This document shows, one piece after another, positions 1 to 40,012 of a stretch of 40,012 nucleotides of DNA. The stretch is taken from the NCBI GenBank assembly GCA_947381965.1, contig CANCXX010000043.1, forward strand, positions 1 through 40,012. The letters are read 5' to 3'. A program made the translations under genes and the position numbers. A model generated the notes under the pieces. That model saw only the letters and a list, made by a program, of their open reading frames with translations, had not been told where the DNA came from and did not search any database. The first letter of the stretch is position 1, and the number at the start of each line of letters is the position of its first letter. The DNA is from an uncultured bacterium. Its GTDB lineage: Bacteria; Bacillota; Clostridia; Lachnospirales; Lachnospiraceae.

Positions 1-76
1 GGAAATACAGGAAGTGAAACGGACGGGATTTCCTCTGGCGGTTGAAAGCGCTGGAAGGGTGTTTACGGAACTTTAA
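1..76 (+). CDS. C-terminal tail of an unknown gene (5' partial)
   Basis: An open frame enters from the left edge (first full codon at base 2) and runs 24 codons to TAA at 74-76. The tail reads EIQEVKRTGF then PLAVESAGRVFTEL, and I recognise no family from it. The same codons are present again at 106-180, after the stop, because this DNA is the first copy of a 104-bp tandem repeat. The tail may therefore be the end of a real upstream gene or an accidental frame inside the repeat. A PfkB sugar kinase follows about 120 bp later, so the upstream gene may belong to the same carbohydrate or nucleoside operon. That is inference only. Confidence 0.3.
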   Translation, partial: EIQEVKRTGFPLAVESAGRVFTEL

Positions 77-182
77 ATCAGTAAACACCCGTCCAGAGCT
101 CAGAGGAAATACAGGAAGTGAAACGGACGGGATTTCCTCTGGCGGTTGAAAGCGCTGGAAGGGTGTTTACGGAACTTTAAAT
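1..182 (+). repeat. 104-bp-period tandem repeat, locus A
   Basis: Bases 1-78 recur without a mismatch at 105-182, a period of 104 bp with a 26-bp linker (79-104). The first copy touches the window edge, so the array may extend upstream. Each copy carries the frame ending VFTEL-stop. Two perfect inverted repeats lie inside: GGGTGTTTAC at 57-66 against GTAAACACCC at 81-90, and AGAGGAAAT at 102-110 against ATTTCCTCT at 132-140. The array stops directly before the AGGAGG (183-188) of the next gene. Its first 40 or so bases resemble the 104-bp repeat at 26477-26704. Confidence 0.9.
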
Positions 183-196
183 AGGAGGAAGAGTCT

Positions 197-1087
197 GTGA
201 AGGTACTCAATTTTGGGTCTTTGAATTATGATTATACATATCAGGTCAGTCATATGGTAAGGCCGGGAGAGACACTGGCGTCAAAAAACCTGCAGATTCA
301 TTGTGGGGGAAAAGGTCTTAACCAGTCTATTGCTCTTGCGAGAGCAGGAATGAAGGTATACCATGCAGGAATGGTGGGTGAGGATGGCGGGCAGCTTTTG
401 GATACCTGCAGACAGGAGGGGATAGATACAGATTTTGTCCTTGCCTGTGAGGGAAAGAGCGGTCATGCAGTTATTCAGGTAACACCCAAAGGGGAAAACT
501 GCATCCTTCTTTACGGGGGCGCCAACCGTAAAAATTCTGTGGAGCATATTGATAAAGTTCTTGCTTCCTTTGATGAAGGAGATATTCTTCTTTTGCAAAA
601 TGAAATAAATCTGGTGAACGAATTAATTGACAGGGCATCCCGGAAGGGAATGAAAATTGTGTTAAACCCATCTCCTTTTGAGGAAGAGTTATTGGGATAC
701 CGGCTTGATAAAGTGAATACCTTTCTTATTAATGAGACGGAAGGAAGGCAGATGAGCGGAGGAAAGACGCCGGAAGAAATTCTTATGCGGCTTCATGAGA
801 AGTACCCGGAAAGTGAATTTGTACTGACGCTGGGAGAAAAGGGAGTCTGTTTAAGCTTTGGGAAGGAATGCCTGACGGTTCCGGCCTTTTGTGTGGAGGC
901 AGTGGACACTACAGCAGCGGGAGACACTTTTACCGGTTTTTATCTGGCAGGAGTTTTGCAAGGGTGCGGAAGAGAAGAAATTTTGCGCCGGGCCTGTGCA
1001 GCTTCAGCACTGGCGGTGATGAAAAAGGGAGCGGCGGCTTCCATTCCCAGGATGAAGGACGTGGAATTGTTTTTAAGTGAGCGTTAA
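197..1087 (+). CDS. PfkB-family carbohydrate kinase (ribokinase-like)
   Basis: This predicted soluble sugar or nucleoside kinase has 296 residues, normal for the ribokinase/PfkB family, which phosphorylates a sugar hydroxyl with ATP. The N-terminal glycine-rich substrate motif GGKGLNQSIALARAG lies near residues 37-51. The C-terminal PfkB signature DTTAAGDTFTGFYLAG is near residues 237-252, and its Asp in AAGD is the expected catalytic base. The start is GTG at 197, placed by AGGAGG at 183-188. The substrate cannot be read from sequence; ribokinase-like is the closest description. The gene directly follows a tandem repeat and may be the last gene of an operon that begins outside the window. 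Confidence 0.85.
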   Translation: MKVLNFGSLNYDYTYQVSHMVRPGETLASKNLQIHCGGKGLNQSIALARAGMKVYHAGMVGEDGGQLLDTCRQEGIDTDFVLACEGKSGHAVIQVTPKGENCILLYGGANRKNSVEHIDKVLASFDEGDILLLQNEINLVNELIDRASRKGMKIVLNPSPFEEELLGYRLDKVNTFLINETEGRQMSGGKTPEEILMRLHEKYPESEFVLTLGEKGVCLSFGKECLTVPAFCVEAVDTTAAGDTFTGFYLAGVLQGCGREEILRRACAASALAVMKKGAAASIPRMKDVELFLSER

Positions 1088-1199
1088 AACGTGATTAAAA
1101 AATGCTTTCTGTCAGATGTGGAACACAATTTGCGGGAGATTTGCGCCGCGTATAGCGGGCTATGTAACCTGAATTTGGCACACAAATTGCAGAAGAACG

Positions 1200-1240
1200 A
1201 TAATGAAGGGAGGCGTAGCTGTTGCGTCTCCTTTCGTTAT
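1200..1240 (+). terminator. Long intergenic hairpin after the PfkB gene
   Basis: Bases 1200-1217 pair with 1223-1240 over 18 consecutive positions, including four G-U pairs, around a 5-nt loop. No T-run follows, so this is either a weak terminator or the stem of another RNA or repeat element. The G-U pairs make the fold better on the plus-strand RNA than on the complement. It lies in the 376-bp gap 1088-1463, in which I see no convincing gene. Confidence 0.5.
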
Positions 1241-1310
1241 AACATATCCAATGGAAGTTCCTGTTCACGGACCGGGGGACGCTCATAGGAATCAGGGAAC
1301 AGACATTTAC

Positions 1311-1383
1311 CGTTTGAAAAGTTACTATTCACGGAATGCGTAGCCAGTGCCCATTCCTGACCTGTGAAAAGTAACGTTTGAAA
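1311..1383. repeat. MITE-like inverted repeat with 9-bp flanking direct repeats
   Basis: A 55-bp core (1320-1374) has near-perfect terminal inverted repeats: 1321-1332 against 1364-1375 with one mismatch, and an inner pair GGAATG (1333-1338) against CATTCC (1352-1357). It is flanked by identical 9-bp direct repeats CGTTTGAAA at 1311-1319 and 1375-1383, which look like a target-site duplication. A related fragment with TTCACGG lies just upstream at 1264-1270, inside another small inverted repeat (CTGTTC 1261-1266 against GAACAG 1297-1302). It carries no gene. Confidence 0.5.
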
Positions 1384-1405
1384 GCCGATTTCCATGGCAT
1401 AGAAG

Positions 1406-1432
1406 GATAATATCTGGTAAAATAATATTATC
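1406..1432. promoter_or_regulatory. Inverted repeat upstream of glgX
   Basis: GATAATAT at 1406-1413 is the exact reverse complement of ATATTATC at 1425-1432, around an 11-bp spacer. A TATAAT-like hexamer (1438-1443) follows. It could be an operator for glgX, but its -10-like partner sits so close to the SD that the promoter reading is weak. Confidence 0.3.
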
Positions 1433-1463
1433 AGGTTTATAATTACAGTATGGAGGATTGGAT

Positions 1464-3551
1464 ATGGACAGTAACAAAATCATTGCTCCCATGAGCAGAA
1501 TTCATATGGTGCCAATGGATGTAATAAACGGGTATGAGGTCCGTACGGGAATGTATGATATTAACGGGGCTACGGCTATACCCTGTGGGGTGAATTTTAC
1601 GGTGTATTCGTATGGGGCCACTTCCTGTGAATTGCTGTTGTTCAGGCGTATGGAGGAAGAGCCTTTTGCTGTGCTGAAATTTCCTGAAAATTACAAGATA
1701 GGAAAAGTTTATTCCATGATTGTATTTGGGCTTAATATTTATGATTTTGAATATGCCTATCGGATGGACGGACCCTACATACCCAGGGAAGGATTGCTGT
1801 TTGATAAAAGAAATGTGCTGCTTGATATTTATGCCAAAGCGGTAGCAGGACAGCGGGTATGGGGAACGCCGCATAAAGAGGGAATTGCGTATAAGGCACG
1901 GGTGGTAAAGGATGATTTTGACTGGAGAGAGTATACACAGCCCCTTACGCCTATGGAGGACCTTGTGATATATGAAATGCACGTGCGGGGCTTTACCCAG
2001 CATTATTCTTCCGGGGCAAAGTATCCGGGGACTTTTGCGGGCATTAAGGAAAAGATTCCTTATTTAAAGGAGCTGGGCGTTAATGCAGTGGAGCTGATGC
2101 CGATTTTTGAATTTGATGAGATGAAGGATTACCGGATGGTGGATGGAAAACCGGTAATGGATTATTGGGGATATAATACGGTCAGCTTTTTTGCTCCTAA
2201 CAGCTCTTATGCGGCAGGCCGGGAATACAACAGAGAAGGAACGGAACTGAAAGAATTAATCCGTGCCCTTCATGAAAATGGAATTGAATGTATTCTGGAT
2301 GTGGTATTTAACCATACGGCGGAAGGCAATGAGATGGGAAAGTGTTTTTCCTTTAAAGGATTTGACAACAATATTTATTATATGCTGACACCGGAGGGCA
2401 GCTATTATAATTTTAGCGGATGCGGAAATACGCTAAACTGCAATCATCCTATTGTTCATCAAATGATTCTTGAGTGCCTGAGATATTGGACGACTGTTTA
2501 TCATATAGATGGGTTCCGGTTTGATCTTGCAACTATTCTGGGACGGAATGAGGACGGTTCGCCTATGAGTAAGCCGCCTCTTTTGCAGAGCCTTGCTTTT
2601 GACCCGATTCTGGGGAATGTGAAGCTGATTGCAGAGGCCTGGGATGCCGGGGGACTGTATCAGGTGGGAAGCTTTCCCTCCTGGAACCGGTGGGCGGAAT
2701 GGAATGGCAGGTATCGGGATGATATGCGTAATTTCCTGAAAGGAGATTATGGCATGTGGGAAACTGCTGCAAAGAGGATTACAGGCTCTGCGGATATTTA
2801 TAATCCGGAATGCAGGGGAAGCAATGCTTCCGTTAATTTTATTACCTGCCATGACGGGTTTACTTTGTGGGATTTATATTCTTACAATCAGAAACATAAT
2901 GAGGCAAATGGCTGGAATAACACAGACGGCAGTGATGACAACCGGAGCTGGAACTGTGGCGTGGAGGGGGAAACGAAGGATGAGGAAGTTCTTGCCCTGC
3001 GCAGACGTCTTGCCATGAACGCGTTTGCAGTGCTGATGTGCAGCAGAGGGACGCCCATGTTTTTTGCCGGGGACGAATTTTTAAACTCCCAGAAGGGAAA
3101 CAACAACGCCTATTGTCAGGACAATGAAATCTCCTGGCTGAACTGGGAGGATAAAACCAAGAATAAAAAGCATTATGATTTTTGCAGATATATGACAGCT
3201 TTCCGTAAAGAACATCCGGTGCTGCGCAGGTTTTCGGGATATAGTGAGAGTGGGTTCCCGGAAATGCAGATATTTGGCGTAAGTGAATATTCCAAGGTGC
3301 TCCGGGTAATCTATGCAGGGCGGAATGAGGAAAATACGGAAGATGATATTGTATGTCTGGCAGTCAATGTGTATTGGGAGGAACAGGAGTTTGAACTTCC
3401 TCCTTTGAAGGAAGGACGGGGCTGGTATATGGCAGTCGACACCAGCGGAAAATATCTGCCTGCCTGTACACCGGGTAAATATGGAATGGAACGAATGGCG
3501 GAAAATAAGGTGAGAATACCGGCGCGGAGCGTATGTATTCTGGTTTCATAG
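1464..3551 (+). CDS. glgX: Glycogen debranching enzyme GlgX (GH13 isoamylase type)
   Basis: This cytoplasmic enzyme hydrolyses alpha-1,6 branch linkages of glycogen limit dextrins. At 695 residues it matches bacterial GlgX or isoamylase. The N-terminal region is a CBM48-like beta-sandwich, followed by a GH13 barrel with YEMHVRGFT, DVVFNHTAEG, the nucleophile region DGFRFDLAT, the acid-base region LIAEAWDAGG and the late motif FITCHDGFTLWDL. A TTG two codons upstream is possible, but ATG at 1464 sits 7 bases after GGAGG (1452-1456) and is preferred. GlgC and GlgD, which make the ADP-glucose precursor, are encoded 11 kb downstream on the other strand, so glycogen synthesis and breakdown genes are near but not in one operon. 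Confidence 0.93.
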   Translation: MDSNKIIAPMSRIHMVPMDVINGYEVRTGMYDINGATAIPCGVNFTVYSYGATSCELLLFRRMEEEPFAVLKFPENYKIGKVYSMIVFGLNIYDFEYAYRMDGPYIPREGLLFDKRNVLLDIYAKAVAGQRVWGTPHKEGIAYKARVVKDDFDWREYTQPLTPMEDLVIYEMHVRGFTQHYSSGAKYPGTFAGIKEKIPYLKELGVNAVELMPIFEFDEMKDYRMVDGKPVMDYWGYNTVSFFAPNSSYAAGREYNREGTELKELIRALHENGIECILDVVFNHTAEGNEMGKCFSFKGFDNNIYYMLTPEGSYYNFSGCGNTLNCNHPIVHQMILECLRYWTTVYHIDGFRFDLATILGRNEDGSPMSKPPLLQSLAFDPILGNVKLIAEAWDAGGLYQVGSFPSWNRWAEWNGRYRDDMRNFLKGDYGMWETAAKRITGSADIYNPECRGSNASVNFITCHDGFTLWDLYSYNQKHNEANGWNNTDGSDDNRSWNCGVEGETKDEEVLALRRRLAMNAFAVLMCSRGTPMFFAGDEFLNSQKGNNNAYCQDNEISWLNWEDKTKNKKHYDFCRYMTAFRKEHPVLRRFSGYSESGFPEMQIFGVSEYSKVLRVIYAGRNEENTEDDIVCLAVNVYWEEQEFELPPLKEGRGWYMAVDTSGKYLPACTPGKYGMERMAENKVRIPARSVCILVS

Positions 3552-3604
3552 GCAGGATGAATAGCTGAAAAGAATGCTTTGATAATGTGGAGGAAAAGAA
3601 TGGA

Positions 3605-4744
3605 ATGAATTATTTAACCGTTGATTTATACAAGGATTTTGAGTGTGTGGCGGATGCCTGTCCGAATACCTGCTGTGCAGGGTGGCAGATAGGGATAGAC
3701 CCAATAGCGTACCAGAAAATGGTTGATAATCAGGAACGGCTGGGCGTTCCTGCAAAAGAATGGATTTCAGAAAATGATGGCGCCTATGTAGCAAAACTGG
3801 ACGAAAACGGGCGGTGTCCCATGCTGGATGAAAAAAATTTGTGCAAGATTGTTCTTAAGCTTGGGCCTGAATATCTGTGCACCACCTGCATGGGATATCC
3901 CCGCACCCTGAGAATTTTTGGAAATGTGACTGAGGGCTGGTTAAATATGTCCTGCCCGGAGGTCATCGCAAGGCTGATGAAGAAGCCCCAGGTTAAGTTT
4001 GACCTGACAAATGATGACCGTCCTGCATCCCCTTTTCCCCATACGGCTTTGTATCTGTTTGCTTCTTCGGTCCGTACCTGTATTGTGGATCTTTTGCAGT
4101 ACCCGGCAGATGTATCTTTGGTTACCAAATTGTTTGCCTGTTTTGATATTTTGAGCAAGGCAGCCGCTTCTTTTAAAAATAAACGGACGGACTTTGGCTT
4201 GTTTCAGGAAGAGATTGGACAGTATTTTCATGAAGAAACCTTATTGACTTTAGATAACTGCCTGATGCAGGGGATCAGTGAAGGCAGCAGATATCAGTTT
4301 CTGCTGCATGTGCAGCCTTCGCTGGATGAGAGAAGCGGACGTTTTAGGGAACTGGTCTGTCAGGTAAGGGAATATTTTGCAAACAATCATGCAGATACTT
4401 TTGCAGGACAGATAAGGAAATTTAAGGAACATACTGCAAAATACAGGGACTTTTACATTAATTACTGGGTGTACCATATTTTTATGGATGCCATGGTAAT
4501 CCCGGATTATGATAAGGTGCTGGAAAGATTTATCTACACAGCTGCGGAATTTTGTATGATTCAGACCATAGCGCTGGTGTCATTTGTCAACAACGGGATT
4601 CTTGATAAAGAGGAATACATTTACATAATTTCCAATATGAGCAGAATGATGGAACACAGTCATTTGTTCAGGAAGGAGCTGACCAAACGGCTGGATAATT
4701 TTCATGCAGCCAGTGCGGCAGGGGTTTTAATGATGATTTTCTAA
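3605..4744 (+). CDS. FliB-type flagellin lysine N-methylase family protein
   Basis: The 379-residue product has the cysteine pattern of the FliB / YkgJ-type family. C14, C19, C23 and C24 lie in the segment ending CPNTCCAGW, followed by CPMLDEKNLC and CTTCMGYPRTLR around residues 76-110. These cysteines are expected to bind a metal or Fe-S centre. Family members with known roles methylate lysines of flagellin and related surface proteins, presumably in the cytoplasm. The GTG at 3587 overlaps the SD sequence (GGAGG 3589-3593), so ATG 3605 is the better start. It follows glgX by about 50 bp and may share its transcript. No flagellin gene is in the window, but a FliD-like gene lies at 32.8 kb, so the target protein is open. 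Confidence 0.75.
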   Translation: MNYLTVDLYKDFECVADACPNTCCAGWQIGIDPIAYQKMVDNQERLGVPAKEWISENDGAYVAKLDENGRCPMLDEKNLCKIVLKLGPEYLCTTCMGYPRTLRIFGNVTEGWLNMSCPEVIARLMKKPQVKFDLTNDDRPASPFPHTALYLFASSVRTCIVDLLQYPADVSLVTKLFACFDILSKAAASFKNKRTDFGLFQEEIGQYFHEETLLTLDNCLMQGISEGSRYQFLLHVQPSLDERSGRFRELVCQVREYFANNHADTFAGQIRKFKEHTAKYRDFYINYWVYHIFMDAMVIPDYDKVLERFIYTAAEFCMIQTIALVSFVNNGILDKEEYIYIISNMSRMMEHSHLFRKELTKRLDNFHAASAAGVLMMIF

Positions 4745-4750
4745 AAAAAT

Positions 4751-4773
4751 CCGCTCTTTTATAAAAAGAGCGG
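4751..4773. terminator. Bidirectional terminator between the methylase and lacI-type genes
   Basis: CCGCTCTTTT (4751-4760) pairs perfectly with AAAAGAGCGG (4764-4773) around a 3-nt loop. The poly-A before and poly-U within the stem suit termination in both directions. The two genes converge here. Confidence 0.85.
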
Positions 4774-4779
4774 AAAATA

Positions 4780-5793
4780 TCAGTATAGCATGGAATCCCT
4801 GTAAATAATTGCGGGATTAATATAGGTAAGCTCATAGGGGGCGTCCGCATATTCCATACGGTAAATAATCTGCATGGACAGCCGCTTTCCAAGCAGGCTG
4901 GTACGGACGTCGGCGGTGGTAAGCTGTTCGGATACATTGGTGTATTCAAGGCTTCCGTCAAAACCGGTAACCAGAATACCCTCAGGAATCCGGTTTCTGT
5001 GTTCGGTAAAATATAACTGCAGAAAATGTGTGATATAATCACTGGCGCAGATAAATGCTTTTGGAAGCCTGGGCAGGGAATCCAAAAAACTGCTGAGAAC
5101 CTGATAATACGAATCAATATGGATGCTGCGGGTCATGCAGTATTCTTTTTTTATTTCCAGATGATTATCCTCCATACATTTGCAAAAGCCGTGAAAACGG
5201 TCTAAATTTGTACGGGCGTACTGAATGTCTCCAATAAATCCAAGCTCTGTAATACCTCTGTTGACTACTGATTGGGTAATCTGGTAGGTGGAGTGGTATC
5301 CTTCCAGGAGAAGCAAATCCCCCCGCAGGGTTTCCGTGCCGATTCGGGGTACTGTATCTAAAAACACCTTGGGAAGCTCCAGTTCGTTGATAAGCCGGAT
5401 GATCCGTTCATCGTAAACGTTTAAAATAACCGCACCCTGTATGGCTCCGCCGGTAAGCACAGAAGGCAGGATGAAATCATCATCATAAGAGGAGGGCATA
5501 TAAGTATAAAGAAGATTTACATTGTGACAGGAAAGTTCCTGTGCCATTCGGTGGATAATATTGGTCCAGAAGGTGGAGGAATCCGGTCTTGAGACAATGA
5601 CTGACACAGTACGTTCTTTTTCATAAAAGGAAAGCTCTGTGCCGGCCCTTGCATAGCCAAGTTCTTTTGCCTTTTCCAGAATGCTCTGCTTTAAGACAGG
5701 GGAAACCCCGGAATGGTTGTTGAATGCCTTCCAGACAGTGACACGTGAAATACCCAGGGCATCAGCGATGTCCTGCATTGTAATTTTGCTCAT
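4780..5793 (-). CDS. LacI/GalR-family transcriptional regulator of the glycoside operon
   Basis: The protein has 337 residues, typical for LacI. The N-terminal HTH reads ITMQDIADALGISRVTVWKAF at about residues 4-24, followed by hinge helix positions (LEKAKELGYA). A periplasmic-binding-protein-like sensor domain fills the rest, ending with VTGFDGSLEYTNV and TTADVRTSLLGKR, as usual for sugar-responsive members. It is transcribed away from the GH130-GH38-GH3-GH20 operon. Two identical palindromes lie at its own promoter and a variant at the operon promoter, so it probably represses both until a glycan-derived sugar appears. A G-rich SD precedes ATG at 5793. The inducer is not known. Confidence 0.88.
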   Translation of the reverse strand: MSKITMQDIADALGISRVTVWKAFNNHSGVSPVLKQSILEKAKELGYARAGTELSFYEKERTVSVIVSRPDSSTFWTNIIHRMAQELSCHNVNLLYTYMPSSYDDDFILPSVLTGGAIQGAVILNVYDERIIRLINELELPKVFLDTVPRIGTETLRGDLLLLEGYHSTYQITQSVVNRGITELGFIGDIQYARTNLDRFHGFCKCMEDNHLEIKKEYCMTRSIHIDSYYQVLSSFLDSLPRLPKAFICASDYITHFLQLYFTEHRNRIPEGILVTGFDGSLEYTNVSEQLTTADVRTSLLGKRLSMQIIYRMEYADAPYELTYINPAIIYRDSMLY

Positions 5794-5817
5794 ATTTAAT
5801 TCCCCCCAATCATTCGA

Positions 5818-5833
5818 ATTAACATTTGTTAAT
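5818..5833. promoter_or_regulatory. LacI-type operator 1 (ATTAAC-N4-GTTAAT)
   Basis: A perfect 6+6 palindrome with spacer ATTT lies at the predicted start of lacI transcription. Its arms are identical to operator 2, 57 bp away. Even-symmetry LacI family operators commonly have this form, so autoregulation is likely. Confidence 0.7.
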
Positions 5834-5840
5834 TTATATT

Positions 5841-5869
5841 AGTATAACAGCTTTTATTTTATCTGACAA
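5841..5869 (-). promoter_or_regulatory. Promoter of the LacI-type regulator gene
   Basis: On the minus strand TTGTCA (5864-5869) and TATACT (5841-5846) are separated by exactly 17 bp. The predicted start lies at the edge of operator 1, and operator 2 lies just upstream of the -35, so a bound regulator would bracket the promoter. Confidence 0.6.
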
Positions 5870-5874
5870 TATTG

Positions 5875-5890
5875 ATTAACAAAAGTTAAT
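5875..5890. promoter_or_regulatory. LacI-type operator 2 (ATTAAC-N4-GTTAAT)
   Basis: A second perfect palindrome has the same arms as operator 1 and spacer AAAA. The pair could support looping by a tetramer or cooperative binding. Confidence 0.7.
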
Positions 5891-6026
5891 ACGTGTAAAC
5901 TAAATAATTTTTATATATTCGTGTACACAGATAAAAAATATGTAGGAAAAGTATACAAAAAAAGATTCATAAATTTATTTATAATAGAAAATGCACAAAA
6001 ATAGAATAATAAACGATAAGATTGTA

Positions 6027-6055
6027 TTGACAAAGTGGATATATAATATTAACAT
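6027..6055 (+). promoter_or_regulatory. Promoter of the GH130-GH38-GH3-GH20 operon
   Basis: TTGACA (6027-6032) lies 17 bp before TAACAT (6050-6055). A half operator ATTAAC (6048-6053) overlaps the -10, and operator 3 begins about 8 bp after it, the expected layout of a repressed catabolic promoter. Confidence 0.6.
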
Positions 6056-6062
6056 TTAGGTG

Positions 6063-6074
6063 CAACAAAAGTTG
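6063..6074. promoter_or_regulatory. Operator-like palindrome 3 (CAAC-AAAA-GTTG)
   Basis: This palindrome shares the core AAC-AAAA-GTT with operator 2 and lies at the predicted transcription start of the glycosidase operon. It is probably the repression site, with slightly altered outer bases. Confidence 0.55.
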
Positions 6075-6092
6075 TCGCAAGTATACCTTAAT

Positions 6093-6133
6093 CCGCCCGC
6101 CTGTCAAAGACGGGGGTTGAGAGAAACGGGCGG
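6093..6133 (+). promoter_or_regulatory. Structured 5' leader of the glycosidase operon
   Basis: CCGCCCG (6093-6099) pairs with CGGGCGG (6127-6133), and nested inside it CCTGTC (6100-6105) pairs with GACGGG (6109-6114) around a 3-nt loop. The two stems abut on the 5' side with a single-stranded 12-nt 3' strand between, giving a compact RNA fold of about 41 nt. It matches no riboswitch class I can name. It lies within a leader of about 155 nt before the GH130 start. Confidence 0.45.
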
Positions 6134-6216
6134 CTACTCAATTAATTTGTGTGGCCATAAGCAGGAGGTAAGCACAAGGAGAAAGCAGCTTGGTTGTGGC
6201 CAGATGGAGGCTGAAT

Positions 6217-7209
6217 ATGAGCAAAATTATAGGACAGTCCCTGCCGGGTATTCCATGGGAAGAGAAGCCGGAGGGAGAAAGATTACCGCTGTGGCGTTAC
6301 AGCAAGAACCCTATCATTGACAGGGAAGGAAATAAGATATCCAACAGTGTCTTTAACAGTGCGGTGGTGCCTTTTGAAGACGGCTATGCAGGGGTGTTCC
6401 GGTGTGACAGCAGGTCTGTCAGCATGGATATTTTTGTGGGCAGAAGCAAAGATGGAATCCATTGGGAAATTGAGGACGAACCAGTTAAATTTGAGGGGGC
6501 GGATGAAGAAGTTTTAAAAAGAGAGTTCCGCTATGACCCCAGAGTGTGCTTTATTGAAGACAGATATTATGTTACCTGGTGTAATGGCTATCATGGCCCC
6601 ACCATTGGCGTGGCATACACCTTTGATTTTAAGAAATTTGTACAGCTTGAAAATGCTTTTCTTCCGTTTAACAGAAACGGTGTGCTTTTCCCAAGGAAAA
6701 TTAATGGGATGTATATGATGCTTAGCAGACCCAGTGACAATGGCCATACACCTTTTGGGGATATTTTTATCAGCCAGAGTAAAGATATGGAATTTTGGGG
6801 AAGACACCGTCATGTGATGAGTCCTTTTAAAGAAGATTATTCTGCATGGCAGAGCACCAAAATCGGACCGGGGCCTATTCCCATTGAAACTGACGAGGGA
6901 TGGCTTTTGATTTACCATGGGGTAATCACTACCTGCAGCGGCTACACATACCGTATGGGTGCAGCGCTGCTTGATTTGGATGAACCCTGGAAAGTATTGC
7001 ACCGTTCAAGGGATTATATTCTCTCTCCCAGGGAATATTATGAGTGCGTAGGCGATGTGCCTAACGTAATATTCCCCTGTGCGACTCTTGCAGATGCGGA
7101 TACAGGCAGAATTGCGGTTTATTATGGATGTGCAGATACGGTAACAGGCATAGCGTTTACCACAGTGGATGAACTGGTGGCATATGTAAAGGAACACCGT
7201 ATGAAATAA
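6217..7209 (+). CDS. GH130 beta-mannoside phosphorylase family enzyme
   Basis: The 330-residue protein is a five-bladed propeller GH130 enzyme, a family that phosphorolyses beta-mannosidic bonds to mannose 1-phosphate. Recognisable segments are [34 protein letters not shown] with the likely catalytic Asp107, [12 protein letters not shown] and WLLIYHGV near residue 230. There is no signal peptide, so it acts in the cytoplasm. ATG 6217 follows GGAGG (6206-6210) by 6 bases, and a longer start nine codons upstream lacks an SD. It leads an operon with alpha-mannosidase and hexosaminidase, so a mannosyl-beta-1,4-GlcNAc or similar N-glycan core substrate is the best guess. Mannooligosaccharide phosphorylase is the alternative. 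Confidence 0.85.
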
Positions 7210-7282
7210 CTGCCGGAAGGCATGGCATCGGCTTTAGATAGCGGGAGCCGCCACGGTATTTACGGTAAGAAAGGGTTTAACG

Positions 7283-10200
7283 ATGGATTTTTTGGATAAA
7301 AGAATCAAGGTAATTTGTGAGCAACTGAATAAGTTAAAGGTAAAACAGAAGTTTCCTGTTGAAAAGTGGCAGTATAAGGAAGGCAATTTCATTCATCCTG
7401 CAGACGCCGAAGGGGATGGAAATCCATGGCAGGAGTTTGACTGCAAGACTATGCACTGGTACGGGAAAGACCGTCATTACTGGTTCAAAACGGTCTATAC
7501 TGTGCCCGAAGAGCTATCCGGGAAACGTATCTGGCTGCATGTAAGCACCCAGATTGACGAGTGGGATGACGCCAAGAATCCCCAGTTTTTGCTTTTTGTA
7601 AATGGAAAAGCCATTCAGGGGATAGATATGAATCACAGGGAAGTGCTGCTTCCGGGAACAGCACAGGCAGGAGAGGAAATTCTGTTAGAGCTTCAGGCTT
7701 ACACCGGAATCCTGCATACAGAGTTTAACTTAAATGCAGTGATTGCGGAAGTGGATGATGAGATTGAAAAGCTTTATTACGATTTGTGGGTGCCCTTATC
7801 GGCATTCCCCCGTATGGATAAGGATGATAAGAACAGAAGGGATATTGAGGATATTTTAAATGATACCATTAATTTCCTGGATTTGCGGACACCTTATTCC
7901 GACAGCTTTTATGAGTCTTTAAGGGAGGCTTCTGATTATATTGACAAAACCCTGTATTCAGACCTTGCAGGCTATCGGGATGTAATTGCCACCTGTATCG
8001 GGCATACCCACATTGATGTGGCATGGTGGTGGACCGTAGAGCAGACCAGAGAAAAAGTTGGAAGAAGCTTTGCCACAGTCCTAAAACTGATGGAAGAATA
8101 CCCCAATTATAAATTTATGTCCAGCCAGCCTCAGTTGTATGCGTTCTTAAAAGAACGTTACCCGGAGCTTTATGAACAGGTAAAGGAGCGGGTAAAGGAA
8201 AAACGCTGGGAGCCGGAAGGCGGCATGTGGGTGGAGGCAGATTGTAACCTGACTTCCGGGGAATCACTGGTGCGTCAGTTTATGCACGGCAAGAGGTTCT
8301 TTGTCGAGGAGTTTGGGGAGGAAGCCAACAGCCGGATTTTATGGCTGCCAGATGTATTCGGATATTCAGGCGCACTGCCCCAGATTATGAAAAAGTGCGG
8401 AATTGACTACTTTATGACCACGAAACTGGCATGGAATCAGTTTAACAAAGTGCCTTATGATACCATGATGTGGCGGGGAATTGACGGCACGGAGGTGCTT
8501 ACCCATCTGATTACCACTTTAGATGTGGGCCAGCCGGTGGAAAATTTCTTTACCACCTACAATGGAAGGCTTCATCCGGATGCCATTATGGGCGGATGGA
8601 TGCGTTACCAGAATAAGGATATTAACAATGATATACTGATTTCTTATGGATACGGGGACGGCGGCGGCGGTCCCACAAGAGAAATGCTGGAAACCTCCAA
8701 ACGTATGGAAAAGGGGATTAAAGGCATTCCCACCGTACGTCAGGAGTTCTCACGGACCTATTTTGAAGAGCTGGAAAGACGAGTAAAGGATAACCACAGA
8801 CTGCCTGTCTGGGAAGGTGAGTTTTACTTTGAGTATCACAGAGGAACCTTAACCTCCATGGCAAGAAATAAACGAGCAAACCGGAAGCTGGAGCTTTCCA
8901 TGATGGATTTAGAGCTTTTATCAGTGATGGCGGGAGGACTTATTCCATATCCGGCACAGGAGCTTGACAGAATGTGGAAAAACATTCTTATAAACCAGTT
9001 CCATGATATTCTTCCCGGCTCCTCCATTCATGAAGTGTATGAGGTGACTAAGAAGGAATATGAAGCTATTGCAAAGGAAGCCGAAACCCTGAAAATGGAA
9101 AGGACAAAAGCTCTGGCAGGGGACGGAGCGGGAGTTACGATTTTTAACACCACAGGCAAGGATCGGGATGACATGGTATGTCTGGGAGATACGGAGGCTC
9201 TTGGCCTTAAGGATGCAGACGGAACTGTATATCCTGTGCAGCAGACAAAGGATGGCGCGGTGGTTTATGTAAAGGGATTGCCCTCCAAGGGATATAAAAC
9301 CTTTGAAAAAGTAACCGATGCGGCCCAGGTGGGAGAAGCAGCGTCTCCGTTTACTTTGACAGATATGTATCTGTTAGAGACACCTTATTACAAAGTACAG
9401 CTTGACGAAAAGGGACTGTTTACCAGTATTTATGATAAGGAAAATGACAGGGAAATCGTACAGGAAGGTAAGCGGGCAAATCTGATGCGGATGTATGAGG
9501 ATAAGCCGATTTATTACGATAACTGGGACATTGACATTTACTATACGGAAAAGTTCTGGGATGCGGAAGAACTGGAGCATATGGAGTGGACGGAAAAGGG
9601 ACCTTTGCGCATGACTCTGGAACTTGAGCGGAAAATCAGTAATTCCACCATCCGGCAGAAAATTCATTTTTATGCGGAAAGCAGGAAGATTGAATTTGAT
9701 ACATGGGTTGACTGGAAAGAAAGCCAGCATCTTTTGAAGGTACATTTCCCGGTGGCAGTGCATACGGACGAGGCGACTTTTGATGTACAGTTCGGAAATC
9801 TTACCAGAAAGGTTCACCAGAATACAAGCTGGGATAAGGCAAGATTTGAAAGCTGCGGACAGAAATGGATAGATTTGTCGGAAGGACATTACGGCGTAAG
9901 TATGTTAAATGACTGTAAGTACGGACATTCCGTGAAGGATTCCAACATGGCGCTTACACTGATTAAGTCCGGCATAGAGCCGAACCCCACAACCGATCAG
10001 GAAGAACACTTCTTTACCTATGCGATTTATCCTCATGCGGAAGGATGGCGCAGTGCGGATACAGTTGGCGAGGCATATAAGCTGAACCAGCCAGCCATTG
10101 CAGTTTCCGGAGGCAGGGCAGGCGAAAGCTTCAGTCTTGCACAGATAGATAAAGGAAATGTGATACTGGAAACCATTAAGGCAGCCGAGCAGGGAGAAGG

Positions 10201-10387
10201 AACTGTGCTGCGTATGTATGAATCTGAAAACGCCCTAACCAAAGCGGTGCTGACTGTAAATAAAGAGTTCAGTAAAGCGTATATCTGCAACCTGCTGGAA
10301 GAGGAAATCGAAGAGGCAAGGACAGATGGAAACAGAATTACGGTAATCTGCAAGCCCTACGAGATTGTAACTGTGAAAATTGTATAG
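7283..10387 (+). CDS. GH38 alpha-mannosidase
   Basis: This zinc-dependent retaining alpha-mannosidase is 1034 residues long, the usual length of bacterial GH38 enzymes. IGHTHIDVAWWW contains the metal ligands H243 and D245. The nucleophile is D357 in WLPDVFGYSG, and the 112-residue gap between D245 and D357 matches the spacing in characterised GH38 enzymes. SYGYGDGGGGP and NQFHDILPGSSIHEVYE are further family hallmarks. An N-terminal beta domain precedes the barrel and C-terminal beta-sandwich domains follow. No signal peptide is present, which suggests imported oligosaccharides as substrate. It lies 73 bp after the GH130 gene and probably trims alpha-mannose from N-glycan-like oligosaccharides before the phosphorylase acts. 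Confidence 0.95.
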   Translation: MDFLDKRIKVICEQLNKLKVKQKFPVEKWQYKEGNFIHPADAEGDGNPWQEFDCKTMHWYGKDRHYWFKTVYTVPEELSGKRIWLHVSTQIDEWDDAKNPQFLLFVNGKAIQGIDMNHREVLLPGTAQAGEEILLELQAYTGILHTEFNLNAVIAEVDDEIEKLYYDLWVPLSAFPRMDKDDKNRRDIEDILNDTINFLDLRTPYSDSFYESLREASDYIDKTLYSDLAGYRDVIATCIGHTHIDVAWWWTVEQTREKVGRSFATVLKLMEEYPNYKFMSSQPQLYAFLKERYPELYEQVKERVKEKRWEPEGGMWVEADCNLTSGESLVRQFMHGKRFFVEEFGEEANSRILWLPDVFGYSGALPQIMKKCGIDYFMTTKLAWNQFNKVPYDTMMWRGIDGTEVLTHLITTLDVGQPVENFFTTYNGRLHPDAIMGGWMRYQNKDINNDILISYGYGDGGGGPTREMLETSKRMEKGIKGIPTVRQEFSRTYFEELERRVKDNHRLPVWEGEFYFEYHRGTLTSMARNKRANRKLELSMMDLELLSVMAGGLIPYPAQELDRMWKNILINQFHDILPGSSIHEVYEVTKKEYEAIAKEAETLKMERTKALAGDGAGVTIFNTTGKDRDDMVCLGDTEALGLKDADGTVYPVQQTKDGAVVYVKGLPSKGYKTFEKVTDAAQVGEAASPFTLTDMYLLETPYYKVQLDEKGLFTSIYDKENDREIVQEGKRANLMRMYEDKPIYYDNWDIDIYYTEKFWDAEELEHMEWTEKGPLRMTLELERKISNSTIRQKIHFYAESRKIEFDTWVDWKESQHLLKVHFPVAVHTDEATFDVQFGNLTRKVHQNTSWDKARFESCGQKWIDLSEGHYGVSMLNDCKYGHSVKDSNMALTLIKSGIEPNPTTDQEEHFFTYAIYPHAEGWRSADTVGEAYKLNQPAIAVSGGRAGESFSLAQIDKGNVILETIKAAEQGEGTVLRMYESENALTKAVLTVNKEFSKAYICNLLEEEIEEARTDGNRITVICKPYEIVTVKIV

Positions 10388-10445
10388 CTTAAGGACCAGG
10401 AACTGCCGTATGATAGTGGAAAATCATACGGCAGTTTGCCTTAAG
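10388..10445. terminator. Long hairpin between the GH38 and GH3 genes
   Basis: A perfect 14-bp stem (10401-10414 with 10423-10436) is enclosed by a second 7-bp stem (CTTAAGG 10388-10394 with CCTTAAG 10439-10445). The T-run is poor, so it may cause partial termination or stabilise mRNA ends rather than end the operon. Confidence 0.55.
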
Positions 10446-10499
10446 GGGAATATTTAAAGCGGGGATATCAGTGATATTCGGGTGAAGAAAGAGGAAGGA

Positions 10500-12758
10500 A
10501 TGGAAAATATAGAAAAGTCTGCTACGGAGCGTGCCAAAGAGCTGCTTGGGCAGATGACTTTGAAAGAAAAGACCGGGCAGTTGTGCCAGAGGCTGTATGG
10601 TTTCCGGTGCTATGAGGTAAAAAAGGGACCTGGGGAGGATGCAGAGATTTTGATTTCCGATGAGTTTAAAGCGGAAGTGGAAGCCTGCGGCGGGCTGGGG
10701 ACGCTGTACGGACTGTACCGGGCAGACCCCTGGTCTGACCGGAATTATGAAAACGGTCTTTCGGGTAAACTGGCGGTGAAAGCATACAATCAGATGCAGA
10801 AGTATGTGTTGGAACACGCAAGACTGCGTATTCCCATGATGCAGAGTAGCGAGTGTCCCCACGGGCATCAGGCACTGGACGGGTATCTGCTTCCGGTAAA
10901 TTTATCAAGCGGGGCCACCTTTCAGCCTTCATTGGTTAAGGAGGCTGCAGCGGTATGCGGACGGCAGTTAAAGGGCATGGGGGCGGATCTGGCGCTTGTT
11001 TCCGCTTTAGATGTTTTGCGGGATCCAAGGTGGGGAAGAAGCGAGGAATGTTTTGGCGAAGACCCTTATCTGGCAGGCTGTTTTGCAAAGGCAGTGGTGG
11101 AGGGGATTCAAAGCACTGGCATTGGAGTTGTGGCAAAGCATTTTTGTGCCCAGGGTGAAACCACAGGGGGCGTCAACGCCAGCGCCGCCCGTATAGGGGA
11201 ACAGGAGCTGCATGAAATCCACCTGCCTGCTGCCCAAAAATGCTGTGAGGCAGGGGTAAAGGGGATTATGGCAGCTTACAATGAGATTGACGGGGTTTAC
11301 TGTCACGCCAATTCCCATCTTTTAAATGATATTCTGCGGCAGGAATTTGGATTTGACGGAATCGTGATGGCAGACGGCACAGCCATTGACCGTCTGGACG
11401 CGATTACGGAAGATAACAGACTCTCCGGCGCCCTTGCCCTGTCCTCCGGGGTGGATGTGGGGCTTTGGGATAATGGCTTTTCAAAATTATGTGACGCGCT
11501 GGAAGCAGGGATGGTATCCATGGAGGACATTGACCGTGCAGTGCTGCGGGTTCTTAAGTTAAAGTTTGAACTTGGGCTGTTTGACAAGCCTTATATTGGA
11601 CCAGATGGAGAGCGGACGGCAGATTTCCCGGAAGAGGGGTATTTTGAGGCTTATTCCTATGAGGATTATCCTCAGTCGAAAAACCTGGCGCTGGAGGGCG
11701 TTGTGCTTCTCAAAAATGAAGGAAATATCCTGCCTTTACAGGATAAAGCCTTAAAAATCGCGGTGGCCGGACAGAATGCGGACCATATATACAGGCAGAT
11801 TGGGGATTATTCCCCGCCCCTTAGAAAGGGAGAAGGAGCAACCCTCTGGCAGGGACTGTTAAAAGAAGGAGAGGAAAGATGCCTGCGCCTGTGGCAGGGG
11901 GAAGGACCGCTGGAAACAGAGGCGAAAGAAATTGCAGACTGGAGCGACCTGGTGATATTAGTAACCGGAGGATCTTCCAGCCGGTTTGAGGGAGCCGTTT
12001 TCGACAATAACGGCGCGGCCATAAAGAGCGGCATTATGCAGATGGACTGCGGAGAAGGAGTGGATTGCGCCGGACTGCATTTGCCAAAGCAGGATGTAGA
12101 GCTTTTTAACGCCCTTAAGAAACTGGGGAAAAAGGTGATTACTGTAGTGATTGCAGGAAGGCCCTATGCTATCCCGGAAATCAGCGAAAACACAGAGGCG
12201 CTTTTATATGCCTTTTATCCAGGCCCCAGAGGGGGAGAAGCGATTGGGGAACTGATTTATGGAAAGAAATCCCCTTCAGGCAGACTGCCAGTATCCCTTC
12301 CAAGAAGCGCCGCACAGCTGCCAGTTTATTATAACCATCCCAAATCTTACTCTGCAATGACTTATTGTGATGAGAAGGACGGGCCTTTGTATTCCTTTGG
12401 AGAAGGCATGGGTTATTCAACTTTTCGTTTCTCGGAGATAGAAACGGAAGTGACGCCGGAGGGAATTACGCTTACTCTTATGGCGGAAAATACCGGAAAG
12501 TGGGAAGACGCCGCCGTACTGCAATGCTACCGGAGCGTCAGGGTTTCAAGAAGAGTTCCCAGAGTGCGGGAGCTGAAGGCCTTCCAAAAGGTATGGCTCC
12601 AGGGAGGAGAGAAAAAGAAAATAACTGTCCCTATTGGAAGGGAATTTTTTTCCCTTTACAGCGGCGACGGCAAGTGGAAGGAAGAAAAAGGAAAATATGA
12701 TCTTTTGTTAATGGACAGCGGAAAGCTGATCTGGAAAGGAGAATTAGAATGTATCTGA
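10500..12758 (+). CDS. GH3 family beta-glycosidase
   Basis: The 752-residue protein has the GH3 two-domain core. The N-terminal barrel carries LGQMTLKEKTGQL, VVAKHFCAQGE and the nucleophile motif VMADGTAIDRL (Asp292; many relatives have SDW here). The alpha/beta sandwich contains VVLLKNEGNILPL and VIAGRPYAI, followed by GRLPVSLPR and a fibronectin III-like C-terminus with the usual YSFGEGMGYS. GH3 enzymes remove terminal beta-glucose, beta-xylose or beta-GlcNAc, and the specificity here is not evident. No signal peptide is seen. A GTG at 10482 is in frame, but ATG 10500 has a purine-rich SD (GAGGAAGGA) directly before it. It overlaps the next gene by 10 bases, so the two are translationally coupled. 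Confidence 0.9.
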   Translation: MENIEKSATERAKELLGQMTLKEKTGQLCQRLYGFRCYEVKKGPGEDAEILISDEFKAEVEACGGLGTLYGLYRADPWSDRNYENGLSGKLAVKAYNQMQKYVLEHARLRIPMMQSSECPHGHQALDGYLLPVNLSSGATFQPSLVKEAAAVCGRQLKGMGADLALVSALDVLRDPRWGRSEECFGEDPYLAGCFAKAVVEGIQSTGIGVVAKHFCAQGETTGGVNASAARIGEQELHEIHLPAAQKCCEAGVKGIMAAYNEIDGVYCHANSHLLNDILRQEFGFDGIVMADGTAIDRLDAITEDNRLSGALALSSGVDVGLWDNGFSKLCDALEAGMVSMEDIDRAVLRVLKLKFELGLFDKPYIGPDGERTADFPEEGYFEAYSYEDYPQSKNLALEGVVLLKNEGNILPLQDKALKIAVAGQNADHIYRQIGDYSPPLRKGEGATLWQGLLKEGEERCLRLWQGEGPLETEAKEIADWSDLVILVTGGSSSRFEGAVFDNNGAAIKSGIMQMDCGEGVDCAGLHLPKQDVELFNALKKLGKKVITVVIAGRPYAIPEISENTEALLYAFYPGPRGGEAIGELIYGKKSPSGRLPVSLPRSAAQLPVYYNHPKSYSAMTYCDEKDGPLYSFGEGMGYSTFRFSEIETEVTPEGITLTLMAENTGKWEDAAVLQCYRSVRVSRRVPRVRELKAFQKVWLQGGEKKKITVPIGREFFSLYSGDGKWKEEKGKYDLLLMDSGKLIWKGELECI

Positions 12759-14605
12759 TACCAAAACCGAAACAGGTAACAAACAAAGAGGGGAAATTTT
12801 TTGCGGATTACAATGCCCGTATAGTGATTGATACGAAAATTCGGGAAAATGAAGGCTCTTTTGCCGCTATTATAGGAGAATGTATAAGGAAATGGGCAGG
12901 ACTTAAGCTTGCTGTTATAAAAGGGATACCGGAGAAGGGAGATATTTATTTAACCCTTGCGCCAGAGTGCGGACAGCAGGGATACAGGCTTTCCATAAGT
13001 GAGGAAGGCATTGAAATAAAAGGCGGAGACGGAGCCGGCGTTATGTATGGCGTACAGACCCTGTGCCAGATAACAGAGCAGTGCGGCGGCGCATTCCCCT
13101 GCCTGGAAATTGTGGATTCCCCGGATCTTTTAAACAGAGGATATTACCTGGATCAAACCAGAGGAAGGGTACAGAAGCTGGAAGGCTTAAAGAAAATGGT
13201 AGATTTACTCAGCCGTTACAAGATTAACGAATTTCAGCTTTATATTGAACACACCTATATGTTCCGCAATTTTTCAGAAATGTGGAGGGATGAGACACCC
13301 ATAACGGCAGAAGAAATTTTGGAGCTTGACGCATACTGTAAGGCGCGCTATGTGGATTTGGTACCCTCTCTGTCAAGCTTCGGCCATTTATATACGCTGC
13401 TTTCCACTAAAACCTACGGGGATTTGTGTGAAATGGAAGATTCTGAGAAACAACCTTTCTCTTATCTGGACAGAATGCAGCATCATACGGTAAATGTGTC
13501 GGATGAAAGGGTTTTGCCTTTAATTAAAGGGATGATCAGGGAATATATGGCGTTGTTTTCTTCTAATAAATTTAACATTTGCGCAGACGAAACCTTTGAT
13601 CTTGGGAAAGGAAAAGCAAAGAAACTGGCAGATGAGAAGAGTGTTCACCGTATTTACATTGATTATGTAAAGAGCCTTTGTGAGTTTTTGGTGGAAGAAG
13701 GCAAAGTGCCTATGTTCTGGGGCGATGTTATATGCGGAGAGCCGGAATTGATTAAGGAACTGCCAGAAGAAACCATTTGCCTGAACTGGGGCTATGCGCC
13801 TAACCAGCGGGAAGATGAAAGCCGTAAAATGGCGGAGGCAGGGGCAAAGCAGTATTTATGTCCGGGTGTTTGCGGATGGAATGAATGGATGAACCTGATA
13901 GAAAATTCCTACTTAAATATCACAAGAATGTGTTCCTACGCGGAGAAGTATAAAGCCGTAGGAATATTAAATACGGACTGGGGGGATTTCGGTCATATTA
14001 ACCACCCGGATTATTCTATTCCGGGCATGATTTATGGGGCAGCCTTTTCATGGAACCGGGAGGAAATCCCTTTTGAGGAAATTAACAGACAGATTTCCAA
14101 AGTGGAATATAAGGACAACTCTGAGCAGCTGGTAAGTCTGCTGGCAAAAATATCAGGCAACACGAGGTTTGAATGGTGGAATGCTGTGATCTACTATGAG
14201 AATATGGAGCTTGGGGAAAAGAAGATGGAACTGCGCGATCTGAAAAAACTTGAGGACGCAGAGGCGGTGCGCAGTACAAATGAAAAACTTGTGGAAATCG
14301 GCAGACAGCTGAAGGAAAATGCGGTGAATATGGACAGCAGCGCCCGTCAAAATATAAACGATTATATGGTTACACTGGATGGAATCAGGATTTTCAATGA
14401 GATGGGACTGTTTGTGATGGCAGAAAGAAATGGACAGGATGTGAAACCTGACTTCGCATTGGCAGAACGGCTTGAAAAGTGGTATATGTCTTATAAGGAA
14501 ATGTGGAGAAGGAACAGTAAGGAAGGAGATCTGCACCATATTTCAGATATCATATTCTGGTATGCGGACCTTTTAAGAGGAAGAAAACGGAATAAGGTAA
14601 AGTAG
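12749..14605 (+). CDS. GH20 beta-N-acetylhexosaminidase
   Basis: This 618-residue cytoplasmic enzyme is expected to release terminal beta-GlcNAc or GalNAc by substrate-assisted catalysis. The N-terminal GH20b-like domain (residues 1-120) contains YRLSISEEGIEIKGGDGAGVMYG split across two strands. The barrel begins RGYYLDQTRGRV, and the catalytic Asp-Glu pair is D280-E281 in NICADETFDLG. A Trp-rich substrate wall follows (MFWGDV, LNWGYAP, LNTDWGDFGH). Its ATG lies inside the end of the GH3 gene, with AAGGAG in that gene as SD. As the last operon gene it supplies the hexosaminidase needed for the chitobiose or antenna GlcNAc of N-glycans. Confidence 0.9.
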   Translation: MYLIPKPKQVTNKEGKFFADYNARIVIDTKIRENEGSFAAIIGECIRKWAGLKLAVIKGIPEKGDIYLTLAPECGQQGYRLSISEEGIEIKGGDGAGVMYGVQTLCQITEQCGGAFPCLEIVDSPDLLNRGYYLDQTRGRVQKLEGLKKMVDLLSRYKINEFQLYIEHTYMFRNFSEMWRDETPITAEEILELDAYCKARYVDLVPSLSSFGHLYTLLSTKTYGDLCEMEDSEKQPFSYLDRMQHHTVNVSDERVLPLIKGMIREYMALFSSNKFNICADETFDLGKGKAKKLADEKSVHRIYIDYVKSLCEFLVEEGKVPMFWGDVICGEPELIKELPEETICLNWGYAPNQREDESRKMAEAGAKQYLCPGVCGWNEWMNLIENSYLNITRMCSYAEKYKAVGILNTDWGDFGHINHPDYSIPGMIYGAAFSWNREEIPFEEINRQISKVEYKDNSEQLVSLLAKISGNTRFEWWNAVIYYENMELGEKKMELRDLKKLEDAEAVRSTNEKLVEIGRQLKENAVNMDSSARQNINDYMVTLDGIRIFNEMGLFVMAERNGQDVKPDFALAERLEKWYMSYKEMWRRNSKEGDLHHISDIIFWYADLLRGRKRNKVK

Positions 14606-14628
14606 TTTAAGAATACTTCAGGACATAA

Positions 14629-14665
14629 AATATAGCGAACAGATTTAAGGTCTGTTCGCTATATT
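14629..14665. terminator. Bidirectional terminator between GH20 and glgD
   Basis: A perfect 15-bp stem (14629-14643 with 14651-14665) encloses a 7-nt loop between the convergent GH20 and glgD genes. The A/T-rich base of the stem suits termination from either side. Confidence 0.8.
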
Positions 14666-14679
14666 CATTGTGCGGAAAT

Positions 14680-15822
14680 TTAAACTTTCTGGAATTTACT
14701 GATGTAAACCGGGAAGGTGTCTGTGCCCTTCATTTCTTTTCCGGCAGTAATCGTAACGTTTTTGTCTGTGATGAGGTATTCCACATTTGCCCCTGCTTCC
14801 ACGATAGTGTCCTGCATTAAGATGCAGTTTTTAACCTTTGCGCCTTTGGCAATTTTAACGCCACGGAAGATAACGCTGTTTTCAACTTCACCTTCAATGA
14901 CGCAGCCATCGGCTGCCATTACATTCTGAACTTTAGCCCCTTCAATATATCTTGTGGGGTTATCGTCACGGATTTTGGTGTAAATCGGAGGACCGGAGAA
15001 AAGGGCGTCCAGATTATAATCATCCAGAAGCTTCATATTTTCCTCAAAGTAGCTCTTCATATCGCTGATGCGGGCTACATATCCATCATATTTGTATGCC
15101 TGCACATTCAGCTTGTTTAGCTGCGGCAGAAGAACATCACGTTCAAAAAATTCCTGCCCGCGCACAAAAGCAGTGTTAACCATGTCAATCAGCATTTCAC
15201 GTTCCACAATAAAGATGTTCATGGCAAAGTTCTGAACGCCAGGGGTTCTTGAATTTACATAGATTTTCTTTACGCGTCCCTCTTCAATGTCAAAGGTGTA
15301 GTAAAAGCCCTTGTCGTTTGACTGGTAATTCATAACGCTTTCAGGAAGTTCCTGTTCATTGTAGGCAATCGTAACATCGGCGCCGCTTTCAATATGCGCT
15401 TTCAGCATAGCGCTGAAGTCAAAGTTTACTACAATATTCGTGTCTGTCATAATCACATATTTTTCTTTTTCATCCCGCAGGAAATCAAGAATGTTAGCCA
15501 ATGCGGTAACCCGGCCGACATAGGGCCTGGATTCCTTTTCTGCAAAAGGAGGGAAAATATGTAAACCACCGTTTTTACGTACCAGATCCCACTCACGGCC
15601 GGAATCCAGATGATCCATCAGGGAGTGGTAGTTGTTGTTTACCATAACGGTAATGTTGTCAATGTTGCTGTGGGTCATGCTGGATAAAATAAAGTCGATT
15701 AAGCGGTAACGGCTGGCAAAGGGGATGGAAGCCATCAAACGCACGTTAACCAGTTCCGGAACCAAAGCATCATAACTGTTGGGGAAAATAATCCCAAGTG
15801 CACTTGTATTTGATTTTACCAT
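14680..15822 (-). CDS. glgD: Glucose-1-phosphate adenylyltransferase subunit GlgD
   Basis: The 380-residue protein belongs to the GlgD branch found in Firmicutes, which partners GlgC in ADP-glucose synthesis for glycogen. It begins [19 protein letters not shown], whereas GlgC has the intact nucleotide loop [10 protein letters not shown]. The loss of that loop agrees with a regulatory rather than catalytic role. [16 protein letters not shown] and [17 protein letters not shown] are conserved, and the C-terminus is a left-handed beta-helix. It overlaps the 3' end of glgC by 7 bases and is translationally coupled to it. Confidence 0.93.
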
Positions 15823-17024
15823 TGTTCTTCACCGCCTTTTATATTATTCTTTACCATGGCATTGGGACCTACCACAGCATTTTCACCGATGGTAATGCCG
15901 CTGCCAATGGTTGCAACGCCCTTTTCATCGCCGGAAGGCATTGCGCCTACCACAGCGTTTTCTCCGATGGTTACATTTTCCGCCACGATACAGTGTTTCA
16001 CTACCGCGCCTGCCTTAATGGTAGTGCCGCCCATAATAACGGCGTCCTCTACCACAGCGCCAGCTTCCACCTTTACGCCGGCAAACAAAATAGAATGTTT
16101 TACATGTCCTTTAATCCGGCAGCCATCTGTAATCATGGAGTTTTCCACCACTGCGCCTGCGCTGATCTTGTGGCCTGTCATACCGCTGTTGCGGCTGTAA
16201 ATTTTCCAGTCTTCATCAAAAAGGTTGATTCCACTGTGCTCAGGGTCCAGAACTTCCATATTTGCTTCCCATAAGGAGGAAATGGTTCCCACATCCTTCC
16301 AGTAGCCGCTGAAGTGATAAGCATACATCCGGCGGTTGTCTCTAAGGAGATTGGGGATAATGTTCTTTCCGAAGTCATTGTCGGAATTGGGGTCAGCTTC
16401 GTCTTCTTCCAGGTATTGTTTAAGAATATCCCAGTTAAATATGTAAATACCCATGGAAGCTAAGTTGGATTTTGGATTCTTCGGTTTTTCCTGGAACTCG
16501 GTGATTTTGTCATTTTCATCTGCTACCATAAGTCCGAAACGGGGCGCCTCTTCCCATGGAACCTCCATAACGGCTACGCTGAATTCCGCATCTTTTTCCT
16601 TGTGGAATTTCAGAAAATCGCTGTAATCCTGTTTGCAGATTTGATCGCCGGAAAGAATGATAACATATTTGGGGTCATAACGCTCAATAAACGATATATT
16701 CTGGTAAATTGCATTCGCCGTACCCTTGTACCAGTCGGAGCCGCTTGCTTTCTGGTAAGGCGGAAGTACATGCACGCCTCCATAAAGACGGTCCAGATCC
16801 CAGGGCTGGCCGTTGCCAATGTATTCATTCAGTTCCAGTGGCTGATACTGTGTCAGAATACCTACAGTATCAATGTCTGAATTGACGCAGTTTGACAGCG
16901 GAAAATCAATAATGCGGTATTTGCCGCCGAATGGAACTGCTGGTTTTGCAAGCTTCTCAGTAAGCGTATACAGACGGGAACCCTGTCCGCCGGCAAGAAG
17001 CATTGCAATCATTTCTTTTGCCAT
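15816..17024 (-). CDS. glgC: Glucose-1-phosphate adenylyltransferase GlgC
   Basis: This 402-residue enzyme forms ADP-glucose from glucose 1-phosphate and ATP, the committed step of glycogen synthesis. The N-terminal nucleotidyltransferase domain has [34 protein letters not shown] and the catalytic-site segment [12 protein letters not shown]. The C-terminal beta-helix has the hexapeptide repeats [12 protein letters not shown] and [19 protein letters not shown] lies 8 bases before ATG. A minus-strand TATAAT (17062-17067) about 40 bp upstream is a plausible -10, but its -35 is weak. Together with GlgD it probably forms a heteromeric enzyme. Confidence 0.96.
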
Positions 17025-17061
17025 ATTACTACTCCTCCTAATTTATAAGCCTTCTGATAAA

Positions 17062-17067
17062 ATTATA
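17062..17067 (-). promoter_or_regulatory. Possible -10 of the glgC-glgD promoter
   Basis: On the minus strand the hexamer TATAAT lies 37 bp upstream of the glgC start codon. No good -35 is found 16-18 bp further upstream, so this is only a candidate. Confidence 0.3.
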
Positions 17068-17182
17068 CAACATAATAACGAAAATTGATAGATAAATAAG
17101 AAAAAAATTGGAAAAAGTTACGGGAAAATCTGTCACATAATAAATGATATTTGTAAATATTTGAAGGAACAGAGACTATGGA

Positions 17183-17211
17183 TTGACATTTACAGGTGCC
17201 GAACGTATAAT
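17183..17211 (+). promoter_or_regulatory. Consensus promoter of the T-box/metG transcript
   Basis: TTGACA (17183-17188) and TATAAT (17206-17211) both match the sigma-A consensus exactly, and their spacer is 17 bp. The start should be near 17218. Such a strong promoter is expected where the downstream leader terminates most transcripts. Confidence 0.9.
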
Positions 17212-17217
17212 AGTCTG

Positions 17218-17644
17218 TAAGATGAAAAGGCGTTGAAGAGAAGAGTAGGCTGTTTGCGCTTTTACAGAGAACCCGGAGCGTGTTGGAAGTCCAGGGAATG
17301 ATTTTTATGCACTGCAGTGTGTCTGGAAATTATTTGTATACATGCTTAATTGGTGAGAACGTGGAAAGTCATACAACTGCTGAACATGGCCTCGGAGCTG
17401 CGCACCGAAAACATGAAAAACAGGCATAGGGCAGGTTTGGGACGGAAAATTTACCGTCATTATATGTTTAGGCTGCGACGGGATCACCCGTTATAGTGAC
17501 AGGCTATCGGCAGATCATTTCCTGCCCGCAGCTGATAAGGCTTGTATCGTGAGGTATAAGCGAATTTGGGGTGGTATCACGAAGCATAGGTTAGCTCAAA
17601 GCTCTCGTCCCTGAAAAGAAATTTTCAGGAAGGAGGGTTTTTTT
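17218..17644 (+). promoter_or_regulatory. T-box leader, methionine specific
   Basis: This leader senses uncharged tRNA. Recognisable parts in order are the stem I start with GAAGAGTAGGC and CAGAGA near 17240-17270, the specifier region CTGAACATGGCCTCGGAG with candidate specifier AUG at 17386-17388, the stem IIA/B pseudoknot CCGTTATAGTGACAGGCTATC near 17490-17511, and the T-box core GGGGTGGTATCACG at 17568-17581. CTCGTCCCTGAAAAG begins the terminator. The AUG specifier agrees with the downstream methionyl-tRNA synthetase. The T-box core reads TGGTATC where TGGTACC is usual. At about 427 nt the leader is longer than common T-boxes, with extra sequence around 17285-17370. Confidence 0.9.
17610..17644 (+). 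terminator. T-box regulated terminator
   Basis: CCTGAAAA (17610-17617) pairs with TTTTCAGG (17622-17629) around GAAA, and CGTCCC can pair further with GGAGGG. A run of seven T ends at 17644. The 5' part competes with the antiterminator formed by the T-box core. Confidence 0.85.
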
Positions 17645-17721
17645 ATGTCTTAAAACAGGTAGAAAATCAGTGAATTATAAAGCAAAAATAATGTAAATTT
17701 CCAAGCTTACTATTGGTGCAG

Positions 17722-17744
17722 TATCACAAGCTTTGCTTGTGATA
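17722..17744 (+). promoter_or_regulatory. Hairpin directly upstream of the metG ribosome binding site
   Basis: TATCACAAGC (17722-17731) pairs perfectly with GCTTGTGATA (17735-17744) around a TTT loop and ends 3 bases before the SD GGAGGG (17748-17753). It has no T-run. It could protect the mRNA or set ribosome access. Confidence 0.5.
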
Positions 17745-17761
17745 TGCGGAGGGATATAAAA

Positions 17762-19417
17762 ATGAGAGAAAAACAGAAATATATTTTAATAGCCGGTGCA
17801 TGGCCTTATGCCAATGGCTCTTTGCACATCGGCCATATTGCAGGACTGCTTCCGGGAGATGTGCTGGCCCGTTATTACAGAGCAAAGGGAGAAAAGGTGT
17901 GTTATGTTTCCGGTAGTGACTGCCACGGAACGCCTGTATCAATACGGGCCAGAAAAGAAAACAGGACACCGGAGGAAATCAGTGATTTTTATCATGAAGA
18001 ATTTAAGGAATGTTTTAAAAAGCTGGGATTTAGCTATGACTGCTATTCTAAAACATCTTCCGGCGGGCATATCCGGTTTGTGAAGGAATTTCACAAAAGG
18101 CTTTACCATAGTCCGTATGTCTATGAAAAAGAGGCGCCCCAGGCATACTGCGAAGGGTGCGGGACCTTTTTAGCAGACCGTTTTGTCACTGGCAAATGTC
18201 CTAAATGCGGGGAAAGTACGAGAGGGGACCAGTGCGATGCCTGCGGGGAGGTGCTGGATGCGGAACAGCTGCAAAATGCGGTTTGCGCAGTTTGCGGAAA
18301 GCAGATTGTTTTCAGGGCGTCGAAACATCTTTATATTGCATTGTCAAAACTGCAGCAGGAGCTACAGGACTTTGCAAAGGAGCGTCAGGGAGGCTTCAGA
18401 AAAAATGCTGCTGCGTTTACTGACAGATATTTGAAAGAAGGGCTGCGGGACCGGGCGCTTACCAGGGATCTGGATTGGGGAATAGAAGTTCCAAAAGAAG
18501 GATATGAAGGGAAAAAAATATATATCTGGGCGGAAAATGTACTTGGCTATCTTTCTCTTAGCTGTCAGGCATCGAAAGAAAACGGAGAGGATTTTAAGGA
18601 ATTCTGGGGGCCGGACGCAAGGCATTATTACGTTCATGGAAAGGATAATATTCCTTTTCACACCATAATACTTCCAGCCCTGCTGATAGCGGAAGGCGGG
18701 GGCTGGCATTTGCCGGATGATATTATTTCCAGCGAGTATCTGACACTGGAGGGAAAAAAGGTTTCTACCAGCCTGAATTATGCTATCTGGATAAAAGATA
18801 TTGTCTGCCGGTTTGAGCCGGATTCCCTGAGATATTATCTGCTTGCCAATGGTGCGGAGAAAAGAGACGGGGATTTTTCATGGAAAGGATATGTAACCAG
18901 CCATAATGGAGAGCTTCTTGGAGGCTATGGAAATTTTGTCAACCGGACGCTGTCATTTATTGTAAAGTATTTAGGAAGCAGAGTGCCGGAGGGAAAAGAA
19001 GAGAAGGAAATAGAAGAAAGGACGGACAGCATTTATGCAAGCGTTGGAAAAAAGATAGAAAGGGGACAGTTCCGGGATGCCATAGATGAGATATTTGCCC
19101 TTGTACGTTTTGCTAACAAATATTTTGATTCATGTCAGCCCTGGATTACAAGGAATACGGATCTGCCTGCCTGTCAGAATACATTGTATAATTGCGTGCA
19201 GATTATTGCCAGCCTTGCAACTGTACTGGAACCGTTTCTGCCATTTTCGTCAGAAAAAGTCAAAAAATGGCTGGGACTTTCTGATAAGTGGGAGAAAAAA
19301 GAAATTTTGGCCGGATATGAACTTCCCACAGTCCAAGTCTTATTTCAGAGAATTGACAGGAAGGTGATCGAGGAAGAAGAGGAAAAATTAAAACTGCTTA
19401 CCTGCAGGGGAAGGTAA
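17762..19417 (+). CDS. metG: Methionyl-tRNA synthetase (divergent KMSKS loop)
   Basis: This class I synthetase charges tRNA-Met. The HIGH motif is in GSLHIGHIAG near residue 23, SDCHGTPV follows, and the zinc-binding insert has four CxxC pairs starting CEGC, CPKC, CDAC and CAVC (about residues 129-181). The KMSKS-loop equivalent reads EGKKVSTSLN near residue 336, a departure from canonical KMSKS. The length is 551 residues, with the anticodon-binding helical domain but no C-terminal tRNA-binding (Trbp111) extension. ATG 17762 follows GGAGGG by 8 bases; an upstream ATG at 17744 overlaps the hairpin and has no SD. A methionine T-box controls it. Whether this is the only MetRS of the genome cannot be seen. 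Confidence 0.93.
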   Translation: MREKQKYILIAGAWPYANGSLHIGHIAGLLPGDVLARYYRAKGEKVCYVSGSDCHGTPVSIRARKENRTPEEISDFYHEEFKECFKKLGFSYDCYSKTSSGGHIRFVKEFHKRLYHSPYVYEKEAPQAYCEGCGTFLADRFVTGKCPKCGESTRGDQCDACGEVLDAEQLQNAVCAVCGKQIVFRASKHLYIALSKLQQELQDFAKERQGGFRKNAAAFTDRYLKEGLRDRALTRDLDWGIEVPKEGYEGKKIYIWAENVLGYLSLSCQASKENGEDFKEFWGPDARHYYVHGKDNIPFHTIILPALLIAEGGGWHLPDDIISSEYLTLEGKKVSTSLNYAIWIKDIVCRFEPDSLRYYLLANGAEKRDGDFSWKGYVTSHNGELLGGYGNFVNRTLSFIVKYLGSRVPEGKEEKEIEERTDSIYASVGKKIERGQFRDAIDEIFALVRFANKYFDSCQPWITRNTDLPACQNTLYNCVQIIASLATVLEPFLPFSSEKVKKWLGLSDKWEKKEILAGYELPTVQVLFQRIDRKVIEEEEEKLKLLTCRGR

Positions 19418-19426
19418 GCTTACCCC

Positions 19427-19451
19427 TGCAAGCCGCCTTTCGGTTTTTGCA
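19427..19451 (+). terminator. Probable metG terminator
   Basis: Just after the stop codon TGCAA (19427-19431) pairs with TTGCA (19447-19451), and CCG (19433-19435) with CGG (19441-19443), with five T after the inner stem. An overlapping hairpin GCAGGGG (19404-19410) with CCCCTGC (19423-19429) spans the stop codon. Confidence 0.45.
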
Positions 19452-19467
19452 GCAAAAAACATACAGG

Positions 19468-19488
19468 GAATGCCTAAGTCAGGCATTC
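19468..19488 (-). terminator. Terminator of the TetR-flavodoxin operon
   Basis: GAATGCCT (19468-19475) pairs with AGGCATTC (19481-19488). Reading the minus strand, a run of six T follows about 8 bases later. The stem overlaps the stop codon of the flavodoxin gene. Confidence 0.6.
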
Positions 19489-20042
19489 TTCTGTGTGGGA
19501 GGATTTTCAACCAAATTTCTGACACAGGTAAGGAGAGGCGTAATGTATGTCCGGGAGGAAACATCATAGGAGCCGGAGATTGCCTGCATCATTTGTGCAT
19601 CGGCTGGGTCTTTTGTCTTTTTTCTTTTTAACATAAAACAGAATACTTTCATCATCATTTTATCGGAAAAGGGCATTTTTTCATAACGAAGCCCGCTCTG
19701 CATATAAAAATGGGGAATTTTTTTCTGTTCAGAATCTGAGAGATTTCTCCTCCACATTTCCTCTATGATTTCCCTTCCCTCATTAGGGCAGGCTCCGGTT
19801 GCAAAAACAATGAAATGGGAAGCCTTGCTTTGATGGAAAAGTTCTTTTGCCTGTTTTAGCCCGTCAACAGTCCCGGCGTGCATCCGGCCGCCGAAGATGA
19901 CAATATCAAAATCCAACATGGTTTGGACAGCTGCCTGTTTAAAGTCCATAAGCACAGCATCTAATTCATGGGCGATCATCTCCGCATATTCCCTTGTAAA
20001 TCCTGTAATACTTTTATAAGTTACTAAAATTTTTCCCTTCAT
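19479..20042 (-). CDS. Flavodoxin-domain protein
   Basis: The 187-residue protein begins with the flavodoxin FMN-phosphate loop KILVTYKSITGFTREYAEMI, and VIFGGRMHAGTVDGL and FIVFATGACPNEG follow where flavin-contacting loops are expected. This arrangement resembles flavodoxin_5 / HemG-like proteins rather than short electron-carrier flavodoxins. It likely binds FMN in the cytoplasm and acts in electron transfer or stress reduction, but no substrate can be assigned. Its start lies 29 bases inside the TetR gene, so the two are co-transcribed and probably coupled, and the regulator likely controls it. Confidence 0.75.
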   Translation of the reverse strand: MKGKILVTYKSITGFTREYAEMIAHELDAVLMDFKQAAVQTMLDFDIVIFGGRMHAGTVDGLKQAKELFHQSKASHFIVFATGACPNEGREIIEEMWRRNLSDSEQKKIPHFYMQSGLRYEKMPFSDKMMMKVFCFMLKRKKTKDPADAQMMQAISGSYDVSSRTYITPLLTCVRNLVENPPTQKNA

Positions 20043-20631
20043 ATTTATCCCTCTTATTCTCCTGATTTTCGTTTCGTGCCTGTGCAGCTTTTAGAAAGGC
20101 CTGATAAGCCTGTTCCTGCTGAAGGTATATTTCCTTTGCAGGGATTCCAGGACTGGCTACTGAAAAAATAGTTCCTATGCCAATGGTGTAAATCAGCATA
20201 TTTAAATGCAGCCATTGGGCATTTTCCATACGGATATCCAGTGTGTCTGCAATTTTGCCCGCTATATGGGGACTGGCTTCCTGTCTATAAAATTCGTCTA
20301 AGGAAGAAATGCAGTTTCTTTCCTGAAAAATAAATATTCGAAAGAGATGGGGTTCATCTTTCGCAATTTGCACATATGCCTGTCCGGTGCTGCAAAATAA
20401 GTCATTTTGGTCAATATGGGAGGTAATGTATTTTTGTATAAAGCGTTTTGCCTGCGCTGCAACATCGCTTCGAAGTCCTTTCATGTTTTGACAATAGCTA
20501 TAGACTGGCTGAACGGAGCAGCCCAGTTTTTCAGCAATATTTTTTACCTTGACCTGCTCCATGCCGCCAGACCGTGCAAGCTCAAAGGCAGCATCTATTA
20601 CCATTTCTTTTGTAATTTTTTGCTTTGGCAT
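20014..20631 (-). CDS. TetR/AcrR-family transcriptional regulator
   Basis: The 205-residue protein has the TetR N-terminal HTH: KEMVIDAAFELARSGGMEQV, then KVKNIAEKLGCSVQPVYSYC as the recognition region (about residues 8-51). The C-terminal ligand domain is variable and of the WHG-like type. It overlaps the flavodoxin gene by 29 bases, so it probably regulates its own operon. A duplicated palindrome lies directly upstream (20655-20677). The ligand is unknown. Confidence 0.85.
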   Translation of the reverse strand: MPKQKITKEMVIDAAFELARSGGMEQVKVKNIAEKLGCSVQPVYSYCQNMKGLRSDVAAQAKRFIQKYITSHIDQNDLFCSTGQAYVQIAKDEPHLFRIFIFQERNCISSLDEFYRQEASPHIAGKIADTLDIRMENAQWLHLNMLIYTIGIGTIFSVASPGIPAKEIYLQQEQAYQAFLKAAQARNENQENKRDKYEGKNFSNL

Positions 20632-20654
20632 TCCAAACCTCCGATTATAAAGTA

Positions 20655-20677
20655 TTTATATAAAATATTTATATAAA
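20655..20677. promoter_or_regulatory. Candidate TetR operator (two TTTATATAAA palindromes)
   Basis: The 10-bp palindrome TTTATATAAA occurs at 20655-20664 and 20668-20677, 13 bp apart, 24 bp upstream of the TetR gene. Paired symmetrical sites are common for TetR-family autoregulation. The region is very AT-rich, so chance symmetry is possible. Confidence 0.45.
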
Positions 20678-20988
20678 CTTATTATATATAAAATATTATT
20701 TTGTGTCAATTAAAATGTGAAATTTTAAGACTTGCGTATATTTTGACAAGGATACCGGAAAAAGTGCAATGTAGGTCAAAAATCTTTTCAGCTTTTTTCT
20801 TTTTGGTAAAATAGGTAAGGCATGATTGCGAAATATCAGGTTGTTTTGCGTAAAAATAGGAAAACATGTGGCAATAGGGGGCATTATAATAAAAGACAAG
20901 CAAAGCTTCCGTGGAAGATTCTGCCACAGTGTTCATTTATGTGCTATTTATGGAATAAATTACTTATATTAAAACGTAAGTAAAATTA

Positions 20989-21017
20989 CAGACATCCATT
21001 GGGGACATAAATATAAT
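20989..21017 (+). promoter_or_regulatory. Possible promoter of the VTC-DUF4956-CotH-GT2 operon
   Basis: CAGACA (20989-20994) and TATAAT (21012-21017) have a 17-bp spacer, and the operon starts about 110 bp downstream. The -10 is perfect and the -35 matches four of six positions. A second TATAAT at 21022-21027 adds ambiguity. Confidence 0.4.
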
Positions 21018-21128
21018 TAAATATAATTCCTGTGCAGCTTTTAAAAGAAGTTATTTTAGAGAAATAGTAAAGATGCTAAAATCAGGCTGCATATAAAAGT
21101 GCGGAAAGTGGAAGCGGGAGGAAGCCGG

Positions 21129-21824
21129 ATGAATGAGGTATTGCGGCAGGAAAAAAAGTATCTGATTAATATTGTAGACAGCAGGAAGTTATGTGCGCGC
21201 CTTGACAAAGTAATGAAAGAGGATAAGCATAATGGGTTGTACGGTTATCGTATTCGTTCCCTGTATTTTGACAGGCCTGATGACGGCGACTTTTGGGATA
21301 AAGTTGATGGCATGGAGCTTCGGAGAAAAATTCGGCTGCGCAATTATGGTCCGTCTACGGACTTTGCCATGCTTGAAATGAAGCAGAAGGAAGGGGCTTA
21401 TCAGAAAAAAAGGTCACTTCCGGTCAGAAAAAAGGATGCAATGGAGCTTTGCCGTGGTAATTATACTCCTCTTTTAGCTTATGGGGAAGGATTTGCGGCG
21501 GAGTGTTATGGCCTGATGAACAGTATGTGCTACAGGCCCCGCGCAGTGGTGGAATATCGGAGGATGGCATATGTTGCAAAGGAAAATCGTATACGGATTA
21601 CCATAGATGACCGTATCACGGCAACTGAGTCGTGTTTTAATATTTTTTCTCCGGCTTTATGTCAGTATCCGGTTCTGGATGACTTCAGCGTAGTGCTGGA
21701 AGTAAAGTATAATCGGTTTTTGCCTGGGTACATTAAGGATCTGCTGCGCTTTGCAGACCGTTCTGAATTTTCCGTCAGTAAATATTGTCTGTCAAGAAGC
21801 GCGGGGCTGCACTATCAGATGTAA
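21129..21824 (+). CDS. VTC-domain (polyphosphate polymerase-like) protein
   Basis: The 231-residue protein has the VTC/CYTH-type tunnel fold. Conserved basic and acidic strands are RQEKKYLINI at the N-terminus, YRIRSLYFDRPDD, KIRLRNYG, LEMKQKEGAYQKKRS, RPRAVVEYRRMAY, RIRITIDDRI and VVLEVKYNRFLPGYI. In yeast this domain makes polyphosphate from ATP at the membrane. Bacterial relatives are widely annotated by homology, and their product in operons like this one is not established. ATG 21129 lies 6 bases after GGGAGGA; a GTG ten codons upstream lacks a good SD. It leads a seven-gene operon with a GT2 synthase, so a nucleotide-dependent role in polymer making or its regulation is plausible. Confidence 0.85.
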   Translation: MNEVLRQEKKYLINIVDSRKLCARLDKVMKEDKHNGLYGYRIRSLYFDRPDDGDFWDKVDGMELRRKIRLRNYGPSTDFAMLEMKQKEGAYQKKRSLPVRKKDAMELCRGNYTPLLAYGEGFAAECYGLMNSMCYRPRAVVEYRRMAYVAKENRIRITIDDRITATESCFNIFSPALCQYPVLDDFSVVLEVKYNRFLPGYIKDLLRFADRSEFSVSKYCLSRSAGLHYQM

Positions 21825-21848
21825 ATGGGGTTGGAAGTATATTTTTGA

Positions 21849-21867
21849 TTTTGTGCCGGGCACAAAA
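21849..21867 (+). other. Small hairpin between the VTC and DUF4956 genes
   Basis: TTTTGTGC (21849-21856) pairs perfectly with GCACAAAA (21860-21867) around CGG. There is no T-run on the plus strand, so it is unlikely to end the operon. It may separate or stabilise segments of the mRNA. Confidence 0.4.
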
Positions 21868-21932
21868 GCCGCAGAATAAGAAGGGGATAAAGGTTCTTCT
21901 TTCTTGATGGAGGCGGCAGATTGGAGTTTTTT

Positions 21933-22610
21933 ATGAAACAGGAATTATTTGAAATGTTTGACAGGGCAAGCGACCTGCCAGTGGAAATTATTTTTTCTCG
22001 GCTTTTGGCGGCGTCGGTGATTGCCTGCTTTATCTTTTTGTCTTACCGTATTTCCCATGATGGGAGTATATACAGCAAAAAGTTTAATGTTTCGCTGGTG
22101 GTTTTGACGGTAATTACCACCACGGTTATGATTGTAATTGGAAATAATCTTGCCATGTCCCTGGGAATGGTGGGAGCGTTATCAATTGTAAGATTCCGTA
22201 CGGCAGTGAAGGATGTGAGAGATACGGTCTATATTTTCTGGACAATTGTAACAGGAATTTGCTGTGGGGCGGGAGATTATCTGGTGGCGGCGGCAGGAGG
22301 TTCCTTTGTATTTGCGCTTCTGCTTCTGTTTGGAAAAATCCGAAATGACAATCGCGTACTGCTGATTATCCGTGGGGCGAGAATGAATGAAATGCGGGTG
22401 GAATCGCTGATCTTTCAGCATTATTCTGCAAGAGCGTCGTTGCGGGTAAAGAATACGACAGAGACAGACGTGGAGTTCATTTATGAGATTAGCAAAAAAA
22501 TTCTGGACAAGGAGCGCAGAGCGGAGAGAAGCATTGCAGATGAAATTTATGAAATCGGAAATATAGAGTACTTTAATATTGTTACACAAAATGATGACAT
22601 CAGCAGTTAA
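21933..22610 (+). CDS. DUF4956 integral membrane protein
   Basis: The 225-residue protein has an N-terminal membrane half, with segments near residues 18-38, 52-72, 75-95 and 100-135, and a soluble C-terminal half. The hallmark of the family is MVGALSIVRFRTAVKDVRDT, an Arg/Lys/Asp-rich stretch between membrane helices. The cytoplasmic tail (RVLLIIRGARMNEMRVESLI onward) looks like a ferredoxin-like or ACT-like alpha/beta domain. The function is unknown, but members are repeatedly found next to VTC and CotH genes. The start is ATG 21933 after TTGGAG; the TTG four codons earlier sits in that SD and is less likely. It probably forms the membrane part of the polysaccharide machine. Confidence 0.8.
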   Translation: MKQELFEMFDRASDLPVEIIFSRLLAASVIACFIFLSYRISHDGSIYSKKFNVSLVVLTVITTTVMIVIGNNLAMSLGMVGALSIVRFRTAVKDVRDTVYIFWTIVTGICCGAGDYLVAAAGGSFVFALLLLFGKIRNDNRVLLIIRGARMNEMRVESLIFQHYSARASLRVKNTTETDVEFIYEISKKILDKERRAERSIADEIYEIGNIEYFNIVTQNDDISS

Positions 22611-22702
22611 TCTTTGCAGGATACAGGACAGGAATGTCTGATGTATAGGAAGTAGCTGCTGCATGGTTTGGCCTGGGGCGTGTTTGAAAAGGAAGGAGGC
22701 AG

Positions 22703-24172
22703 GTGAAAATAAAATATCAAATAGCAGGTGCGATTATGATAGCTGTCATGTTTAGCGCTGCTGTGCTGCTTCCAAGGGAAGGGAGGAACCAGAGCGGAAG
22801 GGTTCATCAGCATCTTACTGCCCGAAGGGATACAGGATGTGAGTGCGGCGGGGGACAATTATGCACCCATCTGCCCTTAGTTATGATAGATACCAAAGGA
22901 CAGGAAATACCAGGGCTGCCTACCGGGGAGCGGGACTGGTTTGGGCAGGCCTTATATACAAGGGCAGAAGATGGAAGTCCGGCAGTTGGTGTGAGCATAG
23001 CGGTGGTGGATGGAAGGGAGAAAAATAATCATCCAACAGATAAGCCTGATTTTGAGACAAACTGTCAGATTCATATTCATGGCAATTCTTCCAGAAGGTT
23101 TTCCAAGCTTTCTTATGGGCTTCGGTTTATGGATGAAGAGGGGCATAACAGGAAAATCCCTGTGATGGGAATGGCAGCTCATCATGAATGGGTTTTGAAT
23201 GGCCCTGTGCTGGACAAAACGCTGCTGCGCAACTATATGTGGTATAACATTGCCGGGGAGATAATGGACTATGCGCCAAATGTGCGGTTTTGTGAGCTTA
23301 TGATAAACGGAGAGTATCAGGGCGTATACCTGATGACAGAAAATATTACAAACGGAGGGGAAGAACGTCTCAATTTAAGCATTAATGTAAAAGGAGCGGA
23401 GGGAATTGGTTATCTTCTCCGGTGGGACCGTCCTACAGAGGCCGAATTACAATCTGTCAGGGATATTTATGCGTATTCAGAGAGAATTTGCCAGACCAGA
23501 CAGGATATTGCCATCCGGTATCCGGGAGCGGATAAACTGACCAAAGAGGTGGCAAAGAATATTGAACTTGATTATTCTGCCTTTGAAAAAGCGCTGTTTT
23601 CTTATGATTACAATACGGAAGCATATGGATACCGGAACTGGATAGATGTGGATAATTTTGTAGACTATTTTCTGATTAATGAGTTTACTAAAAATCTGGA
23701 TGCCGGAAGTTATTCTACCTATTTATATAAGGAAGTGGGAGAAAAATTCAGATTGTGCGTATGGGACTTTAATAATGCCTGCGATAATTACCAGGAGCAG
23801 GAAACGGGACTGGAAGGATTTTCAATGGTTGACCGGGCATGGTTCTTTATGCTTTTTAAAGATGAGGCTTTTGTAAGGCAGGTGTTAAAGCGTTATGAAC
23901 AGTTACGGGAAACCTTTTTCAGTGAAGAATATCTTTCAAACTATGTGGATGAAACCATTGCCTATCTGGGACCGGCAGTCAGTAGGAACAATGAACGGTG
24001 GAACGTAAAGTGGGAAGGGCTGGTTCCGGCGGAGAGGAACCTGCACAGTTATGAGGAAGCGGTAGAGCAGTTAAAAAACTGGATGCAGGGCAGGGGAGAA
24101 TGGCTGGATGAATATATCCATACCTTAAAGCAGTATTCCCACCCATCCAGAAACAAAGTTTATAATCCTTAG
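22703..24172 (+). CDS. CotH-family (secretory kinase-like) protein
   Basis: The 489-residue protein has an N-terminal signal anchor (about residues 5-22) and a large extracytoplasmic CotH domain. Family motifs seen are IHIHGNSSRRFSKLSYGLRF around residues 123-142, HEWVLNGPVLDKTLLRNYM, NGEYQGVYLMTENI, DYFLINEFTKNLDAGSYST and the metal-site region VWDFNNACDNY with D355. Characterised CotH of Bacillus spores is an atypical protein kinase that phosphorylates coat proteins outside the membrane. Here the partners are polysaccharide proteins, so the substrate may be an envelope protein or a glycan. The GTG start is close to its SD (AAGGAGG, 3 bases). Residues CECGGGQLC near 48-56 form an unusual cysteine cluster. 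Confidence 0.85.
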   Translation: MKIKYQIAGAIMIAVMFSAAVLLPREGRNQSGRVHQHLTARRDTGCECGGGQLCTHLPLVMIDTKGQEIPGLPTGERDWFGQALYTRAEDGSPAVGVSIAVVDGREKNNHPTDKPDFETNCQIHIHGNSSRRFSKLSYGLRFMDEEGHNRKIPVMGMAAHHEWVLNGPVLDKTLLRNYMWYNIAGEIMDYAPNVRFCELMINGEYQGVYLMTENITNGGEERLNLSINVKGAEGIGYLLRWDRPTEAELQSVRDIYAYSERICQTRQDIAIRYPGADKLTKEVAKNIELDYSAFEKALFSYDYNTEAYGYRNWIDVDNFVDYFLINEFTKNLDAGSYSTYLYKEVGEKFRLCVWDFNNACDNYQEQETGLEGFSMVDRAWFFMLFKDEAFVRQVLKRYEQLRETFFSEEYLSNYVDETIAYLGPAVSRNNERWNVKWEGLVPAERNLHSYEEAVEQLKNWMQGRGEWLDEYIHTLKQYSHPSRNKVYNP

Positions 24173-24218
24173 GCAATGAGAGATTACGGAACAGCAATCG
24201 TCCGGGAGGTGTCTTTAT

Positions 24219-26474
24219 TTGAATAAGTTTATTGTTGCGGTTTGCAGTTTATTGTTACTGCTGTTTTTGTGGAACGGCGCTTATTACTATTTGGGAATTT
24301 ATATTGATTTTAATCCGAATGCTCCGGTTACTTCTTTTATGAAAACAGAAGGCAAGGAGATTTTTATGGAGCAGGAGGGTGCATATAAGCCTTTTGAAAT
24401 CAGAGGGGTGGATATGGGGGTGGGGATTCCGGGACAATGGGCAACCAGTTATGCCATTGACAAGGAAACGTATCTGCGGTGGTTTGGGCAGATTCAGGAA
24501 CTGGGGGCAAATACCATCCGTGTTTATACCATCCTTCATGATGATTTTTATAATGCTTTTTATGAATATAATCAGGGAAGAGAGGACCCCCTGTATCTGA
24601 TTCATGGAGTATGGATTAATGATTACATTTTTAATTCCCACTGTGACGCTTACGATGAAGAACTGCTAGGACCATTGGAACGGGACTGTCGTACGGTGGT
24701 GGATATCATTCATGGAAAGAAAAATTTGTCTTTGGGAGAGGGCACCGGTTCCGGCAGTTATCGGAAAGACGTGTCCCGCTGGGTAATTGGTTATATTATT
24801 GGGGTAGAGTGGGAGAGCAGTCTGGTGGTTTACACCAACCAAAAAAGTGAAAACAGGAACGTATATAAGGGCGTATATCTTTATACGGATAAAGATGCGT
24901 CGCCTTTTGAGGCAATGCTTTGCAGGGTAGGGGATGGAATGATTGCCTATGAGAGCAAAAGGTATAAGCAGCAGCGGCTTATTGCTTTTACTAACTGGCC
25001 GGCCACAGATCCTTTTGTATATCCGGCTGCCTTATCCAGCTATAGGGAGAAGGTGGCTTGTGTGGACGGGGAGCATGTGAGAAGCACAGATCATTTTCAG
25101 GCGGGAATGTTTGCTTCTTACCATGTTTATCCATATTTTCCGGATTATCTGGAGCTGATGAAGGAAGTGGAGCGAGGTTCGGACCAGAAAGCGGAGAATG
25201 GAATGGAGCTGGTCATACAGAGAAATTTGGAATACAGGTTATCTTTGCTGGAAGGACCGGATATCAGGGATTATTTGGAGAAAGAAGATTATACGGATTC
25301 CCGCGGACGGTATAACACATATATAGCGTATCTTAGGGCCTTGAACAGATATCATACACTTCCGGTAGTGATTTCGGAGTATGGAGTCACTACCGGAAGG
25401 GGGATGGCCCAAAGGGATGTGAATACCGGACGCAATCAGGGCCATATGACGGAGCAGGAACAGGGATGGGCATTGGTTGACTGCTACCGGGACATTATGG
25501 ACGCCGGGTGCGCCGGAAGCTGTGTGTTTACCTGGCAGGACGAGTGGTTTAAAAGAACCTGGAATACCATACCTGCGGTGGATTTGGAAAATACGCCATA
25601 TTGGAGTGATTACCAGACCAATGAGCAGTATTTTGGCCTTTTAACCTTTGAACCGGGTAAGGAAGAAAGTGTCTGTTACGTAGATGGAAATATTTCAGAG
25701 TGGGGGCTGGAAGATATGGTGATGGAGGGGGAAGGGATGACGCTTTCCGTAAAGTATGATGAAAAATTCATATATTTTCTGGTAAAAAAAGAGAATTTTA
25801 ATCAGGAAAAAGATACCCTTTTTATTCCGATTGATGTTACGGACAAAAGTGGAAGCGTTTATTGCAGGGAGTATGATGTGGAGTTTTCCCGCCCCTGCGA
25901 TTTCCTCATAGTGATACATGGGCAAAAGCACAGCCGGGTGCTGGTGCAGGAACGTTATGAGGCGCTCAGAGCTGCCTATGGGGAGGAATATTATGGCACA
26001 AACCCATACCAAAATCCGCCGGAGCCAGACAGCCCTCATTTTGAACGTATTTATCTGCCCCTTGTGCTTAAAGAAATTACAGCAGGAAGGAAGGCGGCCG
26101 GAATAAAATATGAGACGGGGCAGCTTCGTTTTGGCAATGCTGACCCAAAGTCAGAAGACTTTGATTCACTTGCAGATTTTATTTTTGCAGGAGATTATGT
26201 GGAGATACGTATTCCATGGCAGCTTATAAATTTTTCCAATCCATCCAGGATGATGATTCATGATGATTATTATGAAAATTATGGAATTGAGAATCTTCAT
26301 ATAGAAAAAATGTATGTAGGAGCCGGATGTTTTGAAAAAGAAAAATACAAAATTATCCTGGAACCTGTTTCGCTAGATGGATGGGGTGAAAAAGTATCTT
26401 ATCATGAGAGGCTGAAAAAATCTTACTATATTTTGCAGGAATACTGGACAAAGCGGGATAACCTCCCGGCTTAG
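24219..26474 (+). CDS. Membrane-anchored glycosidase-like protein (clan GH-A type barrel)
   Basis: The protein is 751 residues long, with one N-terminal membrane anchor (about residues 4-26) and the rest outside the cell. Residues about 55-470 look like a TIM barrel: EIRGVDMGVGIPG, LGANTIRVYTI, then VVISEYGVTTGRG with Glu387 in the position of a retaining nucleophile, and GSCVFTWQDEWFKRTW. A beta-rich C-terminal domain begins near YVDGNISEWGLED (residue 488), resembling CBM9/DOMON-type modules. The combination suggests a hydrolase or transglycosylase acting on the polymer made by the GT2 synthase of the same operon. The start is TTG at 24219, 8 bases after GGGAGGT. The glycoside hydrolase family number is not certain. 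Confidence 0.7.
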   Translation: MNKFIVAVCSLLLLLFLWNGAYYYLGIYIDFNPNAPVTSFMKTEGKEIFMEQEGAYKPFEIRGVDMGVGIPGQWATSYAIDKETYLRWFGQIQELGANTIRVYTILHDDFYNAFYEYNQGREDPLYLIHGVWINDYIFNSHCDAYDEELLGPLERDCRTVVDIIHGKKNLSLGEGTGSGSYRKDVSRWVIGYIIGVEWESSLVVYTNQKSENRNVYKGVYLYTDKDASPFEAMLCRVGDGMIAYESKRYKQQRLIAFTNWPATDPFVYPAALSSYREKVACVDGEHVRSTDHFQAGMFASYHVYPYFPDYLELMKEVERGSDQKAENGMELVIQRNLEYRLSLLEGPDIRDYLEKEDYTDSRGRYNTYIAYLRALNRYHTLPVVISEYGVTTGRGMAQRDVNTGRNQGHMTEQEQGWALVDCYRDIMDAGCAGSCVFTWQDEWFKRTWNTIPAVDLENTPYWSDYQTNEQYFGLLTFEPGKEESVCYVDGNISEWGLEDMVMEGEGMTLSVKYDEKFIYFLVKKENFNQEKDTLFIPIDVTDKSGSVYCREYDVEFSRPCDFLIVIHGQKHSRVLVQERYEALRAAYGEEYYGTNPYQNPPEPDSPHFERIYLPLVLKEITAGRKAAGIKYETGQLRFGNADPKSEDFDSLADFIFAGDYVEIRIPWQLINFSNPSRMMIHDDYYENYGIENLHIEKMYVGAGCFEKEKYKIILEPVSLDGWGEKVSYHERLKKSYYILQEYWTKRDNLPA

Positions 26475-26476
26475 AA

Positions 26477-26704
26477 AGGGAATTGCGGAACTGGAAACAG
26501 CAAGGGACCGGACATATGTGCAGAGGAAAGAATGGATGTGAAACAGACAGGATTTGCTCTGCGGGAAAAGGCATATGGGAGGGGAATTGCGGAACTGGAA
26601 ACAGCAAGGGACCGAACATATGTGCAGAGGAAAGAATGGATGTGAAACAGACAGGATTTGCTCTGCAGGAAAAGGCATATGGAAGGGGAATTGCGGAACT
26701 GGAA
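26477..26704 (+). repeat. 104-bp-period tandem repeat, locus B
   Basis: Copy 1 (26477-26580) and copy 2 (26581-26684) differ at about four positions, and a third partial copy (26685-26704) stops just before the next gene. The array begins 2 bases after the stop codon of the glycosidase-like gene. Each unit carries a small frame reading MDVKQTGFALREKAYGRG then IAELE. In copy 1 the frame (from 26532) continues to 37 residues, and in copy 2 (from 26636) it ends IAELE-stop. The first 40 or so bases of a unit resemble the repeat at 1-182. Because 104 is not a multiple of three, the frame shifts from copy to copy, so a coding role is doubtful. Confidence 0.9.
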
Positions 26705-26712
26705 TAAGAAAA

Positions 26713-27822
26713 ATGAAAAGTGAATTATTATTGTTTGGTTATGGAATTGTATGTCTTTGTATGTTGGTTTTTAATGTTTTTTATAATATTGCATTAAAAC
26801 AAAATGACCGGAGAATGGTGCGAAAAACTTTGTGGATCAGGGAAAAGATAAGCGGACAGATGGCGCGGATTGCAGCAGGAGGAAAGGTGGAAGAGGCGCA
26901 TATGGCCTATTTAAAGCATTATCTTTCCCATGTTGGCAATTTAATTGCTTTTGACCATGCTTTGGAAGAATATTTCCCATCAGATGAAAAACAGATTCTG
27001 GATGATTACCGCCGTCAGATACAGCCGTTGTTTATACATCTTGCCCTTGTTTACAGAAAACGGAGCAATATGCAGGCAGCTTACTTTGCCCATTTTTTGT
27101 CCAAACACAACCAGAAACAGCAGATGTCATTGGACAGAGTGCAGGATATCCTTGTGGAATATATGAAAAAGGAAAGCCTGTATTGCCGTGTAAATGCGCT
27201 GCAAGCCCTTTATAATTCCGGCTCTGCGGAGAGTGTGGCAAAGGCGGTTACGCTGCTGGATAAGGAGGGCTGCTATATTCACGAAAAAATACTGACAGAT
27301 GGTCTTCTCACATTTACAGGAAGCCATGAAAAACTGGCAGGGCTTTTGTGGGAACGGCTTTTAGCATTTACCAATAAAACACAGATATCCGTACTTAATT
27401 ATATTCGGTATGAAACAGAAGATTACTGTGAGGGAATGTTTTCCATTATGACGGATATGAAAAAAGACAAGGAACTGCGGCTTTCGGCCATTCGTTACTT
27501 TGGGCGGTATTTTTATGCCCCGGCGAAGGAAGCCTTGTCTTCCTTTGCGGCTGATAAAAATCCCCTTAACTGGGAATATGCGGCAGTCAGCGCTTCTTCC
27601 CTGTCAAAGTATCCGGGGGAGGAGGTTACGGAAATATTGACAAATATGATGCACAGTCCTAACTGGTATGTGCGGTATAACGCAGCGGTCAGCCTTGGGG
27701 TTTTGGGGTTGGATTACCGGATACTTGCGCAGACAATTGGAGGTGAGGACCGTTATGCAAGGGAAATGCTTTTATACCAAATGGATGAACAGTATATGAA
27801 AAAGGAGAAGGCTTTGGCATGA
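26713..27822 (+). CDS. Membrane-anchored HEAT-like repeat protein
   Basis: The 369-residue protein has one N-terminal membrane segment (LLLFGYGIVCLCMLVFNVFY, about residues 5-24) followed by helical repeats. Later units such as YCRVNALQALYNSGSAESVA, LRLSAIRYFGRYFYAPAKEA and WYVRYNAAVSLGVLGLDYRI are HEAT-like. Such repeats usually form protein-binding scaffolds. ATG 26713 is chosen because upstream in-frame sequence is only the tandem repeat; its SD is poor, so it may depend on coupling or on the repeat RNA. It overlaps the GT2 gene by 4 bases (ATGA), which suggests the two proteins are made in balance and probably interact at the inner membrane face. Confidence 0.75.
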   Translation: MKSELLLFGYGIVCLCMLVFNVFYNIALKQNDRRMVRKTLWIREKISGQMARIAAGGKVEEAHMAYLKHYLSHVGNLIAFDHALEEYFPSDEKQILDDYRRQIQPLFIHLALVYRKRSNMQAAYFAHFLSKHNQKQQMSLDRVQDILVEYMKKESLYCRVNALQALYNSGSAESVAKAVTLLDKEGCYIHEKILTDGLLTFTGSHEKLAGLLWERLLAFTNKTQISVLNYIRYETEDYCEGMFSIMTDMKKDKELRLSAIRYFGRYFYAPAKEALSSFAADKNPLNWEYAAVSASSLSKYPGEEVTEILTNMMHSPNWYVRYNAAVSLGVLGLDYRILAQTIGGEDRYAREMLLYQMDEQYMKKEKALA

Positions 27823-29240
27823 GAGATGCTTTTCAGGTTTTTTTTAACTATGTGGGTATATTTTTTATTTTGTATATGGCAGGGTATGCCAGTTTCCTGT
27901 TTTTGTCCGTTACGGTAGGATCTTCATTTTTGTATGGTGCAAGGCGCAGGAATCTTTTGAAAAACGAACTGCAGGGAGATTACTATGTGCCTGTTTCCAT
28001 TATTGTTCCAGCTCACAATGAGAGTGTTACAATTGAAGCTACGATTCGCTCCCTGCTGATGCTGGATTATCGGCTGTATGAAATTATTGTGGTGGATGAT
28101 GGCTCTACGGATGAAACCGCTCAAGTGATGGAGAAGGCTTTTGGGATGCACAGGATTAACCGCCCTATCCAGAGAAAACTGCGGTGTCAGATGGTGGAGG
28201 AAATTTTTGAAACAAGTGACTACAAAGCGCCCATTACTCTGATACGGAAAAAGAACGGAGGAAAGGCGGATGCGCTGAATATGGGAATTAATGCCTCCCG
28301 TTACCCTTATTTTTTGTGTATGGATGCGGATTCCGTACTGCAGAAAGATTCCTTAAAAAAGATTGTGTATCCGGTACTGGAAGAAGATCAGATAGTGGCA
28401 GTTGGCGGTGCCGTACGGCCCTGTAATGGTGCGGAGATTGTGGATGGGCAGGTGGTGCAGTATCATATGCCCCGAAAGATTCTGCCTTGTATGCAGGTAC
28501 TGGAATATGACCGGTCTTTTTTGGCGGCACGGATTTTTTTTGATAAGTTTAATGGAAACATTATTATTTCAGGAGCCTTCGGATTGTTTAAAAAAAGCGC
28601 GGTAATTGACGCAGGCGGATACGATACATCCACTATGGGAGAGGACATGGAGCTGGTGGTAAAGCTTCATATGTTCTGCAGAGAGCATGGGATTCCCTAT
28701 AAAATACGGTATGCTTCTGACGCTGTCTGCTGGACCCAGGCGCCGGAGAAGCTGTCGGACCTTTGCAAACAGCGCCGGCGGTGGCATATTGGTTTATACC
28801 AGAGTATGATTTCCCACAGGAAGATTCTTGGAAACCCCAAATATGGAATGGTGGGATTTTTATCCTATTTTTATTTCCTTGTATATGAACTGTTTTCCCC
28901 TTACATAGAAGTGTTTGGCACACTGACCATAGTGCTTGCGTTTTTAATGGACTTTCTCAATGTGCCTTATATGCTTTTATATTCAGGAATTTACGTGGCT
29001 TTTTCGGCAGTATTGTCCCTAACGGCCTTTTTTGCCCGGATTTATACGATAGACTTAAAGCTGTCATTTACAGACGCCCTTAAAGCCATCGGTCTTTGTG
29101 CGCTGGAAGTATCCTGCCTGCGCTTTATTCTGGCATGGGTGCGGGCAACGGCGCTTTGGGGATATCGGAAGAAAAAGTCCGGCTGGGGGCATATTGAGCG
29201 GAAAAAAATTAATTACAGCAGCAGTGGAACAGGAATATAA
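27819..29240 (+). CDS. GT2 family processive polysaccharide synthase-like glycosyltransferase
   Basis: This 473-residue inner-membrane glycosyltransferase has a membrane helix at residues 8-35, then a GT-A domain with IIVPAHNE, VVDDGSTDE (D93, D94), MDADS (D169, D171), MGEDMEL with the base-like Asp and QRRRW at 318-322. Two to four membrane helices follow (about residues 345-440). This is the architecture of processive synthases such as those for poly-N-acetylglucosamine, hyaluronan or cellulose, which polymerise and export a beta-linked glycan from a UDP- or GDP-sugar. The sugar cannot be read from sequence. No cyclic-di-GMP PilZ domain is seen. It starts within the end of the HEAT-like gene and is the likely catalytic centre of this operon. 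Confidence 0.88.
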   Translation: MRDAFQVFFNYVGIFFILYMAGYASFLFLSVTVGSSFLYGARRRNLLKNELQGDYYVPVSIIVPAHNESVTIEATIRSLLMLDYRLYEIIVVDDGSTDETAQVMEKAFGMHRINRPIQRKLRCQMVEEIFETSDYKAPITLIRKKNGGKADALNMGINASRYPYFLCMDADSVLQKDSLKKIVYPVLEEDQIVAVGGAVRPCNGAEIVDGQVVQYHMPRKILPCMQVLEYDRSFLAARIFFDKFNGNIIISGAFGLFKKSAVIDAGGYDTSTMGEDMELVVKLHMFCREHGIPYKIRYASDAVCWTQAPEKLSDLCKQRRRWHIGLYQSMISHRKILGNPKYGMVGFLSYFYFLVYELFSPYIEVFGTLTIVLAFLMDFLNVPYMLLYSGIYVAFSAVLSLTAFFARIYTIDLKLSFTDALKAIGLCALEVSCLRFILAWVRATALWGYRKKKSGWGHIERKKINYSSSGTGI

Positions 29241-29334
29241 AACAGCAAGAAAGGGGCGCTTTTTAAAGCGGCCGGGAATAATTTTTCCGGTATGATGTAA
29301 AAATATTGCGGAAAGGAAAAGGAGAAGAACAGAA

Positions 29335-30231
29335 ATGAAAAAATGGAACTGGCTGATGGCTGGCGGCATTTTACTTTTGGGCCTTACAGTGACGGCGTTT
29401 GGCGCATGGGGAAAACAACGGCAGGAAGAGGAGCGTTTTGCAGGATTTGGAATGTTCAGCTGGAAGGAAGAAGCAATGAAAGATGAGGAAGCGAAAGCAC
29501 TGTCTGAATGTATTGACAGTGCTTTTGTGACGGAAATATATCAGTACTTTTCAGAAGAAAATCTGCTCTCCGGCACAGGAGCCTCTTTTGTCCGCAGGAT
29601 GGGGGAAAAAGGCACGGCAGTGTATGCGCTTATGGGGGAAGCGGCCTGGGCGTATGAAAAGGATGGCGCTTCATTAATCGAAAAAATACGGCAGGTGGCA
29701 GAATATAATGGGCAGCAGGAGCGCCAAGGGAGGATACAGGGGGTGATGGTGGATGTGGAGCCATACCTTTTGGAAGAGTGGGATCAGGGCAGTCAGGCCC
29801 GAAGCAGCCTTATGGAAGGCTATCTGCAGGGAATAGAATGCGCCTATGTATATGCGACAGGGAATAATTTAAAATTTCTTGTGTGCATACCAACTTTTTA
29901 TGATGCGACAAACAGAGAGATACTGGAGCGGCTGATTGCCAGCGCCTGTGATGGTGTGGCGGTGATGAATTACAACCGTACGGATGAATATGGACAGATG
30001 GCTATGGAAGTGGGATTTGCAAGGGAATATGAGAAGGAGGTTATCTGTATTTATGAGCTGCAAAAAGCAGGAAAACATGGGCTGGAAGAAATTAATACCT
30101 ATGCAGAGGCGGGGATGGATATGCTGAAAGCGTCAGCAGGGCGGCTGGAAAAACAGTTTGGATATGAGAAACTCCGGTTTGCTTACCATTATTATGAGCC
30201 ATTAAAGGAAATGTTACAGCTTCCTTTATGA
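29335..30231 (+). CDS. Membrane-anchored TIM-barrel-like protein, possible glycosidase
   Basis: The 298-residue protein has an N-terminal anchor (about residues 5-23) and an extracellular domain. VMVDVEPYLLEEW near residue 140, NLKFLVCIPTFYD and GVAVMNYNRTDEYG resemble the strand ends of a glycosidase-type alpha/beta barrel, with an Asp-x-Glu pair of GH18-like character. I cannot assign a family. It follows the GT2 gene by 94 bp with a good SD (AAAGGAGAAGA). As the last operon gene it could trim or release the exported polymer, as hydrolases do in other synthase-dependent systems. That role is inferred from context only. Confidence 0.55.
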   Translation: MKKWNWLMAGGILLLGLTVTAFGAWGKQRQEEERFAGFGMFSWKEEAMKDEEAKALSECIDSAFVTEIYQYFSEENLLSGTGASFVRRMGEKGTAVYALMGEAAWAYEKDGASLIEKIRQVAEYNGQQERQGRIQGVMVDVEPYLLEEWDQGSQARSSLMEGYLQGIECAYVYATGNNLKFLVCIPTFYDATNREILERLIASACDGVAVMNYNRTDEYGQMAMEVGFAREYEKEVICIYELQKAGKHGLEEINTYAEAGMDMLKASAGRLEKQFGYEKLRFAYHYYEPLKEMLQLPL

Positions 30232-30328
30232 GTCATTCTTTGTACAAAATTTTTTTGTGGTCCTTTTTTCGGGAATAGAGGCATATTTTTAAAAAGAAGC
30301 TTACACGCCGGGAGGGATTGGAAGGAAG

Positions 30329-30457
30329 ATGTCAGAGGAGGATAAGAAAATAATTGAACAGGCTGCACGGATTTTAGTATATGAAAAACTGATTACTCCG
30401 GAGGAACAAATTCGCATGTTGGAAATACTCAGGAAAGAAGCGCATCATGAAAATTGA
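30329..30457 (+). CDS. Small hypothetical protein (42 residues)
   Basis: An ATG preceded by GAAGGAAG opens a 42-codon frame whose product begins MSEEDKKIIEQAARILVYEK and continues LITPEEQIRMLEIL before a charged end. It is predicted helical, and the ITPEE segment resembles the start of a short helix-turn found in small DNA-element or regulatory proteins. I recognise no named family. It lies upstream of a small HTH regulator and may be co-expressed with it. Confidence 0.5.
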   Translation: MSEEDKKIIEQAARILVYEKLITPEEQIRMLEILRKEAHHEN

Positions 30458-30564
30458 TTTTTGGAAAGGATTCGTATCCGGGATAATCTGTGAAGAGTTA
30501 TCATCTTACCGGATAACAATGAGGTTTGAATAATAAAACGTATATTTTTTTATCTGCCGTACTT

Positions 30565-30617
30565 CCATATATGGTATTAATCGTCAAAAATAATAAGATA
30601 TAATATACCATATATGG
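30565..30617. promoter_or_regulatory. Two CCATATATGG palindromes flanking the XRE gene promoter
   Basis: The perfect palindrome CCATATATGG occurs at 30565-30574 and again at 30608-30617, 43 bp apart. A TATAAT (30599-30604) lies between them, and the second copy overlaps the region just before the SD GGGAGGA. This layout suits autoregulation by the small HTH protein encoded directly downstream. Confidence 0.6.
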
Positions 30618-30628
30618 GAGGACAAAGG

Positions 30629-30877
30629 ATGAAGGCACAAGATATGCTGGTGGAGAGAATTAATAACTTATGCAAAGAAAAAAGAATGACATACTATGCA
30701 CTTTCCTATGCGTCTGCAGTTCCTATGACAACTTTACTCCATATTGTGGACAAATCCACAGCCAACCCTGGGATACTTACCATTGGAAAATTGTGTGATG
30801 GATTTGGCATTACCCTAAAAGAATTTTTTGATTCGCCCGAATTTGATGGTCTGGACCGCTTAGATGTGGAAAACTAA
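30629..30877 (+). CDS. Small Cro/CI (XRE)-type HTH regulator
   Basis: The 82-residue protein is almost entirely an HTH domain: ERINNLCKEKRMTYYALSYA, then VPMTTLLHIVDKSTANPG as the recognition part, and TIGKLCDGFGITLKEFFDS as the end of the five-helix fold. It probably binds DNA as a dimer. ATG 30629 lies 6 bases after GGGAGGA; an ATG five codons earlier overlaps the second CCATATATGG palindrome and the SD. The palindromes in its promoter suggest self-control. Its other targets are not evident. Confidence 0.8.
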   Translation: MKAQDMLVERINNLCKEKRMTYYALSYASAVPMTTLLHIVDKSTANPGILTIGKLCDGFGITLKEFFDSPEFDGLDRLDVEN

Positions 30878-31004
30878 TAGCATCTCTGGTGTACAAGTCT
30901 GTAAATTTCTTCCAATTTACTCCATATAATATGAAAAAAGAAGGGGAAAAACATTATTTTGCACTATTATTAGTAATTTTAGAAAAAAGTTTATATTTTT
31001 TTTA

Positions 31005-31033
31005 ATGACTAGATTTTATGGTTGTGCTATACT
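31005..31033 (+). promoter_or_regulatory. Promoter of the second HTH gene and glf
   Basis: ATGACT (31005-31010) and TATACT (31028-31033) have a 17-bp spacer, and TG one base before the -10 makes an extended -10. It lies about 55 bp before the gene at 31087. Confidence 0.6.
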
Positions 31034-31086
31034 TACCTTATACATTATGTGGCAAATTAAGCTGCTGATAGTAGGAGGTCTTTGCG

Positions 31087-31422
31087 ATGACAAAAGCAGA
31101 AATTTTAAAACAGGAAATTTTGAAACAGTACAAAAGTGTTAGGCAGTTTGCCATTGATATGGAGATTCCATACAGTACATTGGTGACAGCCCTGGACCGT
31201 GGAATTGAAGGGATGGCATATGGTACGGTAATACGTATGTGTGATCGGTTAAGCTTAAACCCGGTGGATTTCTCATCTCTTGAAAAGGGAGAGGTACTTG
31301 GAGAAAAAATTCTGGAAAACAGAGTTATGCAGTATTATATTCAGTTAAACAAGAAAGGACGCAAGAAAATACTTGAAATGATGGAGGATTACGTTCAGTT
31401 AGAGAAATATAAGGAGCAATAA
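31087..31422 (+). CDS. HTH (XRE-like) regulator upstream of glf
   Basis: The 111-residue protein has an N-terminal HTH of the XRE type: ILKQYKSVRQFAIDMEIPYS, then TLVTALDRGIEGMAYGTVIR and MCDRLSLNPVDF. A helical C-terminal tail (LNKKGRKKILEMMEDYVQLE) follows, typical of small phage-like regulators in Firmicutes. AGGAGG 9 bases upstream gives a strong start. The glf start codon is only 6 bases beyond its stop, and the SD for glf lies inside its end, so the regulator and the mutase are made together. Confidence 0.8.
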   Translation: MTKAEILKQEILKQYKSVRQFAIDMEIPYSTLVTALDRGIEGMAYGTVIRMCDRLSLNPVDFSSLEKGEVLGEKILENRVMQYYIQLNKKGRKKILEMMEDYVQLEKYKEQ

Positions 31423-31428
31423 GTTAAT

Positions 31429-32571
31429 ATGAACGGGCATTATGATTATTTGATCGTAGGAGCCGGACTTTTTGGGTCGGCTTTTTCTTATGAAATGACA
31501 AAACGGGGCAGGTCCTGTCTGGTCATTGATAAGCGCGGACATGTTGCCGGAAATATATATACCAGTGAAATACGTGGAATTCATGTGCATGAATACGGGG
31601 CACATATTTTTCATACTTCCAATCGTGAAATATGGAATTATATCAGCCAGTTTGCGGAATTTAACCACTTTATAAATTCGCCTTTGGCGGTTTATAAGGA
31701 TGAGATATATAATCTGCCTTTTAATATGAACACCTTCAGCAGACTCTGGGGAATTAAGACCCCCCAGGAGGCGAAGGAAATTATACAAAAACAGATAGAA
31801 GGTCTTTCTATCGGGGAGGCGGATAATCTGGAGGAGCAGGCGCTGTCTTTGGCAGGCAGGGATGTATACGAAAAGCTGATTAAAGGATATACGGAAAAAC
31901 AGTGGGGAAGAAGCTGCCGGGAACTGCCGGCCTTCATTATCAAGCGGGTGCCTCTTCGTTTTACCTATGACAATAATTATTTTACCGATAGATATCAGGG
32001 AATTCCCGTTGGGGGATACACAGCAATTATTGGCAAAATGTTAAAGGGTTCGGATGTTATGCTGAACACAGGCTACCGGGAATTTGTCAAAGAGCAGGAA
32101 GGTGCAGCCGCACGTGGAGAAGCTTTTATTTCTTATGATAAGGTTTTATATACAGGTATGATTGATGAATATTTTGACTATTGCCTGGGAAATCTGGAGT
32201 ATCGTTCTTTGCGGTTTGAAAAGGAGGATATGCCGGAGTGTGGAAATTATCAGGGAAATGCAGTTGTCAACTATACGGAAAGAGAGATCCCCTGGACCCG
32301 TATCATTGAGCATAAACATTTTGAATTTGGCACAGGAGAGGGCACAGTTATAACCAGGGAATACCCCGCACCATGGAAAAAGGGAGACGAGCCTTATTAT
32401 CCCATTAATGATGAGCGGAACAATCATCTTTTTGAAAAGTATCAGCAGCTAGCCCAAAAAGAAAGAAATGTTCTGTTTGGAGGAAGACTGGGGCAGTACC
32501 GTTATTATGACATGGACAAGGTAATTGAAGCAGCCCTGGACATGGTCAGTAAGGAATTGAATTTAAAGTAG
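31429..32571 (+). CDS. glf: UDP-galactopyranose mutase
   Basis: This FAD enzyme interconverts UDP-galactopyranose and UDP-galactofuranose, the donor for galactofuranose in surface polysaccharides. The 380-residue length is normal. The N-terminus has the FAD fold YLIVGAGLFGSAFSYEM, then VAGNIYTSE, HEYGAHIFHTSN, YTEKQWGRSCRELP, VPLRFTYDNNYFTDRYQ and GGRLGQYRYYDMDKVI at the end, all hallmarks. It acts in the cytoplasm. No galactofuranosyltransferase is adjacent, but the GT2 operon lies just upstream and a CapA-family gene downstream, so the product may feed a cell-surface glycan. Confidence 0.96.
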   Translation: MNGHYDYLIVGAGLFGSAFSYEMTKRGRSCLVIDKRGHVAGNIYTSEIRGIHVHEYGAHIFHTSNREIWNYISQFAEFNHFINSPLAVYKDEIYNLPFNMNTFSRLWGIKTPQEAKEIIQKQIEGLSIGEADNLEEQALSLAGRDVYEKLIKGYTEKQWGRSCRELPAFIIKRVPLRFTYDNNYFTDRYQGIPVGGYTAIIGKMLKGSDVMLNTGYREFVKEQEGAAARGEAFISYDKVLYTGMIDEYFDYCLGNLEYRSLRFEKEDMPECGNYQGNAVVNYTEREIPWTRIIEHKHFEFGTGEGTVITREYPAPWKKGDEPYYPINDERNNHLFEKYQQLAQKERNVLFGGRLGQYRYYDMDKVIEAALDMVSKELNLK

Positions 32572-32580
32572 AACATACAT

Positions 32581-32610
32581 AAAAAGGCACAGCCATGACT
32601 GTGCCTTTTT
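32581..32610 (+). terminator. Strong terminator after glf
   Basis: AAAAAGGCACAG (32581-32592) pairs perfectly with CTGTGCCTTTTT (32599-32610) around a 6-nt loop. Poly-A and poly-T flanks allow termination of glf and of the convergent FliD-like gene. Confidence 0.9.
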
Positions 32611-32646
32611 TACGCACGCGGGCACCTAAAGGAAGATTGTCAGCAG
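32606..32646 (+). repeat. Post-terminator element, copy 1
   Basis: The 41 nt beginning in the terminator T-run match 36984-37024 at 36 of 41 positions, including the invariant block GGAAGATTGTCAGCAG. No gene overlaps it. Confidence 0.75.
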
Positions 32647-32678
32647 AAGCGGAGGGCGCCCCACGTACACATAGGTAA

Positions 32679-32735
32679 TGCCCGCAGGTGTTTGCTGGAA
32701 AACCTATGGGACAAAGCTCCAGAAGCCTGCGGGCA
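32679..32735. other. Inverted repeat after the FliD-like gene
   Basis: TGCCCGCAGG (32679-32688) pairs perfectly with CCTGCGGGCA (32726-32735) around a 37-nt loop with further short pairing. It is located just beyond the stop codon of the minus-strand FliD-like gene. There is no T-run on the minus strand, so it is an mRNA-end or repeat structure of unclear role. Confidence 0.45.
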
Positions 32736-32750
32736 GTTTGAATTGTGTTG

Positions 32751-34058
32751 TCAACAGTAACTGTTAAACAGCATACCGCTGTAATTACTTGTCATATAAG
32801 GAGTTGCAAAATTCCTGCCTCCTGGTTTTTTGTAAGCTACCAGAGTTTTATCCACATATTCCATAGGATTTAGGGAAATCTGGTTGGTTTTGCGGAGAAT
32901 GGAATTTGTAAAGTCTTTCATTGTGGAAAGAGAGGATCTGTCCTTGTCGCCAAGAAGAGAATATTTAAACTGGTCGTCATCCAGTTTAAGCTGTCCGTTT
33001 TCCTCAAAACTAAATCCAAAGCTTTCCAGTTCCGGCTGATAGTGCCGGGAAATATGCTCCATTTCTTTAACCAGACGTCCGCTTCTGGGGTGAAGATCAA
33101 GATACTGGGAAGCCGAACGCATAAAATAGTTATAACCGTTTACCAGATTGCTTACATTTTCTGTCAGGGAGTCAAGATCTGTTTTTAAACCGATTTCAGC
33201 AGTTTCGCCTTCCATACTGCTAATGCCGTTTAAGGTAACCTCGTATGTCTTATTAATTGTAAAATGGTTGGAAGCAGCACTGTGGGGTTCTCCGTTTAGA
33301 AGAAACTCCGCATTGGAGGGAAGCCTTGAGATAAAGTCCAGACCCAGGTAATCTATTGTGCCTGCCCGTCTGCTTGTTTTATCGTCAGACGCATAAAAAA
33401 TATAATCCCGGCCGCCTTTTAATCCGCTTGAATTGGAAGTAAGGCGGAGAGAGGAATTGCCGTTTCCATCCTCCAAAACATCAGCCGTAATGCCGACTTC
33501 CGCATTCGTAATCAGACGCGCCAGCCGGTCCTGAAGTATCCGGTTGGTTTCCCCTTCATGTATGCTGTACTGGAATTCATAGCTTAAATCATTGATGGTC
33601 ATGTCAAAGGAATAAGCATCAGGTTCTAACTCAATACGGGCGTCCGAAGGAAGGAAGGTGCCTAAGTTTACCTGATTGGAAGCTAAGGCAGTTACTTCTA
33701 TATTATAAGATGGTGCAGGACCTTCGGTAACGCCTTCTCCCACGTAGGAAGCGCTGACAATTTCCTCATTGCTGGAATAAGCAGATTTCTTTCCAAGCAT
33801 TTCCCGCTCGTCAAGTCCGCCTAAGGAGGCGATGGTGTTGCGCAGGGCCCGTGCGTTTTCCTTAAGGTTGACGGCAAATTCGCGGGACTCATTGCTGGAA
33901 TCCAGCATGTATAAGGGAGAATCCTTATTAAGTTTTACAATAGAGTTATAAATGCTGCGCAGCTCACTCTTTTTATGGGTGTCGTACCGAGTGGTTTTAG
34001 GCGCATAAGTAGTTAAATAATGGTTATAAACAGTGTTAAGTGCCACACTATATGCCAT
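32751..34058 (-). CDS. FliD-like (flagellar cap-related) protein
   Basis: The 435-residue protein has features of flagellar hook-associated protein 2. It has an N-terminal coiled region with YNSIVKLNKDSPLYMLD, then YNIEVTALASNQVNLGTF as the strand preceding the D2 domains, two or more beta domains with NGEPHSAASNHFTINKTYEV, and a C-terminal helix region LTENVSNLVNGYNYFMRSAS. True FliD is usually longer and ends in a coiled coil; this one ends NYSGMLFNSYC with a terminal cysteine. No signal peptide is present, as expected for type III flagellar export. AAAGGAGGGG precedes ATG. No flagellar gene neighbours it. It may be an orphan cap or a divergent surface protein. Confidence 0.55.
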   Translation of the reverse strand: MAYSVALNTVYNHYLTTYAPKTTRYDTHKKSELRSIYNSIVKLNKDSPLYMLDSSNESREFAVNLKENARALRNTIASLGGLDEREMLGKKSAYSSNEEIVSASYVGEGVTEGPAPSYNIEVTALASNQVNLGTFLPSDARIELEPDAYSFDMTINDLSYEFQYSIHEGETNRILQDRLARLITNAEVGITADVLEDGNGNSSLRLTSNSSGLKGGRDYIFYASDDKTSRRAGTIDYLGLDFISRLPSNAEFLLNGEPHSAASNHFTINKTYEVTLNGISSMEGETAEIGLKTDLDSLTENVSNLVNGYNYFMRSASQYLDLHPRSGRLVKEMEHISRHYQPELESFGFSFEENGQLKLDDDQFKYSLLGDKDRSSLSTMKDFTNSILRKTNQISLNPMEYVDKTLVAYKKPGGRNFATPYMTSNYSGMLFNSYC

Positions 34059-34123
34059 AGTTTGCCCCTCCTTTCTTCCATGAATTCACTGCAGGCCGGA
34101 GTTTATAGTCTTGCAGCGTTTTA

Positions 34124-34142
34124 TATGCAGAAAATCTGCATA
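34124..34142. other. Palindromic hairpin upstream of the FliD-like gene
   Basis: TATGCAGA (34124-34131) pairs with TCTGCATA (34135-34142) around AAA. It lies in the predicted leader of the minus-strand FliD-like transcript and could be a leader hairpin or regulator site. Confidence 0.35.
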
Positions 34143-34250
34143 CCGCCAATACCGTTTGGCTGTGAATCCCTTACAAATCCGCATACAGACAAAAAAATAC
34201 GAAATCTGCTTTTCTTCTTATCATATGCGGTATCCGCAAGGGAATTTCCT

Positions 34251-34277
34251 TTATCAGGGCATAATATCCTACTTTTA
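34251..34277 (-). promoter_or_regulatory. Possible sigma-28 (flagellar) promoter of the FliD-like gene
   Basis: On the minus strand TAAA (34274-34277) is followed after exactly 15 bp by CCTGATAA (34251-34258), compared with the flagellar consensus TAAA-N15-GCCGATAA, a six of eight match. It lies about 190 bp upstream of the start codon. Nothing else in the 413-bp gap 34059-34471 looks like a gene on this strand. Confidence 0.4.
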
Positions 34278-34358
34278 TAAAATAATTTTATCATGGGCAT
34301 GAGACACTTACAATAGGAGAAAAGTACAAAATATGGCAGAAAATTTGTAATATTTTAG

Positions 34359-34387
34359 TTGACTTGGATGCAGGGCTGTGATATAGT
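34359..34387 (+). promoter_or_regulatory. Promoter of rpmG-secE-nusG
   Basis: TTGACT (34359-34364) and TATAGT (34382-34387) have a 17-bp spacer. The upstream context TTTTAGTTGACT resembles the promoter at 39932 near rpoB. Confidence 0.8.
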
Positions 34388-34397
34388 TATCAAAAAG

Positions 34398-34422
34398 AAA
34401 AAGAGATACAGCTCTTTTTTTT
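34398..34422 (+). terminator. Promoter-proximal terminator (attenuator) before rpmG
   Basis: AAAAAGAG (34398-34405) pairs with CTCTTTTT (34412-34419) around a 6-nt loop and ends in eight T. It lies only about 5-10 nt after the predicted start, so it may regulate elongation of the rpmG-secE-nusG mRNA. A direct repeat TTATGCTCAAAA follows it. Confidence 0.5.
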
Positions 34423-34471
34423 ATGCTCAAAATTATGCTCAAAAATCCGGTAAAAGATTGGAGGAAACATC

Positions 34472-34621
34472 ATGCGTACAAGAATTACACTGGCATGTAC
34501 AGAATGTAAACAGAGAAACTACAATACTACAAAAGATAAGAAGACACATCCGGACAGGATGGAAATCAGAAAGTATTGCAGATTCTGCAGAACTCATACA
34601 GTACACAAAGAAACCAAATAA
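34472..34621 (+). CDS. rpmG: 50S ribosomal protein L33
   Basis: The 49-residue basic protein begins [18 protein letters not shown] and continues [19 protein letters not shown]. Two Cys pairs, CTEC and CRFC, mark the zinc-binding form of L33. GGAGG lies 9 bases before ATG. Its place directly before secE and nusG is the standard Firmicutes order. It is part of the large ribosomal subunit near the E site. Confidence 0.95.
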
Positions 34622-34649
34622 TCCCGTAGGCGTCTGAAAGGAGTTAAAG

Positions 34650-34886
34650 ATGGCAGATACTGCTAAAAATGAAAAAACAGCAAAAGCTGCAAAACCGTCA
34701 AAGCAGACGAAACCGAGTTTTTTTAAAGGTGTTGAAGCTGAATTTAAAAAGATCTCATGGCCGGACAAGGATTCCCTTATCAAACAGTCTGTTGCAGTTG
34801 TCTGTATTTCGGTTGTTCTGGGAGCAGTGATTGCGGTACTGGATTTTTTGATGCAGTACGGCGTGGATTTCCTGACAAGTCTGTAG
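34650..34886 (+). CDS. secE: Preprotein translocase subunit SecE
   Basis: The 78-residue single-span membrane protein has a Lys-rich N-terminus, then the conserved amphipathic motif FFKGVEAEFKKISWPDKDSL and one membrane helix (about residues 46-66, SVAVVCISVVLGAVIAVLDF). It clamps SecY in the protein-conducting channel. It lies 28 bp after rpmG and 15 bp before nusG, as in most bacteria. Confidence 0.96.
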   Translation: MADTAKNEKTAKAAKPSKQTKPSFFKGVEAEFKKISWPDKDSLIKQSVAVVCISVVLGAVIAVLDFLMQYGVDFLTSL

Positions 34887-34901
34887 GGTGAGGGTGATTG
34901 T

Positions 34902-35420
34902 ATGGCAGAGGCGAACTGGTATGTAGTGCATACGTATTCCGGGTATGAAAATAAGGTGAAAGCCAATATTGAAAAAACGATTGAAAACAGACATCTTGAG
35001 GATGAAATTCTTGAAGTGCGGGTGCCCATGCAGGATGTGGTGGAGCTGAAGAACGGCGCAAAGAAAACTGTCCAGAAGAAGATGTTTCCGGGATATGTTT
35101 TAATTAATATGATTATGAATGATGACACATGGTACGTAGTCCGCAACACCAGAGGCGTGACAGGATTTGTAGGCCCCGGAAGCAAACCGGTTCCTCTGAC
35201 AGAAGCGGAAATGAAGCCTCTCGGAATCAAAACGGAGAATATTTCCGTGGATTTTGCAGAAGGAGATACAATTGCTGTTGTGGCAGGCGTGTGGAAAGAT
35301 ACCGTCGGCGTGGTCCAGAGAATGGATTTTGGCAAACAGACGGCAACAATCAACGTGGAACTGTTTGGAAGGGAAACTCCTGTGGAAATCAGTTTCGCGG
35401 AAGTAAGGAAAATGTCATAG
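34902..35420 (+). CDS. nusG: Transcription termination/antitermination factor NusG
   Basis: The 172-residue protein has the NGN domain, with NWYVVHTYSGYENKVKANIE, MFPGYVLINMIMNDDTWYVV and RNTRGVTGFVG, and the C-terminal KOW domain with FAEGDTIAVVAGVWKDTVGV. It binds RNA polymerase near the clamp and modulates pausing and coupling with translation. The lengths of both domains are normal. It is the third gene of the rpmG-secE-nusG transcript. Confidence 0.97.
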   Translation: MAEANWYVVHTYSGYENKVKANIEKTIENRHLEDEILEVRVPMQDVVELKNGAKKTVQKKMFPGYVLINMIMNDDTWYVVRNTRGVTGFVGPGSKPVPLTEAEMKPLGIKTENISVDFAEGDTIAVVAGVWKDTVGVVQRMDFGKQTATINVELFGRETPVEISFAEVRKMS

Positions 35421-35716
35421 GGATATTTATAGCAGATAAGTGTGTAGGGCACAGTGATTTTTAAACACGCTCTGGCGCGGGAATGGGTCTGCTTATAAAT
35501 ATAGAGTAACTTTACAAAAAGTCTGTATATATACAGGCTGTGGGAGCAGAAGGATTTTCTGCGCCATACCACGATGCAGCCGCCTTTAAAGGAAAGCCAG
35601 CTGCCCCTTTGCACAGGATACGGGCCGCAGCCGGATAGCAGTTAGAAAAATGAAGATTTCCGGTTTCCCAGGTTTTTTCAAAGAGACGGTGGAAGCATTA
35701 TAATAGGAGGTGCCAC
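35421..35716 (+). promoter_or_regulatory. Structured leader between nusG and rplK
   Basis: This 296-bp gap contains no gene. It holds several RNA hairpins: the perfect palindrome CTGTATATATACAG at 35523-35536, GCAGAA (35546-35551) with TTCTGC (35557-35562), and GC-rich arms about 35575-35645. It ends AGGAGG before rplK. rplK-rplA mRNAs are commonly autoregulated by L1 binding to a structured leader. I infer such a role here but cannot match a defined family. Confidence 0.45.
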
Positions 35717-36142
35717 ATGGCAAAAAAAGTAGAAGGATATATCAAATTGCAAATCCCTGCCGGGAAAGCGACACCAGCGCCCCCGGTTGGTCCTGCACTT
35801 GGACAGCACGGGGTTAACATTGTTGAATTTACCAAACAGTTCAACGCAAGAACAGCTGACAAGGGTGACGTAATCATCCCTGTAGTTATCACGGTATATG
35901 CAGACAGAAGTTTCAGTTTTGTTACGAAAACTCCTCCTGCTGCAGTACTTCTTAAGAAGGCCTGCAATATTAAGTCAGGTTCCGCAGTGCCGAATAAAAC
36001 AAAGGTTGCGTCTATTTCCAAAGCAAAGCTTCAGGAAATTGCGGAAATGAAGATGCCTGACCTGAATGCGGCAAGTCTGGAAGCTGCAATGAGCATGATT
36101 GCCGGCACAGCAAGAAGTATGGGTATCACAGTAGAGGACTAA
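35717..36142 (+). CDS. rplK: 50S ribosomal protein L11
   Basis: The 141-residue protein has the L11 N-terminal domain [20 protein letters not shown], then [17 protein letters not shown], and a C-terminal rRNA-binding domain ending [11 protein letters not shown]-like (here [12 protein letters not shown]). It binds the GTPase-associated centre of 23S rRNA. AGGAGG is present 7 bases before ATG. Confidence 0.97.
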
Positions 36143-36243
36143 ACTAATAAATTTGGAAAACTGGGAGACACAAACGAGCGGAAAGACGGGAAGAAAGCCT
36201 GTATTTTCTGTCAGTGTCGTTGGAACCATAGGAGGAATTGATA

Positions 36244-36933
36244 ATGAAACATGGAAAGAAATATGTAGAGGCTGCAAAGCAGGTTGACCGTGCGGCCACA
36301 TATGAGCCTATTGACGCAATTGCCCTTGCAAAGAAAACAGCAGTTGCCAAGTTTGACGAGACAATTGAAGTCCATATCAGAACAGGCTGCGATGGACGTC
36401 ATGCAGAACAGCAGGTGCGAGGCGCGGTTGTACTGCCTAACGGAACCGGAAGAAGCGTTAAGGTGCTGGTATTTGCAAAAGGCGACAAATTAAATGAGGC
36501 AGAGGCAGCAGGCGCTGATTATGTAGGTGGGGATGAGCTGATCCCTAAAATCCAGAATGACGGCTGGCTGGACTTTGATGTTGTAGTTGCTACTCCTGAC
36601 ATGATGGGTATTGTTGGACGTCTTGGTAAGGTTTTGGGACCCAAGGGTCTGATGCCTAACCCAAAGGCAGGCACCGTTACCATGGATGTGACCAAAGCTA
36701 TCAATGATATTAAAGCTGGTAAAATTGAGTACAGACTTGATAAGACGAACATTATCCATGCACCGATTGGAAAGGCTTCCTTTACAGAAGAAAAACTGCA
36801 GGAAAACTTTAATGCCCTGATGGAGGCGATTGTTAAGGCAAGACCTTCAGCGCTTAAGGGACAGTATTTAAAGAGCATCACACTTACTTCTACCATGGGA
36901 CCTGGCATAAAAGTCAGTGTTGCTAAATTTTAA
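36244..36933 (+). CDS. rplA: 50S ribosomal protein L1
   Basis: The 229-residue protein has the L1 hallmarks [40 protein letters not shown] and [20 protein letters not shown]. It forms the L1 stalk and in many bacteria represses its own operon. ATG 36244 follows AGGAGG by 8 bases; a TTG two codons earlier is too close to the SD. A terminator directly follows, so rplK-rplA form one unit separate from rplJ-rplL. Confidence 0.96.
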
Positions 36934-36955
36934 TCTCTACCGGATTGAAAAATGG

Positions 36956-36989
36956 ACCGGCGTGCAAAAACACTGCATGCCGGTTTTTT
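36956..36989 (+). terminator. Terminator after rplA
   Basis: ACCGGCGTGCA (36956-36966) pairs with TGCATGCCGGT (36974-36984), with one G-U pair, and six T follow. It separates rplK-rplA from the CapA-family gene. Confidence 0.85.
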
Positions 36990-37024
36990 ATGCACACAGG
37001 CACCCAGAGGAAGATTGTCAGCAG
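36984..37024 (+). repeat. Post-terminator element, copy 2
   Basis: It starts in the rplA terminator T-run and matches 32606-32646 at 36 of 41 positions, with the shared block GGAAGATTGTCAGCAG. It has the same orientation relative to its terminator as copy 1. Confidence 0.75.
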
Positions 37025-37042
37025 GACCGCGGTAAACCATAT

Positions 37043-37070
37043 TTGCATATTTCGCAGAATATGTTATTCT
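37043..37070 (+). promoter_or_regulatory. Possible promoter of the CapA-family gene
   Basis: TTGCAT (37043-37048) and TATTCT (37065-37070) are separated by 16 bp. The -10 ends 6 bases before the likely ATG at 37077, so a transcript starting here would be leaderless or nearly so. Confidence 0.4.
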
Positions 37071-37076
37071 ATAGAT

Positions 37077-38414
37077 ATGAAAGCAAAAATAAAGAAACAA
37101 AAAATGAAAGTCAGAAAGAAACATACAGAAAGAAAACAAAAAAACGGGCCTTTTGCAATATTCTTACTTACATTCAGCCTGGTTGTGTCTGTTGGAATTT
37201 TGGGACTTCTCGTTTCCCACGCATTGTCTGGAAAGGAAGCAGACAAAAACACGATAAAGGAAGGTCTGGGAAGTGAGCCTGACGGAAGCCGCTCTTTTTG
37301 GGAAAGTATTCCGGAGGGAAAGGAAGAAATAGCGGAAACAATGGCGGGGATAGATAAAGAACCGCCGGAAGCAAATGTGCCTTCCCGGTACGGGGATGTG
37401 TTGGCGGACGAAGCCTACATGAAGGAAAATCGTATCCTTGCATGGGAGGCAGGCAGCAGCGATGAAGTGACCATTGGATTCGCCGGCGATATTCTAATGG
37501 ATGATGAATATGCAATTATGGCAAAATTTTTAAGCAGAGGCGGAAAAATAGAAAATGGAATTTCACCGGCACTGCTTGAAAAAATGCGGGGCGCCGATAT
37601 TATGGTGGTGAATAACGAATTCCCTTATACAAACAGGGGAACGCCTACAGAAGGAAAAACCTTTACTTTCCGGGCGGATGTGGATACGGTGGGCTATCTT
37701 CATGACATGGGAGCGGATGTGGCGGTTCTTGCCAATAATCATATTTATGATTTTGGGGAAACAGGACTTCTGGATACACTGGACACTTTGGAGGCGGCTG
37801 GCATACCCGGCATCGGTGCAGGAAGAAATTTAAAGGAAGCGTCAGCGCCTTTGTATTTTATTGTAAATGATATGAAAATTGCAATTGTGGCGGCGACCCA
37901 GATTGAACGGCTTGAACCGCCGGATACCAGGGGAGCCACAGAAAATGGTGCAGGCGTTTTTAGGTGTCTGGACCCGGCAAGGTTATATGAGACGGTAAAA
38001 ATGGCAAAGGAAAACAGTGACTTTGTCATCGTATATATTCACTGGGGAACGGAAAATCAGGCCCAGCCGGACTGGAGGCAGCTGGAACAGGCGCCTGGGC
38101 TTGCCCAGGCAGGGGCGGACCTGATTATCGGGGATCATCCCCACTGTCTTCAAGGTATCACTTACTGTGGAGAGGTGCCTGTGATTTACAGCCTTGGGAA
38201 CTTCTGGTTTAATTCTAAAACGATGGATACGGGGATGGTTCAGGTGACAATAGGACAAGACGGACTGCGGGCTTTTCAGTTTATACCAGCCATCCAGTCA
38301 GGCTGTCAGGTGGACATGGCATTTGGAGAGGAAAAGGAGAGAATACTTGCCTATATGCGCGACCTGTCGCCGGGTGTGGCAATTGATGGGGAAGGGTTTG
38401 TGAGCAGACAGTAG
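37077..38414 (+). CDS. CapA-family metallophosphatase-like envelope protein
   Basis: The 445-residue protein has a Lys-rich N-terminus and one membrane anchor (about residues 24-47, FAIFLLTFSLVVSVGILGLL), then an external CapA domain. EVTIGFAGDILMDD, MVVNNEFPYTNRGTP, LANNHIYDFGETGLLDTLDT, YIHWGTENQAQPD and LIIGDHPHCLQG are the metal-binding motifs of this calcineurin-like family, related to the poly-gamma-glutamate synthesis protein CapA. No capB/capC genes are adjacent. An upstream frame extension runs into the terminator of rplA and is rejected. There is no SD before ATG 37077, so initiation may be leaderless. Its place between rplA and rplJ interrupts the usual ribosomal order. Confidence 0.8.
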   Translation: MKAKIKKQKMKVRKKHTERKQKNGPFAIFLLTFSLVVSVGILGLLVSHALSGKEADKNTIKEGLGSEPDGSRSFWESIPEGKEEIAETMAGIDKEPPEANVPSRYGDVLADEAYMKENRILAWEAGSSDEVTIGFAGDILMDDEYAIMAKFLSRGGKIENGISPALLEKMRGADIMVVNNEFPYTNRGTPTEGKTFTFRADVDTVGYLHDMGADVAVLANNHIYDFGETGLLDTLDTLEAAGIPGIGAGRNLKEASAPLYFIVNDMKIAIVAATQIERLEPPDTRGATENGAGVFRCLDPARLYETVKMAKENSDFVIVYIHWGTENQAQPDWRQLEQAPGLAQAGADLIIGDHPHCLQGITYCGEVPVIYSLGNFWFNSKTMDTGMVQVTIGQDGLRAFQFIPAIQSGCQVDMAFGEEKERILAYMRDLSPGVAIDGEGFVSRQ

Positions 38415-38476
38415 CGCCATACATACGATAAGTAATAATTTTGAAAATTATTTCCCCAGGGAAACATGAAATAATG

Positions 38477-38505
38477 TTGACAGAATGCCGCATATGTGCT
38501 ATTTT
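38477..38505 (+). promoter_or_regulatory. Promoter of rplJ-rplL
   Basis: TTGACA (38477-38482) and TATTTT (38500-38505) have a 17-bp spacer. The L10 leader begins directly downstream. Confidence 0.8.
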
Positions 38506-38511
38506 ATAAAA

Positions 38512-38646
38512 GGTCGTACAGACCATGCCGAAGACAGCAGGTGCCTGATCCGGAAACGGAAGAGGGCGTAAGCAATGAATATTCGCCTGCCGAGGAGAAG
38601 AGTTTACAGAGTATTTGTGCCCTTCCGTCTTTGGAAGGGCTTTTTT
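38512..38646 (+). promoter_or_regulatory. Ribosomal protein L10 leader
   Basis: The leader has the signature of the L10/L12-binding element: CCGAAGACAGCAGG near 38527-38540, paired with CGCCTGCCGAGGAG near 38584-38597, which supply the kink-turn and T-loop-like bulge. A terminator hairpin follows at 38619-38640. The L10-(L12)4 complex is known to bind this leader in bacteria and lower expression of rplJ-rplL. Confidence 0.85.
38619..38646 (+). terminator. Attenuator terminator in the L10 leader
   Basis: GCCCTTCC (38619-38626) pairs with GGAAGGGC (38633-38640) and six T follow (38641-38646). It lies about 100 bp upstream of rplJ, so it controls read-through into the operon. Confidence 0.85.
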
Positions 38647-38744
38647 ATTCAATAAGCTGCGCCCAAAGCGTGACAGCATTGAACACAGAGCGCGTATGCG
38701 TTATCTTCCTTTTCGGCGTAAAAATCTAACAGGAGGTAAAGAAA

Positions 38745-39284
38745 GTGGCTAAAGTTGAGATGAAACAACCTGTCGTTGATGAAATTTCTGCCAGTATTAA
38801 AGACGCACAGTCTGTGGTTCTTGTTGATTACCGCGGTCTGACAGTGGAACAGGATACCAAGCTTCGCCAGCAGCTGCGTGAAGCGGGCATCACTTATAAG
38901 GTTTACAAGAACACAATGATGAACTTCGCATTTAAGGGAACTGATTGCGAATGCCTTTCCCACTATCTGGAAGGTCCCAGCGCAATTGCAATTTCCACAA
39001 CAGACGCGACAGCGCCTGCAAGAGTTCTCTGCAATTTTGCAAAGGGAGCGGACAAGCTGGAAATCAAGGGCGGTATCGTTGAAGGCACAGAGTATGATGC
39101 ACAGGGCATTGCAGAAATAGCAAAGATCCCTTCAAGGGAAGAACTGCTTGGCAGACTGTTTGGAAGTATGCAGTCTCCTATTACAAACTTTGCACGTGTA
39201 ATTAAGCAGATTGCTGAAAAAGACGGCGAAGGGCCTGCAGCAGAAGAGGCTCCGGCACAGGAAGCAGCGCCAGCGGCAGAATAA
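38745..39284 (+). CDS. rplJ: 50S ribosomal protein L10
   Basis: The 179-residue protein has the N-terminal rRNA-binding domain of L10 (VVLVDYRGLTVEQDTKLRQQ, YKVYKNTMMNFAFKG) and a C-terminal helix that carries L7/L12 dimers. The Ala/Glu/Pro-rich end (PAAEEAPAQEAAPAAE) is a flexible extension. The start is GTG after AGGAGG. It anchors the stalk of the 50S subunit. Confidence 0.96.
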   Translation: MAKVEMKQPVVDEISASIKDAQSVVLVDYRGLTVEQDTKLRQQLREAGITYKVYKNTMMNFAFKGTDCECLSHYLEGPSAIAISTTDATAPARVLCNFAKGADKLEIKGGIVEGTEYDAQGIAEIAKIPSREELLGRLFGSMQSPITNFARVIKQIAEKDGEGPAAEEAPAQEAAPAAE

Positions 39285-39379
39285 AAAGATACCGGCTGCG
39301 CAGGCGTCGGATGCAGGCATGTGATTTATATCAGGAAAGAAAACAATTTTGAATGAATAATAAAATGGAGGAAATGAAA

Positions 39380-39757
39380 ATGGCTAAGTTATCCACACAG
39401 GAATTTATTGATGCTATCAAAGAGCTTACAGTATTAGAGTTAAATGACCTTGTAAAGGCTTGTGAAGAAGAGTTCGGCGTATCTGCAGCGGCAGGCGTTG
39501 TAGTTGCTGCAGCAGCTGGCGATGGCGCAGCACAGGAAGAAGAGAAGACAGAATTTGATGTTGAGCTGACAGAAGTTGGTCCTAACAAAGTTAAGGTTAT
39601 CAAGGTTGTACGTGAAGCTACCGGCCTTGGACTGAAAGAAGCAAAAGACCTTGTTGATTCCGCTCCTAAGAATGTAAAGGAAGGCGTATCTAAGGAAGAA
39701 GCTGAAGGAGTTAAGACAAAACTGGAAGCTGAAGGCGCTAAAGTGACCTTAAAATAA
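39380..39757 (+). CDS. rplL: 50S ribosomal protein L7/L12
   Basis: The 125-residue stalk protein has an N-terminal dimer domain ([20 protein letters not shown]), an Ala-rich hinge ([20 protein letters not shown]) and a C-terminal factor-binding domain with [20 protein letters not shown] and [18 protein letters not shown]. It recruits translation GTPases. ATG 39380 has GGAGGA 7 bases upstream; an in-frame ATG nine codons earlier lacks an SD and is rejected. Confidence 0.97.
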
Positions 39758-39784
39758 TCCTGAAAAGATTATCCATAGGGAAAA

Positions 39785-39823
39785 GGGCTGTGTACATACA
39801 TCAAAAGTACACAGCCCCTTTTT
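39785..39823 (+). terminator. Terminator after rplL
   Basis: GGGCTGTGTAC (39785-39795) pairs perfectly with GTACACAGCCC (39807-39817), followed by five T. The DNA directly after the T-run (TATGCGCAAAGGCGC) resembles the start of the post-terminator element at 32606 and 36984. Confidence 0.85.
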
Positions 39824-39931
39824 ATGCGCAAAGGCGCGTAGGGAAATCAGCGGCCTTGCTGCACGCGCCCTGCGCGGCAAGTAGTGGAATAGCTGTAAAA
39901 AATCAGTTGTAAAAAATTAGGAAAATATTAG

Positions 39932-39960
39932 TTGACTGGTTTTTGGGTTTGTAGTAGAAT
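39932..39960 (+). promoter_or_regulatory. Strong promoter near the right edge, probably for rpoB
   Basis: TTGACT (39932-39937) and TAGAAT (39955-39960) have a 17-bp spacer. Gene order in Firmicutes places rpoB next, outside the window. About 50 bp of leader is visible, with no start codon assigned. Confidence 0.7.
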
Positions 39961-40012
39961 CCTGAGTTTGACACTAAAAACAACAAAAAAGTCTCAGAGG
40001 CCTTGATTTTAT

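Follow-up and report, generated by a model that had tools for sequence, protein, structure and literature searches.

In the poultry pathogen Clostridium perfringens, the genes of the NELoc-2 locus (CP4_0458-0468) are listed in Table 4 of PMC2879425 as VTC, 'tubulin', CotH, a hypothetical protein, HEAT and 'chitin synthase', with sizes of 222-226 aa for 'tubulin', 497 aa for CotH, 685 aa for the hypothetical protein, 377 aa for HEAT and 466 aa for the GT2 protein. NELoc-2 is also treated in PMC5964661 and PMC11677781, and one study adds a polysaccharide deacetylase to the locus for 18 of the 23 strains that were positive. In the Gram-positive Pel locus, CotH, a polyphosphate polymerase and DUF4956 are encoded as accessory proteins (PMC7112168, PMC12345266). 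Deletion of the CotH or the MgtC/ACT gene in the pel locus of Streptococcus intermedius alters the Pel level and aggregation, although none of the accessory genes is essential for Pel production; a VTC mutant is not singled out for altered aggregation or Pel level (PMC12345266).

By inspection of the open reading frames in the window (the whole stretch of 40,012 nucleotides that was analysed), we confirmed the seven plus-strand genes at 21129-30231 that the earlier note had described. They encode, in order, a VTC-domain protein, a DUF4956 membrane protein, a CotH kinase-like protein, an extracellular anchored protein that resembles glycoside hydrolases (GH-like protein), a HEAT-repeat protein, a GT2 synthase and an accessory extracellular protein (TIM). 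The intergenic gaps are 96, 92, 46, about 238, -4 and 94 bp in gene order, which bears out the short spacing and the single 4-bp overlap (HEAT/GT2) noted earlier. The largest gap, between the GH-like and HEAT genes, contains a direct tandem repeat of 104 bp in 2.2 copies (26474..26704, plus strand). We counted 18 terminator-like sites over both strands of the window, where shuffled sequence gave 9.1 on average; 12 of them are on the plus strand, and no gap between operon genes contains any of these, in agreement with the claim that a strong internal terminator is absent. The domain calls for VTC, DUF4956, CotH, HEAT and GT2 are backed by Pfam matches in the window proteins, and no Pfam family was matched by the GH-like and TIM proteins in the same scan. 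The host genome is estimated to be 96.66% complete and 7.31% contaminated.

The arrangement is not peculiar to this genome. Among 80 named loci, which are the best 80 of 588 relatives, the six-gene unit VTC-DUF4956-CotH-GH-like-HEAT-GT2 was complete in 67, with gene order and strand unchanged throughout; of the 13 remaining loci, 12 are interrupted by a contig end. A family scan, whose set overlaps with these loci, covered 26 regions and gave the same complete, ordered and co-oriented arrangement in 19. Because identical order and strand recur in 67 of the 80, the arrangement is not due to chance. The six genes are a real, widely conserved unit that co-occurs far beyond this strain. All seven genes are contiguous on a Planococcus plasmid, where the TIM gene stands first, and TIM lies within reach of the unit in 18 of the 80 best relatives. 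On plasmids of Deinococcus and Paenibacillus we found a core of GH-like, HEAT and GT2 genes without VTC, DUF4956 and CotH (hereafter, the trio). Of 20 regions from across the phylum, 9 likewise carry the core without the trio. The GH-like protein was found in 22 other genomes, of which 19 had their regions examined; because trio-bearing loci supplied the HEAT profile, HEAT may have been overlooked in distant loci where it seems to be absent. Because the core exists without the trio and TIM accompanies the unit in 18 of the 80, we rejected both an indivisible seven-gene system and TIM as a fixed member. Thus, the single system of the earlier note gives way to a modular one, in which the core can occur without the trio, VTC-DUF4956 occurs elsewhere and TIM is an accessory; what stands is a candidate operon for polysaccharide synthesis, in which the synthase has a HEAT partner and is accompanied by extracellular barrel-like proteins and a phosphate-related trio. 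This apparently uncharacterised, probable exopolysaccharide locus is widespread in Clostridia, and outlying cases occur in Bacilli, Eggerthellaceae and Deinococcus. Cores with and without the trio form natural operon pairs, in which the roles of secreted CotH and of bacterial VTC become testable.

The GT2 synthase (27819..29240, plus strand; Pfam GT2, 102.1 bits) is of the processive type. As the earlier note had proposed from D93/D94, DxD and QRRRW, the motifs are conserved: D93, D94, D169, D171, E275, D276, Q318, R319, R321 and W322 were each found in 36 of 36 aligned relatives, with residue 320 varying between R (29) and K (7). The protein has one N-terminal and about three C-terminal hydrophobic segments, and its C-terminal half gave structural matches to processive synthases (BcsA, chitin synthase). 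Its top NCBIfam score was to PgaC/IcaA (TIGR03937; 150.9 bits, equivalog cut-off 422.3), and its score to CelA (TIGR03030) was 50.7 bits (cut-off 699.1); both are below the equivalog cut-off. The HEAT-repeat protein (26713..27822, plus strand; HEAT_2, 39.2 bits) has one N-terminal transmembrane segment, as expected of the membrane protein described earlier; its ORF opens at 26554 and the homologous part begins at ATG 26713. The HEAT and GT2 genes touch or overlap in 52 of the 67 complete loci (among the best 80 of 588 relatives), they are fused in locus L062, and the correlation of their distances (r 0.90) is the highest among 15 gene pairs. HEAT is a candidate partner of GT2. A membrane GT2, processive motifs and an adjoining HEAT partner (by overlap and fusion) are what is expected of a synthase-dependent exopolysaccharide system.

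The GH-like protein (24219..26474, plus strand) shows weak likeness to clan GH-A (GH2/GH5/GH72). It matched PDB 9fz9 with E 5.5e-4 around E387, and E197 and E387 are both kept in 72 of 82 operons. Because 8 of 82 operons have lost the putative nucleophile and the Planococcus protein has neither of the two putative carboxylates, hydrolysis cannot be the general role of the GH-like protein, and its designation as a hydrolase is doubtful for part of the family. TIM (29335..30231, plus strand) belongs to no Pfam or NCBIfam family. Its residues D140, E142, M211 and Y213 are kept in 18 of 18 relatives, and the DxE and MxY motifs align with GH18. One of 18 members matched the GH18 profile (E 0.081), and the hhalign probability for GH18 (9%) was no better than that for GH5 (19%), with 0.4% for a xylose-isomerase-like control. 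These matches do not establish TIM as a GH18 protein; a GH18-like barrel hydrolase is a possible reading of the motifs. Plasmids outside Planococcus also encode relatives of TIM, but their gene context was uninformative. Of the labels 'glycosidase' and 'TIM-barrel' in the earlier note, the extracellular, barrel-like character stands, and sequence support for both names is weak.

The VTC gene (21129..21824, plus strand) lies in an ORF that opens with GTG at 21099. Its product scored 141.9 bits to PF09359, and its profile matched yeast Vtc4 (3g3q) with E 3.7e-5. Thirteen charged positions show no variation among the 35 relatives; they align with Vtc4 residues that we take to be basic residues of the tunnel. 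The Pfam score and these aligned residues both place the protein in the VTC family, and it is a candidate polyphosphate polymerase of the soluble triphosphate tunnel type. Because the host genome carries PPK1, bulk polyphosphate does not depend on VTC, and VTC is not the sole polyphosphate maker of the cell. The DUF4956 protein (21921..22610, plus strand, with ATG at 21933; PF16316, 46.7 bits) has at least three hydrophobic helices; its membrane part is MgtC-like (21.9 bits, a weak match below the cut-off), and our search for a relative of solved structure returned none. The CotH protein (22703..24172, plus strand) scored 209 bits to PF08757 and its profile matched CotH 5jd9 with E 4.7e-7. It has an N-terminal signal or anchor (hydrophobic segment, residues 5-23). 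K135, D333 and D355 are kept in 36, 35 and 36 of 36 relatives, respectively; we take D333 and D355, partly from the 5jd9 alignment and partly from general knowledge, to be the catalytic aspartates. With this Pfam score and these aspartates it belongs to the CotH kinase family, and here it is a putative secreted kinase.

Two further genes, both outside the window and overlooked in the earlier note, recur beside the unit in relatives. Of the 76 loci with GT2, 57 have a gene for a sensor-EAL (c-di-GMP phosphodiesterase-like) protein 3' of it, and one genome (L052, same contig as L092) encodes a fusion of GT2 with this EAL-type protein. Among 52 complete EAL-type proteins, EAL was found in 52, GGDEF in 50 and SBP_bac_3 in 18. 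The EAL glutamate is present in 52 of 52, DD in 47 and a strict GGDEF motif in none, which rules against the GGDEF domain as an active cyclase. This gene linkage is seen in relatives and not in the window, where no EAL gene adjoins GT2; the three EAL proteins of the host genome are all encoded away from the operon. In addition, 10 of the 80 named loci (best 80 of 588) have a gene for a NodB-type polysaccharide deacetylase within the operon or next to it, and in 8 of these it lies between DUF4956 and CotH.

From these results, and with the effects of CotH and MgtC/ACT deletion on Pel in S. intermedius as a precedent, we propose that the operon is probably a modular, synthase-dependent exopolysaccharide system with a plug-in phosphate module. 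GT2, held by the membrane-anchored HEAT protein, would polymerise a nucleotide sugar in the cytosol, probably an N-acetylhexosamine, and would move the chain across the membrane by way of its own membrane segments. Outside, the anchored GH-like protein may receive, remodel or merely bind the chain, and TIM, where present, may trim it. Cytosolic VTC would make polyphosphate, DUF4956 would couple this synthesis to the membrane, and extracytoplasmic CotH may phosphorylate the polymer or a surface protein. In most relatives, a protein with a solute-binding-type sensor, whose GGDEF domain is degenerate and whose EAL domain is intact, may lower local c-di-GMP, and synthesis would therefore be turned down; in the window, the EAL neighbour may have been lost or may never have been present. 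The link to c-di-GMP is observed in the gene neighbourhood, and its effect is predicted. We infer the identity of the polymer, the phosphate donor and the CotH substrate, as well as the export, trimming and phosphorylation of the glycan. In an extended version, which we regard as speculative and quite unlikely, VTC-DUF4956 makes and exports polyphosphate and this is the phosphoryl donor of CotH. Exported polyphosphate would then explain extracellular CotH kinase activity where ATP is scarce, and the trio would be a portable device for phosphorylation of various exopolysaccharides (the GT2-HEAT polymer, Pel) or surface proteins. A Cthe_2159-type carbohydrate-binding protein takes the place of CotH in 12 of 65 downstream ORFs; in a wider form of the idea, exported polyphosphate itself would be anchored at the surface where this protein replaces CotH.

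Several observations run against the proposed exopolysaccharide system: the likeness to GH72 and GH2 indicates glucan or other substrates as much as N-acetylhexosamine, TIM is absent near most units, and VTC-DUF4956 often occurs without CotH (25 of 40 sampled VTC loci, CotH being present in 15). The GT2 scores below the PgaC/IcaA and CelA cut-offs, the loss of putative catalytic residues from some GH-like proteins, the missing EAL neighbour in the window, the presence of PPK1 and the dispensability of the accessory genes for Pel production in S. intermedius weigh on the same side, as does the VTC mutant there. The polymer might instead be a beta-glucan made by GT2, with the GH-like protein acting outside the membrane to elongate or link chains, as a bacterial counterpart of fungal GH72 enzymes. 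Of 49 GH-like relatives, 18 gave a weak match to PF03198 (GH72; best E 2.2e-5), the motifs GxEW and SEYG presumably resemble the catalytic motifs of GH72, and GT2 also matches cellulose synthase structures. When 10 relatives were scanned singly, however, 3 matched GH72, all with scores under the cut-off and over no more than the N-terminal third (within profile positions 22-133 of 314), and the window protein had no Pfam match to GH72, so that proof of GH72 identity failed. The deacetylase in 10 of the best 80 of 588 relatives and the GT2 scores (150.9 bits to PgaC/IcaA versus 50.7 to CelA) favour an N-acetylated sugar, and we consider a beta-glucan unlikely.

It is also conceivable, and to our judgement only somewhat unlikely, that the trio leaves the polymer alone: CotH would phosphorylate surface or secreted proteins, and VTC-DUF4956 would be a co-regulated pair for phosphate or ion homeostasis. 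The host genome has 5 VTC genes, and in 40 VTC loci picked by hand from a list, VTC adjoins DUF4956 in 39 and the GT2-HEAT core is near none; no Pel family appeared around them among the Pfam matches listed (25 of 97 and 124). CotH of Bacillus cereus is a protein kinase, as cited in PMC7112168, and the core exists as a gene set without the trio. Nevertheless, the trio immediately precedes the core, always in the same gene order, in 67 of the best 80 of 588 relatives, and the same three genes accompany pel in streptococci and clostridia. Alternatively, GT2 might add sugars one at a time to a lipid or to a wall polymer rather than make a polymer, and the operon would decorate the envelope. This fits the diversity of GT2 proteins; most NCBIfam matches of the window protein were to non-processive transferases, at lower scores. 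We find it very unlikely in view of the Q-R-R/K-R-W and GED motifs (36 of 36), the C-terminal membrane segments, the BcsA and chitin synthase matches of the C-terminal half, and the c-di-GMP and deacetylase neighbour genes.

Among known systems, PNAG/PIA (PgaABCD, IcaADBC) is similar in that the window GT2 scores best to PgaC/IcaA and a deacetylase occurs occasionally in relatives; PgaC/PgaD is also linked to c-di-GMP. It differs in that HEAT, the GH-like protein and the phosphate trio are found here instead of PgaA/PgaD or IcaD/IcaC, and the GT2 score is below the equivalog cut-off. Bacterial cellulose synthase (Bcs) shares the processive GT2 motifs and the BcsA structural matches, whereas the CelA score is far from its cut-off (50.7 versus 699.1 bits). 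In Gram-positive Pel, the trio likewise adjoins a synthase-dependent polysaccharide, with a deacetylase and the c-di-GMP-related PelD, but pelDEADAFG lacks the GT2-HEAT-GH-like core. DUF3492 (PF11997), which we take to be the PelF-type glycosyltransferase family, had 0 matches in our search of the host genome (96.66% complete), and Pel as the setting is unsupported. Because the trio is present while the PelF family is absent from the host genome, the 2025 statement that the VTC-DUF4956-CotH trio is absent outside Pel is contradicted here, and its published confinement to Pel is corrected. NELoc-2 is matched by the window unit in gene names, sizes and order, by which, and not by sequence, the two were compared; its 'tubulin' may be DUF4956 and its 685-aa protein the GH-like protein, to judge from size and position. 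NELoc-2 differs in its sigma and anti-sigma genes and its duplicated VTC-'tubulin' pair with a resolvase, and the available descriptions of its genes include neither TIM nor EAL. Thus, the earlier suggestion that no characterised system has this gene set holds in that the set is functionally uncharacterised, as far as these sources go, but the set is probably not unpublished, since by names, sizes and order it is listed as NELoc-2 (PMC2879425); the exopolysaccharide reading, if correct, gives a functional frame for NELoc-2 of C. perfringens.

The earlier note had described seven same-strand genes with a HEAT/GT2 overlap; all are encoded on the plus strand between 21129 and 30231, no gap exceeds about 238 bp, and the overlap is 4 bp. 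Pfam families were matched by VTC, DUF4956, CotH, HEAT and GT2. In contrast, Pfam and NCBIfam searches with the fourth (GH-like) and seventh (TIM) proteins gave no match in either. By hydropathy only, a single N-terminal hydrophobic segment is seen in each of CotH, GH-like, TIM and HEAT, against at least three segments in DUF4956 and four in GT2. The GH-like/HEAT gap carries a 104-bp tandem repeat (26474-26704; 2.2 copies, 96% matches), whereas the median gap in relatives is 15 bp. The homologous part of HEAT begins at 26713 and the ORF extends further upstream: the window's HEAT ORF is over-long because the repeat opens the frame. Downstream, at 31087-32571 on the operon's strand, a short regulator-like ORF and a UDP-galactopyranose-mutase-like ORF were seen by eye; these ORFs are not conserved beside the unit in the relatives examined.

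Conserved synteny had been proposed as a check, and six of the genes are kept together far beyond this strain. A scan of named genomes gave at least 588 relatives, the best 80 of which were analyzed as named loci. VTC-DUF4956-CotH-GH-like-HEAT-GT2 was complete, on one strand and in fixed order, in 67 of these 80; by coordinates, a contig end cuts 12 of the 13 incomplete loci, and L102 is not cut. In the 67 complete loci among the best 80, the median gaps along the unit are 16, 24, 20, 15 and -4 bp; in 52 of these loci the HEAT gene abuts or overlaps the GT2 gene. Named hosts among the matches listed include many Clostridia, Paenibacillus, Holdemania and Eggerthellaceae. Within the family, GH-like is present in 25 of 299 sampled genomes (window's genome counted). 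The other 24 genomes gave 26 regions: 19 have all six genes, two are halves of one contig-split unit, and in the remaining five GH-like is present and the trio of VTC, DUF4956 and CotH is missing. GH-like was found in 23/398 genomes phylum-wide and HEAT in 33/391 class-wide (18 at E < 1e-90, window's genome counted). Therefore, the six-gene unit is widespread but patchy. At one locus (L063, 5002-10181) the GH-like gene is split in two by about 3 kb of other sequence, and the remaining unit genes look whole.

The unit is not always found whole. A plasmid of Planococcus maritimus carries TIM, VTC, DUF4956, CotH, a hypothetical protein (GH-like), HEAT and GT2 as one contiguous run; GH-like, HEAT and TIM there are 28.3-28.4% identical to the window's. 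The seven-gene unit may travel on plasmids. At 14548-19297 of this plasmid (L224), an annotated Qat anti-phage system lies directly downstream of the unit, and a recombinase is close by. A Deinococcus radiophilus plasmid carries GH-like (annotated as a TPR protein), HEAT and GT2 side by side, without other unit genes. The 20 kb read of a Paenibacillus cellulosilyticus replicon contain TIM, a pair of GH-like genes, HEAT and GT2 and lack the trio. Among 20 phylum-wide GH-like regions, HEAT and GT2 are present in 10, the trio in one and TIM in four. VTC was found class-wide in 97/196 genomes. In 40 VTC loci picked from this search for neighbour counts, DUF4956 adjoins VTC in 39, 15 have CotH no more than 4 kb away, and the GT2-HEAT core is near none. 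Within L184-L223, VTC-DUF4956 pairs without CotH often lie beside PF14262 Cthe_2159-type carbohydrate-binding proteins, which account for 12 of 65 ORFs downstream. Because the core occurs without the trio and VTC-DUF4956 loci occur without the core, the unit is made of a synthase-core module and a phosphate-trio module. Each of the five VTC genes in the window's genome adjoins a DUF4956 gene, and six loci of this genome carry CotH. Apart from the operon's own, the VTC-DUF4956 pairs number four (at C16, C17 and C20), three with CotH nearby and one near a sulfatase-like ORF.

The catalytic and Q-R-R/K-R-W positions of GT2 are invariant in 36/36 relatives except residue 320 (R in 29, K in seven). 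Its top NCBIfam model is PgaC/IcaA (150.9 bits, under the cut-off of 422.3); CelA scored 50.7 bits (cut-off 699.1). Solved relatives of the C-terminal half include BcsA and chitin synthase. HEAT is a probable partner of GT2, because the genes overlap, the two are fused at L062, and their pairwise-distance correlation (r 0.90) is the highest of 15 protein pairs (others 0.48-0.80; 82 loci, shared descent uncontrolled).

GH-like matched PDB 9fz9 (E 5.5e-4) around E387. The residue aligned with E387 is Ala in 9g4n, which suggests that 9g4n is a nucleophile variant. With hhalign, GH-like gave 15% for GH5, 0.3% for GH18 and 2.8% for a xylose-isomerase-like control; its sequence weakly resembles clan GH-A. 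E197 and E387 are both kept in 72/82 operons, E387 is lost in eight, and both are absent from the Planococcus protein. Given these losses, binding or guiding is as likely as catalysis for the putative role of GH-like. In TIM, D140, E142, M211 and Y213 are present in 18/18 relatives; the DVE and MNY motifs align with GH18 DxE and MxY, and the TIM-GH18 profile match (hhalign) is not significant.

The sugar may be judged from neighbours and likenesses. Ten of the best 80 named loci have an FN3-NodB polysaccharide deacetylase within the unit or next to it. In eight of the 80 (L111, L115, L126, L130, L138, L143, L145, L148) it lies between DUF4956 and CotH; these eight are lipoprotein-like, with Polysacc_deac_1 and, in some, FN3-like repeats. 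The deacetylases and the PgaC/IcaA score favour an N-acetylhexosamine polymer, which we consider about twice as likely as a glucan. The glucan is favoured by the GH72 likeness of GH-like: GH72 matched in 18/49 relatives, N-terminally only where the position is known.

An SBP-type sensor-GGDEF-EAL protein follows GT2 in 57 of the 76 GT2-bearing loci among the best 80. Among 52 complete sensor proteins scanned from the best 80, EAL was found in 52, GGDEF in 50 and SBP_bac_3 in 18; the EAL glutamate is kept in 52, DD in 47 and the strict GGDEF motif in none. GT2 is fused to the sensor-EAL protein in one genome (L052, same contig as L092), possibly by a lost stop or assembly error. Receiver (23), GGDEF (15) and HD-GYP-type (13) domains were found in 38 neighbouring signalling proteins, picked from clusters around the loci, so that these are not frequencies. 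The sensor-GGDEF-EAL neighbour is absent from the window; its genome has three EAL proteins, all away from the operon. In 24 of the best 80 loci (L048, L076, L149 and others), a coiled-coil protein of about 170 aa lies between GT2 and the EAL gene. By eye, its N-terminus is DivIVA/GpsB-like, and a link to growth-site placement is possible.

In the trio, VTC aligns to yeast Vtc4 (E 3.7e-5), and 13 of its charged positions are unchanged in 35/35 relatives; judged from the alignment, these probably correspond to the Vtc4 tunnel residues. CotH aligns to the spore kinase 5jd9 (E 4.7e-7), its catalytic part in a weak second segment only. In this operon, polyphosphate would be made by VTC, exported by DUF4956 and used by CotH. 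However, PPK1 is also encoded in the window's genome and many VTC-DUF4956 pairs lack CotH, both of which count against this reading.

The earlier note knew of no characterized system with this gene set. This holds for the operon itself, for which no published characterization was found in the literature searched (subscription journals and preprints excluded), but not for the gene list: as excerpted, the list for C. perfringens NELoc-2 has the same order as the six-gene unit (PMC2879425). Passages of PMC5964661 and PMC11677781 describe the distribution of NELoc-2, with a polysaccharide deacetylase in 18/23 NELoc-2-positive strains. The operon is real and conserved, and as a gene list it has been published before. 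Its sequence is most likely that of a candidate synthase-dependent exopolysaccharide system with a portable phosphate module.

DUF3492, presumably the PelF family, had no matches in the window's genome. Like the operon here, Gram-positive Pel has CotH, polyphosphate polymerase and DUF4956 alongside, and DUF4832 also adjoins pel, according to the excerpted text of PMC7112168. In S. intermedius, according to PMC12345266, Pel was made regardless of deletion of these pel-adjacent genes; Pel output rose in the MgtC/ACT-gene mutant and fell in the CotH mutant, and in both aggregation in artificial sputum fell by more than 50%. The authors state that they did not find the three-gene arrangement outside Pel. 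Because DUF3492 is absent from the window's genome and the trio is present, the operon contradicts this Pel-only claim as worded there.
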